NCBI GenBank assembly: GCA_023091665.1
Contig: JALJCQ010000022.1
Coordinates: forward strand, 620,001 to 684,000
Reading direction: 5' to 3'
DNA: 64,000 bases
DNA from: Pythium myriotylum
Taxonomy: Eukaryota; Oomycota; Peronosporomycetes; Pythiales; Pythiaceae
Part shown: positions 1 through 64,000 of the stretch, one piece after another
How the letters are laid out: every line of letters begins with the position of its first letter
How positions within the stretch are numbered: position 1 is the first letter of the stretch
Position numbers and translations under genes: made by a program
Notes under the pieces: generated by a model
Told to the model about the DNA's origin: nothing
What the model saw: the letters and a program-made list of their open reading frames with translations, nothing else
Database searches by the model: none

Positions 1-1415
1 GTCTTCACGTGGTACTGTACAAGCGTTAGACAAGCCAGTCGTTGTAGCCATGGCTTCCGTTCTTGGTACTGCACTGTCCCCCTGAACGAGGAGGCCTCGT
101 GTCTTGTTTGCTTGGTCAGGAGACCACTTGAGCCCTTGCGCCGGAAAAACGTCGACTGAAACCGCTCCCACGACGGAGAAACGACGCTCGTCGAGGCGTT
201 TAACACGGATGTGAACCGCGGGAAGCTCTTGGTGACAGACGGACGGCAGCCTCGACGTCGTCAAACCGAAACGCGTTTGGGCCCCGTGGTTGGCTGTCGC
301 GCGGCCTCTCGCTCACGGTGACGCGCCTGCGTTGCTTCGAGGAAACTGAAGTTCAGCCTCGACCTTGAAGTTGGTCTTCCATCTTGTCGAGCCGGCGAGT
401 ACCGTAGGCGACCGGGGCGTCCACTGTGATGCGCTCAGTGTACGGAATCGACGGAGAAACCACTTGGTTGCGATGATGGCATCTGCACTTTGTGCCGGTG
501 CCACCCGTTGGTCAGCTGTTCCACTCCGTTGTTGGATGAATTGGACCTGTGTGTTTCGTCGCCAGCCAGCGTGTCGAGGCCTCTGTTGACTTCCTCAAGC
601 TGGATTTCTGTTCCAGATCGGGCCCGTTGCTGCAAATTCAGCCAACACCGCCCAAGCGGCCGGAAATCGTCCAGGTGGTGATGGCCGTCCTGTACAGTAC
701 CGTTGGCTCCGATCTATTCTGTTCTCTTGCTCGTGACAACGCCAGCCTCTCGAGAGACGTTTATCCCCGGGATCTGCCGCGAATTACCAAGACAGGTCTT
801 GCAATCTTGAGCCGGAGCCTGCTCGTGCTACGTGGAGACTCGCCACGTATGTAGGAACTGAACAAAGCAGCACAACGAGGACCCTTCCTCCATACACATC
901 ACACACACTCGACAGTGATCTTCGGGTCCCTCAGCTGGCCACCACTGTGCCGTGATTACGGCCTGGGCCGCATCAAGACTCAGGAGGCTTTCGTGCTCCG
1001 TCGACTGGCGATGGGGGGCTGGTCTCTGCGCCAGAGAGACGCACGCCCAGGCAGAAAAGCTCGCGATTCACCCAACAAGCTGCTCGTAGCCTTGCAAGAG
1101 CATATCACACGTCGCAGAGACCACCTACATATTGATATAAGTTATCTCCTATGCGCATCAACTTGAAGATCAGCGAGGAGCTCATCTGAGGAAAGATCTG
1201 AGGACACGCAGATTTTCGAAGGAAGGGGACAGTCCGGTGCAATGGGCGGTCTCCGATGCTGAGGCGCCCGCCCCTGTCTGCTGCTCGCTTCAACTCCTCT
1301 CCACTCCGTTCCTGTTAAATACGAGCCGCCGAGCCGCCGCGCGAGCAGCTCGCTCACTCGCGAATCCACCAGCCCCAGCGCAGTAGCCTCTCTCTCTCCA
1401 CTCGTCTCCGCAGCG
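1..1415. other. Intergenic region upstream of ALDH gene 1
   Basis: Only short overlapping reading frames without recognisable domains are present, and I see no repeat or RNA gene. Partly palindromic GTACTGTAC/TGTACAGTAC words occur near 13, 60 and 690; similar words recur near 4165 and 13850. A TTAAATA string at about 1314, roughly 100 bp before the first ATG, is a possible core-promoter element, but this is weak. The last ~60 bp before the ATG are rich in C and T, as in an oomycete 5' leader. Confidence 0.4.
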
Positions 1416-2978
1416 ATGCAGCGCCAGATCCTCCGCCACGCCGCCCGCGCGGCCTCCAAGCAGTCGGCCAAGTCGATGCCCATCGCGTCCGTCGCGCTGC
1501 GCGGCTTCGCCTCGGGCCCTGTGCCGATCAAGCAGACCAACTTGCTGATCAACAACAAGTTCGTCCCGGCCACCGGCGGCGCTACGTTTGACACGTTCAA
1601 CCCTGCCACGGAAGAGAAGATCGCCTCGGTCGCGGAGGCCACCGCCGCCGATATCGACGCCGCTGTCGCTGCCGCCCGCCATGCGTTTGACCACGGTCCG
1701 TGGCGCAAGATGGCTGCGGTGCGACGCGGTGAGCTCATCCGCAAGCTCGCCGACTTGATCGAAGCCAACATCGAAGAGCTCAGTGCGCTCGAGGCTCTCG
1801 ACAACGGCAAGCCCTGCAGCGAGGCCAAGAACGTCGACCTCGGACTCGTCCTCAAGACTTTCCGCTACTACGCCGGCTGGGCCGACAAGATCCACGGACA
1901 GACCATCCCCATCGAGGGTCCGTACTTCTGCTACACGCGCTCGGAGCCCGTCGGTGTGTGCGGTCAGATCATCCCGTGGAACTTCCCGTTGCTGATGGCG
2001 GCGTGGAAGCTGGGTCCGGCTCTTGCGGCTGGTTGTACGATCGTATTGAAGCCTGCTGAGCAGACGCCGCTGACGGCGCTTCGTCTTGGTGAGCTGATCG
2101 TGGAGGCTGGCTTCCCGCCTGGTGTGATCAACATCACGCCCGGTGGACCTGAGGCCGGCAAGGCTCTTGCCCGCCACCCGGATGTCGACAAGATCGCGTT
2201 CACGGGCTCGACTGAGATCGGTTACGAGATCATGCGTCACTCGCACGCGCAGAACTTGAAGCGCATCACGCTCGAGCTCGGCGGCAAGTCGGCCAACATC
2301 GTTCTCGACGACGCCGACATCGACCTCGCCATCGCCACCTCGCAGGTGGGTCTCTTCCTGAACCAGGGCCAGTGCTGCATTGCCGGCTCGCGCCTCTTCG
2401 TGCAGGAGGGCATCTACGACGAGTTCATTAAGCGCGCCCAGGCAGCTGCCGCCAAGCGCATTGTCGGTGACCCGTTCAGCGGCAAGACCAACCAGGGCCC
2501 GCAGGTCGACAAGCAGCAGTTCGACAAGATCCTCAACTACATCGAGCTCGGCAAGAAGGAGGGCGCTCGTCTGCTCACGGGCGGCAAGCGTGTGGGCAAC
2601 AAGGGCTTCTTCATCGAGCCGACGGTGTTCGCCGATGTCACGGATGACATGACGATCGCCCGTGAGGAGATTTTCGGTCCGGTCATGTCGATCCTCAAGT
2701 TCAAGACTGTCGATGAGGTCATCGAGCGCGCCAACAACTCGCACTACGGTCTCGGCGCCGGCGTCTCGACGCGCAGCCTCGACAACGCCATCAAGATCTC
2801 GAACGCGCTTCGTGCTGGTACCGTGTACGTCAACTCGTACGACGTCTTCGACGCCAACACGCCGTTCGGTGGCTTCAAGGACTCGGGCATCGGGCGTGAG
2901 AACGGCGAGCACGGCCTCAAGAACTACATCGAGAACAAGACCGTCATCATCCGCCGCCCGGACGACGCGCTCCCGTGA
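1416..2978 (+). CDS. Aldehyde dehydrogenase, mitochondrial type (NAD-dependent class 2-like)
   Basis: The 520-residue product matches the usual length of class 1/2 aldehyde dehydrogenases, which oxidise aldehydes to carboxylates with NAD(P)+. Visible signatures are the Rossmann-loop motif FTGSTEIG near 262-269, the general-base motif LELGG (Glu ~287) and the catalytic-thiol motif [10 protein letters not shown] (second Cys, ~321). Residues 1-33 are rich in Arg, Ala and Ser and lack acidic residues, which fits a mitochondrial targeting peptide. The start is the first ATG after a pyrimidine-rich leader and no intron is needed. A tandem paralogue without the presequence lies 2 kb downstream. I infer a mitochondrial/cytosolic pair; the exact substrate cannot be read from sequence. 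Confidence 0.95.
1728..2122 (+). repeat. Gene-conversion-like tract shared with ALDH gene 2
   Basis: This 395-bp coding tract matches 5288-5682 at a fixed offset of 3560 with only two differences seen (1919 and 1992). The sequence on both sides differs at many third-codon positions. Confidence 0.8.
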
Positions 2979-3292
2979 GCAGCTCCTCTCCTCTCGGACG
3001 ACAAGCGATTGGTGTCGACTGTAGATTCACGCCTCCCACCAGTGTAGCCTTCCCCTTCTGTTCTGTCCAATACAAAACCCTTGATCCGTTGAATAACTTC
3101 AACATGGGAGCTGCTCACCAGCTCACCTGTGCCGTATCTTCGGTACGACGTACCATCCTCGTGGTACCATTGTGTCAACTTCAACAGGTTCCGTCGAAGA
3201 TTCGAAGGAATGCGAAGAGGCCCTTTGGCCCTCGAGCACGGTCTCCGCTGGCTCTCAGGCTTCCTCGCAGAGAGCCACTCAATCGCTTCTTC

Positions 3293-3976
3293 ATGCCGAA
3301 CGATCTCGTGAGCAGGCTACCCGTGGAGCTGCGCGCTCGCATCGCGGCGTTCGCGTGGGACGTGGACGACGCCGCAGCCGTCGGATCGCTCGCGCTCGTC
3401 CGTCTTCTCCACTATCAGCACTCGCCCAAGTGCTCGATGCGCGCCATGAACGTGGCCGCGAGTCGCGGGAGCCTCGATGTCGTGCGCTTCCTCCACGCGC
3501 ATCGGTCTGAGGGATGCTCGTCGCTGGCGATGATCCTGGCCGCGGCGCACGGCCATCTCCAAGTAGTCCAGTTCTTACATCGTCATCGCCAAGAAGGATG
3601 CACGAGCTTTGCGATGGACGCTGCGGCATCGAACGGCCACCTCGAAGTCGTAAAGTTCCTGCACACCCATCGGAAAGAAGGATGCACGATCGCTGCGATC
3701 GACTCCGCCGCGAAGAATGGACATGTCAGTGTGGTGAAATTCCTGCTCGAGAACCGAGAGGAAGGCTTCTCCGTTGCGGCAGTCGATCGAGCAGCCGAGC
3801 GCGGCCACGATGAGATCGTGGAGTTGCTCTTGGGCTCGAGCGTCGTGAAATTGCAAGGACAGAAGACATTCACGAACCTGGGCGTGCAATGGGCGAGTAG
3901 AAGAAGCCACACTCAACTTGCAACTCGACTTCGAGGTCGAATTTCTGGTGTCCACGCTGTCAGTGCAAGCTGTTGA
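3293..3976 (+). CDS. Ankyrin-repeat protein
   Basis: The 227-residue product contains about five ankyrin repeats of ~33 residues. They recur as A-A-x-x-G-H-L-x-V-V-K/R-F-L-H followed by H-R-x-E-G-C, the variant typical of large oomycete ankyrin families. A short N-terminal helix (MPNDLVSRLPVELRARIAAF) resembles an F-box-like or leader segment of that family. The frame is open back to 2975, but that start overlaps the end of the upstream ALDH gene, so the ATG at 3293 is preferred. There is no signal peptide or membrane segment. Ankyrin repeats bind other proteins, and the partner is unknown. The ~60 residues after the last repeat are unstructured-looking and basic. Confidence 0.75.
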   Translation: MPNDLVSRLPVELRARIAAFAWDVDDAAAVGSLALVRLLHYQHSPKCSMRAMNVAASRGSLDVVRFLHAHRSEGCSSLAMILAAAHGHLQVVQFLHRHRQEGCTSFAMDAAASNGHLEVVKFLHTHRKEGCTIAAIDSAAKNGHVSVVKFLLENREEGFSVAAVDRAAERGHDEIVELLLGSSVVKLQGQKTFTNLGVQWASRRSHTQLATRLRGRISGVHAVSASC

Positions 3977-5035
3977 TTCCTTTTCTTGCTTTGCAGTCAG
4001 ACTTATGGACGTGGATCAGCCACCATTGAAGTGGCATTTATGATACGTAATCGAAAGATGTGGGAACGCCCATGTTGACGCCTGTATTGCTGAGGCTTCG
4101 GATAAAAGTTCCTCTCTCTGTTAAACATTGACTTCTTGAGCCAGGAAGAACGTACTTCGCTCCGTACAGTACATTCGGCGGCGACCCGTTCTCATCCTCA
4201 CTCAGCTGAGGATACGGCTGACGCTAGTCGCGAGCACAGCACTCACCTCTTGCCATAATCCGAGTGAGCCCCAGTCCTGTTCGCTTGGACGAATACACGA
4301 GTTTCTGCTGAGCCCCAGTCCTGTTCGCTTGGACGAATACACGAGTTTCTACTGAGACACGACACCTCGCTCGCCATGCCTTCTCAAAAACCTTCTAGGC
4401 CTACCCGTGCACGTACCGTGCATCGCTGTCCCATGCTGCGAGCGCACAGGAAGACAACCACTGTATCTGGTTCCTTTCCGGTGCAGGATCTCCCTGTCCT
4501 TTCTTGATCTCACCTGGACTTGGGCAGCAGCTGTCCCTCCTCCACCTTGTCTTTCTCAGTACACTCGGTTAGGTGGCTGATTCGCCCAAGTCTTCCCAAA
4601 TCGTCCATCAAGGGTCCCAGGCTCTCTCCCGGCGGCCAACAGGTTTAACCCTCTTCCTCCAGTTGCTGTCGCGTCGGCGTGTGGGTGCTCGGATGACCAA
4701 CGGCGACAAATCGCCCATCAACTCGTGTCGCTCATTGGCTGTTCGCTTACTGCTTTAACGTAGCAGAACCCTGTCGAACTTGAAGTTGCCCGCGACGAGC
4801 TCCTCTAATGGTGGAGGGGCCATTCCAATTCGAAGACGTTGGAGCTGCTGAGGCGCAGCTCGCGACTTCAACTGGCTGCTCGTCTCCCTCCTCTCGACCC
4901 GTCGATCATCCCGCTACGCTTCCCAGGCGAGAACAGCGGCGAAGGTCTCCAGCTTGATCAGAGGTAGCGAGTCATTCGCCAACTTGCGACGCAGAGCTCA
5001 ACAGCCCAAATCCCTCTTTCTCCACTTCATCCGCC
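3977..5035. other. Intergenic region between ankyrin gene and ALDH gene 2
   Basis: There is no convincing gene. The region holds a two-copy 44-bp tandem repeat (4265-4352). The last ~200 bp before the ALDH start are presumably its promoter and leader, with pyrimidine-rich stretches just upstream of the ATG. Confidence 0.5.
4265..4352 (+). repeat. Two-copy 44-bp tandem repeat
   Basis: Two adjacent 44-bp units (4265-4308 and 4309-4352) both begin TGAGCCCCAGTCC and differ by one base near the end. They lie in non-coding DNA about 700 bp upstream of ALDH gene 2. Confidence 0.9.
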
Positions 5036-6538
5036 ATGCCGCTCGAGACCGCTACCCCCGAGGGCATCACTGCCGCGTCGGTCAAGATCCGTCAGACCAA
5101 CTTGCTGATCAACAACCAGTTCGTCCCGGCCTCGGGCGGAGCTACGTTTGACACGTTCAACCCTGCCACGGAAGAGAAGATCGCTTCGGTCGCCGAGGCC
5201 ACCGCCGCCGATGTCGATGCCGCCGTCGCTGCTGCTCGTGCTGCGTTTGACCATGGTCCGTGGCGCAAGATGGCAGCATGCAAGCGTGGTGAGCTCATCC
5301 GCAAGCTCGCCGACTTGATCGAAGCCAACATCGAAGAGCTCAGTGCGCTCGAGGCTCTCGACAACGGCAAGCCCTGCAGCGAGGCCAAGAACGTCGACCT
5401 CGGACTCGTCCTCAAGACTTTCCGCTACTACGCCGGCTGGGCCGACAAGATCCACGGACAGACCATCCCCATCGAGGGCCCGTACTTCTGCTACACGCGC
5501 TCGGAGCCCGTCGGTGTGTGCGGTCAGATCATCCCGTGGAACTTCCCGTTGTTGATGGCGGCGTGGAAGCTGGGTCCGGCTCTTGCGGCTGGTTGTACGA
5601 TCGTATTGAAGCCTGCTGAGCAGACGCCGCTGACGGCGCTTCGTCTTGGTGAGCTGATCGTGGAGGCTGGCTTCCCGCCTGGCGTTGTTAACATTACGAC
5701 TGGTGGCCCGGAGGCTGGCAAGGCACTCGCTAAGCACCCGCTCGTAGACAAGATCGCGTTCACAGGCTCAACGGAGATTGGTTACGAAATCATGCGCAAC
5801 TCCCATGTCAAGAACCTGAAGCGCATCACGCTCGAGCTTGGTGGCAAGTCGGCCAACATCGTGCTCGATGACGCCGATATTGACCAAGCGATTGCAACAT
5901 CTCACGTCGGCCTTTTCTTGAACCAGGGCCAGTGCTGCATTGCCGGTTCGCGCTTGTACGTGCAAGAAGGTATCTACGACGAATTCATCAAGCGTGCATC
6001 GGAGGCCGCCGCGAAGCGCGCGGTCGGCGACCAGTTTAACCCTCGTACCTCACAGGGTCCGCAGATCGACAAGCAGCAATTTGACAAGATCATGCACTAC
6101 ATTGAGCTCGGCAAGTCGGAAGGAGCTCGACTTCTCACCGGTGGTAACCGCGTCGGCAACAAGGGGTTCTTCATCGAGCCGACCGTCTTTGCCGACGTCA
6201 CTGATGATATGACGATTGCTCGGGAGGAGATTTTCGGCCCGGTCATGTCGATCCTCAAGTTCAAGACCATCGACGAAGTCATTCAACGCGCGAACGACTC
6301 CCACTACGGCCTCGGCGCTGGCGTCTCGACTCGTAGCATTGACAGTGCGCTGAAGATCTCAAACGCGCTCCGTGCTGGCACTGTTTACGTGAACACGTAC
6401 GACGTCTTCGATGCCAACACGCCGTTCGGTGGCTACAAAGACTCAGGAATCGGTCGTGAAAACGGTGAGCATGGCCTCAAGAACTACCTTGAGAACAAGA
6501 CCGTGATTATCAAGCGCCCAGATGACTCGCTGCCATGA
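5036..6538 (+). CDS. Aldehyde dehydrogenase, probably cytosolic paralogue
   Basis: The 500-residue product aligns with the upstream ALDH from residue 21 onward, with the same motifs: FTGSTEIG (~242-249), LELGG (Glu ~267) and [10 protein letters not shown] (catalytic Cys ~301). Its first 20 residues contain two Glu and few basic residues, so no mitochondrial presequence is evident and a cytosolic location is inferred. Tandem orientation, 2 kb spacing and high identity indicate local duplication. Positions 5288-5682 are almost identical in DNA to the first gene while the flanks have diverged, which suggests later gene conversion. The start is the first ATG in frame after a pyrimidine-rich leader. 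Confidence 0.94.
5288..5682 (+). repeat. Gene-conversion-like tract shared with ALDH gene 1
   Basis: This is the partner of 1728-2122. The near-identity begins at codons for G-E-L-I-R-K-L-A and stops abruptly after codons for A-G-F-P-P-G. From there on third positions differ freely. Confidence 0.8.
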
Positions 6539-8097
6539 GTGAGCAAGTATCGTCCGTAAACGTTCTGGCGTCGGCTGGAGACCCGGACCGCGTCGTGTCC
6601 CCATCTTGTGAAATTCCTCGCTTAGTTTCCAATAATGCACTGCTGTCGTACAACATCAACTGGAACTTGTCTTCATCTCGCAGTATTCACATACTCCAGA
6701 GAGTCGTTCAGTAGGATTCAATCCGTAAATACACCATCGAGCGTTCTGACGAGGGATATCACGAGCCAAGTGGTACGTTTTGCCCAGTTCGGTGATGAAC
6801 ATCGTTGAAGAACGTGGTATCCCCATACGCCGGTACTACGACATAGTAATCATTGGTGCATAACGGTCCATCACTTCAAACTCATATCTACGGTGAAACA
6901 AGAACAGGTGAGGGGTTGGTGTTTCATAAGAAATGGAACGCAACGCTCCGAAGGTGATACCTCTTTGGCCAATTACACCTCCGACGGAGTCTGAGTGGAC
7001 TCGCTTCATTGTTTCATCCGGAGTTTCGACCCTGTAACCTCAGTACCTTCAACACTTCAGTAACTTCGTTGCTCTTTGTCAACCCAAAAACAATTGACGA
7101 TAACGAACAATATGCTTCAAAATGCAAGAGCCGAATGTGTGCCCTGGTGGAGCATCAGCAGAGTTGTCCAGCTTCATCCAGGTGAAGTGTGATGACAGGT
7201 GCTGAGCGTTATACACCATCTCAACCGATCAACGTTCCTGTAGAGTTTACGGAAAGCATATCGACTCGACCTGGTCAACAGCAAGGAGATAGAAGCTTCT
7301 GGAAAGCCAAATGCGACATCAACTTCTTGTGGAATGAGCGTGCGACAAAGAATCGTTCACCCTCGGCAATAAACATGCCCAGCCTCCATGTTTCCTTCAA
7401 ACCCACGTCTCAGACACCGTGTTGAAGCCCTGGGTCACGAGAACTGCGTCACTGGACTCAGGTTCATCCACGGAAGCAAACGAGAATGAAACGTGCGACT
7501 TTCTCCACATCGCATAACTCTGCAAAATGGTGTCTCGAGGACGAGAAAGCGAAGTGAACGCATCACTAGTCTTCCAACCTTGCGATCGAAGAGCCACGAC
7601 GCATTTGTTGATAGCTCGTGCGTCAACATGAGGAGTTCGTCGCGAAAAATTCCCACACATCAGTTTGATAAGACGTTTCATCGTGTGAATCGGCGGATGT
7701 ATCTCTGCAGCGTGGAGATTCAGCCGATGCCAGATTATATGGAGCCCAATGAGGAGATGCACTCAGCGTGGCTTTCGAGTTTACCAAATAAATGCCAGAA
7801 CCCCATGAACCGAAAACCATCGAACACTGAGAACTGCTAGGCTTGAATTTGGTGAACTTCAGGCACGCCACCAAGTCAAGATCTGGGACCAGGCGGGAAA
7901 TATCTGGGAAAGGAACAATAGGGAGGGTTGAGCTGTTTCGCGCTGCAGTCGTCCTCAGATTCAATAGTATCGAAAGAAACGGGCTGGGTCCCTTTCGCGT
8001 AACAGTCGTCACCCTCCTCCGAGCCAGGGATCCTTTGGTTGGCGCGTGAGATCAAGTTCGTCGGGCTGAAGATCGACAAAAAAGACGTGGTCACTTC
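6539..8097. other. Intergenic region, no gene recognised
   Basis: About 1.56 kb without a reading frame that resembles a known protein or the codon use of its neighbours. The part nearest 8097 may contain the leader, or an unrecognised first exon, of the next gene. Confidence 0.4.
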
Positions 8098-10047
8098 ATG
8101 AAGTTCGCTCCAACCCTCAAGATACACTCTAGCGACCGCCTTCTGCTCCTCATTGGTGCTATGCCTCTCAGCGTTGATGGCAGTGCAACAGAAACCTTCC
8201 GTGGTGGCTCCGCGGGTAACGACCTCCTCGGATCGTTGCGCCATATGGCAAGTGAGCGAGCGGTACCACTTCCCATTCGTGCTCGACAGTCTGGCTCACA
8301 TCCAACTTGCGCCGATGGAATTCCTGCCGCAGGGTCCAGCGGTGCTTCCCTATCACGCCGACTTCATCGTGACAGTTTCCACGAACATCGCGATCGTCGG
8401 AGCTACTCGACCGAGTGGATCAGTTCACCATTGTTGGAGGGGTTTGCAAGTTTTCACCACGCGCTCAACAGTGTGCAAGAAGTTGCATCGAACTTGGAAA
8501 TCTCGACCTCGGACGCTGGCCCTGACATGAATTGCTCACTGCCATACCTCGAATCTTGCTGGTCCCACTATCACAGCGGAGAGAGCAGCGTCGGATCTTC
8601 TCGGTCGACACAAAGTAGCATGGTCTCAACAGAAACCTGTATCTCCTCGTCTGTCGATTCATCGTCGCTTGCAATCGAAGACTGGGATGTGGTCAAGAGT
8701 CGATCCTTGTCCGCAGATATAGCGTCTCCAGTTCCAGTCGAGAACTTCATGCCATTCCTCTTTCCGATGGACCCCGAGCCAGGCAATCCGCAACAGGCTT
8801 CCAATCAAGGCACGCCGTTCTTTCAGTCACCAGTCTTCGGCCCTGGCGACAACCAGTACAACTTGCACAGTGTGGGGATCTACGGTCTCGATATCGCAGC
8901 TTCAGGGCCTTTGCAACTACCGCCTAGGAGTTCTTCGTACACCAGCTACCCACCCTCTCGCACCACTCAGTTTGATGTAAAGCAGACTCCCGTCCCTGAG
9001 CCAACTAGCTTCTCTGCCGCGTACCCCACGACTCCCGTTTTCGAAGACCACCAACATCACTTTAACACCGCAACGACGTCCTCACTGCGTGCGTCGCATC
9101 ACCAGTTTGCTTTCCACCAGCCACAAATGTCGCCTAAGATTCTCGACCCCGCATCAACTTGTCGCCCGATGCCAACTTCGCCTGCTATGATGACCTCTGC
9201 AGCAGCTGAGATCGCGACACCCCACGAGCCATTGCCCATGGCCGACATCCAGCTCCTCACGAAGCTGAGCCAATGCTACTGGAAGAATGGTCGCAAGAAC
9301 CTTCAATGCTTCCCGATCTGCCCCGAGCACAACGACTTCTACTCGATGAAGATGAGCAACCGCAAGCACACGAGCGTCGGCGTCTGTCGCGGCCCCATCT
9401 ACACGCACGTGTTCCTGCCGGCGGCCGGTCCTCGCGCCAAGCCGTTGCGCACCACGGGGCAGCACATGAAGTACGAGTTTGGCGTCGGCGCGAGCGGGTC
9501 GGGTGGCAGCGCGTTCGAGATCTTCGTGCTCGGCAAGTTCGAGCGTGTGCCGCAGAGTAGCGAGGACGACGAGCTCGTGGAGCTGCTGCCGCCGCCCGCG
9601 CACTTCACGAGCTCGAGCGAGTTCGAGTCGTTCCGGTACTCGTGCTTCCAGGCCGTCGAGATGGAGGAGCGGCGCGTGACCACGCGCACGTCGGCCGAGG
9701 TCGCCGGCGACTTGCCGGACACGATCGTGCGCTCGACGTGGTTTTTCTTGCCGGACGTCTGGAAAGTGCAGCCCATGCTCAAGAAGAAGCGCAAGGCCAC
9801 GCGCTCGGCGCCGGCGCAGGCGTTCCCGTTCTGCTTCCGCGTCTTCGTCTACGCGCGCGTGCCCGGCTCGCAGTCGGCGTTCGCGTGTCTCGCGAGCGCC
9901 GCGTCCTCGTTCTTCGAGCTCTACTCGACGCGCACGGTGGATCGCGTCAAGAGAAAGTACTGGGGCCGCGACAGCGACGCGGAAAGCGGCGCCGCCGGCT
10001 CGACGCCGTCGCCCACGCACGTCGCCAAGCGACCATCGAGGGAGTAA
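8098..10047 (+). CDS. Conserved oomycete-type protein of unknown function
   Basis: A 649-residue ORF with two zones. Residues 1-~375 are low-complexity, rich in Ser, Pro, Thr and His and probably disordered. Residues ~380-630 look like a folded domain with many aromatic and Cys residues (Q-C-Y-W-K-N-G-R-K, C-F-P-I-C-P-E-H, V-G-V-C-R-G). Two basic clusters, KKKRKATR and RVKRKYWGR, near the C-terminus could be nuclear localisation signals. There is no signal peptide. I do not recognise the family, and the Ser/Pro-rich half plus basic C-terminus would suit a nuclear regulator. The start is uncertain: the first ~60 codons are less protein-like, and an upstream exon or a later start such as the ATG at 8161 is possible. 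Confidence 0.7.
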   Translation: MKFAPTLKIHSSDRLLLLIGAMPLSVDGSATETFRGGSAGNDLLGSLRHMASERAVPLPIRARQSGSHPTCADGIPAAGSSGASLSRRLHRDSFHEHRDRRSYSTEWISSPLLEGFASFHHALNSVQEVASNLEISTSDAGPDMNCSLPYLESCWSHYHSGESSVGSSRSTQSSMVSTETCISSSVDSSSLAIEDWDVVKSRSLSADIASPVPVENFMPFLFPMDPEPGNPQQASNQGTPFFQSPVFGPGDNQYNLHSVGIYGLDIAASGPLQLPPRSSSYTSYPPSRTTQFDVKQTPVPEPTSFSAAYPTTPVFEDHQHHFNTATTSSLRASHHQFAFHQPQMSPKILDPASTCRPMPTSPAMMTSAAAEIATPHEPLPMADIQLLTKLSQCYWKNGRKNLQCFPICPEHNDFYSMKMSNRKHTSVGVCRGPIYTHVFLPAAGPRAKPLRTTGQHMKYEFGVGASGSGGSAFEIFVLGKFERVPQSSEDDELVELLPPPAHFTSSSEFESFRYSCFQAVEMEERRVTTRTSAEVAGDLPDTIVRSTWFFLPDVWKVQPMLKKKRKATRSAPAQAFPFCFRVFVYARVPGSQSAFACLASAASSFFELYSTRTVDRVKRKYWGRDSDAESGAAGSTPSPTHVAKRPSRE

Positions 10048-10186
10048 ATAGCCATTTTGGCACAGGTTGACCACGGTACTGGAGGAAGAGATGTTAGAAG
10101 CGACAATATAGGTTTGTATCGATTGGGCACAGTAGGTTGTTCTTAACGACCGTGAAAGGGCGTGAGGATCCATTGTTGAAGAAGAA

Positions 10187-10540
10187 ATGGGCCCTCCGGA
10201 CCAGAGCAAGGCGGCGGGCGTGGACGACGGCGCGGCGGCGCAGGCGAGTGGCGAACCGGCGGGCAAGATCCCCAAGATCTCGATCTTGCGGCTGGAGCTG
10301 TCGACGGCCATGAAAGACGAGGCTGTGAGCCACCTGATCGAGTATCTGCAGGCCAATCCGAACGCGATCGAGAAGGACATTTCGACCGACATGAAGAAGT
10401 ACTTTGACCAAAAGTTCACACCGACGTGGCACTGCATCGTCGGCAAGGCGTTCGGGTGCTCGGTCGCGTACGACACGCAGTACTTGCTCTTTTTCCGCGC
10501 AGACCAGCACTACATCTTGCTGTTCAAGTCCACCGAGTAG
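10187..10540 (+). CDS. Dynein light chain, LC8 type
   Basis: A 117-residue protein whose last ~76 residues match LC8/DYNLL light chains: an amphipathic helix region (DEAVSHLIEYL...DISTDMKKYFDQKF), then the hallmark PTWHCIVGKAFGCSV, and a final strand ending HYILLFKSTE. LC8 proteins are small dimeric hubs in dynein and flagellar outer-arm complexes and bind many other partners. The N-terminal ~35 residues (Gly, Ala and Asp-rich) are an extension beyond the ~89 residues of canonical LC8, as in axonemal relatives. It converges tail-to-tail with the COQ7-like gene 130 bp downstream. Confidence 0.92.
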   Translation: MGPPDQSKAAGVDDGAAAQASGEPAGKIPKISILRLELSTAMKDEAVSHLIEYLQANPNAIEKDISTDMKKYFDQKFTPTWHCIVGKAFGCSVAYDTQYLLFFRADQHYILLFKSTE

Positions 10541-10672
10541 ATAGGGATGGAAGCGATTTAAGACGCCACACAGATTCATTTTTTGCTCTCTGTCTGCACG
10601 AGCAGCTCGCTCGATTGTCCTGGTTGGCCTTGCACGTATCGCTTGGCAGTGGTGGATCGCCGGCGATCTCAT

Positions 10673-11673
10673 CTACACACGAGTCGAGATTTGAAGCAAG
10701 ACTTTCGTCGAGTTCCTCGCAAACGAGCGAACGGAATCTGGATCATCCTTGGACGGATCAAGAGCATCTGGCGTGTGCTGATCGACAAAGACAAGCTCTT
10801 CGTCGCGAGCGACCTTGAAAAGCTACCCATCCGATAATCGCCATTTCGGTGAGCGCGCAAGGTGCTAGAAATCAAATGCCGAGCGCACGTACGTCTTTCA
10901 ACTCGGTCTCGTCTGGCTTTTCTGCGTAGATCTCGCGGATTTGGTCGTTGTAGTAGTCGGCGATAGCCGACTTGACGCCCACGAGGTACGACGTGCTCAC
11001 GCCTTCGCCAAACAGACTCAGCAACGTGCCTGCCGTATGAGAACAAATAAGTCGTACCACGCTGACGGCCAGCTCAACCACACGTATGAAACGTCAACCC
11101 ACCAAGAGCGAAGCTGCTGCACTGAGCCAATGGCACGGTCACGCTCGGACGGAACCGGTAGCCGTCCTTCTCAACCGCCTTCACCAGGCGCTCAACGCCT
11201 CGGTCCTCGACCTGCTTCAGTTCCTGAAATCGCCCGACAAAATATCCTCTTCAATGGGTGCGAACTGCGTCCGTTCCAGCCCAAACCATCTCCCACCTCG
11301 AGCGTCTTCGTATGCGTCGCAGAGAACGAAGTCGAAGGTCCTCGCGCCGCCGACTGCAGCTGCAACCATCCGCCCAATCCCTCAGCACTCCTCCGCCTCC
11401 TACTCACATCGACATAGCCATTCGTCTCACCTTGGCGTCGAGCAGCGTGGCGCTCGCGACCTGCAGCGCGTGGCCGCATCGCAGCATCTCGCTGATCTCG
11501 AGGTCTTGCGCGCGCGGATGCACCGGCACGTCGCCACAGTTCTCTTCGAGCCAGTTCTTCCGCGCCGGCGATTCGCGGGCGTTCGAGCGAGCGCTCGAGA
11601 AGCGCGAGTGCGGCGCGCGAGGCCCGCGGAGGCCAGCGCGGCGCGCGGCGGCGACGGCGCGAGGCTGCATCAC
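10673..11673 (-). CDS. COQ7-like (demethoxyubiquinone hydroxylase family) protein, four exons
   Basis: Reading the minus strand gives exons 11673-11431, 11223-11103, 11029-10893 and 10822-10673, with donors GTGAGA, GTGGGT and GTACGT, acceptors TTTCAG, GGCAG and GGTAG, and matching phases. The joined length is 216 residues, close to usual COQ7. Residues 1-~35 are Arg/Ala/Ser-rich like a mitochondrial presequence. COQ7 hallmarks include YRFRPSVTVPL, SSFALGGTLLSLFGEGV, SAIADYYNDQIREIY and ARDEELVFVDQH. COQ7 hydroxylates demethoxyubiquinone in ubiquinone synthesis using a ferritin-like di-iron site. Here the expected ligand positions (HAGE, ExxH, AVEE, ELEH) read HALQ, EDRG, GVKS and ELVF, so the site looks lost. 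The first intron (207 bp) is the least certain joint. No single-ORF reading shows this gene. Confidence 0.78.
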
Positions 11674-12003
11674 TCGTGTCGGGGGCCACGAGTGACAGGT
11701 GCTCGATGGGGTTCGCTGGAGTGGAGTACCGCGGTTGGGGTATTAAGTACGATTATGTTAAGTACGAGAGTACAAGCGGACGTAAGGTAGAGAGCTCTTC
11801 AATGTAGCCATGTTCGGTGTTCGACAATGGACGTTGGCGATTCAGTCGCCATTGGGGGCGTTTTGTTTCGAAGTGAAGTCGGTTGAGATCAAACGGACGA
11901 TTCCTAAAGAGCCAACAGATGCATCGACGGATGCATTACAACGTATCGTCGAGAAAAGATTCTCCTGCGCGATCCTTCCAGAAAGTACAGAGCAAAGTAC
12001 TCG
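11674..12003. other. Short intergenic region with a dispersed repeat
   Basis: No gene is seen. Positions ~11866-11910 resemble part of a dispersed ~45-bp repeat (GAAGTC...TTGAGATCA...GATTCCTAA) that recurs at about 15205-15262 (inverted), 15408-15450 and 18090-18140. Confidence 0.5.
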
Positions 12004-12744
12004 TCACAAGCGGACAAACTCGACCTCGTCCTCGGCGCTGAACAGCCACGCCAACGTCGCACACACGTCCTGATCGCGCGGAAGCGGCTCGAATACAATA
12101 GGCTCAACGTCCTCACTACCAGAAGACACCCAATCGTCACACGACACCGACGAAAATTCAGACGATAACCTCGACGCATGGCCAGACGACGGCACAGGCG
12201 ACGACGCAGACCGACCACGAGAGTCGCCCGGACGGTAGACGTTGTGGCTGAGCTTGATATGGCGGCGTAGGTTTCCAGGAGTACTAAAGACCCTGCCGCA
12301 CGAGAGAATGGTGCACCGGTGGACGTCGGAGCCTCCGAAGTGGGACGTCATGTGTCGTTCGAGCTTGGCTTCGCTGGAGAACTCACACGCACATCCGTCG
12401 ATGAGGCATTTGAGTGGTCTGTCGAGCCACGGGTGGGTCCTCTTGTGGCGAGCGAGGTTGCCAGACGTGGCGAAACCTCTACGACAGGACCGAACGGGAC
12501 ACACAAAGGGTCGTTGGCCAGTGTGGGCGTTCATGTGGTCTTTGAGAGCATTGGTTCTCTTGAATCGTATCGAGCATCCAGGGAAGGGACATGCGTAGGG
12601 TCTCACGTGGTCGTTCGAGTCCTTGTTGGGTGGGATGTGGGTCGTTTGTTGTGTTTGAGTTGTTACGCAGGGGGTATGGTCACTGACGGAGTTGGTGGAC
12701 TTGCACGTACTTGGGTCGAATCCTCGGCGACTGTTGAGAAACAT
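12004..12744 (-). CDS. C2H2 zinc-finger protein, four fingers (copy 1)
   Basis: A 246-residue product. Four C2H2 fingers span roughly residues 50-175: CPFPGC...HMNAH, CPVRSC...HKRTH, CLIDGC...HMTSH and CTILSC...HIKLSH. The two-residue spacing PxGC/PVxSC with long linkers resembles TFIIIA-like oomycete fingers. A Ser-rich stretch and an acidic, hydrophobic tail (FEPLP...ATLAWLFSAEDEVEF) follow, suggesting a nuclear DNA-binding regulator with an activation-like tail. Target sites are unknown. The DNA of the whole CDS is nearly identical to 15670-16410; only the last three or four residues differ (EFVRL here, DFLSV there). Confidence 0.8.
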   Translation of the reverse strand: MFLNSRRGFDPSTCKSTNSVSDHTPCVTTQTQQTTHIPPNKDSNDHVRPYACPFPGCSIRFKRTNALKDHMNAHTGQRPFVCPVRSCRRGFATSGNLARHKRTHPWLDRPLKCLIDGCACEFSSEAKLERHMTSHFGGSDVHRCTILSCGRVFSTPGNLRRHIKLSHNVYRPGDSRGRSASSPVPSSGHASRLSSEFSSVSCDDWVSSGSEDVEPIVFEPLPRDQDVCATLAWLFSAEDEVEFVRL

Positions 12745-12745
12745 T
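12020..12745 (-). repeat. 726-bp duplicated segment covering the zinc-finger CDS (copy 1)
   Basis: Matches 15686-16411 at a constant offset of 3666 with very few differences. Homology stops within a few bases of the start and stop codons; flanking DNA is unrelated. Confidence 0.85.
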
Positions 12746-14412
12746 CCTCTGGCCGCTTTGGCGCTTTGAGCGAAGAATTGTCAATGCCACGACTTCAAGC
12801 TTGGAATTGATTAGATATTACTGAGCTTATCTCGGAGTTTGATTGATCTTTGGAACTTCGGGATAGTGCCGGTATTAGTTTTGCCATTTTGTGGGTGTCT
12901 GCCGAACCGATCTGAACTATCCAACTCGAAGGATGCTTCGCGGAAGAAGTCGGCGCGTAAAAGTTACCAGAGCTACTCTACGATGATGACGATACGTTTG
13001 GTCACGATTGTTGTGTCGGCTATTTGTGTGCATCGCCGAGTCGGGCGGCAGGGCTGTCTAGCGATTTGCGGTGGAAGATGGTTGCAATTTCCTGACCCTC
13101 AACTGGAGGCCACGTAGCTTCTTCAGATGGCTCTCAGCAAGTGATCGGGGCAACCAGCTGGGTTGCAGACGCAACCTACTCTACAACGCGACACGGCCAC
13201 TGTCCTTGTCAATCAGTAGTGGAGACCTTCCGTCGGGCATATTGGTGTTTGATGCGTAACGGATGGCTAGTTCGATTGATAATACTCCATCACGACGGTG
13301 TCGATGTATTGTGCACTCGCCATCTCAACTGCCCAAATGTCTCTCTTGAGTGCAACCGGCAGAACGAAACGAATGACGCATCTCGATGGGGAAATTCCTC
13401 AATGACTGCCTATCATGTAGTCCACTTAACGGCCCACGAGGAGCGCAAAGTAGAGGATACGGCCCGTGTCTATCCATCCCATCCCATCCCATTAAGGAAG
13501 ACTAGGCTTCTTTGGGTGAGGGTTCAAGCCTGGATTCGAAGAAGAGTGAGATGGATCAGAACCGGAAAGGAGATTGCACAGCTTGCAGACGCGACTCTAG
13601 TCCAGCTGGAGCCCCCAACCCTCGTCAAAGAATACTGTTGTCAATGGTCCAAGCGAAGTCATCGAGTGTCTTGGCGACGCTCATTTGATCGCTCTCACGC
13701 TTCCTCGTCGTTCGTGGGAATCCACGTGGCAGAACGGAAGACTAGCGGACTGGATCTCGTCGTGACTGGCATCTGCAACAAAACGACCACCAGGTTGGAC
13801 AGTCGTCAGCCACATGACGAATCCAACAGTGGTCAGTTCCGCGCGACAGTACTGTACAGTACAATACGCATTGGGTTGCGGCCAACGCACCATGGACGGA
13901 GCTCTTGTCATGGTGGATGATTACAATAAACAACGACTTTTAAGTCATTGTTCATCCGACTTTGCCCTGTTAGTACAGTCAGGCTGATCGAACGACGGAG
14001 CAAATTGTCGCCACATGCTTAACTGACGATAATTTGGTGTTCTTTGCCTGGTCTGGCCGCTAACGCAATTGGCACAGCGACGGTGCATACCTGCCCTTCG
14101 GCCGTTCTGCGCCTCCCACTTGAGGTGGCGATCGAGTGGAGTTGTCAAAATGGCCTCGCCAAGACGTGAAAAAAATGCGCCAGTCGTTATCACAGCAGCA
14201 CGGAAAATCACATGTCGGTCACAGGTGAACTTTGATATGAGCCACTTTGGGTTGACAGAAGTAACAGTGTTTAGTCCACCAATTCTCGCAAAGAACTCAC
14301 GTGGCTTTTCCGGGCTTCATTGAAGAACACAAACTCCACGAAGAGTGTCAAGATGCGAGTGAATCGCCAACTATCACACCATCTAAGACCGCCCTGAGAA
14401 CCCCGACTTCAA
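12746..14412. other. Intergenic region, no gene recognised
   Basis: Several open frames exist, including a 259-codon frame at 13141-13920, but none has domain signatures or gene-like composition. A GTACTGTACAGTAC palindrome is near 13850. Confidence 0.4.
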
Positions 14413-14616
14413 GTGTGGCCAGACAATACTGCACCATTCGAACTTCTACGCGAGTGGCGTCACCACATTCACGCACACAACAAGATGGCCGATTTTACAG
14501 CGAATGCCACGATGGATTCCAAGAGAAACCTCCCGATATTTCATCCGTCCGATCGCCCAGAATGGCGAGGACTTCAACCCCTCCTTCAAGGCGACTATCT
14601 TCAGTATCTTCAGTGA
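14413..14616 (+). pseudogene. LINE 3' end fragment: RNase H C-terminus
   Basis: The frame encodes a segment with the signature H-A-H-N-K-M-A-D-x-x-A-N-x-x-M-D-S, which closes the RNase H domain of LINEs seen elsewhere in this window (18161-19263, 23788-24662). Nothing of the upstream RNase H core or reverse transcriptase is adjacent, so it is a short relic. Confidence 0.6.
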
Positions 14617-14923
14617 AAGGCCTCCACTGCGAGTATGGCCCCAGTGCAGTAGCGCCCCCTCACATATCAAAGCTATCATTGTTCACGCTGATGTAACACA
14701 ATAGACTCCAACTTTCGTCATCATCATCATTACCATTCGAACTTCGCCCCTCGCTTTTGCATACAACTTCTTCTTCACCACACGGCCCGCCATTTCCGAC
14801 CAAGTCGACAAAAGACCCGACGACTGCCTCTGGCGCTACGAGTTCTCGACGGTGATGGCGTAGCGATAGGGCATATGATTAGAGCGATCACGCGAGTACC
14901 AAAGGTGGTTCCTCTTCTATAGT

Positions 14924-15175
14924 TTGCAGGCAAAGCCGAAGCTATTTGAAGACCAGCGCGCAAGGCCGCTAACAGATGCACTCGGAATCGACAGCTGGAT
15001 CCACCATTATCGAACGCACAACAAGATGGCCGACGCTATGGCCAACTTGGCAATGGACTCTCAAGCCAGCGCTCAAGTTCTCCACCCAACCTCGCGGGAC
15101 GGCCACTCCGACCTTCCCGATCTGCTCTCCAACGATCTACTTCCGTGGTGGACTTCCTCCCCACCGCGTTGAGCA
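14924..15175 (+). pseudogene. LINE 3' end fragment: RNase H C-terminus
   Basis: The frame contains R-T-H-N-K-M-A-D-A-M-A-N-L-A-M-D-S and ends LLPWWTSSPPR-stop. It aligns with the end of the LINE relic at 18161 (HNDLSPWWTSP). Same strand as the fragment at 14413, ~300 bp away, so they are two decayed 3' ends. Confidence 0.65.
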
Positions 15176-15669
15176 ACCGTAGATTTTGCACGTACTGCAT
15201 GTAGCTATTAGGAATCACACAGTTGATCTCAATAGACTTCACTTCGAAACGAAACGAAACAAAGCTATTGGGAGAAGCGCCGTAATTCGCACGTGCTCCG
15301 GTCGTTGGGTTGGGTGAAGAAACCTGACTGCTTCTGGCTGCTTTAGGTCTCGTCAATGGGAAGCTCAGGGTGATACATTCACACATCAACTATTGAACGA
15401 TTGAATAGGATGAAAGTGAAGTCTATTGAGCGCATTAAATGTACCCTAATCTATCGAACGATTACCTACCGGTAGGATTGATTCTCCTCGCCATTTTGCG
15501 TGAGCACTCACACGACAGGAGAGATTACTTCTCAAACCCAAGGCTATTAGGACACAATTATACCAGATATACCTGAATTACGGCAAGTAAACGGCTGAGA
15601 CTGATGATAATGAAATGACGTCTTTTGTCTTGCTGAACATGAGCTACACAACCTCCAGATGACTCTTCT
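15176..15669. other. Intergenic region with dispersed short repeats
   Basis: No gene. Contains two copies of the dispersed GAAGTCTATTGAG repeat in opposite orientations (~15205-15262 minus, ~15408-15450 plus). Confidence 0.45.
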
Positions 15670-16410
15670 TCAAACGCTAAGAAAGTCGACCTCGTCCTCG
15701 GCGCTGAACAGCCACGCCAACGTCGCACACACGTCCTGATCGCGCGGAAGCGGCTCAAATACAATAGGCTCAACGTCCTCACTACCAGAAGACACCCAAT
15801 CGTCACACGACACCGACGAAAATTCAGACGATAACCTCGACGCATGGCCAGACGACGGCACAGGCGACGACGCAGACCGACCACGAGAGTCGCCCGGACG
15901 GTAGACGTTGTGGCTGAGCTTGATATGGCGGCGTAGGTTTCCAGGAGTACTAAAGACCCTGCCGCACGAGAGAATGGTGCACCGGTGGACGTCGGAGCCT
16001 CCGAAGTGGGACGTCATGTGTCGTTCGAGCTTGGCTTCGCTGGAGAACTCACACGCACATCCGTCGATGAGGCATTTGAGTGGTCTGTCGAGCCACGGGT
16101 GGGTCCTCTTGTGGCGAGCGAGGTTGCCAGACGTGGCGAAACCTCTACGACAGGACCGAACGGGACACACAAAGGGTCGTTGGCCAGTGTGGGCGTTCAT
16201 GTGGTCTTTGAGAGCATTGGTTCTCTTGAATCGTATCGAGCATCCAGGGAAGGGACATGCGTAGGGTCTCACGTGGTCGTTCGAGTCCTTGTTGGGTGGG
16301 ATGTGGGTCGTTTGTTGTGTTTGAGTTGTTACGCAGGGGGTATGGTCACTGACGGAGTTGGTGGACTTGCACGTACTTGGGTCGAATCCTCGGAGACTGG
16401 TGAGAAACAT
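15670..16410 (-). CDS. C2H2 zinc-finger protein, four fingers (copy 2)
   Basis: A 246-residue near-duplicate of the copy at 12004-12744, with the same four C2H2 fingers and acidic tail ending WLFSAEDEVDFLSV. The frame is open 22 codons further upstream (to 16476), but homology to copy 1 begins at the ATG at 16410, so that start is chosen. The same nuclear DNA-binding role is inferred. Near-identity over the whole CDS but not the flanks means recent duplication or conversion. Whether both copies have promoters is unknown. Confidence 0.78.
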   Translation of the reverse strand: MFLTSLRGFDPSTCKSTNSVSDHTPCVTTQTQQTTHIPPNKDSNDHVRPYACPFPGCSIRFKRTNALKDHMNAHTGQRPFVCPVRSCRRGFATSGNLARHKRTHPWLDRPLKCLIDGCACEFSSEAKLERHMTSHFGGSDVHRCTILSCGRVFSTPGNLRRHIKLSHNVYRPGDSRGRSASSPVPSSGHASRLSSEFSSVSCDDWVSSGSEDVEPIVFEPLPRDQDVCATLAWLFSAEDEVDFLSV

Positions 16411-16411
16411 T
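15686..16411 (-). repeat. 726-bp duplicated segment covering the zinc-finger CDS (copy 2)
   Basis: Partner of 12020-12745. Differences seen include the third base region near 15763 and two changes near 16394-16400. Confidence 0.85.
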
Positions 16412-16864
16412 GCTGAACGAGTTACTTTTGTTGCTTTGCGTAATTTTGTCGAGTGAACATCGAATGAGGACGTCAAGCATGGGACCTCTTGCGTAGTCGT
16501 TGTTGAACCTGGACGTCCTTGGTAGTGTACTTGGAGACGCCAAGTTGGCGTCTCATATGAGTGGGACTGGCTATGCTCAATTCACGCTTCTCTTGATTGC
16601 TGGCGAGGCAAAGAGGCGTTGCGGTAAGCGAAGGTTCGAGTTTGCCGTGCCGATCCGAACTATCCAAACCATGGACCATGTGGTGGTCGGGGAAGTATTA
16701 CATACAGTATTTCTGTATTTTTCAAACACGGCAATCCGTCTTTGGTACGTCGTCAATATACTTTACGGCGCTGCTGCGTGAAAAAACATGGCGTTTCACG
16801 ACGGACATGAGGTACACTAGCTCAGGCTGTGGAATATTTTGTGCAGCAGCATCTACTTATGATT

Positions 16865-16980
16865 AACCTTGTTCTCAGATCTGACGCTCGGCGGGGCTCT
16901 TTTGTTTCGTTTTTTTTTGTATTACTGAGAGTTAGGGCGTCTAACGCTCAGTAATACAAAAAAAAAAACCTTGTTCTCAG
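16865..16980. repeat. Fold-back hairpin between 14-bp direct repeats
   Basis: Arms GTATTACTGAG (16919-16929) and CTCAGTAATAC (16947-16957) are exact inverted repeats. They are extended outward by a T-run (16910-16918) pairing with an A-run (16958-16968), and inward by GTTAG/CTAAC around the loop GGCGT. The unit lies between two exact copies of AACCTTGTTCTCAG (16865-16878 and 16967-16980). This looks like a small insertion with a target duplication or a slippage product. Confidence 0.8.
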
Positions 16981-16984
16981 AGCT

Positions 16985-17005
16985 CCCCCCCCCCCCCCCC
17001 CCCCC
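16985..17005 (+). repeat. Poly-C homopolymer, 21 bases
   Basis: An uninterrupted run of 21 C immediately downstream of the hairpin unit. Its length may be unreliable in the assembly. Confidence 0.9.
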
Positions 17006-18160
17006 ACCTCCCACATGCTTGGAGAAATCGATCACGGAATTTCTACGGCTTCTTGTCGACCTTTTGTGGTGGTTTCGTACGAAGGCCTCAACATATTGAA
17101 GCCTACTGTTGGATGCAATCGACTCCCGGTTGAGTCAGTGGTCCTCCTCACGCCCCTGTGTACCACCGAAGACCACTCTCCCCGTTAGAATTCCGATGCA
17201 ATTCGAAGAATAATTTTTTATCCAGAATTCATCACCCAGCTTCAGTACCGGAGCGGAGGGTTCCTGAAAGATTGCTGGCATGGCATCAAGTAGGTAACGT
17301 TAATCTTTTGGGCAACACTGGGCACCGACACCAAATTTATCGTCAAGTTGGTATTCTAACCATAGATACCATGTTCTTCACATGCATCTGTCTGGATTCC
17401 GCACCTCTCCGAACTCTGTCCTGACTCAACTTGACCAAGCAGAAATCGACCCGTCATGTGTTGCATCCAGATATGAATGGGGGCGATCAATGTGTGTTCT
17501 CGATGACAGGCGCTGGTGTTGCCATCCAATCACCAGGTCCTCGGTCACTCTCTAAATGTCGTCTCACGCCTGTTCGTCAAACCGGAAGTCCCACAGATGG
17601 CTTCACAACTCTCCACGACACGTTCGACGTTGCGCAAGTTTTCATGGCTGAGACTGGCCGATTGCGCATCAATTGGACGACCCTGCCCAATGAACAAGTA
17701 TGAAACCATATCTGTATTTGTCGAAAGAAACAAGTGCTATCTACTTCTGGCTTCTAGAAGACGCGACATTGATCCACTTTGGAAAGGTCAAAGATCTCGG
17801 ATCGGCCCGCACGATAGAGGCCCCACGATCGTCTTGTCTGAAACTCAATAGGACAGATTGCCACATTGGCGCGCATTAACCCATTACAGTTTGGCTCTCG
17901 CCTGGTCCAAATGGTTTTCGCACAACGATTATCTAGCCATGAAGGCTCTTGCTCGGCCGTACACCTTATCAAGCTTTTATGGCTAAGACCAATTGTCGAC
18001 CGAATCAAGAAGCGATTGCCTTTCTTCTAAGTGATGTCATAGTTTCTTCGTTGCCAAAACAACCAACGCTGTGGTCATGGCGATGCAAATGATGCAAATG
18101 AAGTCTATTGAGTTCATCCTGTGAATCCTAATAGCTTGTGGGGGGCTGTTACAATTAGAC

Positions 18161-19263
18161 CTATGGGGCTTCAACATGGCGGCGCGGAGATGTCCACCAT
18201 GGACTCAGGTCATTGTGCAGCAACTTCGCCAAGTCGGCAGTGTCGGCTTGGGAGGAGAGGGTGATAGCGTGGGTGGCTGTGCCCGAGGTCAGGCCAAGCT
18301 TGACCAGTTTCCCAGCCATCTTGTTGTAGGCCCGGGGATGTGGGGTCCACGCTGAGACTTCAACGAGGTCAGCGATTTTGCGCGCATGCAGAAAGAGATT
18401 GCGTAGCGCGGTAGGTCGAGGAGGGCGATGATCACGAAGCAGCCGAATGAGTGCCGTGCTGTGACTGAGAACTTCCAGCTGGGTGATGTTGAGTTCCCGG
18501 GCCGCTTGAAGGCCTGCAGGTAGACCTTTGTAGGCGGCCTGGTGGGATGTAGCACCAGCGGCCGCGAGGATGGCGCTTGTGGCCCAGATAATTGAGGCCT
18601 CTCCGGAGGCTTTGGCCGCTCTGATGAGGACGGCCCCTGCCGCGGACATTTGGGAAGCACCAGACGAACCCCCATCGAGGAATAGGAGGTGGGTGTGAGC
18701 TTGGGCGGATGGGCCCGTAAGGTGGGCGGCCGGTGGGACGATCAACTTGGTACAAAAGGTTGTGCGGAGTTCGCCAACCAGGGTAGCCTCCGCTGGGGTG
18801 GAAGATGGTTCTGCCGCGAGCCGGGTGCTAAGCACTCGGAGGGCGGCTTGACAGTTGGCGTCGTGGAGTACCTTGGCGTGATTCAACGACCATAGCTTCG
18901 CGTCGTCGGAGCTTTTGGTTCTCCATGCCTGGAGGAAGACCAGTGACTCCAGCACGATCTGCCTCCACACCTCCTGCAGGACTGGGAACGGATCCGCCGC
19001 AGGGTCGTCGGTTTCACGGTGGCCCTGGTGAAGCGAAGCGAACTCCCAGACTTTCGAAGGTGTTTGAGGCAGACGTAATCTGAAGATGGCTTGAAAAAAC
19101 AGACCGCTCGGGGGAACTCCCGGGGCCGGTCCACAGCCCGAGGCGCTTCTACCAAGTCTTGACGATATCCCAGATCTTCTCTGCCGCAGGACACTGCCAG
19201 ATGATTTGGAAAGTGGTACCACCACGAGGACCGAGCTCCGGGCAGTGCGGGCAACCGCGGCGG
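18161..19263 (-). pseudogene. LINE (non-LTR retrotransposon) 3' end: zinc knuckle and dead RNase H
   Basis: On the minus strand, ~19263-19145 encodes a Cys-rich motif (CPHCPEL...IIWQCPAAEKIW) typical of the region after a LINE reverse transcriptase. A frame change then leads into a 354-codon frame. Its second half is an RNase H domain beginning HLLFLDGGSSG and ending in the linker RAYNKMAGKL...LLHNDLSPWWTSP. Of the RNase H catalytic residues only the first Asp is kept: the Glu of the A-E-Y motif reads A-A-Y, and the G-D-S motif reads S-H-S. With the frame break this is a dead relic. Confidence 0.75.
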
Positions 19264-20153
19264 TTGTGGAAGCTATCCCAGCCTGGGAGCCTCTGTGACT
19301 TGATCTTGGCTGTGGTCATGGCGATCTGACCTCACTCCCACAAACCTGGTGGCCTTCTCGTCTCTCAAACGTCCAGCCCCACAACACAGGAGGGAGGGTT
19401 GATGGTTCCCATACAAGGTTTGCCTGTGATTGGCTGAACTTAACTTCAACTCGAGAGAATTTCTGCGAACGCGGTGGACAGAGTATGGTGAACGCGAAGC
19501 ACAAAGAGTGTGGTGAACGCGAAGCACAATTAAAATCGTGCCTCACATTTCTGATACTCTGGGCTGACGAGCGTGGCCAGTGCAGGATACACGCGATGTG
19601 TTGCCAACTTGTCTTGGCAAGAATGCCGAGCCCCACGAGCACGAGCACAACGTACGCACGGAGGAAGCGTTTTCATTTGTTTGTTTGTCCACCTCTAGCT
19701 GCAGTGGCGTTTCCTGGTTCAGAGCAACGGAGTTGGCATTATCCACTATACCAAATACCTTTCGACAGCTCATCTTACTGCCAAATCCAGTGGAGAACAC
19801 CTTACTGATCAATACCATGATTCTTCTTTTGTTTTCAGAAGTAAAACGAACGATTTCTCTAACCACCAACGCATGACGAGAATCGCAATGTTTCTAGGAT
19901 CTCTTAGTTTCTGGGATCTCTCCGTGCGATCGCAACCATTTCAACTTCGACAAAATCTGATTCTTCTCTACAGCTCAATTGGACCGACACCAACGTACTT
20001 GTTACTTGGCGGGTTGATGCTCCGAAGATCATGTACGGTTCCATGCCCTAGCAGAGACAAGTGCATCTTAGGCATTACGAAAGGAAAGTAAAATGCACTA
20101 AAAGAACATCAACTGTATTTAGATGCACGCGTAAGCATTCGCCACTGGAGTGC
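19264..20153. other. Intergenic region, no gene recognised
   Basis: Short frames only. A short direct repeat around 19483-19528 (GTGAACGCGAAGCACAA twice) is visible. Confidence 0.4.
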
Positions 20154-20861
20154 TCAAACGGTCACAAACTCGGTGGTATCGTCACCGTAGAATAACCACA
20201 GCAAAGCCTCGTAATTATCCTGACCATGGGAGTTCGGATCGTACGCAATTGGTTCGATTTCACCGTTTGCTGACTCGATCGAATCTTCAGGAGATTCGAT
20301 GTGCACCTTTTGATCACTCGGAACCGTTGGCGACGACGCTGAGCGAGGGCGCGACCCACGTGAGTGGTAGACATTGTGGGTAATCTTGATGTGTCGCCGA
20401 AGGTTACCCGGTGTGCTGAACACCTTGCCACACGATAGGATCGTGCAGCGATGACCAGTGTATCCGTCAAAGTGGGACTGCATGTGACGCTCGAGCTTTG
20501 CCTCGCTCAAAAACTCGCACGCGCACCCGTCGACCAGGCACGGGAGCGGCTTGACGAGCCATGGGTGAACGACTCGCTTATGACGGCCTAGGTTGCCCGA
20601 GGTCGCGAAGCCTCGACCGCACGTGCGAACAGGGCAGACGAACGGGCGGTCGCCCGTGTGCGAGTTGACGTGGTCTTTGAGCGAGTATCGGCGTTTGAAG
20701 ACCTGATCACATCCCGGAAATGGGCACGCATGCCGCCGTTCTGACGTCGGAACATCGCCGTCAACCGAAGCGTGTGACGAGCAATCGGACATTCCGGACG
20801 GACTGGCAGGCGGGACTGGCATCTGGAGTGGCGCGCTCTCGGGACTTGTGCTCCCTTTCAT
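20154..20861 (-). CDS. C2H2 zinc-finger protein, four fingers (diverged paralogue)
   Basis: A 235-residue product with the same plan as the copies at 12004 and 15670: four C2H2 fingers at ~45-170 (CPFPGCDQVFKRRYS..., CPVRTC..., CLVDGC..., CTILSC...), a Ser-rich linker, and an acidic tail ending ALLWLFYGDDTTEFVTV. Sequence differs throughout and the N-terminus is Pro/Ser-rich, so this is an older, independently maintained paralogue and the best candidate for the functional family member here. The start is the first ATG in frame after a short leader. It presumably acts in the nucleus as a DNA-binding regulator; targets are unknown. Confidence 0.85.
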   Translation of the reverse strand: MKGSTSPESAPLQMPVPPASPSGMSDCSSHASVDGDVPTSERRHACPFPGCDQVFKRRYSLKDHVNSHTGDRPFVCPVRTCGRGFATSGNLGRHKRVVHPWLVKPLPCLVDGCACEFLSEAKLERHMQSHFDGYTGHRCTILSCGKVFSTPGNLRRHIKITHNVYHSRGSRPRSASSPTVPSDQKVHIESPEDSIESANGEIEPIAYDPNSHGQDNYEALLWLFYGDDTTEFVTV

Positions 20862-22895
20862 TGTCTTCCGTTGTGTTGGTGTTGTTTAGAGCAAATTGAA
20901 TAATGACGCTGGGCAAACAAGGTGCAGGCAGATACAGAGACCGTCTCTCGGTCTCAGCACCTACTAGCGTGAATGCATACGTCAGCTCGTTTCCAAGAAG
21001 GTCCAATTGTCGAGGTAAGTACAGTAGTATTCGGAGCGCGCGTGGCAGATTACGCAGAGGACTTCGTGGTTGCGTCTCTCGTTGTTTGAACCATTTCGGA
21101 TGCGCTTTTGTGGATAACCTCAGTACTCTCTCTCTCTCTCCGGTCAAATAGAAGGCTGAAGTGAATGGAGTTGCGAATCGAAGATGTTCGAGCTTCCAGC
21201 GTGGCAAAACTACAAAGATGTGGCTGTCAGAAGTGTAGCCATGGGTCCTGATATGAAGTGCGACGCGGAGCTGAAATTTTACCGCCCGCTCGCCTCATCT
21301 CAATTGAACGAGCGACGCCTTAGCCACGATCGCAACCACAGATCTTTCTGAACTAGTACCACTGTTTTAGTGATACCGTGATCTCTGATGGGCCCCTTCG
21401 AGTCGAATGGCCCATCAACAACTGCTGGCTCACTAAAACAGTGTGACTCGTGTACAGACCCGTACCACGTTAACAGCCACTCCTTGTGACTCGTCTGCAG
21501 TGGAATTGACACAAACAGTCCATTGTGGTGATTTGAAGAGCGAGCACCTGAGACTGCGTGATTCTGGGTTCGGTTTGGTTCGACAGACTCGGTTTTTCGA
21601 ACCAGGCGGGACCGGTCCGAGAGGGACAAGCCGCGGAGGAGCAACAGGAGAAACTGGAGTTTGGGCGCGCCTTTCAGTATTACGCAACAAGAAGCGAACC
21701 CAACATACGTGGCAGGTGGAAGTTGTAGAATCTAGCAACGGTCCCAGACCACAACACTGGTGGACGTTGCGCGGTGTCTCAACCAACCAACTTAGAATGA
21801 CGATCCGAAAGCAGCAGCGTCGGCGAGTGTCCGGATATCGCCAGTGCGCAGGCGTAAGTAGACCCCACGCTGCCAAAGTCGATTCGTGGAGTTGCTCCGA
21901 CATCGACGTAGATCGTATATAGTACAGTGCGTTTCGCGATCAGGAGCGGTCAATCTTTGATGTGCCTCCAATAGTTTATAGGTCCAGTTCCAGAAGGGGG
22001 ATGTGCAGGGATGTGCTGGTACTAACCCAAGTTCACAGTTGCCGACTTCGTGCGTCAGTCCCTGCAGTCAGTTCAGTGTGCCGCTCGTGAACAAGGTGTT
22101 CGATCTTCCTGTTGTCGACCTTTTCACAGCGTGTGAGTGGTGTGCAAAGGCTTTCAGCAACCTGTCAGTGGATTCCATCAAGAACGTGTGGATCAAGGCA
22201 AACATTGTACCGATAACATGTACTTCTGGTCTTCGAACAATGTATCTTATTGTATTACACTTTGCTCCGAGGTCGTTCAGGCCACTCTCGATGGGCTCTA
22301 TTTTTCGATATATCAGCACCGCTCCTGATCGCGAAACGCACTGTACCGATGACGAGGACAAAGTCTGTTCAGCGCAATTAAAGCACCCTGGTATGAAGCT
22401 CAGACGTCCATCATTACCTTCAGAGTTCATAATCTCAGGCTGCCCCTCCTAATAAACTACACGTATTCGGACGCCGACGGCCAGTTGATTGGATGCAAGT
22501 AGAACGATGTAGCGGCGCTTCCCCATGAACTTAGAGTCACCACACCAGCCAGGATATTTCGGAACTTAGTCTTAGTGAGATGTGACCGTAGCCCACTACC
22601 GGTAGCTTACGACCCTAGCTGGAGGTGACAAGGACTAACACGTGACTCTGACTCTGAGTTTACTTGGCAACCCGACACAGGTCGTTTTTCTCTCTTTGCT
22701 CCTACAACAACGTATGGTTCAAGCAGGTGCATCGTCAGGGCCGTGAGCATTGTGTCGTGTTTCTTCTTGGCGATGATCACGTAAGTGAGCTTGGATATGC
22801 GAACACGCCCTCAGGGGCCATTTTCTCCTGTTTCACGGCGGCTCACGGGGCAACCCAGGGTCAGAAGGCACTCCAGCTGTAATTTCCCGAGCGAT
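20862..22895. other. Intergenic region with one nested hairpin
   Basis: No gene recognised over 2 kb. A CT microsatellite lies near 21127-21139 and a nested inverted repeat at 21360-21443. Confidence 0.45.
21360..21443. repeat. Nested inverted repeat (fold-back)
   Basis: Outer arms CACTGTTTTAGTGA (21360-21373) and TCACTAAAACAGTG (21430-21443) are exact inverse complements. Inner arms TGATGGGCC (21386-21394) and GGCCCATCA (21409-21417) are also exact, with a TTCGAGTCGAA core between them. This is a MITE-like or structured-RNA candidate. Confidence 0.85.
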
Positions 22896-22903
22896 CTGGA
22901 TGC

Positions 22904-23548
22904 CAGGGGTACCAGAATATAATATCGAATTGATTGTGACGATGTCAGAGGCAATAGTTAATTATTCAGTATGCATCACAGCAATAATACTTATTGCAAT
23001 AACTGCAGTGTATTGACCATTATGGGACCAACGTAGAAGCATTCCACATGTCCCGACTCGCCTTCAAGAACTTGAGCATTTCAAAGTTGGCTGGGAGCAT
23101 TGCCGAGTGGTGTTCCGACAAGACAAACTTACACTCAGAAAAAGGGCGTTCACAATCGTTGCTAGTCGGAGAAATGCACCGCAAGAGTGGCGAATACACA
23201 ATCACACGTGGGATCGTGCGGGTTTCTTCACGGAGCATCTCTGCCACTTCTGACCAACCTAACAAGTGGTGAGCGGCGAATCGAAAGAGTAGGGAAGGAT
23301 TGAGCAAACAGACATGACGAAGCGTACGGTCAAGATTGAATCGAGTGAGGTACGATTGATTGAGCAGACAGAGAAGGAGGAACATGCGGTTAATAGAGTG
23401 TTGTGTGATCATAAACGTGTGGTGGCAAGGCCAGTCAATTATTATTGGCCAAATACTCTATTTTACTGGAGCCTCGACAAAAAATAATCCATAATTCAAT
23501 ACAAATAATGACAAGTTACTGCAACTGAATAATTTTCTTGGAGCCCTG
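22904..23548. mobile_element. hAT-family DNA transposon remnant with 8-bp target-site duplication
   Basis: The element begins CAGGGGTACC and ends GGAGCCCTG, imperfect terminal inverted repeats of hAT type. It is bounded by exact 8-bp direct repeats CTGGATGC at 22896-22903 and 23549-23556, the target duplication length characteristic of hAT elements. Inside is only the C-terminal part of a transposase, so it is an internally deleted, non-autonomous copy. The interior is AT-rich compared with its surroundings. Confidence 0.85.
23020..23412 (-). pseudogene. hAT transposase C-terminal dimerisation domain fragment
   Basis: The minus-strand frame of 130 codons contains the hATC signature P-T-S-N-D-C-E-R-P-F-S-E-C-K, then LSEHHSAMLPANFEMLKFLK and a final M-W-N. 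The N-terminal BED finger and the RNase H-like catalytic core are absent. It lies inside the element bounded by hAT-type ends. Confidence 0.82.
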
Positions 23549-23556
23549 CTGGATGC

Positions 23557-23787
23557 CACAATCATTGGAGATTGGAGCACTCAAATGGGCTATGCCTCTC
23601 CAACCATAACCAACAATCGCGCCTCATGTTGACCTGGTCCTTCGAGCTAAACAGGTTTGGCGTCGTCGGGGACAGTCCACTGATACTGTACTACTCCTCA
23701 GATTCCGCGGATGCCTTTGCCTTTGAACGTGAGGTCTATTGGATCGCAATTAATGAACCCTATAGCCGGGTGGCATACCCTATTGAA
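23557..23787. other. Intergenic spacer
   Basis: No feature recognised. Confidence 0.4.
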
Positions 23788-24662
23788 CTACCACGATGAG
23801 TCGCGGCGAAGATGGGGCGATTGCCGTTCGTGAAAATCTGTGGTCAGATGGGCTTCGAGCGGGAGGTGGTGTTCCCTTGGCTGGATGTGGAGCCCCTGGA
23901 GACTTCGTCTGGTGTCCATAGCGATGTTGGCCGCGAGGTCGTCCTTCTTGTTGTAGGCTCGGAGGTGGTGGGTCCACGTGCGAACGCGAACCCGATCAGC
24001 TAATCGCCGAGCTTCCGCATAAAGGGGTCGGAGGGTCGGGTGCCGAGGTGGTCTGAAGCTGCGCATCTGCCCCAGATAAGCGCGCTATCCCCGACAACGT
24101 CCAGGCGCCACCGATGTGCTTCGGCGGCCGCCAGCCCGGTGACGAGGCCGAGGTATTCGGCTTGATTGTTCGTGGTGGTACAGCTAGTGTAGGACATGCA
24201 GGCGCTCCAAACTAGCCTCGCTGTCACCGCAGTCCGTTGCAATGATGACCGCACGGCATCTATTGCGACCAATAGACCTTACATGCAACAACAACATGCA
24301 ACAACAGCAACAATGATGACCGCACGGGCACCACCAGGTCCGGGGTTACCTCGGGATCCGCCGTCGAAGAAGAGCACGAACCTGCTGCCCGGCTCGGTGA
24401 CGGAGCTCGGTGGCGTTTCGACCCCTACTCGCTCGTCCAGCGCGTGGAGCACCGCGCGTCGCGGGTCTCGAAGCCATGGTCCGCGTGGGAACCGGTCAAT
24501 GAGGCTCCGGAGGGAGGAGCGCATCGCAGCTTGGTGACAGAGTCGGGCTTGGTCACAGGACCACGCGATTCGGCCGTCGATGATATGATGGCGCCATCTC
24601 CAAATGACTGCTAGGGTCGTGCGGATTCCCCGGATGCCGCCGGCATCGAAACCAGGTCGCAT
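23788..24662 (-). pseudogene. LINE 3' end: RNase H domain, disrupted
   Basis: Minus-strand segments carry an RNase H domain in pieces: RFVLFFDGGSRGNPGPGGA (24279-24662), TTNNQAEYLGLVTGLAAAE...VVGDSALIW (24000-24272), and the tail region R-A-Y-N-K-K-D-D-L-A-A-N-I-A-M-D (23788-24066). All the catalytic motif residues (D, E, D) are present, unlike the copy at 18161. The domain is broken by a 71-bp duplication-type insertion at ~24257-24327 and further frame changes. A relic of the same LINE group as the one at 18161. Confidence 0.75.
24240..24327. repeat. 17-bp direct repeat flanking an insertion in the LINE RNase H
   Basis: CAATGATGACCGCACGG occurs at 24240-24256 and again at 24311-24327, with 54 bp of partly ACAACA-rich sequence between. 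The insertion breaks the RNase H frame. Confidence 0.85.
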
Positions 24663-24812
24663 ACTTAACAGCCTCTACCTGCAAGTGCGCAAGCTCGCTG
24701 ATCTCGTGGTGGACAGCAGGCAGACTCGCCACCTCAGGACCCACAACGAAAATGGCTGATTTGGTGCCCAACGTAATGGACTCGCGCGTCACTCACCCCA
24801 CCTCACGCTACT
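24660..24812 (+). pseudogene. LINE 3' end fragment: RNase H C-terminus, opposite strand
   Basis: Plus-strand frames encode LQVRKLADLVVD...LRTHNE, then after one frame change K-M-A-D-L-V-P-N-V-M-D-S-R-V. This is the same RNase H tail as in the relics at 14413, 14924 and 18161. It abuts the minus-strand relic at 24662, so two LINE ends meet tail and body here. Confidence 0.55.
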
Positions 24813-25652
24813 AACGAATCGGGGCCCAGTAGCCGGGTTTGTGAAAGGCCTGTGAAGCATTCACGATCTTGTCACGAGACAGCTTTATTTTATTTTTTTT
24901 TTTACGGACAGCGTCCGACAACCGATTGGGCTTCTCGCCAGAGTGTGGTAATACGACTCGAACTGAATACACCCAAGGACATGTCGGCGGAAGCTTCATT
25001 AGGCTGACGCTAACCATTCAGTTTATTGCATCGACCATTCGTCATTCGAAATCGTGGCTTTGCTGGGATTTGATTATGGTCATGAGTGACGGATTAGGGA
25101 CCGCCTTGGTGCTCGTCCGCAAAAGTTGGGACGATACATGCTAAAGTAACGTCTGTGAACGCCGTGAAGGTGGCGAGAAGTCCACCTGTCTCGGCAATGG
25201 GCATTGTTTGTAGAGCGTTCCAAGTGGGTAAATGCAGGCCGATTCCTCGGATCGACCAGGAAGATTTTTTTTTCTTCGTAATAAAGTCTATTGCGATAGA
25301 ACTATGTGAATCGTTTTAGCTATGTGTGCAAGGGAGTGGTGACAGTGATATAATAGTCTGTCGTCCGCAATGGCGTCTGTTTCTCCTTCGGCTATATTAC
25401 TGTACGCACGGATATGATATGACCAGTGCTTGTACATCAAATTGGTTTGCTAGTCGACACGTTGGCAGGCCAATGCATAGCGTTGGTGTATTCACGCATT
25501 ACGGGTGTGATTATTATCGCGAAGATGCCGACGAATCAAAAGCGCGTCTCCCACAAAGAGGATGAGAACGAATAGCTCAAGGATTTTTATTCACGTGCAT
25601 CGTCATACATTACAAATGAACTCGAGATCAAAACGAATACCTGCTGTCCAAC
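24813..25652. other. Intergenic region, no gene recognised
   Basis: Short frames only, with T-rich runs near 24887-24903 and 25265-25275. Confidence 0.4.
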
Positions 25653-26047
25653 TCAAACGCTCACCAACTCAACCATATCGTCATCACTGAACAACCATTC
25701 CAACGTTGCACACATGTCCCTATCACAAGGAAGAGGTTCGAAGGCAATCGGGTCGATGGTCTGACTTGATGATCCATCATCGTCAATATGACTCATTAAA
25801 ACCTTCGGAGGTTGATCATGACGAATCGCTGATGATGACGGGCACCGACGACGGCATCCACCCGGGCGACTTGCGTTATGGGCAATCTTGATGTGGCGAC
25901 GTAGGTTCCCAAGTGTACTGAACACCCTACCAGACGAAAGAATGGTGCAGCGAAACTCGTCCGAATTGTCAAAGTGGGTTTTCATGTGGCGCTCGAGCTT
26001 GGCCTCGCTTGAGAACTCACAGATGCACCCGTCGATCAAACATTTGA
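25653..26047 (-). pseudogene. Truncated C2H2 zinc-finger gene
   Basis: Minus-strand homology to the zinc-finger family starts abruptly at P-L-K-C-L-I-D-G-C (finger 3). It continues through finger 4 (CTILSSGRVF, where the second Cys of the finger has become Ser) to the acidic tail ATLEWLFSDDDMVELVSV. Fingers 1 and 2 and the N-terminus are missing. At ~26048 the sequence changes directly into a LINE reverse transcriptase fragment on the opposite strand. Confidence 0.8.
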
Positions 26048-26275
26048 GGGGTATCGCAAGGATTCATACAGCTGGTCCAGAGCTTACATACCAACACACG
26101 GGCACGCATCGTAGCAAACGGGGAAGTATCCGAAGAGTTCGCTATTGTATCAGGTATACGACAAGGATGTCCGCTGGCGCCCTTACTATTCCTACTCGCG
26201 GCGGAGACGTTGAAATGTGGTGGAGCATCCTCAGATTTCCAGAACCAGAGAGAAATTCCCAGTTTAGAAAAGTAA
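26048..26275 (+). pseudogene. LINE reverse transcriptase fragment
   Basis: In the third plus-strand frame the DNA encodes [19 protein letters not shown] followed by [19 protein letters not shown] and a stop at 26273. [13 protein letters not shown] is the conserved RT block preceding the catalytic YxDD of LINEs. Only ~75 codons remain. Confidence 0.8.
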
Positions 26276-26664
26276 AAATTAGGTTATAGGAGCGTAGGTC
26301 ACGGAAAAAAACAACAGAAACAGTAGGATAGGAACGCTAGGGATACTGTTCCCCTATTTTGGGGGATAAGTCCCTAGTTTGGGGATTGGTGAGGTTTTTT
26401 CACCATCTCTCATAACGTGGGGTGAGGGTGATTTCACCCAGATCCCCCCTCAGAAGAGAATCGAATTTGCCGTCAACCCAACAAGTCAGTTTGCGCAAGT
26501 TCAAGGAAGGAAAAACCCAACACCCACAGAAGCACCCAAAAACCCCGAGTTAGCACTCTGACGGCCGGCGCCCGAGGTATCTGGGGCTGAGTTAACAGTC
26601 TTGCGGCCGGGAAGGCGAAAAAGCGGCTAAGTGCTGAAGCTGGTAAGCGTCGGAAGCGGGCGTT
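26276..26664. other. Non-coding segment left of truncated element A; possible LTR or leader relic
   Basis: It contains strings resembling the LTRs described below (CAGTAGGATAGGAACG; compare CAGTAGGAGTAGGA) and a degenerate form of their repeated motif (GAGTTAACAGTCTTGCGG near 26590). Two short inverted strings, GGTGAGGTTTTTTCACC and GGTGAGGGTGATTTCACC, are near 26388-26440. It may be a relic of a related element, but this is weak. Confidence 0.35.
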
Positions 26665-26688
26665 CTATGGAAACTGCCTGAGTGGAAG

Positions 26689-29181
26689 GTGGTTGCCGCA
26701 GAATATGATGTGAACGAAGGGCTTACCGTGAACGACAGTGAATATCACGGCCTGCTCGGCGCACTCGAACTGGCAACGACGCGGGGTATCAAGGAGGTGC
26801 TCGTGTGTGGCGACTCCCGCCTGGTGATCGGGCAGGTAAACGGTGACCTTCGGTGCAATCAAGCGTCGCTACAAGTCTGGCTGAATCGGGCGAAAGAGCT
26901 GCTCACCCTGTTCGACAGTGTGAGTTTCATTCACATCGCGCGCAAGTACAACCAGGCGGCAGACTTCCTCACCAGAGAGGCCATGCGATCCCAGTCGAGA
27001 GGCTCGGTCACTGATGATGCGCGCTTGCACGACTTGGAGCTTTTGAACACTCTCCCGGAGTTGTTGTACCGCGTGGATGATGAACACGTGTACGAAGGAA
27101 AGCTGGAGGCGGAACCGGGGGCCACTATAATGGTAAGGCGAGTTGACCAGTCTGGCCACAAGACCGAGCCAAATTCAGGTCAACTGATCAGTCTGGAGTC
27201 GACTACCACCCGTGCAGAGCCAAGCGAACAGTCTGGTGAAGAATCGCAGTCAACGTTGGAAGAGAAGAGCGAACTCGCGCCAGTCAGGGTGGTGAGCGGG
27301 AGCCAGGTGGCGAGATTGCATGACGGTCCAAGCTACGAAGTGTTTGTTGTCGACACGAGGAAGCGGACGAGGTCGAAGAAGGAGAGCCACACGAAGAAGC
27401 AAAAAGAAGGGTCGAACGCAGCTGACATTGGGACATTCGAGGATGATGGATCAAAGCCGGCCAGAGAATGGACACCATTGCATGTGAGCGGGGAGATGCT
27501 AAGTCAAGCTCAGGTGGAGAGGTTCCGACGAGTGGCGGCAGCGCAACGCCGAGATGAATGGTGCAAGCAGGTAATCGCGTATCTCGAGGGCAATGAGGAG
27601 GAGTTCTCTTCGTCGACCGCGCTCAAGCGGGTAGCGCGGATCGCTGTCCTATATGTGCTCGATTCAGATGGGGTGTTGTACTACTCCCCCCAAGGAGGGA
27701 AATCGGAAGCTTTGAAGATGCGATTGGTAGTGCCGGACACTCTGCAGAAAGATTTATTATGCGCCTATCATGAAGAACTCGGGGCTGGTGCACACCAAGG
27801 TGTGGGGCGTGTGTTCGAGCGAATGCGCCGTCTATACTACTGGAGAGGCATGTATGCGGATGTAGAATGGTATGTTGCCTCGTGTGAAGACTGCGCCACT
27901 GCGAAGGGCAAGCCCCGATACAAAGGTCGGTCCAGTGGCAATATTGTCGCGACCAGGCCATTTCAGGTGCTCGCTATGGATTTCGCGATTCCCCTCCCCA
28001 AGACGTACAACGGAAATGAAGCCATCCTCTGTTGCATTTGCCTCTTCTCAGGTTTTGTGATTCTCATTCCGATGGCCGACACGACAGCGCAATCCGTTGC
28101 AGAGGCGTATTTGAGTGGGGTGTTCAAGCGATTTGGGGCCCAGGAAATGATTCGACACGACCGCGACCCGCGCTTCATGAGTTCTGTGTTCAAGCGATTC
28201 AACCGCATGATGAATCAGAAGCAGCGCCCGACACTAGCTTATCGACCGCAAGCGAATGGAAAACAGGAACGTTCTGTGCAGACTGTGGTGAGGGCGATCA
28301 AGTGCTATATTGCTGATGCGGAGCAGAAGGACTGGGATGAATATGTTCAGCAGCTTGAGTTGGCCCTCAACACGTCAGTGAGTCTACAGCACAAGCAGAC
28401 TAGTTTTTATCTGGTGCATGGCTGGGATGCACGAACGCAACTAGAAGCAGCGATTCCCCCCAAGGATGGCACGCTCAAGGAACGAAACGCACTTGAATGG
28501 CGGCAGAAAATTGCAAAGCAGCATGAACAAGCCCAGGCGCACGCCGAATTTATTCAGCAGAAATTAATGGAAGAACGTGCGAGGAAGAACAACGAGCAGG
28601 CCGACGAGAATCTGCAGTCGACGGTGAGAACGGAGTATCAGCCAGGTGAGCTTGTGTGGCTGTATCACGTTTTGGTCAAGGAAGGACTCGTGAGGAAGCT
28701 ATCGCACCTGTGGCATGGTCCATATCAGATAGAAGAGCGTGTCAGTGAGTCGGTGTACAAGCTAAAGTTCGATCGGAGCGAGAATCAAGTCATGCCGATG
28801 ATCCATATCTCCCGGCTCAAGCCATTCGTCTCAAGGATGCGGAGGCCACGTGAAAAGATTGAGAGCATTCAAGACCTCGAGTTGGACGAAGCTCTATTGC
28901 CTGAGGATTCGTGGTACGAAGAAGGTGTTGATGACGAATATGAGGTGGAGAAGGTGGTCGACTGCCGATATAAGAAGCGGACGAGGAACGGTAGACGAAT
29001 GCGCGAGTACTTGATCAAATGGGTCGGTCACGAGGAGCCTACATGGGAGCCGGAAGAGAATCTACACTGCAACGCTCTGCTATACGAGTTCGACGCAAGA
29101 CGGGCATGGGAGAACCGCAAGGAGGCCGCTCAAACTACTCATGAGGAAGAGGTCGATGAGAGTGATTCGAGTGACGAGTAG
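26689..29181 (+). pseudogene. Truncated pol: partial archaeal-type RNase H, integrase, chromodomain (element A)
   Basis: The 830-codon frame lacks the first RNase H strand (with its F-D-G-A Asp) but keeps NDSEYHGLLGALE, CGDSRLVIG and NQAADFL. Integrase follows with an HHCC finger (H-E-E-L...H-Q-G-V...C-E-D-C) and the D,D,E triad in VLAMDFA, RHDRDPRF and GKQERSV. The C-terminus is a chromodomain (YEVEKVVDCRYKK...YLIKWVGHEEPTWEPEENL), which in chromoviruses guides insertion to modified chromatin. The first in-frame codon is GTG, not ATG, as expected for a fragment of a polyprotein. Integrase and chromodomain are intact, so trans activity is conceivable but unlikely without a start. Confidence 0.85.
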
Positions 29182-31219
29182 AGAGTGACCTGGCGAAGTG
29201 ACCAGTCTGGTGTGAGAAGGTGCTCGGCGAAGGGACCAAGTGAACAGTCTGGCCGGAGCGAGGTCACAAGAATGAGGGGACGAGACTGAAGGTGCGCGGC
29301 GAGGTGATGCGGAGCGCCGCGACTGAAGGAGAGACGCTGAGGAAGGAAAGATGATGAGGAGAAGGAGAAGAAGAAAGAGCTGAATCGAAGTACAGCTCTA
29401 TAGTGACCTGACGCGGATCGAGTACGTGGTAAGGTCAAGTTCTGGGGTTGAAAGGTGGATCAAACCCACTGTACAGCCCTGCGATGGAATCCGGCGCCGG
29501 GGGCCCAAGTTGGCTGCGGAATGCTGAGGTGCGGACCCGAGTTGGTTGCACAAGAAATCGCGAAGTTGACATGTGATGAACAAGTTTCAAGGAGCTACGT
29601 TTTGTGGTGAGCGCATTCTGCCATGGGTATGCGGTGGATGCATCAAGAATGAATATTGTATTGTTGACATGGAAGCTACAAGCCTTAGGCGGTGCCAGTG
29701 CACTGGGTTGACCGAAAGGGGCTACGTCTTGACACGGAGACTGTCCGGCGAGACGACAATTGAGGCGATGTGGTGGGCGAGGTGGCGAGTGAAGCGCATG
29801 TTTGGAATCTGGCTGTCTGATCAACTACCGGACGAAGAACAGAAGCGAGCGCACGCACGTGTCAGCGAAAGTGGTGATCTGCTGTTGAGCCTGATCAGCG
29901 AAGCAGTATGGGAAGCGCGGACGTTGACCACCCCTGTCGTAGAAGCCTTAGAAAGAAACGAGAGAGTTAGGAGGACTCGGAGCGGATCGAACCCGCCGAG
30001 AGAAACAAGCGAGTTGAGACGGTTTGACGCGGACTGAATCCGCCAAGAAGCCGCGGCGTTGTCGAACTGAAGGGCTCATTCGAGTGGATCAGTCTTGATG
30101 CGCCGGTTGAGAGGGATGAGGTGATGCAGCGGAGAGAGGAGAGAGGAAGCGTCTGTGCATGTGCGAAGAAAATGGTGAAAATGAGGTGACTGATGACAAG
30201 CGAGATGTGATCGACGAGGAGGCCCGTGCGCCAGAGAGGAACGAAGCGGTATGGATGTCAGAGAGGAAGAGCGCACCTTTGTAGTGTGGCGCGGCCTGCG
30301 TTGATGATGTGAAGATGACTGGGGACGACTCGAACTCGTAGGGCGAAGCGCGGTGACGAATGGCGCCGGAGGCAAGAGACCTGTTTGGTTGATGAGTGGT
30401 GCGACTTGGCTTTAAATACTGGACCCAAGGGAAGCGAAGTGATCAGTCTGGCCAGGCTTGTTAGGGATCGGTCTGGTCGGTTTCGGTGAAGTGATCAGTC
30501 TGGTCACCATGAGGGGAAGGATCAGTCGAAATCGGTGTCTATGACGGTGAACGCAAGTGAAGGAGCAGAAACGGTGTGTGAACATGGCTATTCGTCTTAT
30601 CCGAATGATGGCAGCGCCTATGAGTACGTGTCCGCTGTGGTCGACAACGGCTTGACAGAGCGCGGGCGGCGCTGGCATGGAGGGTGAGAAAAAAGCGTTA
30701 GCAGCCGTCAACAAATCGATGTTCTTCGCCGACGATAATTACCTTGGACGACGTTAAGGGACTGTGTGAACTTGGAGCAGCAAGCGGGAGTGATCATGGA
30801 AGGAGATGGCAGCGCGGGTGGAGGCCGAGAACGAGCGGCGGGCTTGGCGCACCAAGGCGCGTCGAGAAACTTCAGGCTCGATCAAGAAATGGGAGAGGCC
30901 GGCCTTCTAACCATCCCAGCCAGAGGACCAAGTACGCACTGAAGGGTTTACGCGAACCTAACGGCCCCAGGTGAAGTGATCAGTCTGGCGGACGAGGTGG
31001 AGGTCCCTGAAACGGAAGTGAACAGTCTGGTTGGTGAGGATCCAGCCCCGACGTCTAAGAACGTATAAGAACGTGTAAGAAGGGGAGAGCTCGATTGAAG
31101 CGTCAAGAAACTTCCACTGCGAACGAGGAAATCAAGTGAGTTGAACAGTCTGGCGGAGACACCCTATCGAGGCCGGCGCGAAGTGATCAGGTCTGGCGGA
31201 CGGAACAACGGCAGCTGGC
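29182..31219 (+). other. Non-coding spacer between pol and helicase ORF (element A)
   Basis: About 2 kb between the pol stop and the helicase ATG. It holds about ten exact or near copies of the 16-bp motif GAAGTGA(T/A)CAGTCTGG. A TTTAAATA string near 30412 is a candidate internal promoter for the helicase ORF. A 154-codon frame at 29573-30037 (C-G-G-C-I-K-N-E-Y-C near its start) has no recognised relatives and may be chance; the same frame is in element B at 51014-51478. Confidence 0.55.
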
Positions 31220-34200
31220 ATGAAGCGCAAGCGTGGGACTGACAAGGGCCAGGTAGAGGGCGCAGACGAAGGGCGGCAAGACACAATCGAGACGCCGCCT
31301 GGAATTGAAGGAGAAGCTACACGGCAAGGTACGCATCAAGAAACGCCACCGCCCTCGACTTCCGCTCGACTCACGGCTCAAGATGAAGGAGATACTTCTG
31401 TCAACTCGTCAAGAAAGCTCGCTCGTGCCGGAAGCCAAGCTGAAGCCCCTGCTCGTTCGGCCTCGAAGAAGAGTGCTGGCTCACACTGGCCGGAAGGGCA
31501 GCTCAAGACGTTACGCGTCCTGTACGAGCTGAAGGACCGCAACAAGTGGACGTGGAACCGGTTCGCTGAGGAATTCAACAAGATCAACGAAGTTACCGGA
31601 CACCCATTGCGTGATGCTAATGCCTGCCGAGCTCGCTGCCAAAGAGATCCAGAGTTGAGGAAGAGTACAGAGCCCAAGCTCACCAAGTGGACGCCTGAGC
31701 AAGAAGCGTTTCAGACTGCGGAGAAGAAGGCGAAGACCTCGAACCGAGACATATATGCGAAGTATCTTGATAAGGTTCAGGCTCACGGGTGGGCATCTCG
31801 AGAATACAAGACGGTGATGACCAAGCTTTCCAGCATCTCAGAGCGAGATTCGAGTCGCAAGAGCAACCGTTCAAGCGACCAGGGGACGGCCACTGACCGA
31901 CAAACGCTGACTATGGCGCGCCGAGTATGGCATCCCGACGAAGACGCCGTATTGATGAAGGCTCTACACGCGCATAAGGACGAGGGCGCAGCTATATGTC
32001 ACGAAGCGATAGAGAGCGAGCTCCTGGCCCTCGGAGAACGAGATGGAGTACCCATTGGTGACCGCACCATTGTGACCATCAATAAACGACTGAACACCTT
32101 ACGTGATGGGAAGCCCGAAGCGACGAAGCTGCCCAGGCGGTGGACGGACAAGGACGATCAACAGATCCGTCAAGCTATGAAGCAAGAGAAGCGGAAGCGC
32201 GGACAAGCAATTAAAGAACTCTCGGCAGCGTTGGAAGTCTCCGAGTTTGCTGTGCGTCGTCGTTGGAAAGAGCTGAAAGTTATCGATAAGGAAGTCGGTG
32301 GTTCGACGGAAGAGAAGGAAGCCAGTCCAGGCCAAGGAATTCTCATCGAGCCGTTTGTGTGTGAGGCCAACCAAGGTGGTGCCACTCGGCCAGGGAAGAC
32401 CGTTGCCCACTCGGGATGCACGATGCCAAGCGCCGTATTGGCTGAGACGCTGCTGGCCCTGCGATCTGACAATGCGGAGGTCGAGAGCGTCGCCGAGAGT
32501 GGAGATGAGATCTTGTTCGAGGGCGTGAATGAAGAGTCAGATGATGACGCACCAACGAATGACCCAGTCAGACCTGATGAAGAAGACGTCGACCTTGCCG
32601 TGGCACAGGCTCTTGGCGAGGTGACGGCCATCGTGGAATATTGCAGCCAGCAAGCTAGTGAAGAGTCGAAGCAGGACACGGACCAGGGGATGAGCGGCCA
32701 AGCAGAGAATCTGCCGACGACCTTAGAGCAAGGAGACGGTGTCAGAGCGACGGATGCGGGCGAGAGCCTTGAAGACAGCGCTACGGTGACCACAGGAACT
32801 ACTAGAGAAACTCCAGCGCCTAGAGAGACTGAGACCCACGAACTGCAGGCTCCCGGAGGAAGCGTACGCGAAGGTGCCACGGACGAAACGCCTTCAATTC
32901 CAGTGTATGAAGGCGTGCCAGCAGATACAGCCGACGTTCCGATTGCTCAAGCTTCGTCCAAGGCAGACGAAGTTTCCGACCACGCACCCGAAGTGATCAG
33001 TCTGGCTACCCCATTAGTGGGCGGTGAAGACGAAGTGAACAGTCTGGAGGATTTGCCAGAGGCCACACAAGCTGGAGTGAACAGTCTGGCGGAGGTAGCG
33101 AAGGCAACTAACTTGGTCGACCTTTTAGTAGACCCTCCATCTGAAGTGATCAGTCTGGCCAAGGAACCAGTCGCCAGTCGAAGTGTAGTGAACAGTCTGG
33201 TCCCTTCCGTGGGGCACGCTCCCTCCAGCTTGGAAGACCATGCCGCTGAGAGCATCAAAGGCGGATCCCACGAGATCCGAGGACCTCAAGACCCACCACA
33301 CGCTGCGCCGATGATAGAAGAGGACGAAGTGGTGTGGCGAAATGCACACGATGGTGCACCACAATACATCACCGTCCGAATTGCTCCAGACCAATCAAGG
33401 AAAGTTCTCTCAGCCGACACATGTGATCGTTTGAGAGCAAGTGACCTCGCACCAGACTCCAAGTTGAGGATGTTCTACAAGGACAGTGAGCAGCGCGTGC
33501 AAGATATGATTGAAGGCGGCCTAGACAAAATGCGTCTTCCCGACGGTCCGGCACCCCCTGTCGACAAGTGCTTGCTGAGGGAACTAATGCTGGCCGGAAC
33601 AATCCTCTCGCGTGGCGAAGAATCGCGCGCAATATTCTTGCGGGAGATGTGGACAGACAAGTACGGAGAGTGCCGGGACAAAGACTGCTGCCTAGCGTAC
33701 GATGTGAACCGCCCGCATTTCCAGTATGAAGGCGAGTGTAGACACTGGCGATATTTCAAGATGCGACGGGTCAACTTCGACTATTTCACGAGCGTGAGAG
33801 ACTATCTGCTGGCGGGCGCGCTTGCGACGCATCTCGAGATGCTCTACGCCACTGAAGGCCCCGACTTGCCACCCATCAAGCGAGATGCGCAGTGTGTCCG
33901 GTTGAGGCTCTCAGGGGGATCGATGACTAATCAGATGTCAGGAGAATGGCCTGGCGGTGGAAGCGAAGGTGACGAACAAGGGAGCAATGGTGCAAGATCG
34001 GTGACCCATCTCCAGCCGTTGTTGTGCTCGATGACCACATTATACCTCTCTCTGGACATGACTATGGATCAGCAAGTCTGCGAAGCGCAGCTCTCGCCAT
34101 GGGATTACGGTGCGGTGGTGGCAGGCGAGAGATACTTGCACGAACGTCAGGTACTGGGTCGCGGGGTGTTGATGAGATCTGGATCCCGGTGGTTTATAGT

Positions 34201-35947
34201 CACGAACGCGAGTATCACGTCAGCCCAACCAAGCAGACTCGATTTAATGTGGGTTCCGAGGACAAGTCTATTGAACTACGTGCGACGTTTCCTGGCGATA
34301 GACCAAGCGGCATCGCGACCTACGCCGCTCGTCGCAGCGCTTGCCATGCGGGACATGCATCAGAAGGAACGCCCGCGACCTCAACAGACCCGAGCGAAGA
34401 GAGTGAGGATGTGGACGAAGTCGCTATTCCTGAGACCAAGCCAAATGAGAGTGGTCGAGGAATTTGTTACGAAGACTGGCATCATGCTAGTGCGCGGCCC
34501 GTTTGGCTGCGGCAAGACGACGACATTGACGCGCGCGATATCTGTCCACCGTGAGGCGTACCCCAAGGAAGTGATTGCAGTCGTGTCTGAAACGAACGCC
34601 GCGATTGATGAAGACCTCCGACGGCTCCGGCAGAAGAACCTAGTGCCCGAAGATGAAATATTGAGGCTCGGAAAGTGTGATGCTCACATGCAAGAGTTTG
34701 CAGGGATCTACCTCGACGAACTCATGAAGAAAAGACGGGCGTTAATAGAACGGATATACCCTGACCGGCCCGACATGGTGGCATCCGAAATGAAGAAGTA
34801 CGAAGACCATTTGCTAGCTCGAGCGAAGGTCCTTGTCGCCACATTAGCGACAATGGGGAGTGCGAAATATCAGCATCTAGCGAATCACGTGGTGATCATC
34901 GACGAAGGCGCGCAGGTTGCAGAAGCCGCGGTGATCCAAGCTCTTCGCGAAGATACGCACACGCTGCTACTAGCAGGGGACCCCAATCAGCTGCGGGGGT
35001 ACAGCTCGCTGCCGACAAATTTCGCTGAGAGGTTCCCCGGCGATGAGAGACGGCACAAGCTCAATTGGTCTGTGTTCCACACGTTCGAGCATTGTTACGC
35101 GTCTTACGGCATGAAGTTCCCGGGGCTAACGACGGAGGACATTTTTCGGTGTGGACCAGATTTGGTGACACTATTGCAACCCTTTTACGACTACCCGCTG
35201 CGCTCCGCTATCAGCAACACTCCAGGATATCTAGTTGGGATGCTGCTACCGCCTCTGCAGGATGACGCAAGTTGGTCTAGGGATGGAATCGAGAACGGAC
35301 CGCCCCTGCCTCGAGGACCGTCTGCAATATGGCTCGACTCGGGCAACGAAGGTTTTCACCCTGACGGGCGACGGAAATCTGCGAGCGAGGAGAAGTTTGT
35401 GAATGTGATTGAACAAGCGCTGGTGATGGAACTGATCATGCGGATCAAGGCGCAACTCAAACTGCAATCCAAGATGACGCACAGAGTGTGGCGCAAGAGT
35501 ATCCTAGTTATCTCCCCTTACGCGGAGCAGGTCAAGAGATTAAAGGAAGATGCTCTACAGTGGAAAAATCTCTACGAGAATTTCCTAGACGTAGAAGTGA
35601 AGACTGTGGACTCAAGCCAGGGGTGCGAAGCTGACATTACGATCACCTTGATGGTGCGTCACGTGAAAATGGGATTCTTGAAGAATAACCCCTCGCGATT
35701 GCTGGTGTCCCTGAGTCGTGCCAAGGAGTACATGTTCGTTCTCGCAGATGACCAGACTCTCGCTCAAGACAGCACGTGGGCGAAATTCCGCCAACAAGCG
35801 ATTGACATGAGGATCACGTACGGGAGGTCGAGATGGACGCCAGAGGAAGCCGGCGCTGTGTTGAAAGACAAGGACCACATGAGGAAGCTGGCCAGCGCTA
35901 ACGACTCGAGAGTCATTGGCGACGCCCAAAACGCAGTGCTGCTGTAA
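31220..35947 (+). CDS. Myb/SANT-like repeat and SF1 (UPF1-like) helicase protein carried by LTR element A
   Basis: A 1,575-residue ORF. Residues ~90-142, 155-206, 236-295 and 306-354 form about four Myb/SANT-like modules with spaced Trp (SHWPEGQLK, TKWTPEQEA, RVWHPDEDA, RRWTDKDDQ). Residues ~360-690 are acidic and disordered, with the repeated peptides EVISLA and EVNSLE. A Cys/His cluster (C-R-D-K-D-C-C...C-R-H-W) lies near 815-840. The helicase core has Walker A GPFGCGKTTT (1093), DEGAQ (1228), LLLAGDPNQL, VDSSQGCEAD (~1463) and SRLLVSLSRAK, the order of UPF1-like SF1 helicases. It lies on the same strand as pol, between pol and the 3' LTR. Multi-Myb plus helicase suggests a nucleic-acid-remodelling accessory protein; its function is not known. 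Confidence 0.9.
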   Translation: MKRKRGTDKGQVEGADEGRQDTIETPPGIEGEATRQGTHQETPPPSTSARLTAQDEGDTSVNSSRKLARAGSQAEAPARSASKKSAGSHWPEGQLKTLRVLYELKDRNKWTWNRFAEEFNKINEVTGHPLRDANACRARCQRDPELRKSTEPKLTKWTPEQEAFQTAEKKAKTSNRDIYAKYLDKVQAHGWASREYKTVMTKLSSISERDSSRKSNRSSDQGTATDRQTLTMARRVWHPDEDAVLMKALHAHKDEGAAICHEAIESELLALGERDGVPIGDRTIVTINKRLNTLRDGKPEATKLPRRWTDKDDQQIRQAMKQEKRKRGQAIKELSAALEVSEFAVRRRWKELKVIDKEVGGSTEEKEASPGQGILIEPFVCEANQGGATRPGKTVAHSGCTMPSAVLAETLLALRSDNAEVESVAESGDEILFEGVNEESDDDAPTNDPVRPDEEDVDLAVAQALGEVTAIVEYCSQQASEESKQDTDQGMSGQAENLPTTLEQGDGVRATDAGESLEDSATVTTGTTRETPAPRETETHELQAPGGSVREGATDETPSIPVYEGVPADTADVPIAQASSKADEVSDHAPEVISLATPLVGGEDEVNSLEDLPEATQAGVNSLAEVAKATNLVDLLVDPPSEVISLAKEPVASRSVVNSLVPSVGHAPSSLEDHAAESIKGGSHEIRGPQDPPHAAPMIEEDEVVWRNAHDGAPQYITVRIAPDQSRKVLSADTCDRLRASDLAPDSKLRMFYKDSEQRVQDMIEGGLDKMRLPDGPAPPVDKCLLRELMLAGTILSRGEESRAIFLREMWTDKYGECRDKDCCLAYDVNRPHFQYEGECRHWRYFKMRRVNFDYFTSVRDYLLAGALATHLEMLYATEGPDLPPIKRDAQCVRLRLSGGSMTNQMSGEWPGGGSEGDEQGSNGARSVTHLQPLLCSMTTLYLSLDMTMDQQVCEAQLSPWDYGAVVAGERYLHERQVLGRGVLMRSGSRWFIVTNASITSAQPSRLDLMWVPRTSLLNYVRRFLAIDQAASRPTPLVAALAMRDMHQKERPRPQQTRAKRVRMWTKSLFLRPSQMRVVEEFVTKTGIMLVRGPFGCGKTTTLTRAISVHREAYPKEVIAVVSETNAAIDEDLRRLRQKNLVPEDEILRLGKCDAHMQEFAGIYLDELMKKRRALIERIYPDRPDMVASEMKKYEDHLLARAKVLVATLATMGSAKYQHLANHVVIIDEGAQVAEAAVIQALREDTHTLLLAGDPNQLRGYSSLPTNFAERFPGDERRHKLNWSVFHTFEHCYASYGMKFPGLTTEDIFRCGPDLVTLLQPFYDYPLRSAISNTPGYLVGMLLPPLQDDASWSRDGIENGPPLPRGPSAIWLDSGNEGFHPDGRRKSASEEKFVNVIEQALVMELIMRIKAQLKLQSKMTHRVWRKSILVISPYAEQVKRLKEDALQWKNLYENFLDVEVKTVDSSQGCEADITITLMVRHVKMGFLKNNPSRLLVSLSRAKEYMFVLADDQTLAQDSTWAKFRQQAIDMRITYGRSRWTPEEAGAVLKDKDHMRKLASANDSRVIGDAQNAVLL

Positions 35948-36008
35948 AGACGGGTGATCCAGGTGTGCTCGCTCTTCTTCGCGGTGCTGGAGCTTCGCAG
36001 GGGACGGC

Positions 36009-36805
36009 TGTGGTATAGCGCCCCGATTCCGCGGGCATGAGTTTCTGCAAGCGCTAGGTGGCCGGTCAGGCGAAGGTGTCCACGACCAAGTCCCAAGGAA
36101 GTGATCAGTCTGGCGTACCCTTAGTACCCAAGCCAAAACGAAGTGAACAGTCAGGCGCCCAAGTCAAGATTCCGTATTCCAGACTCGGCGGTACGATTTA
36201 TCGTATTTCTCTTTATTTAGAAACCTAACATAAAAAACAGTAGGAGTAGGAACCTTATATTTGACAGATTTCAGTAGGTAGGAACGGGTGCTTACCACCC
36301 AATAACCCACGGAAAAGGGGGCGATTCTCCGCCGCTAATTCCGTGGGAGTCAGTCCACAATTTTTCCTCCTTCTCGCAGAAGCCCCCTGATCCTCCCTCA
36401 ACAGTAGCCCGTCAGTATCTCGAGGAAGTTACTAAGAGTTTCGAAGTGATCAGTCTGGTCGATCGGCCGCCTGTTTTGGGTACAGTCGCGATCCGAAGTG
36501 ATCAGTCTGGCCGAGGGCCGGGTGGTTTTGCCGGCGCTTCCTGCCAAGTTCCCCGTAGGAGTTCTCCAGGAGCTTCATCGTCTCCAAGCCGTTCTTTCTC
36601 GCTGCCTCTAGACTTGTGAGGGTCTAGTTGTAGTGTCGTGTCAGAGTTCCGGGTCTCCGCTTCAAAGAAGTTGTGATATCCGGGTCTGAAGCGAGTGTTC
36701 GAAGCACGCAAGATCCACCCCTTTCCTGAGAATATTGTTGCCGTCGGTGACTCAAGAGCGAGCCTACGTACGCCAGGTGTCCGTTTTTGATTCTGCCACA
36801 CGACA
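36009..36805 (+). repeat. 3' LTR of element A
   Basis: Begins TGTGGTATAG and ends CCACA followed by CGACA; the TGTGG/CCACA ends are inverse complements. It matches 57448-58245 and, with a few percent divergence, 42164-42954. It contains four clear copies of the GAAGTGA(T/A)CAGTCTGG motif, one of them altered to CAGTCAGG. Confidence 0.9.
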
Positions 36806-37083
36806 GAGGCCCCCTAGGGAATGGAAGCTATATTATATTGCTTCGATTAGACTCAGGTGTAGGCCATTGGGTTTGTGTTTGCAACAATGAATACTTTGAT
36901 TCGATGGGTTTGGGGCCTCCAAGAATTCTGGGTGATATGAAATGTAATAATAAACAGTTTCAAGGGACCTATGATAATTATTGTGGTTTATGGAGTCTGC
37001 TGTATCTTTATAGCAAACAACACAATCAACCAGACTTATTCAGAAATTTTTACGACTTGAATACAGAAGTTTCGCTTCTTTAA
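36806..37083 (+). pseudogene. Adenovirus-type cysteine protease (adenain/Polinton PRO), 5'-truncated
   Basis: The remaining ~92 codons contain G-V-G-H-W-V-C-V (catalytic His), YFDSMG (Asp), and KQFQGTYDNYCGLWSLLYLY (oxyanion Gln and nucleophile Cys), the order of C5-family capsid-maturation proteases found in adenoviruses, virophages and Polintons. The N-terminus was replaced by the LTR of element A, so no start codon remains. Its AT-rich codon use differs sharply from the host genes. It is followed within 8 bp by another ORF on the same strand. Confidence 0.75.
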
Positions 37084-37090
37084 TATAATT

Positions 37091-37483
37091 ATGAATGGAA
37101 TCAGACGTTATAGAGATACTGGAGTTAATGAAGTTGCTCCAAAAGATGATCATAGAATTGATGCGATAATGAAAGAATTGGAGTATCTTCGCTCTGAATT
37201 AGCTCAAAAAAAGGTTGAAACATCCATTTCAAAATACTTTAATGAAGAGATATTTACAAAAGATAGAGAAGATTTACTCAAGGATGGATTTGTTAGTAAG
37301 GGAGACTACCTGGAAATCCCATTAACAATATTGAATGTCAGATACAAACAATGGTGCATCGATACTGGACATAATCGTATGTTGCGTAAAGCAATCATTG
37401 AGAACATCCGAAATGATAAAGTTGATGGAGTTGTGTTCAAATATTATGACGGATACGACAAAATACGTGTTTTTCCTAGTTAG
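37091..37483 (+). CDS. Small AT-rich virus-like ORF, unknown function
   Basis: A 130-residue protein starting 8 bp after the protease stop, in operon-like spacing typical of Polintons. Residues ~20-45 form a charged helix that could be a coiled coil. The C-terminal ~50 residues (YKQWCIDTGHNRMLRKAIIE...FKYYDGYDKIRVF) resemble the helical tail domains of viral proteins that bind DNA, such as primase C-termini, but the match is only suggestive. Its last 8 bases overlap the end of the convergent gene at 37476. Confidence 0.5.
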   Translation: MNGIRRYRDTGVNEVAPKDDHRIDAIMKELEYLRSELAQKKVETSISKYFNEEIFTKDREDLLKDGFVSKGDYLEIPLTILNVRYKQWCIDTGHNRMLRKAIIENIRNDKVDGVVFKYYDGYDKIRVFPS

Positions 37484-37733
37484 TGTGCTTTTCGTTGATA
37501 TTCTGACACTGTGGGTTCCAGAGGAACCCGAGGCATCTCTGATGCCGGCTCTTGATAGCTGCACTTATTAAATCAATTTCCTTACAGAGCTGTATTATTT
37601 CAGATGCTGAATGCTTTTCTATTTTGGGGTACTCATATAAATCACTCATTATTTCGGTATCTACCGGTTCATTGAGCTGGACATCATCAACATAACCAGT
37701 ATCATCGGTATCGGATAGATACGTAATATCCAT
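37476..37733 (-). CDS. Small acidic virus-like ORF, unknown function
   Basis: An 85-residue product from the ATG at 37733 (MDITYLSDTDDTGYVDDVQL...) with an acidic N-terminal half and a helical, Cys-containing C-terminal half (IIQLCKEIDLISAAIKSRHQ). The frame is open 45 codons further upstream, but an upstream start would place the start in the CRN promoter. It is divergent from the CRN gene, with 156 bp between the two start codons. The same gene occurs at 58916-59173 and, cut by the window edge, at 63757-64000. Confidence 0.5.
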   Translation of the reverse strand: MDITYLSDTDDTGYVDDVQLNEPVDTEIMSDLYEYPKIEKHSASEIIQLCKEIDLISAAIKSRHQRCLGFLWNPQCQNINEKHTN

Positions 37734-37889
37734 GCTTTTTGTGTCTATATAGATAAATATATTTTGTATCTCCAGTTGTTCAATCACCCAAATGGGTACT
37801 GTCAAAAACCCAACGTTGGGTTGCACCGTTTGATTGGCTGAAATACGAATAGAGAGAACGTCCCTCACTCGCAGAAAGCAATTGGAAAC
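37734..37889. promoter_or_regulatory. Shared divergent promoter region of the small ORF and CRN gene
   Basis: 156 bp between two divergent start codons. It includes a GATTGG box (inverse CCAAT) and TCACTCGCAGAAAGCAATTGG just before the CRN ATG, which is Inr-like. The same arrangement is present at 59174-59329 and, inverted, at 63617-63756. The sequence between the boxes varies among copies (a 16-bp length difference in the inverted copy) while the boxes are kept. Confidence 0.4.
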
Positions 37890-39674
37890 ATGGTGGAGCT
37901 GTTCTGCGTGGTGGTCGGAGAGAAGGGAAGCGCGTTCCCAGTGGATATCGACACGAGTCAGTCTGTGGGGAAGCTGAAGGATGCTATCAAGGCGAAGAAG
38001 GAGAACGATCTCAAGGCGATCGATGCGGACAAGCTGCAGCTGTTCCTCACCAAGAAGGACGACAACACGTGGCTCGAATCAAGCACAGATGATGTGAAGA
38101 AGCTCAAGAAAGGGGAAAAGACTGCTCTAATCGAAGCGCTGACACACGAAGACAAAGAACTGCAGGGAGAGTCTGGCCTTCAGAAGGTGTTGAAGGATAT
38201 GCCTGAGCCGTCCACCGATCAAATCCACGTGTTGGTGGTGGTTCCCAAGCAGGAAGCCGCCCAAGCTGTTTCACAAGCTGGCGTTTTCGATCGCTGCAGT
38301 GATCAATTCTTCTCACAATTCACCAGGGTTGACGAAGTCGACAGTTGGCTCGAGTTTCCGTCGTTGCTGCCGTTGACTGAACGTCATAAGCTCTACGTCC
38401 GTGCCTCGTATAAAGTCATCGCGGAACAAGCGTTGTTGAAAGTGGATCCAAGTCGCCGCAAGTATGCAGTCATCACTGGCACGCCTGGCATTGGAAAATC
38501 AGTGTTCGTCTACTATGTGATGTGGAGGTTGGTCAAGGATAAGAAACGGGTGTTGTTTCTCACTGCAGCACCACCAATCTACTTCGATGGCAGGTCGATG
38601 TTGATCTGCAATCAACTGCCTTTTGCTGGAAATCGCCATTTCTGGTCGGTCGATTTGTGGTGCCTCGTTGATTCAGTCGACCCAACTATGATTCCTGGGT
38701 TCCCCATTCTTCATTGCTCGACTCTGCTCGTGAGTACACCGCGACGAGACTGCATTGGTGAATTCAAGAAGCTCGTACCGACTCCAGATGTGTTCTACAT
38801 GCCACTGTGGACCAAGGAAGAGCTGGCGACAATTGCTTCACTGTATCCAACTGCGGCAGATGTGTGGGATAATCGATTTGAGTGCTTGGGTGGTGTACCT
38901 CGTCTGGTGATGCAAGACATTCAATCCGACCCAGAAGCTTTGCTGATTTCCGCATGCAGCAGTTGTTCTCTCGATGATTGCATTATGCTGGTGTCCATCT
39001 ACTCGGAGATCAATTCGAAGACCAAGATCATTCAGGCGTTGATTCACATCCACAGTCAAGAACCATATCGAGAGTACAAAGTTGCGTACGCATCAGAACT
39101 GGCGATGCAAGTGATCGCTCGAACAAAGTGGCGATCCGATCGCACGAAGATGCAAAGCCTTTTGGGGTCGTGCGATGGAAACCCGCTCGCACAATCGCTG
39201 TGCGGATACATCTTCGAGCCTCATGCGATGGATCTGTTGGAGCAAGGTGGGACTTTCGTGTGTCGGAGGCTGTTGTCTGGAGCTGAAATGCGAAAGCGCG
39301 ACACAGCCAAACGCAAACGAGGCACCCCAGATAGTGAAGACGAAGAGACCATCGACATTCCACGTTCCTTGCAACCACGACAAACAGTGGATCGTGTGAA
39401 AGTCGGTCAACTTGCAAATCAGCTGTACGTGCCACGGACATCGAACTATACTGCCATTGACGCGTGGATGCCGCACGTCGGTGGTTTTCAAATGACGGTG
39501 GGAAGGAAGCACGAGATCAAGGCCGGTGCGGCAGATGATCTGGGGAAACTGGGTGCCAACGGCAATCGGCTCTACTTCTTGCTTCCACCGCTATACTACC
39601 AGTCGTTCACGAAGAAGACACCACAAACCATCGAGCAGTTTGCGATACTGATACCTTATCCGGAAGTGGTTTAA
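37890..39674 (+). CDS. Crinkler (CRN) family protein with P-loop NTPase and nuclease-like C-terminus
   Basis: A 594-residue protein. The N-terminal header (1-~110, ubiquitin-like in this family) carries LQLFLTK at 49-55, a variant of the LFLAK motif, followed by D-N-T-W-L and ending at HVLVVVP (113-119), the junction where CRN C-termini are swapped. An NTPase follows with Walker A GTPGIGKS (197-204). The C-terminal third has a basic nuclear-localisation-like cluster (KRDTAKRKRG, ~468) and a restriction-nuclease-like fold signature (A-I-D-A-W...G-F-Q-M-T-V...LYFLLPP). CRNs are oomycete proteins that typically act in the nucleus of host cells; a classical signal peptide is not evident, as is usual. 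The GC-rich codons differ from the AT-rich neighbours. Almost identical C-termini occur in two further copies. Confidence 0.9.
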   Translation: MVELFCVVVGEKGSAFPVDIDTSQSVGKLKDAIKAKKENDLKAIDADKLQLFLTKKDDNTWLESSTDDVKKLKKGEKTALIEALTHEDKELQGESGLQKVLKDMPEPSTDQIHVLVVVPKQEAAQAVSQAGVFDRCSDQFFSQFTRVDEVDSWLEFPSLLPLTERHKLYVRASYKVIAEQALLKVDPSRRKYAVITGTPGIGKSVFVYYVMWRLVKDKKRVLFLTAAPPIYFDGRSMLICNQLPFAGNRHFWSVDLWCLVDSVDPTMIPGFPILHCSTLLVSTPRRDCIGEFKKLVPTPDVFYMPLWTKEELATIASLYPTAADVWDNRFECLGGVPRLVMQDIQSDPEALLISACSSCSLDDCIMLVSIYSEINSKTKIIQALIHIHSQEPYREYKVAYASELAMQVIARTKWRSDRTKMQSLLGSCDGNPLAQSLCGYIFEPHAMDLLEQGGTFVCRRLLSGAEMRKRDTAKRKRGTPDSEDEETIDIPRSLQPRQTVDRVKVGQLANQLYVPRTSNYTAIDAWMPHVGGFQMTVGRKHEIKAGAADDLGKLGANGNRLYFLLPPLYYQSFTKKTPQTIEQFAILIPYPEVV

Positions 39675-39895
39675 CACAATCTTCTTATCATCCTTCATAA
39701 CCTCTCGAACTCGTTAACGTCTGTTTGCCGTCGATTTGCCGTCGATTTGTTGCTGTAGTGCAGTTGGCCAAAGATTTGTATACTGATCAATGGAAGGACA
39801 GCACCTCAATTTCTCTATAACCTTGCAAACTCGCTCATTTGTGTGATTGATGTGTTGATACAGATGGCTGGGACTTATCAAAAAAACTAAATAAT

Positions 39896-40204
39896 TTAAC
39901 CATTAAATTCACCCAAGTTTTTCTTCAGTGACGGACATTTATTCATGATATACTCATTTTTACACATCCAATTGAAATATTGCTTATCGTTTTCAACAAT
40001 CCACTTTACGGATTTGTTCTTATGCTTGCCCCACCGCATGATATAGCTATCGTCTCCATCTTGGAACTTGTCGTCCAAAAATCGTTTGATATCCGATTCT
40101 TCCGATTGTTGGTTGTATAACCATCGACAGTATGATGCATCTTGATCATATACTTCCTCAAGATCCTTTCCTTTGTATTTTCCGAACTCTAAAATAACAG
40201 ACAT
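39896..40204 (-). CDS. Small protein with two exonuclease-X-C-terminus-like modules
   Basis: A 102-residue AT-rich ORF containing two similar units: EFGKYKGKDLEEVYDQDAS plus Y-C-R-W-L, then RWGKHKNKSVKWIVENDKQ plus Y-F-N-W-M. F/W-G-K-x-K-x-K-x(3-5)-D-x-x-Y-x-x-W is the small module found at the C-terminus of bacterial exonuclease X and alone in many viral proteins. Its role is unknown. It is transcribed toward the CRN gene. The stretch 39675-39895 between them has a short tandem (GCCGTCGATTT twice) and no gene. Confidence 0.6.
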   Translation of the reverse strand: MSVILEFGKYKGKDLEEVYDQDASYCRWLYNQQSEESDIKRFLDDKFQDGDDSYIMRWGKHKNKSVKWIVENDKQYFNWMCKNEYIMNKCPSLKKNLGEFNG

Positions 40205-40296
40205 TTATGTGTAGTGTATGATGTATCCCTATATATAACTTACTAATTTTATGTCAGAATTGAAAAAAAATATCTATGTATTTGCACCCCATTGTT

Positions 40297-40623
40297 TTAT
40301 TGACTCTTTACCCATTCACAATGTTTTATTGTTTTAGAGTGTGTAGAATATCCACTTTTACTGGTTGTGCTTCCACACCCACATTGTATTTTCTGCTTGT
40401 ATTTATTATTAACCATCTCCCTGTACCATTTTTTATGATGATCTGTTTTAGTATGGTCTAACTTTTCCAAATTCTTTACTTTTATACCACACCCACATTC
40501 GATCACATAATTGGGGAAGTCGGGGTCTTTAACCCATTCTTGATGGAAAGATGTTTTTTCGTGAGATGGTAAATTTCTACGTTGAATATTCAAACCACAT
40601 CCGCATTTGACCAGTTCTTTCAT
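40297..40623 (-). CDS. Cys/His-rich virus-like protein with three repeated metal-binding motifs
   Basis: About 108 residues from the ATG at 40623. Three units follow the pattern C-G-C-G-x(8-10)-L-x-x-H-x-x-T-x-x-H-x-x-W, each likely to bind one zinc. Such tandem CGCG/H-H modules occur in small genes of large DNA viruses and their relatives, where they are of unknown function. The frame is open to ~40659 without another ATG, so the 5' end may have been cut by the junction near 40660. AT-rich. Confidence 0.5.
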   Translation of the reverse strand: MKELVKCGCGLNIQRRNLPSHEKTSFHQEWVKDPDFPNYVIECGCGIKVKNLEKLDHTKTDHHKKWYREMVNNKYKQKIQCGCGSTTSKSGYSTHSKTIKHCEWVKSQ

Positions 40624-40633
40624 CTCCGGACTA

Positions 40634-40733
40634 TTTGACCAATCATCTATATTGGCCAATCATCGTCGACTGGAACATCGTATTTTGACCAGTAATCTAT
40701 TTTGGCCAATCATCGTCGACTGCAACAAGGTCA
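40634..40733 (+). repeat. Two-copy 50-bp tandem repeat at the junction with element C
   Basis: TTTGACCA(A/G)T...TTGGCCAATCATCGTCGACTG occurs twice with a period of 50 bp. It lies exactly where AT-rich viral sequence gives way to the Gypsy element gag, so it may be a repair or insertion scar. Confidence 0.8.
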
Positions 40734-40740
40734 AGTTATC

Positions 40741-41598
40741 ATGGACGGCGATCATCCGGTTATGAACCTCCTGGAGGGGTTGACACACTCCATCCATGAG
40801 CTCACCCGAAACATGGCCAACCAAAACCATGAGTTCCGTGCGGTTATGTTGGAGCAAGTACAACAACAACAACATGGACGTGAGTTCAAGATTGAAGGGG
40901 CATCTATGCCAATGTTCCACGGTCGGCCAGACGACAGTGTCGATGAGTACATCTTTGAGGCCAAGTTGTTCATGAGAGGCAAGAACATTGACTACCAGCT
41001 CCACGAGAATCAAGCTCGAGTCGTGGCCATGCTAGCTAGCAACCTCCGTTCTGGAGCTGCATCGTGGTACCATAGTCGGGTTGTGGTCGACCAAATGCCA
41101 ATCACGACGATCGACGAGTTCGAACAGGCACTCACGGATGAGTTCATTCCGCCCGACCAGCAGCAACGTCTCCGCGCTGCCCTCCGTATGTGCCGACAGA
41201 CGGGCCACGTGGACGACTACGTTGCGCGCTTCAGAAAGATCATCGCCCAAGTGCGTGAAATGTCGCAACTGGACAAAGTAGATCGCTTTGTAGAGGGCCT
41301 GAAGCCAGAAACAAAGAAGGAAGTGAACTACCTACGTTGCACGACTCTGCGAGATGCCATCGCGGCGGCACAAGCGTATGAGAGAGCCCACTTTGGTGTC
41401 GAACGACCACCGAGACGCGCTCGACCGCATCTCGACTCTGGTGCCGAACCGATGGACATTTCATACGCCGGTGTCCTCAAGCCAACCAAGGAACAGTGCC
41501 GTACTCAAAACCTGGGCTTTTATTGCCGCGAAACTGGTCATCGCATTGCTCAGTGCCCAAAGCGTCGTCAGGGAAACGACGCTGCTCAACGGATGTAA
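40741..41598 (+). CDS. Gag of a second Ty3/Gypsy element (element C)
   Basis: A 285-residue product from the ATG at 40741. The retrotransposon Gag core runs from ~45 to 200 (MPMFHGRPDDSVDEYIFEAK...GAASWYHS...DEFEQALTDEF...VDDYVARF...VDRFVEGL), and a CCHC knuckle closes the protein (F-Y-C-R-E-T-G-H-R-I-A-Q-C). The first knuckle Cys is replaced by Gly (L-G-F-Y-C where L-C-F-Y-C is expected), so RNA binding may be impaired. It is not closely related to the gag of element B. Near its end lies a -1 frameshift signal leading into the protease frame. The LTR of this element is not seen. Confidence 0.82.
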   Translation: MDGDHPVMNLLEGLTHSIHELTRNMANQNHEFRAVMLEQVQQQQHGREFKIEGASMPMFHGRPDDSVDEYIFEAKLFMRGKNIDYQLHENQARVVAMLASNLRSGAASWYHSRVVVDQMPITTIDEFEQALTDEFIPPDQQQRLRAALRMCRQTGHVDDYVARFRKIIAQVREMSQLDKVDRFVEGLKPETKKEVNYLRCTTLRDAIAAAQAYERAHFGVERPPRRARPHLDSGAEPMDISYAGVLKPTKEQCRTQNLGFYCRETGHRIAQCPKRRQGNDAAQRM

Positions 41599-41617
41599 GT
41601 GGAGTGTCCGTTGAGCA
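41571..41617 (+). promoter_or_regulatory. -1 ribosomal frameshift signal, gag-pro of element C
   Basis: Slippery heptamer G-GGA-AAC (41571-41577) in the correct gag phase, a 5-nt spacer, then an exact 11-bp stem TGCTCAACGGA (41583-41593) / TCCGTTGAGCA (41607-41617) with a 13-nt loop that contains the gag stop. A -1 shift enters the protease frame. Confidence 0.85.
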
Positions 41618-42163
41618 ATCCATTCAAGTATCAGAAGAATCTCCAACTCAGAAATCAGAAGAATGCGCGGTCGAGTTTGACATGGAGGCCGCAGAAACCG
41701 GTGCTCGATCGGTCGTTGGGTCCAGTGTGTGCTCCGTGGAGATTGATGTCGATGTGGCCGAGGGCCAATCCGAGTCGTTGTTGTTTGTGGACGCGACTAT
41801 TCAGGGTAAATCAGTGCGAATGTTGGTGGATTCCGGTGCGTCGCACACGATCATCAAATCTGGGCTGTTAAAGCCACCCGAGCTGAAGAAGCACACTATG
41901 GTGACTGCACGTGATTTTCAAGGTCAGCCACGGTCTCGGCAATGTCTGGAGTACTCGGTGCCTATCGGTGTCCAAGGCCAAGTCTCGTTGGTACCAGTCA
42001 TCGAGTGGCCATTGCAACAATCGTTTGATGGGATATTGGGTCAATCATGGCTGCAGGTCGCGAATCCTCACATTGATTGGGCCACCCGCAAGTTAGTTAT
42101 GGCGCCCACGACAAGTGTGGAGCCATCCCGCACTCCCTCGGACTCAACACCAACACGGCACCT
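41577..42163 (+). pseudogene. Aspartic protease of element C, 3'-truncated
   Basis: Read in the -1 frame after gag. After a variable Glu/Ser-rich linker comes a retropepsin domain: LLFVDATIQGKSVRMLVDSG then A-S-H-T-I-I, and the distal FDGILGQSWL motif with a hydrophobic-hydrophobic-G-Q pattern. The frame is cut by the 5' LTR of element B at 42164, so RT and integrase are missing. The other half of element C is not found beyond element B's 3' LTR. Confidence 0.8.
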
Positions 42164-42954
42164 TGTGGTATAGCGCCCCGACTCCGCGGGCATGAGTTTC
42201 TGCAAGCGCTAGGTGATCAGTCAGGCGAAGGTGTCCACGACCAAGTCCCAAGGAAGTGATTAGTCTGGCGTACCCTTAGTACCCAAGTCAAGACGAAGTG
42301 AACAGTCTGGCGCCCAAGTCAAGATTCCGTATTCCAGACTCGGCGGTACGATTTATCGTATTTCTCTTTATTTAGAAACCTAACATAAAAAACAGTAGGA
42401 GTAGGAGCCTTATATTTGACAGATTTCAGTAGGTAGGAATGGTGCTTGCCACCCAATAACCCACGGAAAGGGGGCGATTCTCCGCCGCTAATTCCGTGGG
42501 AGTCACAATTTTTCCTCCTTCTCGCAGAAGCCCCCTGATCCTCCCCTCAACAGAAGCCCGTCAGTATCTCGAGGAAGTTACTAAGAGTTTCGAAGTGATC
42601 AGTCTGGTCGATCGGCCGCCTGTTTTGGGTACTGTCGCGATCCGAAGTGATCAGTCTGGCCGAGGGCCGGGTGGTTTTGCTTGCGCTTCCTGCCAAGTTC
42701 CCCGTAGGAGATCTCCAGGAGCTTCATCGTCTCCAAGCCGTTCTTTCTCGCTGCCTCTAGACTTGTGAGGGTCTAGTTGTAGTGTCGTGTCAGAGTTTCG
42801 GGTCTCCGCTTCAAAGAAGTTGTGATATCCGGGTCTGAAGCGAGTGTTCGAAGCACGCAAGATCCACCCCTTTCCTGAGAATATTGTTGCCGTCGGTGAC
42901 TCAAGAGCGAGCCTACGTACGCCAGGTGCCCGTTTTTGATTCTGCCACACGACA
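42164..42954 (+). repeat. 5' LTR of element B
   Basis: Starts TGTGGTATAG. The inverse-complement end CCACA is at 42949 and identity with the 3' LTR extends through CGACA to 42954. It carries four copies of the GAAGTGA(T/A)CAGTCTGG motif at 42253 (one mismatch), 42295, 42592 and 42644. Confidence 0.92.
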
Positions 42955-42956
42955 AC

Positions 42957-42974
42957 TGGTGCGTATGCCAGGAG
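42957..42974 (+). other. Candidate primer-binding site
   Basis: TGGTGCGTATGCCAGG lies 2 bp after the LTR end. A leading TGG complementary to tRNA CCA ends is expected of a PBS. It overlaps the gag ATG at 42965, which is unusual, and the tRNA was not identified. Confidence 0.35.
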
Positions 42975-44935
42975 CGGAGCCGTTAGCTGTTACGATACAC
43001 GGTGAGAAGATGGAAGAGAAGGCAGAGATGCGGCAAGGTCAAGTCACAGACCCGAAGAATGTTTCGATCCGCCTCGTTGTTCAGAGCGCGGTCCATGACA
43101 CAACTCGGGTGTACCGACTGTCAGAAGCGAACGAAATCGGTCTTCGGTATCAACGACAGGTGTTGAAGATGCCGTCCGACTCAGAATGCTGGTTTTCCCT
43201 GTATGAAATTACGAAAGTAGGGCCTACGACATTCTTTGCCGGTTCGCGACTGAGGGCGTCCACCTACGACTTCGCGACGATTGACGAAGCGATTGATTTT
43301 GTGGAGAAGATGTTGACGTCATGCGGTTACAATTTGTATCGGAGAAGCAATTACCAAGATGCAGTCTACCTGAATCCAGAACGGATGGCGCAGGACATGG
43401 GCTACATGATGTCAGTTCTGCTTGCCGAGTATGAGTGGGAGACCAGCGTTATCCAATATCGGGAGGAGGACACAACGTTCGAACCGAAGTACATGGTCGT
43501 TGCTGACGTAGCCCACACTCCGCAGACCAAGCCGGCGAAGCCGCGCTCGATGAAACGTTTTGATGAAGAATCCAGCTCAGATGAAGAAATTCAGCTCGAG
43601 AGTCCAATCAGGAAGAAGCTGGAGTTTGCCAGTGATGAAGGATCCTTCTCCTCCCCCACGGACAAGATCAAGCGAAAGAATAACCCGCTGGCGACGAAGC
43701 TGATGGCGCTGACGGCCGGAGGGATGTTGTCGATGGATGAGCTATCAGAAGTGATACAAGCGCTGAGCCCAGATACCACGAAGCGAGTTGCGGCCACGCG
43801 AGCCCCGGCGAAACAGGCTCGAGGCGCTAAGAAAGGATTCGCGCGTCTAGAAGATCCCGAGTCTGACGACGGTGAACAGGACGAATCATCTGACGAAGAA
43901 GCATTCAAGCGCGTCAAGAAACCAGTCAAGAAGTCGAAGAAGCCAGTCAAGCGCAGTGCTCGCCATTCAGATATGGAAGATGAGCTCGGTCTTTCAATGT
44001 ATGAAGATTCCGACTCGGATGTGTCTGGACCTCGACGACGTGATCGACACGTGACAACGGTCATCCAGAATGTCAATGTGAAGTCGTTCAGTGGTGCCAA
44101 GGTTTTCCCGGAAGAAGCCAAGGCGTGGCTCTCGAAGTTTCTTCACATCGCTGATCTGTCCAACTGGTCCAATCGCCAACGTCTCGGTTCGTTCGTAGAC
44201 GCTCTCACGGGTCCGGCGAGGTATTGGCAGAAGCAGCTCCCTTCGTCAACGAGGAAGAAGTGGAAGCTCACGATGAAGGCCTTTTATCGAAAGTATTGCA
44301 CTGAGAGCACGCCATCTACGCTCACGTACTATCGTCTAACTCAGAAGCCCGATGAATCTGCGCTGGACTACTTCTATCGCTTTAACGCAGCAGGTCTTCG
44401 CGCGCGCATCGATTTCCGTGTAGACGACGACGATGACGAAGATCGTATCCCGGTCGATTTGAAGGATCACATTCAGCAGTTCTTCGACACGCTCCATGAC
44501 AAAGCTGTTCAGTCTCAATTCCGTTACAGCAAGTACAAGTCGATCGACAAGCTCGAGGAGAAGCTCGAGATGTACGAGAACTCTCAAGCGAAGCCAACGC
44601 CTAAGAAACAGGCCAAGAAGCAACCGGAAGAGAGCAATGACCCACCTCCTGCAGCCAGTAAGGTCAATGCAGGTCAGAGGCAGCAAGGCTCTAATGGTGG
44701 AAGTCAAGCTCATCAGACTGGTAGAAACAGCAATGAGGTCCGCTGTGAACATTGCGGCAAGTCCGGACATACTAAGGAAAGCTGCTTCCGACTTCATGAG
44801 TGTGAGTTTTGTGGAGTGACTGGTCACACGATTCAAGTCTGCCGTGGTTTCACCGAGAAGATGAAGATGCTCAGCCCAAAGCTCAAGACCGGCGGGATTA
44901 CTGTGGATGATCTCGTTCGGCAGTTAAACCGCTAG
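42965..44935 (+). CDS. Gag of element B
   Basis: 656 residues from the ATG at 42965; the frame is also open 27 codons back into the LTR. The N-terminal ~190 residues are an element-specific domain. An acidic/basic, Ser-rich linker follows (~190-370). The retrotransposon Gag core is VKSFSGAKVFPEEAKAWLSK, then WSNRQRLGSFVDALTGPARY, then YYRLTQKPDESALDYFYRF. Two CCHC knuckles follow (C-E-H-C-G-K-S-G-H-T-K-E-S-C and C-E-F-C-G-V-T-G-H-T-I-Q-V-C). It forms the particle and binds the element RNA. The stop TAG sits inside a -1 frameshift signal. Confidence 0.92.
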   Translation: MPGAEPLAVTIHGEKMEEKAEMRQGQVTDPKNVSIRLVVQSAVHDTTRVYRLSEANEIGLRYQRQVLKMPSDSECWFSLYEITKVGPTTFFAGSRLRASTYDFATIDEAIDFVEKMLTSCGYNLYRRSNYQDAVYLNPERMAQDMGYMMSVLLAEYEWETSVIQYREEDTTFEPKYMVVADVAHTPQTKPAKPRSMKRFDEESSSDEEIQLESPIRKKLEFASDEGSFSSPTDKIKRKNNPLATKLMALTAGGMLSMDELSEVIQALSPDTTKRVAATRAPAKQARGAKKGFARLEDPESDDGEQDESSDEEAFKRVKKPVKKSKKPVKRSARHSDMEDELGLSMYEDSDSDVSGPRRRDRHVTTVIQNVNVKSFSGAKVFPEEAKAWLSKFLHIADLSNWSNRQRLGSFVDALTGPARYWQKQLPSSTRKKWKLTMKAFYRKYCTESTPSTLTYYRLTQKPDESALDYFYRFNAAGLRARIDFRVDDDDDEDRIPVDLKDHIQQFFDTLHDKAVQSQFRYSKYKSIDKLEEKLEMYENSQAKPTPKKQAKKQPEESNDPPPAASKVNAGQRQQGSNGGSQAHQTGRNSNEVRCEHCGKSGHTKESCFRLHECEFCGVTGHTIQVCRGFTEKMKMLSPKLKTGGITVDDLVRQLNR

Positions 44936-44971
44936 CCCCGCAGCGCTCTGCCAGTGCTGTACGTGACGGGG
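44923..44971 (+). promoter_or_regulatory. -1 ribosomal frameshift signal, gag-pol of element B
   Basis: Slippery heptamer G-TTA-AAC (44923-44929) in gag phase, 6-nt spacer containing the gag stop, then a stacked stem: CCCCG (44936-44940) with CGGGG (44967-44971), enclosing CAGCGC (44941-44946) with GTGCTG (44954-44959, one G-U). The -1 frame is open into the pol ORF, which has no ATG start of its own near its beginning. Confidence 0.8.
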
Positions 44972-44985
44972 ACGTCGCGGCGACT

Positions 44986-47900
44986 TTGCATGTGAAGAAG
45001 ATCCGGCGCAAATCGAAGAAATACCAGAAACAAAAGGCGCCTTACATTGATGAAGAAAGTGTTCACGTGGAAAATGGAGCGAAGAAACATGAAGAAAGAA
45101 GTTATGATGACACTGTGCATGAAGAACGAAACGTGTATGAAGATACAGTCAAGGATGTCACGCTACCTGCGGTGTTTGAATCGGTAGTGTCGACTGTGGA
45201 TGAGAAACAAGAAGAAACAAGTGATGGAAACTGTGTATGTGAAGATGTATATATGAGAGAAGCAGTTGGTGATGAAGATGAAGAGTTGCATGTGCTATGG
45301 TGCCCAATTGAGCCAATTGAAGAAGGTGATGAGGGCGCTTGCGACAAAGATGCTGATGAAGAAGATATGAAGATGCCAAATGGTGCTCGAGATATATCTC
45401 TGCAAAGAAAGGTAACTCACATTCGTCTCGTTGGTGATGAACGACGAGGGTGGTGGAAGAACCACGAATTGTCAACGAACGAGAAGATACAAGCCTTCGT
45501 GCATGGTGCTGTTGAAGGACTCGAGATTCCGTTGATGCTGGATTCGGGAGCGAACATCAGTCTGTTACAAACCAACTTGGCACGTAAGTTGGGGTTGAGA
45601 GTGCGGGCGTTCGAGGACTCGAGTGAATTCTTCGGTGTGAGCGAGGAACCGATGCAAGCACACGGAAAGGTCGTGGTGAAGATCCGGCTGGGAGAGTTCG
45701 TGGTGTACGAAGTCGAGATGTGGGTGGCTGAGTTTGAAGCTCACTCGTTAATTATTCTCGGCACCGACTTCATGATGTGCGCTGGGCTGAAGATCGACTT
45801 GGGCAAGAAGCGGTGTGAAGTGCCTGACGAAGATGCGTTGCCGCTGCTGAGTTATGATGATCTGCGCTGTGAGGCGTATGCGGCTTCGTATGACGCGGTG
45901 CGCTTGGCTGTGAAGATGCCGCTCCTGCGTGGCAGCGACGTTGCTGTGCTGGTTGCTGGGGAGACCCGCCTCGAAGTGATCGGTCTGGAGTCGAGCAAAG
46001 GAGGGGCCACTAAAGAGGCGAGTACGGAGCCGAATAGAGGCGCGGTCACCGAAGCGATCAGTCTGGCGGAATGTCTCAATCATGAAGAGGCCGAAGTGAT
46101 CAGTCTGGTCCAGGGCAGAGCGGGAGCAACTGAAGTGAACAGTCTGGCGGGTGAGCGAGCGTCTTCCCAGGTTTGCATGCTGGACGAACCCCCCCCCCCC
46201 CCCCCCCCCCCTGAAGATCTGGATCAGTCGAAGTTTGCAAGAGAAGTCTACGTCCATGAGGGGGTAGAGATGTCAGTTGAGAGCATGAAAGAGCAGCTTG
46301 CGTTGCTACCTGAGTTTGACGAGGCCCCGCTGGTGGAAGTCGACATGAGTGAAGCTGACATCGGCGACGAGGAGACGACGGCCGAGGAGATTGAGATGAT
46401 CAGAGAAACGTTGGAAGCAAGGTCCGCTAGCTTTATTAGCTCCGGGAACGCTCTACCGCCGCCAGCGAAAGGAGTCGTGTGTGGCGTGGACGTCGGGGAC
46501 GCGAAGCCGATCGCTCAAGCCGCGAGACGAGTGCCGCCGCACCTGCTGGGAAGATTGTATGAGTTACTGCGCGGCCTTCTCCGACAAGGTTTGATAAGAT
46601 ATTCGAACTCACCATGGGCATCACCGATCGTCATTGTGCTGAAGAAGAACGGGAAAGACATCCGCCTTTGCATCGACTATCGTCTGGTGAATCGACTAAC
46701 GAAGCTGATGGTGTACGCGATGCCACTGATAGATGATCTGCTCGACAATTTTGAAGGGATCATGTGGTTTTGCTCCTTGGATAATGCGAGCGGATTCTGG
46801 GCTGTACCTTTAACGGTCCGCGCGCGACTTGTGACTGCATTTATATGCCCGCTCGGACACTTCGAATGGACGAGGATGCCTCAAGGGTTGAAGAATGCCC
46901 CACAGATCTACCAGCGCATGATTGATAACGCGCTGTGGAGCATGGTGAGACGACTCAGCAACCGTGATGTGAGATTCAAGGCTGTCGGGTGGACGGAGGA
47001 CGAGTTAGATGACATGGAGGCCCAACGAGAGAAGGAGCGCATCGACATTGACGTACCGCTGAAGCGAGACGTATTTCATCGAGGTGAGCCACAGGAGTCG
47101 GATGTACTGCCGGTGATCAAGCGCCGATCATACATTGATGATATCACCTTTGGGGCAACGACGTGGTCGGAGATGAACGTGATGCTGCAGTGTCTGCTCG
47201 ATGCATTTCAATACTGGGGAGTGACTGTGAGTTTGCGGAAGAGTTCGTTTGGAAAAAAGTCAGTTGAGTTCCTCAGTCACGTGATCTCGCGAGAAGGGTT
47301 GATGAGCGCCCCAAGAAACCTCGAGTCGATCAGGCAGATGCCGTTTCCGTCGACGCAGAAAGGGTTGCAGCGATTCATCGGCAGCCTGATTTATTACCAC
47401 AAGTTTATCAGCAACTTTGCGACTTATGCGGCAGTCCTGTATGAGGTCACTGACCTGAGACTGAGAGATGGGAGCCAACTTGATCATGCAAAGAGAGCCT
47501 TCGAAGAACTGAAGATGAAGCTATGCGACGCGCCTCTTCTGCGCCATGTTGAACGCGGACGAGAGCTTGTTATAGTGCTGTACACGAACAAGTGGGCTTT
47601 CGGAGCATCAGTTTGCCAAGAGCACGACGGGATTCTACATCCAGTTCGATTTGTGAGTAAAGTTTTCAAGGATGCAGAGACTCGGTATACGCCTGCAGAA
47701 CAAGAAGTGTTAGCTCTGCTGAAGACGCTCCACGTCGCGAGTCACTACCTGCTCGGCCAACCGATTGTAGTGTACGCGAGATACTCTACCATGAAGTGGG
47801 TCTTCACGTCGAAGAGTCTGACCGGTCGTACCATCCAGTGGGCCGCCATGTTGTCGCCATGGAGCTTGACAATTATTCGAAGCGATGAGACTCCCGCCGG

Positions 47901-48006
47901 TTTGATGGCAGTGTTGGCAGCATCGATAACACCTGCAGAACAAATGGATGCAATACTCGAAGACATCGCGCCGATGAAGACAATTAAAGATATACCAGTC
48001 ATTTGA
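44986..48006 (+). CDS. Pol part 1 of element B: protease, reverse transcriptase, degenerate RNase H
   Basis: The ~1,006-codon frame is open back past the gag stop and its first in-frame M-equivalent codon is TTG, so it is expressed by the -1 frameshift. Aspartic protease: LMLDSGANISL (Asp ~186) and IILGTDFM. A 23-base C run encodes eight prolines between protease and RT. RT: SPWASPIVIVLKKNGKDIRL, MPQGLKNAPQIYQ and the catalytic YIDD (~716). The Gypsy-type RNase H starts V-L-Y-T-N-K-W-A-F-G-A, where the first catalytic Asp is Asn (~868), so it is probably a non-catalytic tether. A single TGA at 48004 separates it from the second RNase H in the same frame. Confidence 0.92.
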   Translation: MHVKKIRRKSKKYQKQKAPYIDEESVHVENGAKKHEERSYDDTVHEERNVYEDTVKDVTLPAVFESVVSTVDEKQEETSDGNCVCEDVYMREAVGDEDEELHVLWCPIEPIEEGDEGACDKDADEEDMKMPNGARDISLQRKVTHIRLVGDERRGWWKNHELSTNEKIQAFVHGAVEGLEIPLMLDSGANISLLQTNLARKLGLRVRAFEDSSEFFGVSEEPMQAHGKVVVKIRLGEFVVYEVEMWVAEFEAHSLIILGTDFMMCAGLKIDLGKKRCEVPDEDALPLLSYDDLRCEAYAASYDAVRLAVKMPLLRGSDVAVLVAGETRLEVIGLESSKGGATKEASTEPNRGAVTEAISLAECLNHEEAEVISLVQGRAGATEVNSLAGERASSQVCMLDEPPPPPPPPEDLDQSKFAREVYVHEGVEMSVESMKEQLALLPEFDEAPLVEVDMSEADIGDEETTAEEIEMIRETLEARSASFISSGNALPPPAKGVVCGVDVGDAKPIAQAARRVPPHLLGRLYELLRGLLRQGLIRYSNSPWASPIVIVLKKNGKDIRLCIDYRLVNRLTKLMVYAMPLIDDLLDNFEGIMWFCSLDNASGFWAVPLTVRARLVTAFICPLGHFEWTRMPQGLKNAPQIYQRMIDNALWSMVRRLSNRDVRFKAVGWTEDELDDMEAQREKERIDIDVPLKRDVFHRGEPQESDVLPVIKRRSYIDDITFGATTWSEMNVMLQCLLDAFQYWGVTVSLRKSSFGKKSVEFLSHVISREGLMSAPRNLESIRQMPFPSTQKGLQRFIGSLIYYHKFISNFATYAAVLYEVTDLRLRDGSQLDHAKRAFEELKMKLCDAPLLRHVERGRELVIVLYTNKWAFGASVCQEHDGILHPVRFVSKVFKDAETRYTPAEQEVLALLKTLHVASHYLLGQPIVVYARYSTMKWVFTSKSLTGRTIQWAAMLSPWSLTIIRSDETPAGLMAVLAASITPAEQMDAILEDIAPMKTIKDIPVI
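46189..46211 (+). repeat. Poly-C tract of 23 bases inside the pol ORF
   Basis: Encodes the P8 run between the protease and RT. Length is compatible with an open frame. A one-base slip would cut RT off from protease. Confidence 0.92.
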
Positions 48007-50622
48007 CCCTTCCCTGATCTACGAAGAAATGCAGACGGATACGTGCTCACGTTCGATGGGGCAGTCAAGTTGAAGGGTACCCGGTCTGGCACGTTTGGTA
48101 TGATCCTATGGAAACTGCCTGAGTGGAAGGTGGTTGCCGCGGAATATGATGTGAAGGAAGGGCTTACCGTGAACGACAGTGAATATCACGGCCTGCTCGG
48201 CGCACTCGAACTGGCAACGACGCAGGGTATCAAGGAGGTGCTCGTGTGTGGCGACTCCCGCCTGGTAATCGGGCAGGTAAACGGTGACCTTCGGTGCAAT
48301 CAAGCGTCGCTACAAGTCTGGCCGAATCGGGCGAAAGAGCAGCTCACCTTGTTCGACAGTGTGAGTTTCATTCACATCGCGCGTAAGTACAACCAGGCGG
48401 CAGACTTCCTCACCAGGGAGGCCATGCGATCCCAGTCGAGAGGCTCGGTCACTGATGATGCGCGCTTGCACGACTTGGAGCTTTTGAACACTCTCCCGGA
48501 GTTGTTGTACCGCGTGGATGATGAACACGTGTACGAAGGAAAGCTGGAGGCGGAACCGGGGGCCACTATAATGGTAAGGCGAGTTGACCAGTCTGGCCAC
48601 AAGACCGAGCCAAATTCAGGTCAACTGATCAGTCTGGAGTCGACTACCACCCGTGCAGAGCCAAGCGAACAGTCTGGTGAAGAATCGCAGTCAACGTTGG
48701 AAGAGAAGAGCGAACTCGCGCCAGTCAGGGTGGTGAGCGGGAGCCAGGTGGCGAGATTGCATGACGGTCCAAGCTACGAAGTGTTTGTTGTCGACACGAG
48801 GAAGCGGACGAGGTCGAAGAAGGAGAGCCACACGAAGAAGCAAAAAGAAGGGTCGAACGCAGCTGACATTGGGACATTCGAGGATGATGGATCAAAGCCG
48901 GCCAGAGAATGGACACCATTGCATGTGAGCGGGGAGATGCTAAGTCAAGCTCAGGTGGAGAGGTTCCGACGAGTGGCGGCAGCGCAACGCCGAGATGAAT
49001 GGTGCAAGCAGGTAATCGCGTATCTCGAGGGCAATGAGGAGGAGTTCTCTTCGTCGACCGCGCTCAAGCGGGTAGCGCGGATCGCTGTCCTATATGTGCT
49101 CGATTCAGATGGGGTGTTGTACTACTCCCCCCAAGGAGGGAAATCGGAAGCTTTGAAGGTGCGATTGGTAGTGCCGGACACTCTGCAGAAAGATTTATTA
49201 TGCGCCTATCATGAAGAACTCGGGGCTGGTGCACACCAAGGTGTGGGGCGTGTGTTCGAGCGAATGCGCCGTCTATACTACTGGAGAGGCATGTATGCGG
49301 ATGTAGAATGGTATGTTGCCTCGTGTGAAGACTGCGCCACTGCGAAGGGCAAGCCCCGATACAAAGGTCGGTCCAGTGGCAATATTGTCGCGACCAGGCC
49401 ATTTCAGGTGCTCGCTATGGATTTCGCGATTCCCCTCCCCAAGACGTACAACGGAAATGAAGCCATCCTCTGTTGCATTTGCCTCTTCTCAGGTTTTGTG
49501 ATTCTCATTCCGATGGCCGACACGACAGCGCAATCCGTTGCAGAGGCGTATTTGAGTGGGGTGTTCAAGCGATTTGGGGCCCAGGAAATGATTCGACACG
49601 ACCGCGACCCGCGCTTCATGAGTTCTGTGTTCAAGCGATTCAACCGCATGATGAATCAGAAGCAGCGCCCGACACTAGCTTATCGACCGCAAGCGAATGG
49701 AAAACAGGAACGTTCTGTGCAGACTGTGGTGAGGGCGATCAAGTGCTATATTGCTGATGCGGAGCAGAAGGACTGGGATGAATATGTTCAGCAGCTTGAG
49801 TTGGCCCTCAACACGTCAGTGAGTCTACAGCACAAGCAGACTAGTTTTTATCTGGTGCATGGCTGGGATGCACGAACGCAACTAGAAGCAGCGATTCCCC
49901 CCAAGGATGGCACGCTCAAGGAACGAAACGCACTTGAATGGCGGCAGAAAATTGCAAAGCAGCATGAACAAGCCCAGGCGCACGCCGAATTTATTCAGCA
50001 GAAATTAATGGAAGAACGTGCGAGGAAGAACAACGAGCAGGCCGACGAGAATCTGCAGTCGACGGTGAGAACGGAGTATCAGCCAGGTGAGCTTGTGTGG
50101 CTGTATCACGTTTTGGTCAAGGAAGGACTCGTGAGGAAGCTATCGCACCTGTGGCATGGTCCATATCAGATAGAAGAGCGTGTCAGTGAGTCGGTGTACA
50201 AGCTAAAGTTCGATCGGAGCGAGAATCAAGTCATGCCGATGATCCATATCTCCCGGCTCAAGCCATTCGTCTCAAGGATGCGGAGGCCACGTGAAAAGAT
50301 TGAGAGCATTCAAGACCTCGAGTTGGACGAAGCTCTATTGCCTGAGGATTCGTGGTACGAAGAAGGTGTTGATGACGAATATGAGGTGGAGAAGGTGGTC
50401 GACTGCCGATATAAGAAGCGGACGAGGAACGGTAGACGAATGCGCGAGTACTTGATCAAATGGGTCGGTCACGAGGAGCCTACATGGGAGCCGGAAGAGA
50501 ATCTACACTGCAACGCTCTGCTATACGAGTTCGACGCAAGACGGGCATGGGAGAACCGCAAGGAGGCCGCTCAAACTACTCATGAGGAAGAGGTCGATGA
50601 GAGTGATTCGAGTGACGAGTAG
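48007..50622 (+). CDS. Pol part 2 of element B: archaeal-type RNase H, integrase, chromodomain
   Basis: In the same frame as part 1 after one TGA. There is no ATG near the start (the first M-equivalent is GTG), which points to UGA readthrough (UGA followed by C) or a single inactivating mutation. The second RNase H keeps all acidic residues: TFDGAVKLKG, NDSEYHGLLGALE, CGDSRLVIG and NQAADFL. The integrase finger and D,D,E triad (VLAMDFA, RHDRDPRF, GKQERSV) are intact. The C-terminal chromodomain has VDCRYKKRTRNG, YLIKWVGHEEPTWEPEENL. A motif-containing, poorly conserved linker separates RNase H from integrase. Confidence 0.9.
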   Translation, partial: PFPDLRRNADGYVLTFDGAVKLKGTRSGTFGMILWKLPEWKVVAAEYDVKEGLTVNDSEYHGLLGALELATTQGIKEVLVCGDSRLVIGQVNGDLRCNQASLQVWPNRAKEQLTLFDSVSFIHIARKYNQAADFLTREAMRSQSRGSVTDDARLHDLELLNTLPELLYRVDDEHVYEGKLEAEPGATIMVRRVDQSGHKTEPNSGQLISLESTTTRAEPSEQSGEESQSTLEEKSELAPVRVVSGSQVARLHDGPSYEVFVVDTRKRTRSKKESHTKKQKEGSNAADIGTFEDDGSKPAREWTPLHVSGEMLSQAQVERFRRVAAAQRRDEWCKQVIAYLEGNEEEFSSSTALKRVARIAVLYVLDSDGVLYYSPQGGKSEALKVRLVVPDTLQKDLLCAYHEELGAGAHQGVGRVFERMRRLYYWRGMYADVEWYVASCEDCATAKGKPRYKGRSSGNIVATRPFQVLAMDFAIPLPKTYNGNEAILCCICLFSGFVILIPMADTTAQSVAEAYLSGVFKRFGAQEMIRHDRDPRFMSSVFKRFNRMMNQKQRPTLAYRPQANGKQERSVQTVVRAIKCYIADAEQKDWDEYVQQLELALNTSVSLQHKQTSFYLVHGWDARTQLEAAIPPKDGTLKERNALEWRQKIAKQHEQAQAHAEFIQQKLMEERARKNNEQADENLQSTVRTEYQPGELVWLYHVLVKEGLVRKLSHLWHGPYQIEERVSESVYKLKFDRSENQVMPMIHISRLKPFVSRMRRPREKIESIQDLELDEALLPEDSWYEEGVDDEYEVEKVVDCRYKKRTRNGRRMREYLIKWVGHEEPTWEPEENLHCNALLYEFDARRAWENRKEAAQTTHEEEVDESDSSDE

Positions 50623-52648
50623 AGAGTGACCTGGCGAAGTGACCAGTCTGGTGTGAGAAGGTGCTCGGCGAAGGGACCAAGTGAACAGTCTGGCCGGAGC
50701 GAGGTCACAAGAATGAGGGGACGAGACTGAAGGTGCGCGGCGAGGTGATGCGGAGCGCCGCGACTGAAGGAGAGACGCTGAGGAAGGAAAGATGATGAGG
50801 AGAAGGAGAAGAAGAAAGAGCTGAATCGAAGTACAGCTCTATAGTGACCTGACGCGGATCGAATACGTGGTAAGGTCAAGTTCTGGGGTTGAAAGGTGGA
50901 TCAAACCCACTGTACAGCCCTGCGATGGAATCCGGCGCCGGGGGCCCAAGTTGGCTGCGGAATGCTGAGGTGCGGACCCGAGTTGGTTGCACAAGAAATC
51001 GCGAAGTTGACATGTGATGAACAAGTTTCAAGGAGCTACATTTTGTGGTGAGCGCATTCTGCCATGGGTATGCGGTGGATGCATCAAGAATGAATATTGT
51101 ATTGTTGACATGGAAGCTACAAGCCTTAGGCGGTGCCAGTGCACTGGGTTGACCGAAAGGGGCTACGTCTTGACACGGAGACTGTCCGGCGAGACGACAA
51201 TTGAGGCGATGTGGTGGGCGAGGTGGCGAGTGAAGCGCATGTTTGGAATCTGGCTGTCTGATCAACTACCGGACGAAGAACAGAAGCGAGCGCACGCACG
51301 TGTCAGCGAAAGTGGTGATCTGCTGTTGAGCCTGATCAGCGAAGCAGTATGGGAAGCGCGGACGTTGACCACCCCTGTCGTAGAAGCCTTAGAAAGAAAC
51401 GAGAGAGTTAGGAGGACTCGGAGCGGATCGAACCCGCCGAGAGAAACAAGCGAGTTGAGACGGTTTGACGCGGACTGAATCCGCCAAGAAGCCGCGGCGT
51501 TGTCGAACTGAAGGGCTCATTCGAGTGGATCAGTCTTGATGCGCCGGTTGAGAGGGATGAGGTGATGCAGCGGAGAGAGGAGAGAGGAAGCGTCTGTGCA
51601 TGTGCGAAGAAAATGGTGAAAATGAGGTGACTGATGACAAGCGAGATGTGATCGACGAGGAGGCCCGTGCGCCAGAGAGGAACGAAGCGGTATGGATGTC
51701 AGAGAGGAAGAGCGCACCTTTGTAGTGTGGCGCGGCCTGCGTTGATGATGTGAAGATGACTGGGGACGACTCGAACTCGTAGGGCGAAGCGCGGTGACGA
51801 ATGGCGCCGGAGGCAAGAGACCTGTTTGGTTGATGAGTGGTGCGACTTGGCTTTAAATACTGGACCCAAGGGAAGCGAAGTGATCAGTCTGGCCAGGCTT
51901 GTTAGGGATCGGTCTGGTCGGTTTCGGTGAAGTGATCAGTCTGGTCACCATGAGGGGAAGGATCAGTCGAAATCGGTGTCTATGACGGTGAACGCAAGTG
52001 AAGGAGCAGAAACGGTGTGTGAACATGGCTATTCGTCTTATCCGAATGATGGCAGCGCCTATGAGTACGTGTCCGCTGTGGTCGACAACGGCTTGACAGA
52101 GCGCGGGCGGCGCTGGCATGGAGGGTGAGAAAAAAGCGTTAGCAGCCGTCAACAAATCGATGTTCTTCGCCGACGATAATTACCTTGGACGACGTTAAGG
52201 GACTGTGTGAACTTGGAGCAGCAAGCGGGAGTGATCATGGAAGGAGATGGCAGCGCGGGTGGAGGCCGAGAACGAGCGGCGGGCTTGGCGCACCAAGGCG
52301 CGTCGAGAAACTTCAGGCTCGATCAAGAAATGGGAGAGGCCGGCCTTCTAACCATCCCAGCCAGAGGACCAAGTACGCACTGAAGGGTTTACGCGAACCT
52401 AACGGCCCCAGGTGAAGTGATCAGTCTGGCGGACGAGGTGGAGGTCCCTGAAACGGAAGTGAACAGTCTGGTTGGTGAGGATCCAGCCCCGACGTCTAAG
52501 AACGTATAAGAACGTGTAAGAAGGGGAGAGCTCGATTGAAGCGTCAAGAAACTTCCACTGCGAACGAGGAAATCAAGTGAGTTGAACAGTCTGGCGGAGA
52601 CACCCTATCGAGGCCGGCGCGAAGTGATCAGGTCTGGCGGACGGAACA
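50623..52648 (+). other. Non-coding spacer between pol and helicase ORF (element B)
   Basis: Same content as 29182-31219: motif copies at about 50636, 50678, 51877, 51929, 52414, 52456, 52581 and 52621, a TTTAAATA string near 51853, and the 154-codon unassigned frame at 51014-51478. Confidence 0.55.
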
Positions 52649-55600
52649 ATGGCAGCTGGCATGAAGCGCAAGCGTGGGACTGACAAGGGCCAGGTAGAGG
52701 GCTCAGACGAAGGGCGGCAAGACACAATCGAGACGCCGCCTGGAATTGAAGGAGAAGCTACACGGCAAGGTACGCATCAAGAAACGCCACCGCCCTCGAC
52801 TTCCGCTCGACACACGGCTCAAGATGAAGGAGATACTTCTGTCAACTCGTCAAGAAAGCTCGCTCGTGCCGGAAGCCAAGCTGAAGCCCCTGCTCGTTCG
52901 GCCTCGAAGAAGAGTGCTGGCTCACACTGGCCGGAAGGGCAGCTCAAGACGTTACGCGTCCTGTACGAGCTGAAGGACCGCAACAAGTGGACGTGGAACC
53001 GGTTCGCTGAGGAATTCAACAAGATCAACGAAGTTACCGGACACCCATTGCGTGATGCTAATGCCTGCCGAGCTCGCTGCCAAAGAGATCCAGAGTTGAG
53101 GAAGAGTACAGAGCCCAAGCTCACCAAGTGGACGCCTGAGCAAGAAGCGTTTCTGACTGCGGAGAAGAAGGCGAAGACCTCGAACCGAGACATATATGCG
53201 AAGTATCTTGATAAGGTTCAGGCTCACGGGTGGGCATCTCGAGAATACAAGACGGTGATGACCAAGCTTTCCAGCATCTCAGAGCGAGATTCGAGTCGCA
53301 AGAGCAACCGTTCAAGCGACCAGGGGACGGCCACCGACCGACAAACGCTGACTATGGCGCGCCGAGTATGGCATCCCGACGAAGACGCCGTATTGATGAA
53401 GGCTCTACACGCGCATAAGGACGAGGGCGCAGCTATATGTCACGAAGCGATACAGAGCGAGTTCCTGGCCCTCGGAGAACGAGATGGAGTACCCATTGGT
53501 GACCGCACCATTGTGGCCATCAATAAACGACTGAACACCTTACGTGATGGGAAGCCCGAAGCGACGAAGCTGCCCAGGCGGTGGACGGACAAGGACGATC
53601 AACAGACCCGTCAAGCTATGAAGCAAGAGAAGCGGAAGCGCGGACAAGCAGTTAAAGAACTCTCGGCAGCGTTGGAAGTCTCCGAGTTTGCTGTGCGTCG
53701 TCGTTGGAAAGAGCTGAAAGTTATCGATAAGGAAGTCGGTGGTTCGACGGAAGAGAAGGAAGCCAGTCCAGGCCAAGGAATTCTCATCGAGCCGTTTGTG
53801 TGTGAGGCCAACCAAGGTGGTGCCACTCGGCCAGGGAAGACCGCTGCCCACTCGGGATGCACGATGCCAAGCGCCGTATTGGCTGAGACGCTGCTGGCCC
53901 TGCGATCTGACAATGCGGAGGTCGAGAGCGTCGCCGAGAGTGGAGATGAGATCTTGTTCGAGGGCGTGAATGAAGAGTCAGATGATGACGCACCAACGAA
54001 TGACCCAGTCAGACCTGATGAAGAAGACGTCGACCTTGCCGTGGCACAGGCTCTTGGCGAGGTGACGGCCATCGTGGAATATTGCAGCCAGCAAGCTAGT
54101 GAAGAGTCGAAGCAGGACACGGACCAGGGGATGAGCGGCCAAGCAGAGAATCTGCCGACGACCTTAGAGCAAGGAGACGGTGTCAGAGCGACGGATGCGG
54201 GCGAGAGCCTTGAAGACAGCGCTACGGTGACCACAGGAACTACTAGAGAAACTCCAGCGCCTAGAGAGACTGAGACCCACGAACTGCAGGCTCCCGGAGG
54301 AAGCGTACGCGAAGGTGCCACGGACGAAACGCCTTCAATTCCAGTGTATGAAGGCGTGCCAGCAGATACAGCCGACGTTCCGATTGCTCAAGCTTCGTCC
54401 AAGGCAGACGAAGTTTCCGACCACGCACCCGAAGTGATCAGTCTGGCTACCCCATTAGTGGGCGGTGAAGACGAAGTGAACAGTCTGGAGGATTTGCCAG
54501 AGGCCACACAAGCTGGAGTGAACAGTCTGGCGGAGGTAGCGAAGGCAACTAACTTGGTCGGCCTTTTAGTAGACCCTCCATCTGAAGTGATCAGTCTGGC
54601 CAAGGAACCAGTCGCCAGTCGAAGTGTAGTGAACAGTCTGGTCCCTTCCGTGGGGCACGCTCCCTCCAGCTTGGAAGACCATGCCGCTGAGAGCATCAAA
54701 GGCGGATCCCACGAGATCCGAGGACCTCAAGACCCACCACACGCTGCGCCGATGATAGAAGAGGACGAAGTGGTGTGGCGAAATGCACACGATGGTGCAC
54801 CACAATACATCACCGTCCGAATTGCTCCAGACCAATCAAGGAAAGTTCTCTCAGCCGACACATGTGATCGTTTGAGAGCAAGTGACCTCGCACCAGACTC
54901 CAAGTTGAGGATGTTCTACAAGGACAGTGAGCAGCGCGTGCAAGATATGATTGAAGGCGGCCTAGACAAAATGCGTCTTCCCGACGGTCCGGCACCCCCT
55001 GTCGACAAGTGCTTGCTGAGGGAACTAATGCTGGCCGGAACAATCCTCTCGCGTGGCGAAGAATCGCGCGCAATATTCTTGCGGGAGATGTGGACAGACA
55101 AGTACGGAGAGTGCCGGGACAAAGACTGCTGCCTAGCGTACGATGTGAACCGCCCGCATTTCCAGTATGAAGGCGAGTGTAGACACTGGCGATATTTCAA
55201 GATGCGACGGGTCAACTTCGACTATTTCACGAGCGTGAGAGACTATCTGCTGGCGGGCGCGCTTGCGACGCATCTCGAGATGCTCTACGCCACTGAAGGC
55301 CCCGACTTGCCACCCATCAAGCGAGATGCGCAGTGTGTCCGGTTGAGGCTCTCAGGGGGATCGATGACTAATCAGATGTCAGGAGAATGGCCTGGCGGTG
55401 GAAGCGAAGGTGACGAACAAGGGAGCAATGGTGCAAGATCGGTGACCCATCTCCAGCCGTTGTTGTGCTCGATGACCACATTATACCTCTCTCTGGACAT
55501 GACTATGGATCAGCAAGTCTGCGAAGCGCAGCTCTCGCCATGGGATTACGGTGCGGTGGTGGCAGGCGAGAGATACTTGCACGAACGTCAGGTACTGGGT

Positions 55601-57386
55601 CGCGGGGTGTTGATGAGATCTGGATCCCGGTGGTTTATAGTCACGAACGCGAGTATCACGTCAGCCCAACCAAGCAGACTCGATTTAATGTGGGTTCCGA
55701 GGACAAGTCTATTGAACTACGTGCGACGTTTCCTGGCGATAGACCAAGCGGCATCGCGACCTACGCCGCTCGTCGCAGCGCTTGCCATGCGGGACATGCA
55801 TCAGAAGGAACGCCCGCGACCTCAACAGACCCGAGCGAAGAGAGTGAGGATGTGGACGAAGTCGCTATTCCTGAGACCAAGCCAAATGAGAGTGGTCGAG
55901 GAATTTGTTACGAAGACTGGCATCATGCTAGTGCGCGGCCCGTTTGGCTGCGGCAAGACGACGACATTGACGCGCGCGATATCTGTCCACCGTGAGGCGT
56001 ACCCCAAGGAAGTGATTGCAGTCGTGTCTGAAACGAACGCCGCGATTGATGAAGACCTCCGACGGCTCCGGCAGAAGAACCTAGTGCCCGAAGATGAAAT
56101 ATTGAGGCTCGGAAAGTGTGATGCTCACATGCAAGAGTTTGCAGGGATCTACCTCGACGAACTCATGAAGAAAAGACGGGCGTTAATAGAACGGATATAC
56201 CCTGACCGGCCCGACATGGTGGCATCCGAAATGAAGAAGTACGAAGACCATTTGCTAGCTCGAGCGAAGGTCCTTGTCGCCACATTAGCGACAATGGGGA
56301 GTGCGAAATATCAGCATCTAGCGAATCACGTGGTGATCATCGACGAAGGCGCGCAGGTTGCAGAAGCCGCGGTGATCCAAGCTCTTCGCGAAGATACGCA
56401 CACGCTGCTACTAGCAGGGGACCCCAATCAGCTGCGGGGGTACAGCTCGCTGCCGACAAATTTCGCTGAGAGGTTCCCCGGCGATGAGAGACGGCACAAG
56501 CTCAATTGGTCTGTGTTCCACACGTTCGAGCATTGTTACGCGTCTTACGGCATGAAGTTCCCGGGGCTAACGACGGAGGACATTTTTCGGTGTGGACCAG
56601 ATTTGGTGACACTATTGCAACCCTTTTACGACTACCCGCTGCGCTCCGCTATCAGCAACACTCCAGGATATCTAGTTGGGATGCTGCTACCGCCTCTGCA
56701 GGATGACGCAAGTTGGTCTAGGGATGGAATCGAGAACGGACCGCCCCTGCCTCGAGGACCGTCTGCAATATGGCTCGACTCGGGCAACGAAGGTTTTCAC
56801 CCTGACGGGCGACGGAAATCTGCGAGCGAGGAGAAGTTTGTGAATGTGATTGAACAAGCGCTGGTGATGGAACTGATCATGCGGATCAAGGCGCAACTCA
56901 AACTGCAATCCAAGATGACGCACAGAGTGTGGCGCAAGAGTATCCTAGTTATCTCCCCTTACGCGGAGCAGGTCAAGAGATTAAAGGAAGATGCTCTACA
57001 GTGGAAAAATCTCTACGAGAATTTCCTAGACGTAGAAGTGAAGACTGTGGACTCAAGCCGGGTGCGAAGCTGACATTACGATCACCTTGATGGTGCGTCA
57101 CGTGAAAATGGGATTCTTGAAGAATAACCCCTCGCGATTGCTGGTGTCCCTGAGTCGTGCCAAGGAGTACATGTTCGTTCTCGCAGATGACCAGACTCTC
57201 GCTCAAGACAGCACGTGGGCGAAATTCCGCCAACAAGCGATTGACATGAGGATCACGTACGGGAGGTCGAGATGGACGCCAGAGGAAGCCGGCGCTGTGT
57301 TGAAAGACAAGGACCACATGAGGAAGCTGGCCAGCGCTAACGACTCGAGAGTCATTGGCGACGCCCAAAACGCAGTGCTGCTGTAA
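52649..57386 (+). pseudogene. Myb/SANT and SF1 helicase ORF of element B, frameshifted in helicase motif V
   Basis: Nearly identical to the intact ORF at 31220-35947. It starts four codons earlier because ACG in copy A is ATG here. A 2-bp deletion near 57059, at the codons of the S-S-Q-G motif, shifts the frame and stops translation at 57073 (1,474 codons). The remaining ~100 codons with motif VI continue in another frame to 57386. The truncated product would keep the Myb-like repeats and Walker motifs but lose motifs V and VI, so helicase activity is probably lost. Confidence 0.9.
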
Positions 57387-57447
57387 AGACGGGTGATCCA
57401 GGTGTGCTCGCTCTTCTTCGCGGTGCTGGAGCTTCGCAGGGGACGGC

Positions 57448-58245
57448 TGTGGTATAGCGCCCCGATTCCGCGGGCATGAGTTTCTGCAAGCGCTAGGTGG
57501 CCGGTCAGGCGAAGGTGTCCACGACCAAGTCCCAAGGAAGTGATCAGTCTGGCGTACCCTTAGTACCCAAGCCAAAACGAAGTGAACAGTCTGGCGCCCA
57601 AGTCAAGATTCCGTATTCCAGACTCGGCGGTACGAGTTATCGTATTTCTCTTTATTTAGAAACCTAACATAAAAAACAGTAGGAGTAGGAGCCTTATATT
57701 TGACAGATTTCAGTAGGTAGGAACGGGTGCTTACCACCCAATAACCCACGGAAAAGGGGGCGATTCTCCGCCGCTAATTCCGTGGGAGTCAGTCCACAAT
57801 TTTTCCTCCTTCTCGCAGAAGCCCCCTGATCCTCCCCTCAACAGTAGCCCGTCAGTATCTCGAGGAAGTTACTAAGAGTTTCGAAGTGATCAGTCTGGTC
57901 GATCGGCCGCCTGTTTTGGGTACAGTCGCGATCCGAAGTGATCAGTCTGGCCGAGGGCCGGGTGGTTTTGCCTGCGCTTCCTGCCAAGTTCCCCGTAGGA
58001 GTTCTCCAGGAGCTCCATCGCCTTCAAGCCGTTCTTTCTCGCTGCCTCTAGACTTGTGAGGGTCTAGTTGTAGTGTCGTGTCAGAGTTTCGGGTCTCCGC
58101 TTCAAAGAAGTTGTGATATCCGAGTCTGAAGCGAGTGTTCGAAGCACGCAAGATCCACCCCTTTCCTGAGAATATTGTTGCCGTCGGTGACTCAAGAGCG
58201 AGCCTACGTACGCCAGGTGTCCGTTTTTGATTCTGCCACACGACA
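57448..58245 (+). repeat. 3' LTR of element B
   Basis: Starts TGTGGTATAG, with CCACA at 58236-58240 followed by CGACA. It is closer to the LTR of element A than to the 5' LTR of element B. Preceded by the weakly purine-rich GCAGGGGACGGC, the only polypurine-tract candidate. Confidence 0.92.
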
Positions 58246-58523
58246 GAGGCCCCCTAGGGAATGGAAGCTATATTATATTGCTTCGATTAGACTCAGGTGT
58301 AGGCCATTGGGTTTGTGTTTGCAACAATGAATACTTTGATTCGATGGGTTTGGGGCCTCCAAGAATTCTGGGTGATATGAAATGTAATAATAAACAGTTT
58401 CAAGGGACCTATGATAATTATTGTGGTTTATGGAGTCTGCCGTATCTTTATAGCAAACAACACAATCAACCAGACTTATTCAGAAATTTTTACGACTTGA
58501 ATACAGAAGTTTCGCTTCTTTAA
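58246..58523 (+). pseudogene. Adenovirus-type cysteine protease fragment (copy B)
   Basis: Duplicate of 36806-37083 with the same His, Asp, Gln and Cys motifs. One residue differs (SLPYLY for SLLYLY). The start is again lost to the LTR junction, showing that the LTR insertion predates the duplication. Confidence 0.75.
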
Positions 58524-58530
58524 TATAATT

Positions 58531-58923
58531 ATGAATGGAATCAGACGTTATAGAGATACTGGAGTTAATGAAGTTGCTCCAAAAGATGATCATAGAATTG
58601 ATGCGATAATGAAAGAATTGGAGTATCTTCGCTCTGAATTAGCTCAAAAAAAGGTTGAAACATCCATTTCAAAATACTTTAATGAAGAGATATTTACAAA
58701 AGATAGAGAAGATTTACTCAAGGATGGATTTGTTAGTAAGGGAGACTACCTGGAAATCCCATTAACAATATTGAATGTCAGATACAAACAATGGTGCATC
58801 GATACTGGACATAATCGTATGTTGCGTAAAGCAATCATTGAGAACATCCGAAATGATAAAGTTGATGGAGTTGTGTTCAAATATTATGACGGATACGACA
58901 AAATACGTGTTTTTCCTAGTTAG
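58531..58923 (+). CDS. Small AT-rich virus-like ORF, unknown function (copy B)
   Basis: The product is identical to that of 37091-37483 (130 residues): charged helix near the N-terminus and a basic helical C-terminus. It lies 8 bp after the protease stop and overlaps the convergent gene at 58916 by 8 bp. Confidence 0.5.
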   Translation: MNGIRRYRDTGVNEVAPKDDHRIDAIMKELEYLRSELAQKKVETSISKYFNEEIFTKDREDLLKDGFVSKGDYLEIPLTILNVRYKQWCIDTGHNRMLRKAIIENIRNDKVDGVVFKYYDGYDKIRVFPS

Positions 58924-59173
58924 TGTGCTTTTCGTTGATATTCTGACACTGTGGGTTCCAGAGGAACCCGAGGCATCTCTGATGCCGGCTCTTGATAGCT
59001 GCACTTATTAAATCAATTTCCTTACAGAGCTGTATTATTTCAGATGCTGAATGCTTTTCTATTTTGGGGTACTCATATAAATCACTCATTATTTCGGTAT
59101 CTACCGGTTCATTGAGCTGGACATCATCAACATAACCAGTATCATCGGTATCGGATAGATACGTAATATCCAT
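58916..59173 (-). CDS. Small acidic virus-like ORF, unknown function (copy B)
   Basis: Duplicate of 37476-37733 (85 residues from the ATG at 59173). It is divergent from the CRN gene at 59330 and converges with the ORF at 58531. Confidence 0.5.
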   Translation of the reverse strand: MDITYLSDTDDTGYVDDVQLNEPVDTEIMSDLYEYPKIEKHSASEIIQLCKEIDLISAAIKSRHQRCLGFLWNPQCQNINEKHTN

Positions 59174-61298
59174 GCTTTTTGTGTCTATATAGATAAATAT
59201 ATTTTGTATCTCCAGTTGTTCAATCACCCAAATGGGTACTGTCAAAAACCCAACGTTGGGTTGCACCATTTGATTGGCTGAAATACGAATAGAGAGAACG
59301 CCCCTCACTCGCAGAAAGCAATTGGAAACATGCTCAAGCTGTTCTGCGCGCTCGTTGGCGTGAAGGGAAGCGCGTTCTCCGTGACGATCGATGCGAGCGA
59401 GTCTGTGGATGACTTGAAGAAGGCCATCAAGAAGGAGAAGGAGAACGATCTCAAGGCGATCGATGCGGACAAGCTGCAGCTGTTCCTCACCAAGAAGGAC
59501 GACAACACGTGGCTCGAATCAAGCACAGATGATGTGAAGAAGCTCAAGAAAGGGGAAAAGACTGCTCTAATCGAAGCGCTGACACACGAAGACAATGAAC
59601 TGCAGGGAGAGTCTGGCCTTCAGAAGGTGTTGAAGGATATGCCTGAGCCGTCCACCGATCAAATCCACGTGTTGGTGGTGGTTCCCAAGCAGGAAGCCGC
59701 CCAAGCTGTTTCACAAGCTGGCGTTTTCGATCGCTGCAGTGATCAATTCTTCTCACAATTCCCCACGGTCGATGAAGTCAACAGTTGGCTCGAGTTTCCG
59801 TCGTTGCTGCCGCTAACGAAACGTCAAAAGCTCTACATTCGATCTTCGTACAAGTCGATCGCTGCTCAAGTTCTGTCAAATGCGGACCCAAGCATGGTCA
59901 AGTATGCAGTCATCACTGGCACGCCTGGCATTGGAAAATCAGTGTTCGTCTACTATGTGATGTGGAGGTTGGTCAAGGATAAGAAACGGGTGTTGTTTCT
60001 CACTGCAGCACCACCAATCTACTTCGATGGCAGGTCGATGTTGATCTGCAATCAACTGCCTTTTGCTGGAAATCGCCATTTCTGGTCGGTCGATTTGTGG
60101 TGCCTCGTTGATTCAGTCGACCCAACTATGATTCCTGGGTTCCCCATTCTTCATTGCTCGACTCTGCTCGTGAGTACACCGCGACGAGACTGCATTGGTG
60201 AATTCAAGAAGCTCGTACCGACTCCAGATGTGTTCTACATGCCACTGTGGACCAAGGAAGAGCTGGCGACAATTGCTTCACTGTATCCAACTGCGGCAGA
60301 TGTGTGGGATAATCGATTTGAGTGCTTGGGTGGTGTACCTCGTCTGGTGATGCAAGACATTCAATCCGACCCAGAAGCTTTGCTGATTTCCGCATGCAGC
60401 AGTTGTTCTCTCGATGATTGCATTATGCTGGTGTCCATCTACTCGGAGATCAATTCGAAGACCAAGATCATTCAGGCGTTGATTCACATCCACAGTCAAG
60501 AACCATATCGAGAGTACAAAGTTGCGTACGCATCAGAACTGGCGATGCAAGTGATCGCTCGAACAAAGTGGCGATCCGATCGCACGAAGATGCAAAGCCT
60601 TTTGGGGTCGTGCGATGGAAACCCGCTCGCACAATCGCTGTGCGGATACATCTTCGAGCCTCATGCGATGGATCTGTTGGAGCAAGGTGGGACTTTCGTG
60701 TGTCGGAGGCTGTTGTCTGGAGCTGAAATGCGAAAGCGCGACACAGCCAAACGCAAACGAGGCACCCCAGATAGTGAAGACGAAGAGACCATCGACATTC
60801 CACGTTCCTTGCAACCACGACAAACAGTGGATCGTGTGAAAGTCGGTCAACTTGCAAATCAGCTGTACGTGCCACGGACATCGAACTATACTGCCATTGA
60901 CGCGTGGATGCCGCACGTCGGTGGTTTTCAAATGACGGTGGGAAGGAAGCACGAGATCAAGGCCGGTGCGGCAGATGATCTGGGGAAACTGGGTGCCAAC
61001 GGCAATCGGCTCTACTTCTTGCTTCCACCGCTATACTACCAGTCGTTCACGAAGAAGACACCACAAACCATCGAGCAGTTTGCGATACTGATACCTTATC
61101 CGGAAGTGGTTTAACACAATCTTCGTATCATCCTTCATAACCTCTCGAACTCGTTAACGTCTGTTTGCCGTCGATTTGCCGTCGATTTGTTGCTGTAGTG
61201 CAGTTGGCCAAAGATTTGTATACTGATCAATGGAAGGACAGCACCTCAATTTCTCTATAACCTTGCAAACTCGCTCATTTGTGTGATTGATGTGTTGA
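58946..61298. repeat. Left arm of a large palindrome
   Basis: The inverse complement of 61648-64000 across a 349-bp spacer. Coordinates mirror exactly (sum 122,946) through the CRN genes; a 16-bp length difference occurs upstream of the CRN starts. Confidence 0.9.
59330..61114 (+). CDS. Crinkler (CRN) family protein (copy B, plus strand)
   Basis: 594 residues with LQLFLTK (49-55), HVLVVVP (113-119) and P-loop GTPGIGKS (197-204). From the P-loop onward it is identical to the copy at 37890, including the basic cluster and nuclease-like C-terminus. Two patches differ from that copy: residues 1-~40 (MLKLFCALVGVKGSAF...) and ~144-190 (FPTVDEVNSWLEF...SNADPSMVK), while 41-143 match apart from one residue. 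The pattern is mosaic and suggests conversion among CRN copies. Confidence 0.9.
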   Translation: MLKLFCALVGVKGSAFSVTIDASESVDDLKKAIKKEKENDLKAIDADKLQLFLTKKDDNTWLESSTDDVKKLKKGEKTALIEALTHEDNELQGESGLQKVLKDMPEPSTDQIHVLVVVPKQEAAQAVSQAGVFDRCSDQFFSQFPTVDEVNSWLEFPSLLPLTKRQKLYIRSSYKSIAAQVLSNADPSMVKYAVITGTPGIGKSVFVYYVMWRLVKDKKRVLFLTAAPPIYFDGRSMLICNQLPFAGNRHFWSVDLWCLVDSVDPTMIPGFPILHCSTLLVSTPRRDCIGEFKKLVPTPDVFYMPLWTKEELATIASLYPTAADVWDNRFECLGGVPRLVMQDIQSDPEALLISACSSCSLDDCIMLVSIYSEINSKTKIIQALIHIHSQEPYREYKVAYASELAMQVIARTKWRSDRTKMQSLLGSCDGNPLAQSLCGYIFEPHAMDLLEQGGTFVCRRLLSGAEMRKRDTAKRKRGTPDSEDEETIDIPRSLQPRQTVDRVKVGQLANQLYVPRTSNYTAIDAWMPHVGGFQMTVGRKHEIKAGAADDLGKLGANGNRLYFLLPPLYYQSFTKKTPQTIEQFAILIPYPEVV

Positions 61299-61335
61299 TA
61301 CAGATGGCTGGGACTTATCAAAAAAACTAAATAAT

Positions 61336-61644
61336 TTAACCATTAAATTCACCCAAGTTTTTCTTCAGTGACGGACATTTATTCATGATATACTCATTTT
61401 TACACATCCAATTGAAATATTGCTTATCGTTTTCAACAATCCACTTTACGGATTTGTTCTTATGCTTGCCCCACCGCATGATATAGCTATCGTCTCCATC
61501 TTGGAACTTGTCGTCCAAAAATCGTTTGATATCCGATTCTTCCGATTGTTGGTTGTATAACCATCGACAGTATGATGCATCTTGATCATATACTTCCTCA
61601 AGATCCTTTCCTTTGTATTTTCCGAACTCTAAAATAACAGACAT
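61336..61644 (-). CDS. Small protein with two exonuclease-X-C-terminus-like modules (copy B, in palindrome spacer)
   Basis: Product identical to that of 39896-40204. It fills almost the whole 349-bp spacer of the palindrome, and the right arm begins 3 bp upstream of its start codon. Its native promoter, present in copy A, is therefore replaced by sequence from downstream of a CRN gene. Confidence 0.6.
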   Translation of the reverse strand: MSVILEFGKYKGKDLEEVYDQDASYCRWLYNQQSEESDIKRFLDDKFQDGDDSYIMRWGKHKNKSVKWIVENDKQYFNWMCKNEYIMNKCPSLKKNLGEFNG

Positions 61645-61831
61645 TTATCAACACATCAATCACACAAATGAGCGAGTTTGCAAGGTTATAGAGAAATTGA
61701 GGTGCTGTCCTTCCATTGATCAGTATACAAATCTTTGGCCAACTGCACTACAGCAACAAATCGACGGCAAATCGACGGCAAACAGACGTTAACGAGTTCG
61801 AGAGGTTATGAAGGATGATACGAAGATTGTG

Positions 61832-63616
61832 TTAAACCACTTCCGGATAAGGTATCAGTATCGCAAACTGCTCGATGGTTTGTGGTGTCTTCTTCGTGAA
61901 CGACTGGTAGTATAGCGGTGGAAGCAAGAAGTAGAGCCGATTGCCGTTGGCACCCAGTTTCCCCAGATCATCTGCCGCACCGGCCCTGATCTCGTGCTTC
62001 CTTCCCACCGTCATTTGAAAACCACCGACGTGCGGCATCCACGCGTCAATGGCAGTATAGTTCGATGTCCGTGGCACGTACAGCTGATTTGCAAGTTGAC
62101 CGACTTTCACACGATCCACTGTTTGTCGTGGTTGCAAGGAACGTGGAATGTCGATGGTCTCTTCGTCTTCACTATCTGGGGTGCCTCGTTTGCGTTTGGC
62201 TGTGTCGCGCTTTCGCATTTCAGCTCCAGACAACAGCCTCCGACACACGAAAGTCCCACCTTGCTCCAACAGATCCATCGCATGAGGCTCGAAGATGTAT
62301 CCGCACAGCGATTGTGCGAGCGGGTTTCCATCGCACGACCCCAAAAGGCTTTGCATCTTCGTGCGATCGGATCGCCACTTTGTTCGAGCGATCACTTGCA
62401 TCGCCAGTTCTGATGCGTACGCAACTTTGTACTCTCGATATGGTTCTTGACTGTGGATGTGAATCAACGCCTGAATGATCTTGGTCTTCGAATTGATCTC
62501 CGAGTAGATGGACACCAGCATAATGCAATCATCGAGAGAACAACTGCTGCATGCGGAAATCAGCAAAGCTTCTGGGTCGGATTGAATGTCTTGCATCACC
62601 AGACGAGGTACACCACCCAAGCACTCAAATCGATTATCCCACACATCTGCCGCAGTTGGATACAGTGAAGCAATTGTCGCCAGCTCTTCCTTGGTCCACA
62701 GTGGCATGTAGAACACATCTGGAGTCGGTACGAGCTTCTTGAATTCACCAATGCAGTCTCGTCGCGGTGTACTCACGAGCAGAGTCGAGCAATGAAGAAT
62801 GGGGAACCCAGGAATCATAGTTGGGTCGACTGAATCAACGAGGCACCACAAATCGACCGACCAGAAATGGCGATTTCCAGCAAAAGGCAGTTGATTGCAG
62901 ATCAACATCGACCTGCCATCGAAGTAGATTGGTGGTGCTGCAGTGAGAAACAACACCCGTTTCTTATCCTTGACCAACCTCCACATCACATAGTAGACGA
63001 ACACTGATTTTCCAATGCCAGGCGTGCCAGTGATGACTGCATACTTGACCATGCTTGGGTCCGCATTTGACAGAACTTGAGCAGCGATCGACTTGTACGA
63101 AGATCGAATGTAGAGCTTTTGACGTTTCGTTAGCGGCAGCAACGACGGAAACTCGAGCCAACTGTTGACTTCATCGACCGTGGGGAATTGTGAGAAGAAT
63201 GGATCACTGCAGCGATCGAGAACACCATCTTGTGAAACAGCTTGGGCGGCTTCCTGCTTGGGAACCACCACCAACACGTGGATTTGATCGGTGGACGGCT
63301 CAGGCATATCCTTCAACACCTTCTGAAGGCCAGACTCTCCCTGCAGTTCATTGTCTTCGTGTGTCAGCGCTTCGATTAGAGCAGTCTTTTCCCCTTTCTT
63401 GAGCATCTTCACATCATCGGTGCTTGATTCGAGCCACGTGTTGTCGCCGTTCCTGGCGAGGAACAGATGCAGCTTGCGCGCAGAACATTTGATGTCCTCA
63501 TCCTCATCCTTCGCCTTGATAGCGTCCTTTAAGTCATCCACCAACTCGCTCGCATCGATCTTCACGGAGAAGGCGTTTCCCTCCACGCCAACCAACGCGC
63601 ACACCAACTTCACCAT
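61832..63616 (-). CDS. Crinkler (CRN) family protein (inverted copy)
   Basis: 594 residues. The header differs most from the other two copies: residues 1-~60 read MVKLVCALVGVEGNAF... with the motif LHLFLARN in place of LQLFLTKK, closer to canonical LFLAK. From ~61 on it follows the 59330 copy, including FPTVDEVNSWLEF, with a few changes (SQDGVLDRCSDPFF, EIRAG). P-loop GTPGIGKS and the nuclease-like C-terminus are intact. Header variation over a constant effector body fits the modular evolution of this family. Confidence 0.9.
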   Translation of the reverse strand: MVKLVCALVGVEGNAFSVKIDASELVDDLKDAIKAKDEDEDIKCSARKLHLFLARNGDNTWLESSTDDVKMLKKGEKTALIEALTHEDNELQGESGLQKVLKDMPEPSTDQIHVLVVVPKQEAAQAVSQDGVLDRCSDPFFSQFPTVDEVNSWLEFPSLLPLTKRQKLYIRSSYKSIAAQVLSNADPSMVKYAVITGTPGIGKSVFVYYVMWRLVKDKKRVLFLTAAPPIYFDGRSMLICNQLPFAGNRHFWSVDLWCLVDSVDPTMIPGFPILHCSTLLVSTPRRDCIGEFKKLVPTPDVFYMPLWTKEELATIASLYPTAADVWDNRFECLGGVPRLVMQDIQSDPEALLISACSSCSLDDCIMLVSIYSEINSKTKIIQALIHIHSQEPYREYKVAYASELAMQVIARTKWRSDRTKMQSLLGSCDGNPLAQSLCGYIFEPHAMDLLEQGGTFVCRRLLSGAEMRKRDTAKRKRGTPDSEDEETIDIPRSLQPRQTVDRVKVGQLANQLYVPRTSNYTAIDAWMPHVGGFQMTVGRKHEIRAGAADDLGKLGANGNRLYFLLPPLYYQSFTKKTPQTIEQFAILIPYPEVV

Positions 63617-63756
63617 GCTTCCAATTGCTTTCTGCGAGTGAAGTACGTTCTCACTATTCGTATTTCAGCCAATCAAACGACGTTGGTTTTTTCCCCATTT
63701 GGGTGATTGAACAACTGGAGATACAAAATATATTTATCTATATAGACACAAAAAGC

Positions 63757-64000
63757 ATGGATATTACGTATCTATCCGATACCGATGATACTGGTTATGT
63801 TGATGATGTCCAGCTCAATGAACCGGTAGATACCGAAATAATGAGTGATTTATATGAGTACCCCAAAATAGAAAAGCATTCAGCATCTGAAATAATACAG
63901 CTCTGTAAGGAAATTGATTTAATAAGTGCAGCTATCAAGAGCCGGCATCAGAGATGCCTCGGGTTCCTCTGGAACCCACAGTGTCAGAATATCAACGAAA
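63757..64000 (+). CDS. Small acidic virus-like ORF (third copy, cut by window edge)
   Basis: Begins at the ATG at 63757 with MDITYLSDTDDTG, the same product as 37476-37733 and 58916-59173. It is divergent from the inverted CRN gene and only its 5' part is in the window. Confidence 0.5.
   Translation, partial: MDITYLSDTDDTGYVDDVQLNEPVDTEIMSDLYEYPKIEKHSASEIIQLCKEIDLISAAIKSRHQRCLGFLWNPQCQNINE

What the first reader, a model, noticed from the sequence alone, without database searches (positions are those of the whole stretch)
42253..57950. About 30 one-stranded copies of GAAGTGA(T/A)CAGTCTGG across the element
Sixteen exact and over ten near copies of a 16-mer occur in the LTRs, the 2-kb spacer, the pol linkers and the helicase linker, all on the sense strand, and none in conserved enzyme cores. 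Most coding copies read EVISL/EVNSL, but those at 48581 and 48664 are read in another frame. The nucleic acid, not a peptide, therefore seems to be conserved. One position is T or A. No such motif was seen in the host part of the window.
Basis: seen in the sequence. Interest (0 to 1): 0.88.

Follow-up and report, generated by a model that had tools for sequence, protein, structure and literature searches.

The report
Retrotransposon's own paired address tags
A 16-kb jumping gene carries 28 exact or near copies of one 16-letter DNA word, all on one strand and mostly in pairs about four or five turns of the double helix apart, and a distant relative carries a different word of its own; the words are likely docking sites for each element's own DNA-binding protein, which would let the element mark itself, possibly to resist silencing.

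Summary
In detail: 16 exact and 12 near copies of GAAGTGA(T/A)CAGTCTGG lie in a Ty3/gypsy element (LTRs 42164-42954 and 57448-58245), all on the sense strand, none in an enzyme domain. A second, partial copy at 26665-36805 carries about 20 more.
(1) Sites come mostly in pairs about 42 or 52 bp apart, and the T/A letter tracks pair type: pairs near 42 bp are mostly T then A, never A then T; 52-bp pairs are T,T in 29 of 29.
(2) Against 11 other copy labels the sites differ 2.5% per base, neighbouring 16-bp windows 7.7%; no indels in sites.
(3) Related families in this genome have other words: GTTARCACTCTGR (42-bp pairs) in a near family, TGACAGTGATCR (51/52-bp pairs, both strands, two frames) in a far one.
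(4) The extra ORF has four likely Myb-type repeats plus an SF1 helicase.
Best reading: double-stranded DNA sites for the element's own Myb-helicase protein, a VANC/VANDAL-like self-address system in an LTR retrotransposon. Binding and anti-silencing are inferred, not shown. Three other relatives showed no array at the sensitivity used.

The parts
42164..42954 (+). 5' LTR (TG...CA) with five sites: 42210 (weak), 42253, 42295, 42592, 42644
   Evidence: 96.7% identical to the 3' LTR
42839..44935 (+). gag ORF, stop to stop (its start overlaps the 5' LTR; no sites)
   Evidence: Pfam Retrotrans_gag
44911..48006 (+). protease - RT - RNase H ORF; sites 45973, 46051, 46093, 46132 in the protease-RT linker
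48007..50622 (+). second RNase H (RVT_3) - integrase - chromodomain ORF; sites 48581, 48622, 48662 in the RNaseH-integrase linker, in two frames
50623..52627 (+). non-coding spacer with pairs 50636/50678 (42 bp), 51877/51929 (52 bp), 52414/52456 (42 bp) and site 52579
52628..57073 (+). ORF2, stop to stop: four Myb-like repeats, linker, SF1 (AAA_11/AAA_12) helicase
52913..53722 (+). four 52-65-residue Myb-like repeats of ORF2 (likely DNA-binding part)
   Evidence: weak to moderate
54431..54641 (+). ORF2 linker array: sites 54431, 54473, 54515, 54584, 54626
57448..58245 (+). 3' LTR with sites 57537, 57579, 57883, 57935
26665..36805 (+). second, 5'-truncated copy of the same element with about 20 sites

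Best explanation
The element carries an array of same-strand 16-bp words, mostly in pairs, that are likely double-stranded DNA binding sites for its own ORF2 protein (four predicted Myb-like repeats joined to an SF1 helicase), which would use them to recognise and mark the whole 16-kb element. SHOWN: the sites, their strand, pairing near 42 and 52 bp, the T/A pair code, conservation above neighbouring DNA in coding and spacer parts, different words with the same kind of spacing in related families, and use of a word in several frames and, in one family, on both strands. LIKELY: that ORF2's N-terminal part is a Myb-type DNA-binding array. INFERRED: that it binds these sites; that spacing in near-whole helix turns lets two bound molecules sit on one face of DNA; that word and protein co-evolve; and that the purpose is to keep the element's chromatin open (VANC-like anti-silencing), since site clusters recur along the element at intervals of 0.3-3.3 kb and not only at the promoter.
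For: Strand: 275 sites on +, 0 on - in 22 pieces from 13 copy labels. Constraint: 23 sites at 0.025 differences per base against 0.077 in 276 control windows, indels in 0 against 7.8% of cells, same direction in 5 of 5 compartments. Pair code: of 112 pairs at 39-43 bp, T>A 74, T>T 17, A>A 12, C>T 5, C>A 4, A>T 0; of 29 pairs at 51-52 bp, T>T 29. Spacer DNA is close to random (0.30-0.33 against 0.256), so pairing is not plain tandem duplication. Far family: 23 copies of TGACAGTGATCR in 10 kb (30 Markov controls 0-6), 10 on + and 13 on -; with gaps of 25-55 allowed genome-wide, 31 of 31 pairs sit at 51 or 52 bp, reversed control 0. Near family: 7 sites of GTTARCACTCTGR in 17 kb (30 controls 0-4); with gaps of 20-50 allowed, 11 of 11 genome pairs sit at 42 bp, reversed control 3. 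Twenty-seven hand-entered spacings of the three families cluster at period 10.5 (P = 0.00005). ORF2 repeats: a profile of 11 repeats from three families has Myb proteins as its three best PDB matches (E 0.006, 0.028, 0.037). ORF2 is 22% identical to the C3 relative in the repeat part and 31% over linker and helicase.
Against: No binding or chromatin data. Pfam gives no significant Myb match (best E 0.16). The AlphaFold models are weak (pLDDT 48 and 68), and the best Foldseek E is 0.8. Two relatives with a helicase match (L034, L037) and one picked by its RT (L035) show no word above Markov controls, and the near family's word does not stand out without prior knowledge. In the near family's second locus (C3) 4 of 5 weak-threshold sites are on the sense strand and 1 is not. 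With the weak site 42210 included the LTR sites differ hardly less than their flanks (0.050 against 0.058). One-strandedness in the window's family also fits an RNA function. The 42-bp and 51-bp spacings are multiples of 3, so coding pairs alone would not prove helical phasing; the mean phase differs between families (0, -0.5 and -2.1 bp).
Confidence: 0.52

Rival explanations
1. The words are sites for the element's own ORF2 protein, but for another job: nuclear gathering of element DNA, choice or avoidance of integration sites, or transcription, with no role in silencing.
For: Same evidence for own-protein sites as above; sites also sit in the LTRs, and a chromodomain integrase and an SF1 helicase are present.
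Against: A purely transcriptional or integration role would not obviously need arrays in the pol linkers, spacer and ORF2 linker (inference).
Confidence: 0.17
2. The words are sites for a host DNA-binding protein (activator, insulator or repressor), as Su(Hw) binds the Drosophila gypsy insulator (recalled).
For: A host factor could also give 42/52-bp phasing.
Against: The genome holds 487 matches against 1 for the reversed control; the listed places that I checked fall almost only in this family, and none lies in 24 kb of host DNA in the window. Families in one genome carry different words, which a fixed host factor does not predict.
Confidence: 0.15
3. The words act in the RNA: packaging, export or processing signals read by gag or by the helicase.
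For: All 275 sites found in 22 pieces of this family are on the sense strand; ORF2 has an SF1 helicase.
Against: The far family's word lies on both strands (10 and 13). Spacings differ by about one B-DNA turn (42 and 51/52). No Rfam match in 42100-58300.
Confidence: 0.1
4. The words are by-products: a spreading minisatellite, or a conserved peptide EVISL/EVNSL.
For: In the window element 10 of 12 coding sites share the frame that gives E-V-I/N-S-L or a variant of it; spacer identity is slightly above random.
Against: 16 of 28 sites are non-coding (LTR or spacer); two frames are used; conservation stops at the 16 bases; spacers are not repeats of each other; the far family reads DSDR-like or MTVI.
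Confidence: 0.03

Closest known systems
VANC / VANDAL anti-silencing system of Arabidopsis (PMC5735166, passages read incl. abstract; PMC10398659, abstract and outline read)
   Same: A transposon-encoded protein is paired with a short word dense only in its own family, arrayed in one orientation; the word occurs in two letter types (there C- and T-type) and differs between related families.
   Different: VANDALs are Mutator-like DNA transposons (recalled; PMC5735166 passages call them VANDAL TEs); VANC has other domains (DUF1985 is named in a legend). VANC sites lie mainly in non-coding tandem repeats, whereas here they also lie in coding linkers, are not plain tandem repeats, and form pairs at 42/52-bp spacing. 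Binding is shown there, not here.
Chronos Ty3/gypsy elements of oomycetes (PMC5348765, abstract and passages read)
   Same: Dual RNase H and a chromodomain after integrase.
   Different: The main text of that paper holds the word helicase 0 times; no extra Myb-helicase ORF or repeated word appears in the passages read.
gypsy insulator with Su(Hw) sites, Drosophila (recalled, no call)
   Same: A cluster of short protein-binding sites in an LTR retrotransposon.
   Different: One cluster bound by a host protein; not spread over the element.
Retrotransposons with accessory SF1 helicase domains (PMC6338049, passages read)
   Same: An SF1 helicase carried by a retrotransposon.
   Different: Those are virus-type helicases in insect LINE-like elements; here it is a separate ORF with Myb-like repeats in an LTR element.

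Membership tests
Chronos (oomycete Ty3/gypsy) | Two RNase H domains after RT | tested here: met
   RT_RNaseH at 885-982 of one ORF and RVT_3 at 16-138 of the next
Chronos (oomycete Ty3/gypsy) | Chromodomain 3' of integrase | tested here: met
   PF00385 at 792-844, E 1.8e-10
Chronos (oomycete Ty3/gypsy) | RT groups with Chronos on a tree | not tested
   no tree made
VANC/VANDAL | Short word dense in its own family, in one orientation | tested here: met
VANC/VANDAL | Related families carry different words | tested here: met
   (two other words; three further relatives without a detected word)
VANC/VANDAL | Mutator-like transposon with VANC-type protein | tested here: not met
   LTR element with gag-pol and a Myb-like/helicase ORF; so not a member, only similar in how it may work
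VANC/VANDAL | Protein binds the word and removes silencing marks | not testable with these tools
   needs binding and chromatin data
Myb/SANT DNA-binding proteins | Significant match to a Myb/SANT profile | tested here: inconclusive
SF1 helicases (AAA_11/AAA_12) | Pfam match above cut-off | tested here: met
   AAA_11 E 1.2e-23, AAA_12 E 2.2e-07, both above cut-off

The most novel reading that the evidence does not exclude
This is a self-address system in an LTR retrotransposon: a paired-site code (T-site and A-site 42 bp apart, or two T-sites one helix turn further) written through LTRs, linkers and spacer, read by the element's own four-repeat Myb helicase, and rewritten as a set when a family splits, so that each family opens only its own chromatin. 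It would be a convergent, class I and non-plant counterpart of VANC, with an unwinding motor in place of VANC.
Probability: 0.38. Interest if true: 0.92.

Novelty: new variant of a known kind. Interest (0 to 1): 0.8.

Why it matters
Sequence-specific self-recognition by a transposon-encoded protein is known from Arabidopsis VANDAL elements. Finding word arrays with fixed spacing, and different words in related families, in LTR retrotransposons of another eukaryotic lineage would suggest that such systems arise repeatedly. It would also give an open question a direct test: whether a transposon protein and its scattered sites evolve as lock and key. The word and spacing are explicit enough to test with a few oligonucleotides.

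Tried and rejected
Peptide conservation (EVISL): rejected, since spacer sites are as constrained as coding ones and frames differ.

Tandem-repeat origin: seven 26-base spacers compared with each other and with the next 26 bases were close to random. They are slightly above random, so an old tandem origin of some pairs is not excluded.

RNA family: no Rfam match in 42100-58300 at gathering thresholds.

Homologues in the large protein database: ORF2 gave none at E <= 0.001 among the 7,990 candidates scored.

Arrays in other relatives: 11-mer discovery in L034, L035 and L037 (each 9-10 kb, parts of loci picked by a helicase match or, for L035, by a 72%-identical RT) found nothing above 10 Markov controls. 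The near family (L029, L030, L031) also showed nothing above controls without prior knowledge; a second locus of the far family (L036) showed 7 against a control maximum of 6. Six and a half kb of a 52%-RT element with no helicase match near it (L038) had none.

Isolated genome matches: only the first 100 places of 487 were listed. Of four isolated loci that I picked from that list and fetched, three are LTR relics at about 86% identity and one (C13:2261590) is a lone word with no element around it. I did not assign the remaining places one by one.

Rows dropped: site 42210 was left out. Site 57035 (3 mismatches) fails the matrix threshold. The word with a one-base insertion near 52622 and the shorter word near 51906 were not counted. 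One spacing of 123 bp was left out of the 27. One of 12 repeat segments (far family, second) was left out of alignment A1. Choosing sites by the window copy lowers their apparent divergence slightly.

Literature: searches (listings only) showed no title or abstract start reporting this ORF or word; others returned no paper. VANC was found; one search was a listing only.

Full report
WHAT WAS CLAIMED AND WHAT IS THERE. The window lies in a 58.7-Mb, 55-contig genome with no name given. The element at 42164-58245 has LTRs of 791 and 798 bp, 96.7% identical, with TG...CA ends. Its order is gag, protease-RT-RNase H, second RNase H-integrase-chromodomain, a 2-kb spacer, and a further ORF (ORF2) ending in an SF1 helicase. 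All 28 are on the sense strand; none is on the other strand or in the first 24 kb of host DNA. The sites lie in ten clusters at intervals of 297-3329 bases, outside Pfam enzyme domains. A second, truncated copy lies at 26665-36805.

SPREAD IN THE FAMILY. The genome has 487 matches at up to one mismatch (354 and 133 by contig strand) against 0 and 1 for the reversed word; 100 places were listed. I fetched 20 pieces under 11 further copy labels, of which C9a and C9b may be parts of one disrupted copy. With the two window copies, which are a segmental duplication of each other, 22 pieces hold 275 sites on the element's sense strand and 0 on the other; one piece (L024) holds none.

CONSTRAINT. For 23 sites, each compared with up to 11 copies, the mean difference is 0.025 per base. 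In 276 random 16-base windows of the same compartments it is 0.077; none of 20,000 bootstraps reached the site value. Indels occur in 0% against 7.8% of cells. In one search, which also used the window's second copy and the weak site 42210, the values were 0.022 against 0.079 (coding), 0.020 against 0.068 (spacer) and 0.050 against 0.058 (LTR); the LTR contrast thus depends on leaving out 42210. The profile by position is low over the 16 bases and back at flank level next to them.

PAIRS AND THE T/A CODE. Of 173 neighbour distances under 130 bases, 79 are 42, 33 are 39-43 other than 42, 28 are 52 and 33 are other. In 112 pairs at 39-43 bp the eighth base runs T>A 74, T>T 17, A>A 12, C>T 5, C>A 4 and never A>T. 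In 29 pairs at 51-52 bp it is T>T every time. Many of these cases are the same pair in different copies, so they are not independent events. Spacer sequences are near random in identity (mean 0.33 between pairs and 0.30 to the following bases, against 0.256), which speaks against simple tandem duplication.

OTHER FAMILIES, OTHER WORDS. Searches with the helicase and RT found relatives in the same genome. In the near family (66-73% DNA identity in four aligned gag-pol stretches; RT protein 80%) the word is GTTARCACTCTGR. Locus B has 7 sites in 17 kb, 7 of 7 on the sense strand, against 0-4 in 30 Markov controls; locus C3 has 4 on the sense strand and 1, with two mismatches, on the other. B's sites fall in the same kinds of place (RNaseH-integrase linker, spacer, ORF2 linker, 3' part), though the linkers hardly align. 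With the gap left free from 20 to 50, 11 of 11 pairs in the genome sit at 42 bp (reversed control 3); these come from only two contexts. In the far family (helicase 33% identical) the word is TGACAGTGATCR. There are 23 sites in 10 kb, 10 on + and 13 on -, against 0-6 in 30 controls; unguided discovery finds it too, 21 against a control maximum of 5. With gaps of 25-55 allowed, 31 of 31 genome pairs sit at 51 or 52 bp (reversed control 0), in five distinct sequence contexts by my reading; by chance that is about (2/31) to the fifth power, my arithmetic (one search printed the sixth power). Its ten sites inside ORF2 read DSDR-like in six cases and MTVI in two, and two lie on the minus strand. 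No word stood out in L034, L035 or L037.

DNA OR RNA. Spacings of 42 and 51/52 bp are close to four and five turns of B-DNA. Over 27 hand-entered spacings of the three families the 10.5-bp periodicity has R = 0.61, P = 0.00005 against uniform spacings of 30-110; mean phases are -0.5, 0 and -2.1 bp by family. The far family's use of both strands also argues for DNA. The multiples-of-three objection does not cover the non-coding pairs at 42, 51 and 52 bp.

THE LIKELY READER. ORF2 begins with four repeats of 52-65 residues with a nearly invariant tryptophan. A profile of 11 of 12 such segments from three families finds MYB21, c-Myb repeat 3 and MYB3 as its best PDB matches (E 0.006, 0.028, 0.037), and 12 of 25 listed matches are Myb-type by my count. 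Pfam gives no significant match, and structure models are weak. I therefore call the region likely Myb-type. Against the C3 relative the repeat part is 22% identical and the linker-helicase part 31%. No homologue was found in the large protein database.

READING. I take the words as binding sites of the element's own Myb-helicase protein, probably acting like VANC, whose sites are also same-orientation arrays that differ between related families (PMC5735166, passages). Membership in VANC fails (wrong element class and protein), so this is similarity of working only. The backbone matches Chronos in two tested features. Binding, co-operation on one helix face, co-evolution and anti-silencing remain inferences. 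That the host is an oomycete is likely, from the Chronos-type architecture and from effector-like neighbours that I recognise from memory.

Noticed in passing
window 26665-58245 and contig C22 about 650-864 kb: The element sits in a unit of about 21.4 kb repeated several times on this contig in both orientations: Myb-region and LTR matches recur at about 21.4-kb steps.
   Followed up: partly
window 26549-26603: A pair of the near family's word (42 bp apart) lies just upstream of the truncated copy, so a piece of the near family (likely LTR) abuts it.
   Followed up: partly
window 37842-39674, 59282-61114, 61832-63664: Three closely similar 610-residue open frames lie beside the element; from memory they resemble Crinkler-type effector genes. 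Not studied.
   Followed up: no
window 40696-42173: Another retroelement's gag/protease-like open frames (my reading) end where the 5' LTR begins; no matching target-site duplication flanks the element.
   Followed up: partly
L033 8503-8579: In the far family, near its likely 3' LTR, two words face each other 14 bp apart, twice, 51 bp apart: an inverted pair that I did not see in the window's family.
   Followed up: no
L042 (C13:2261100-2262100), minus strand: One exact word with no element around it, the only one of four isolated loci fetched that is not an LTR relic.
   Followed up: partly
   Followed up: no
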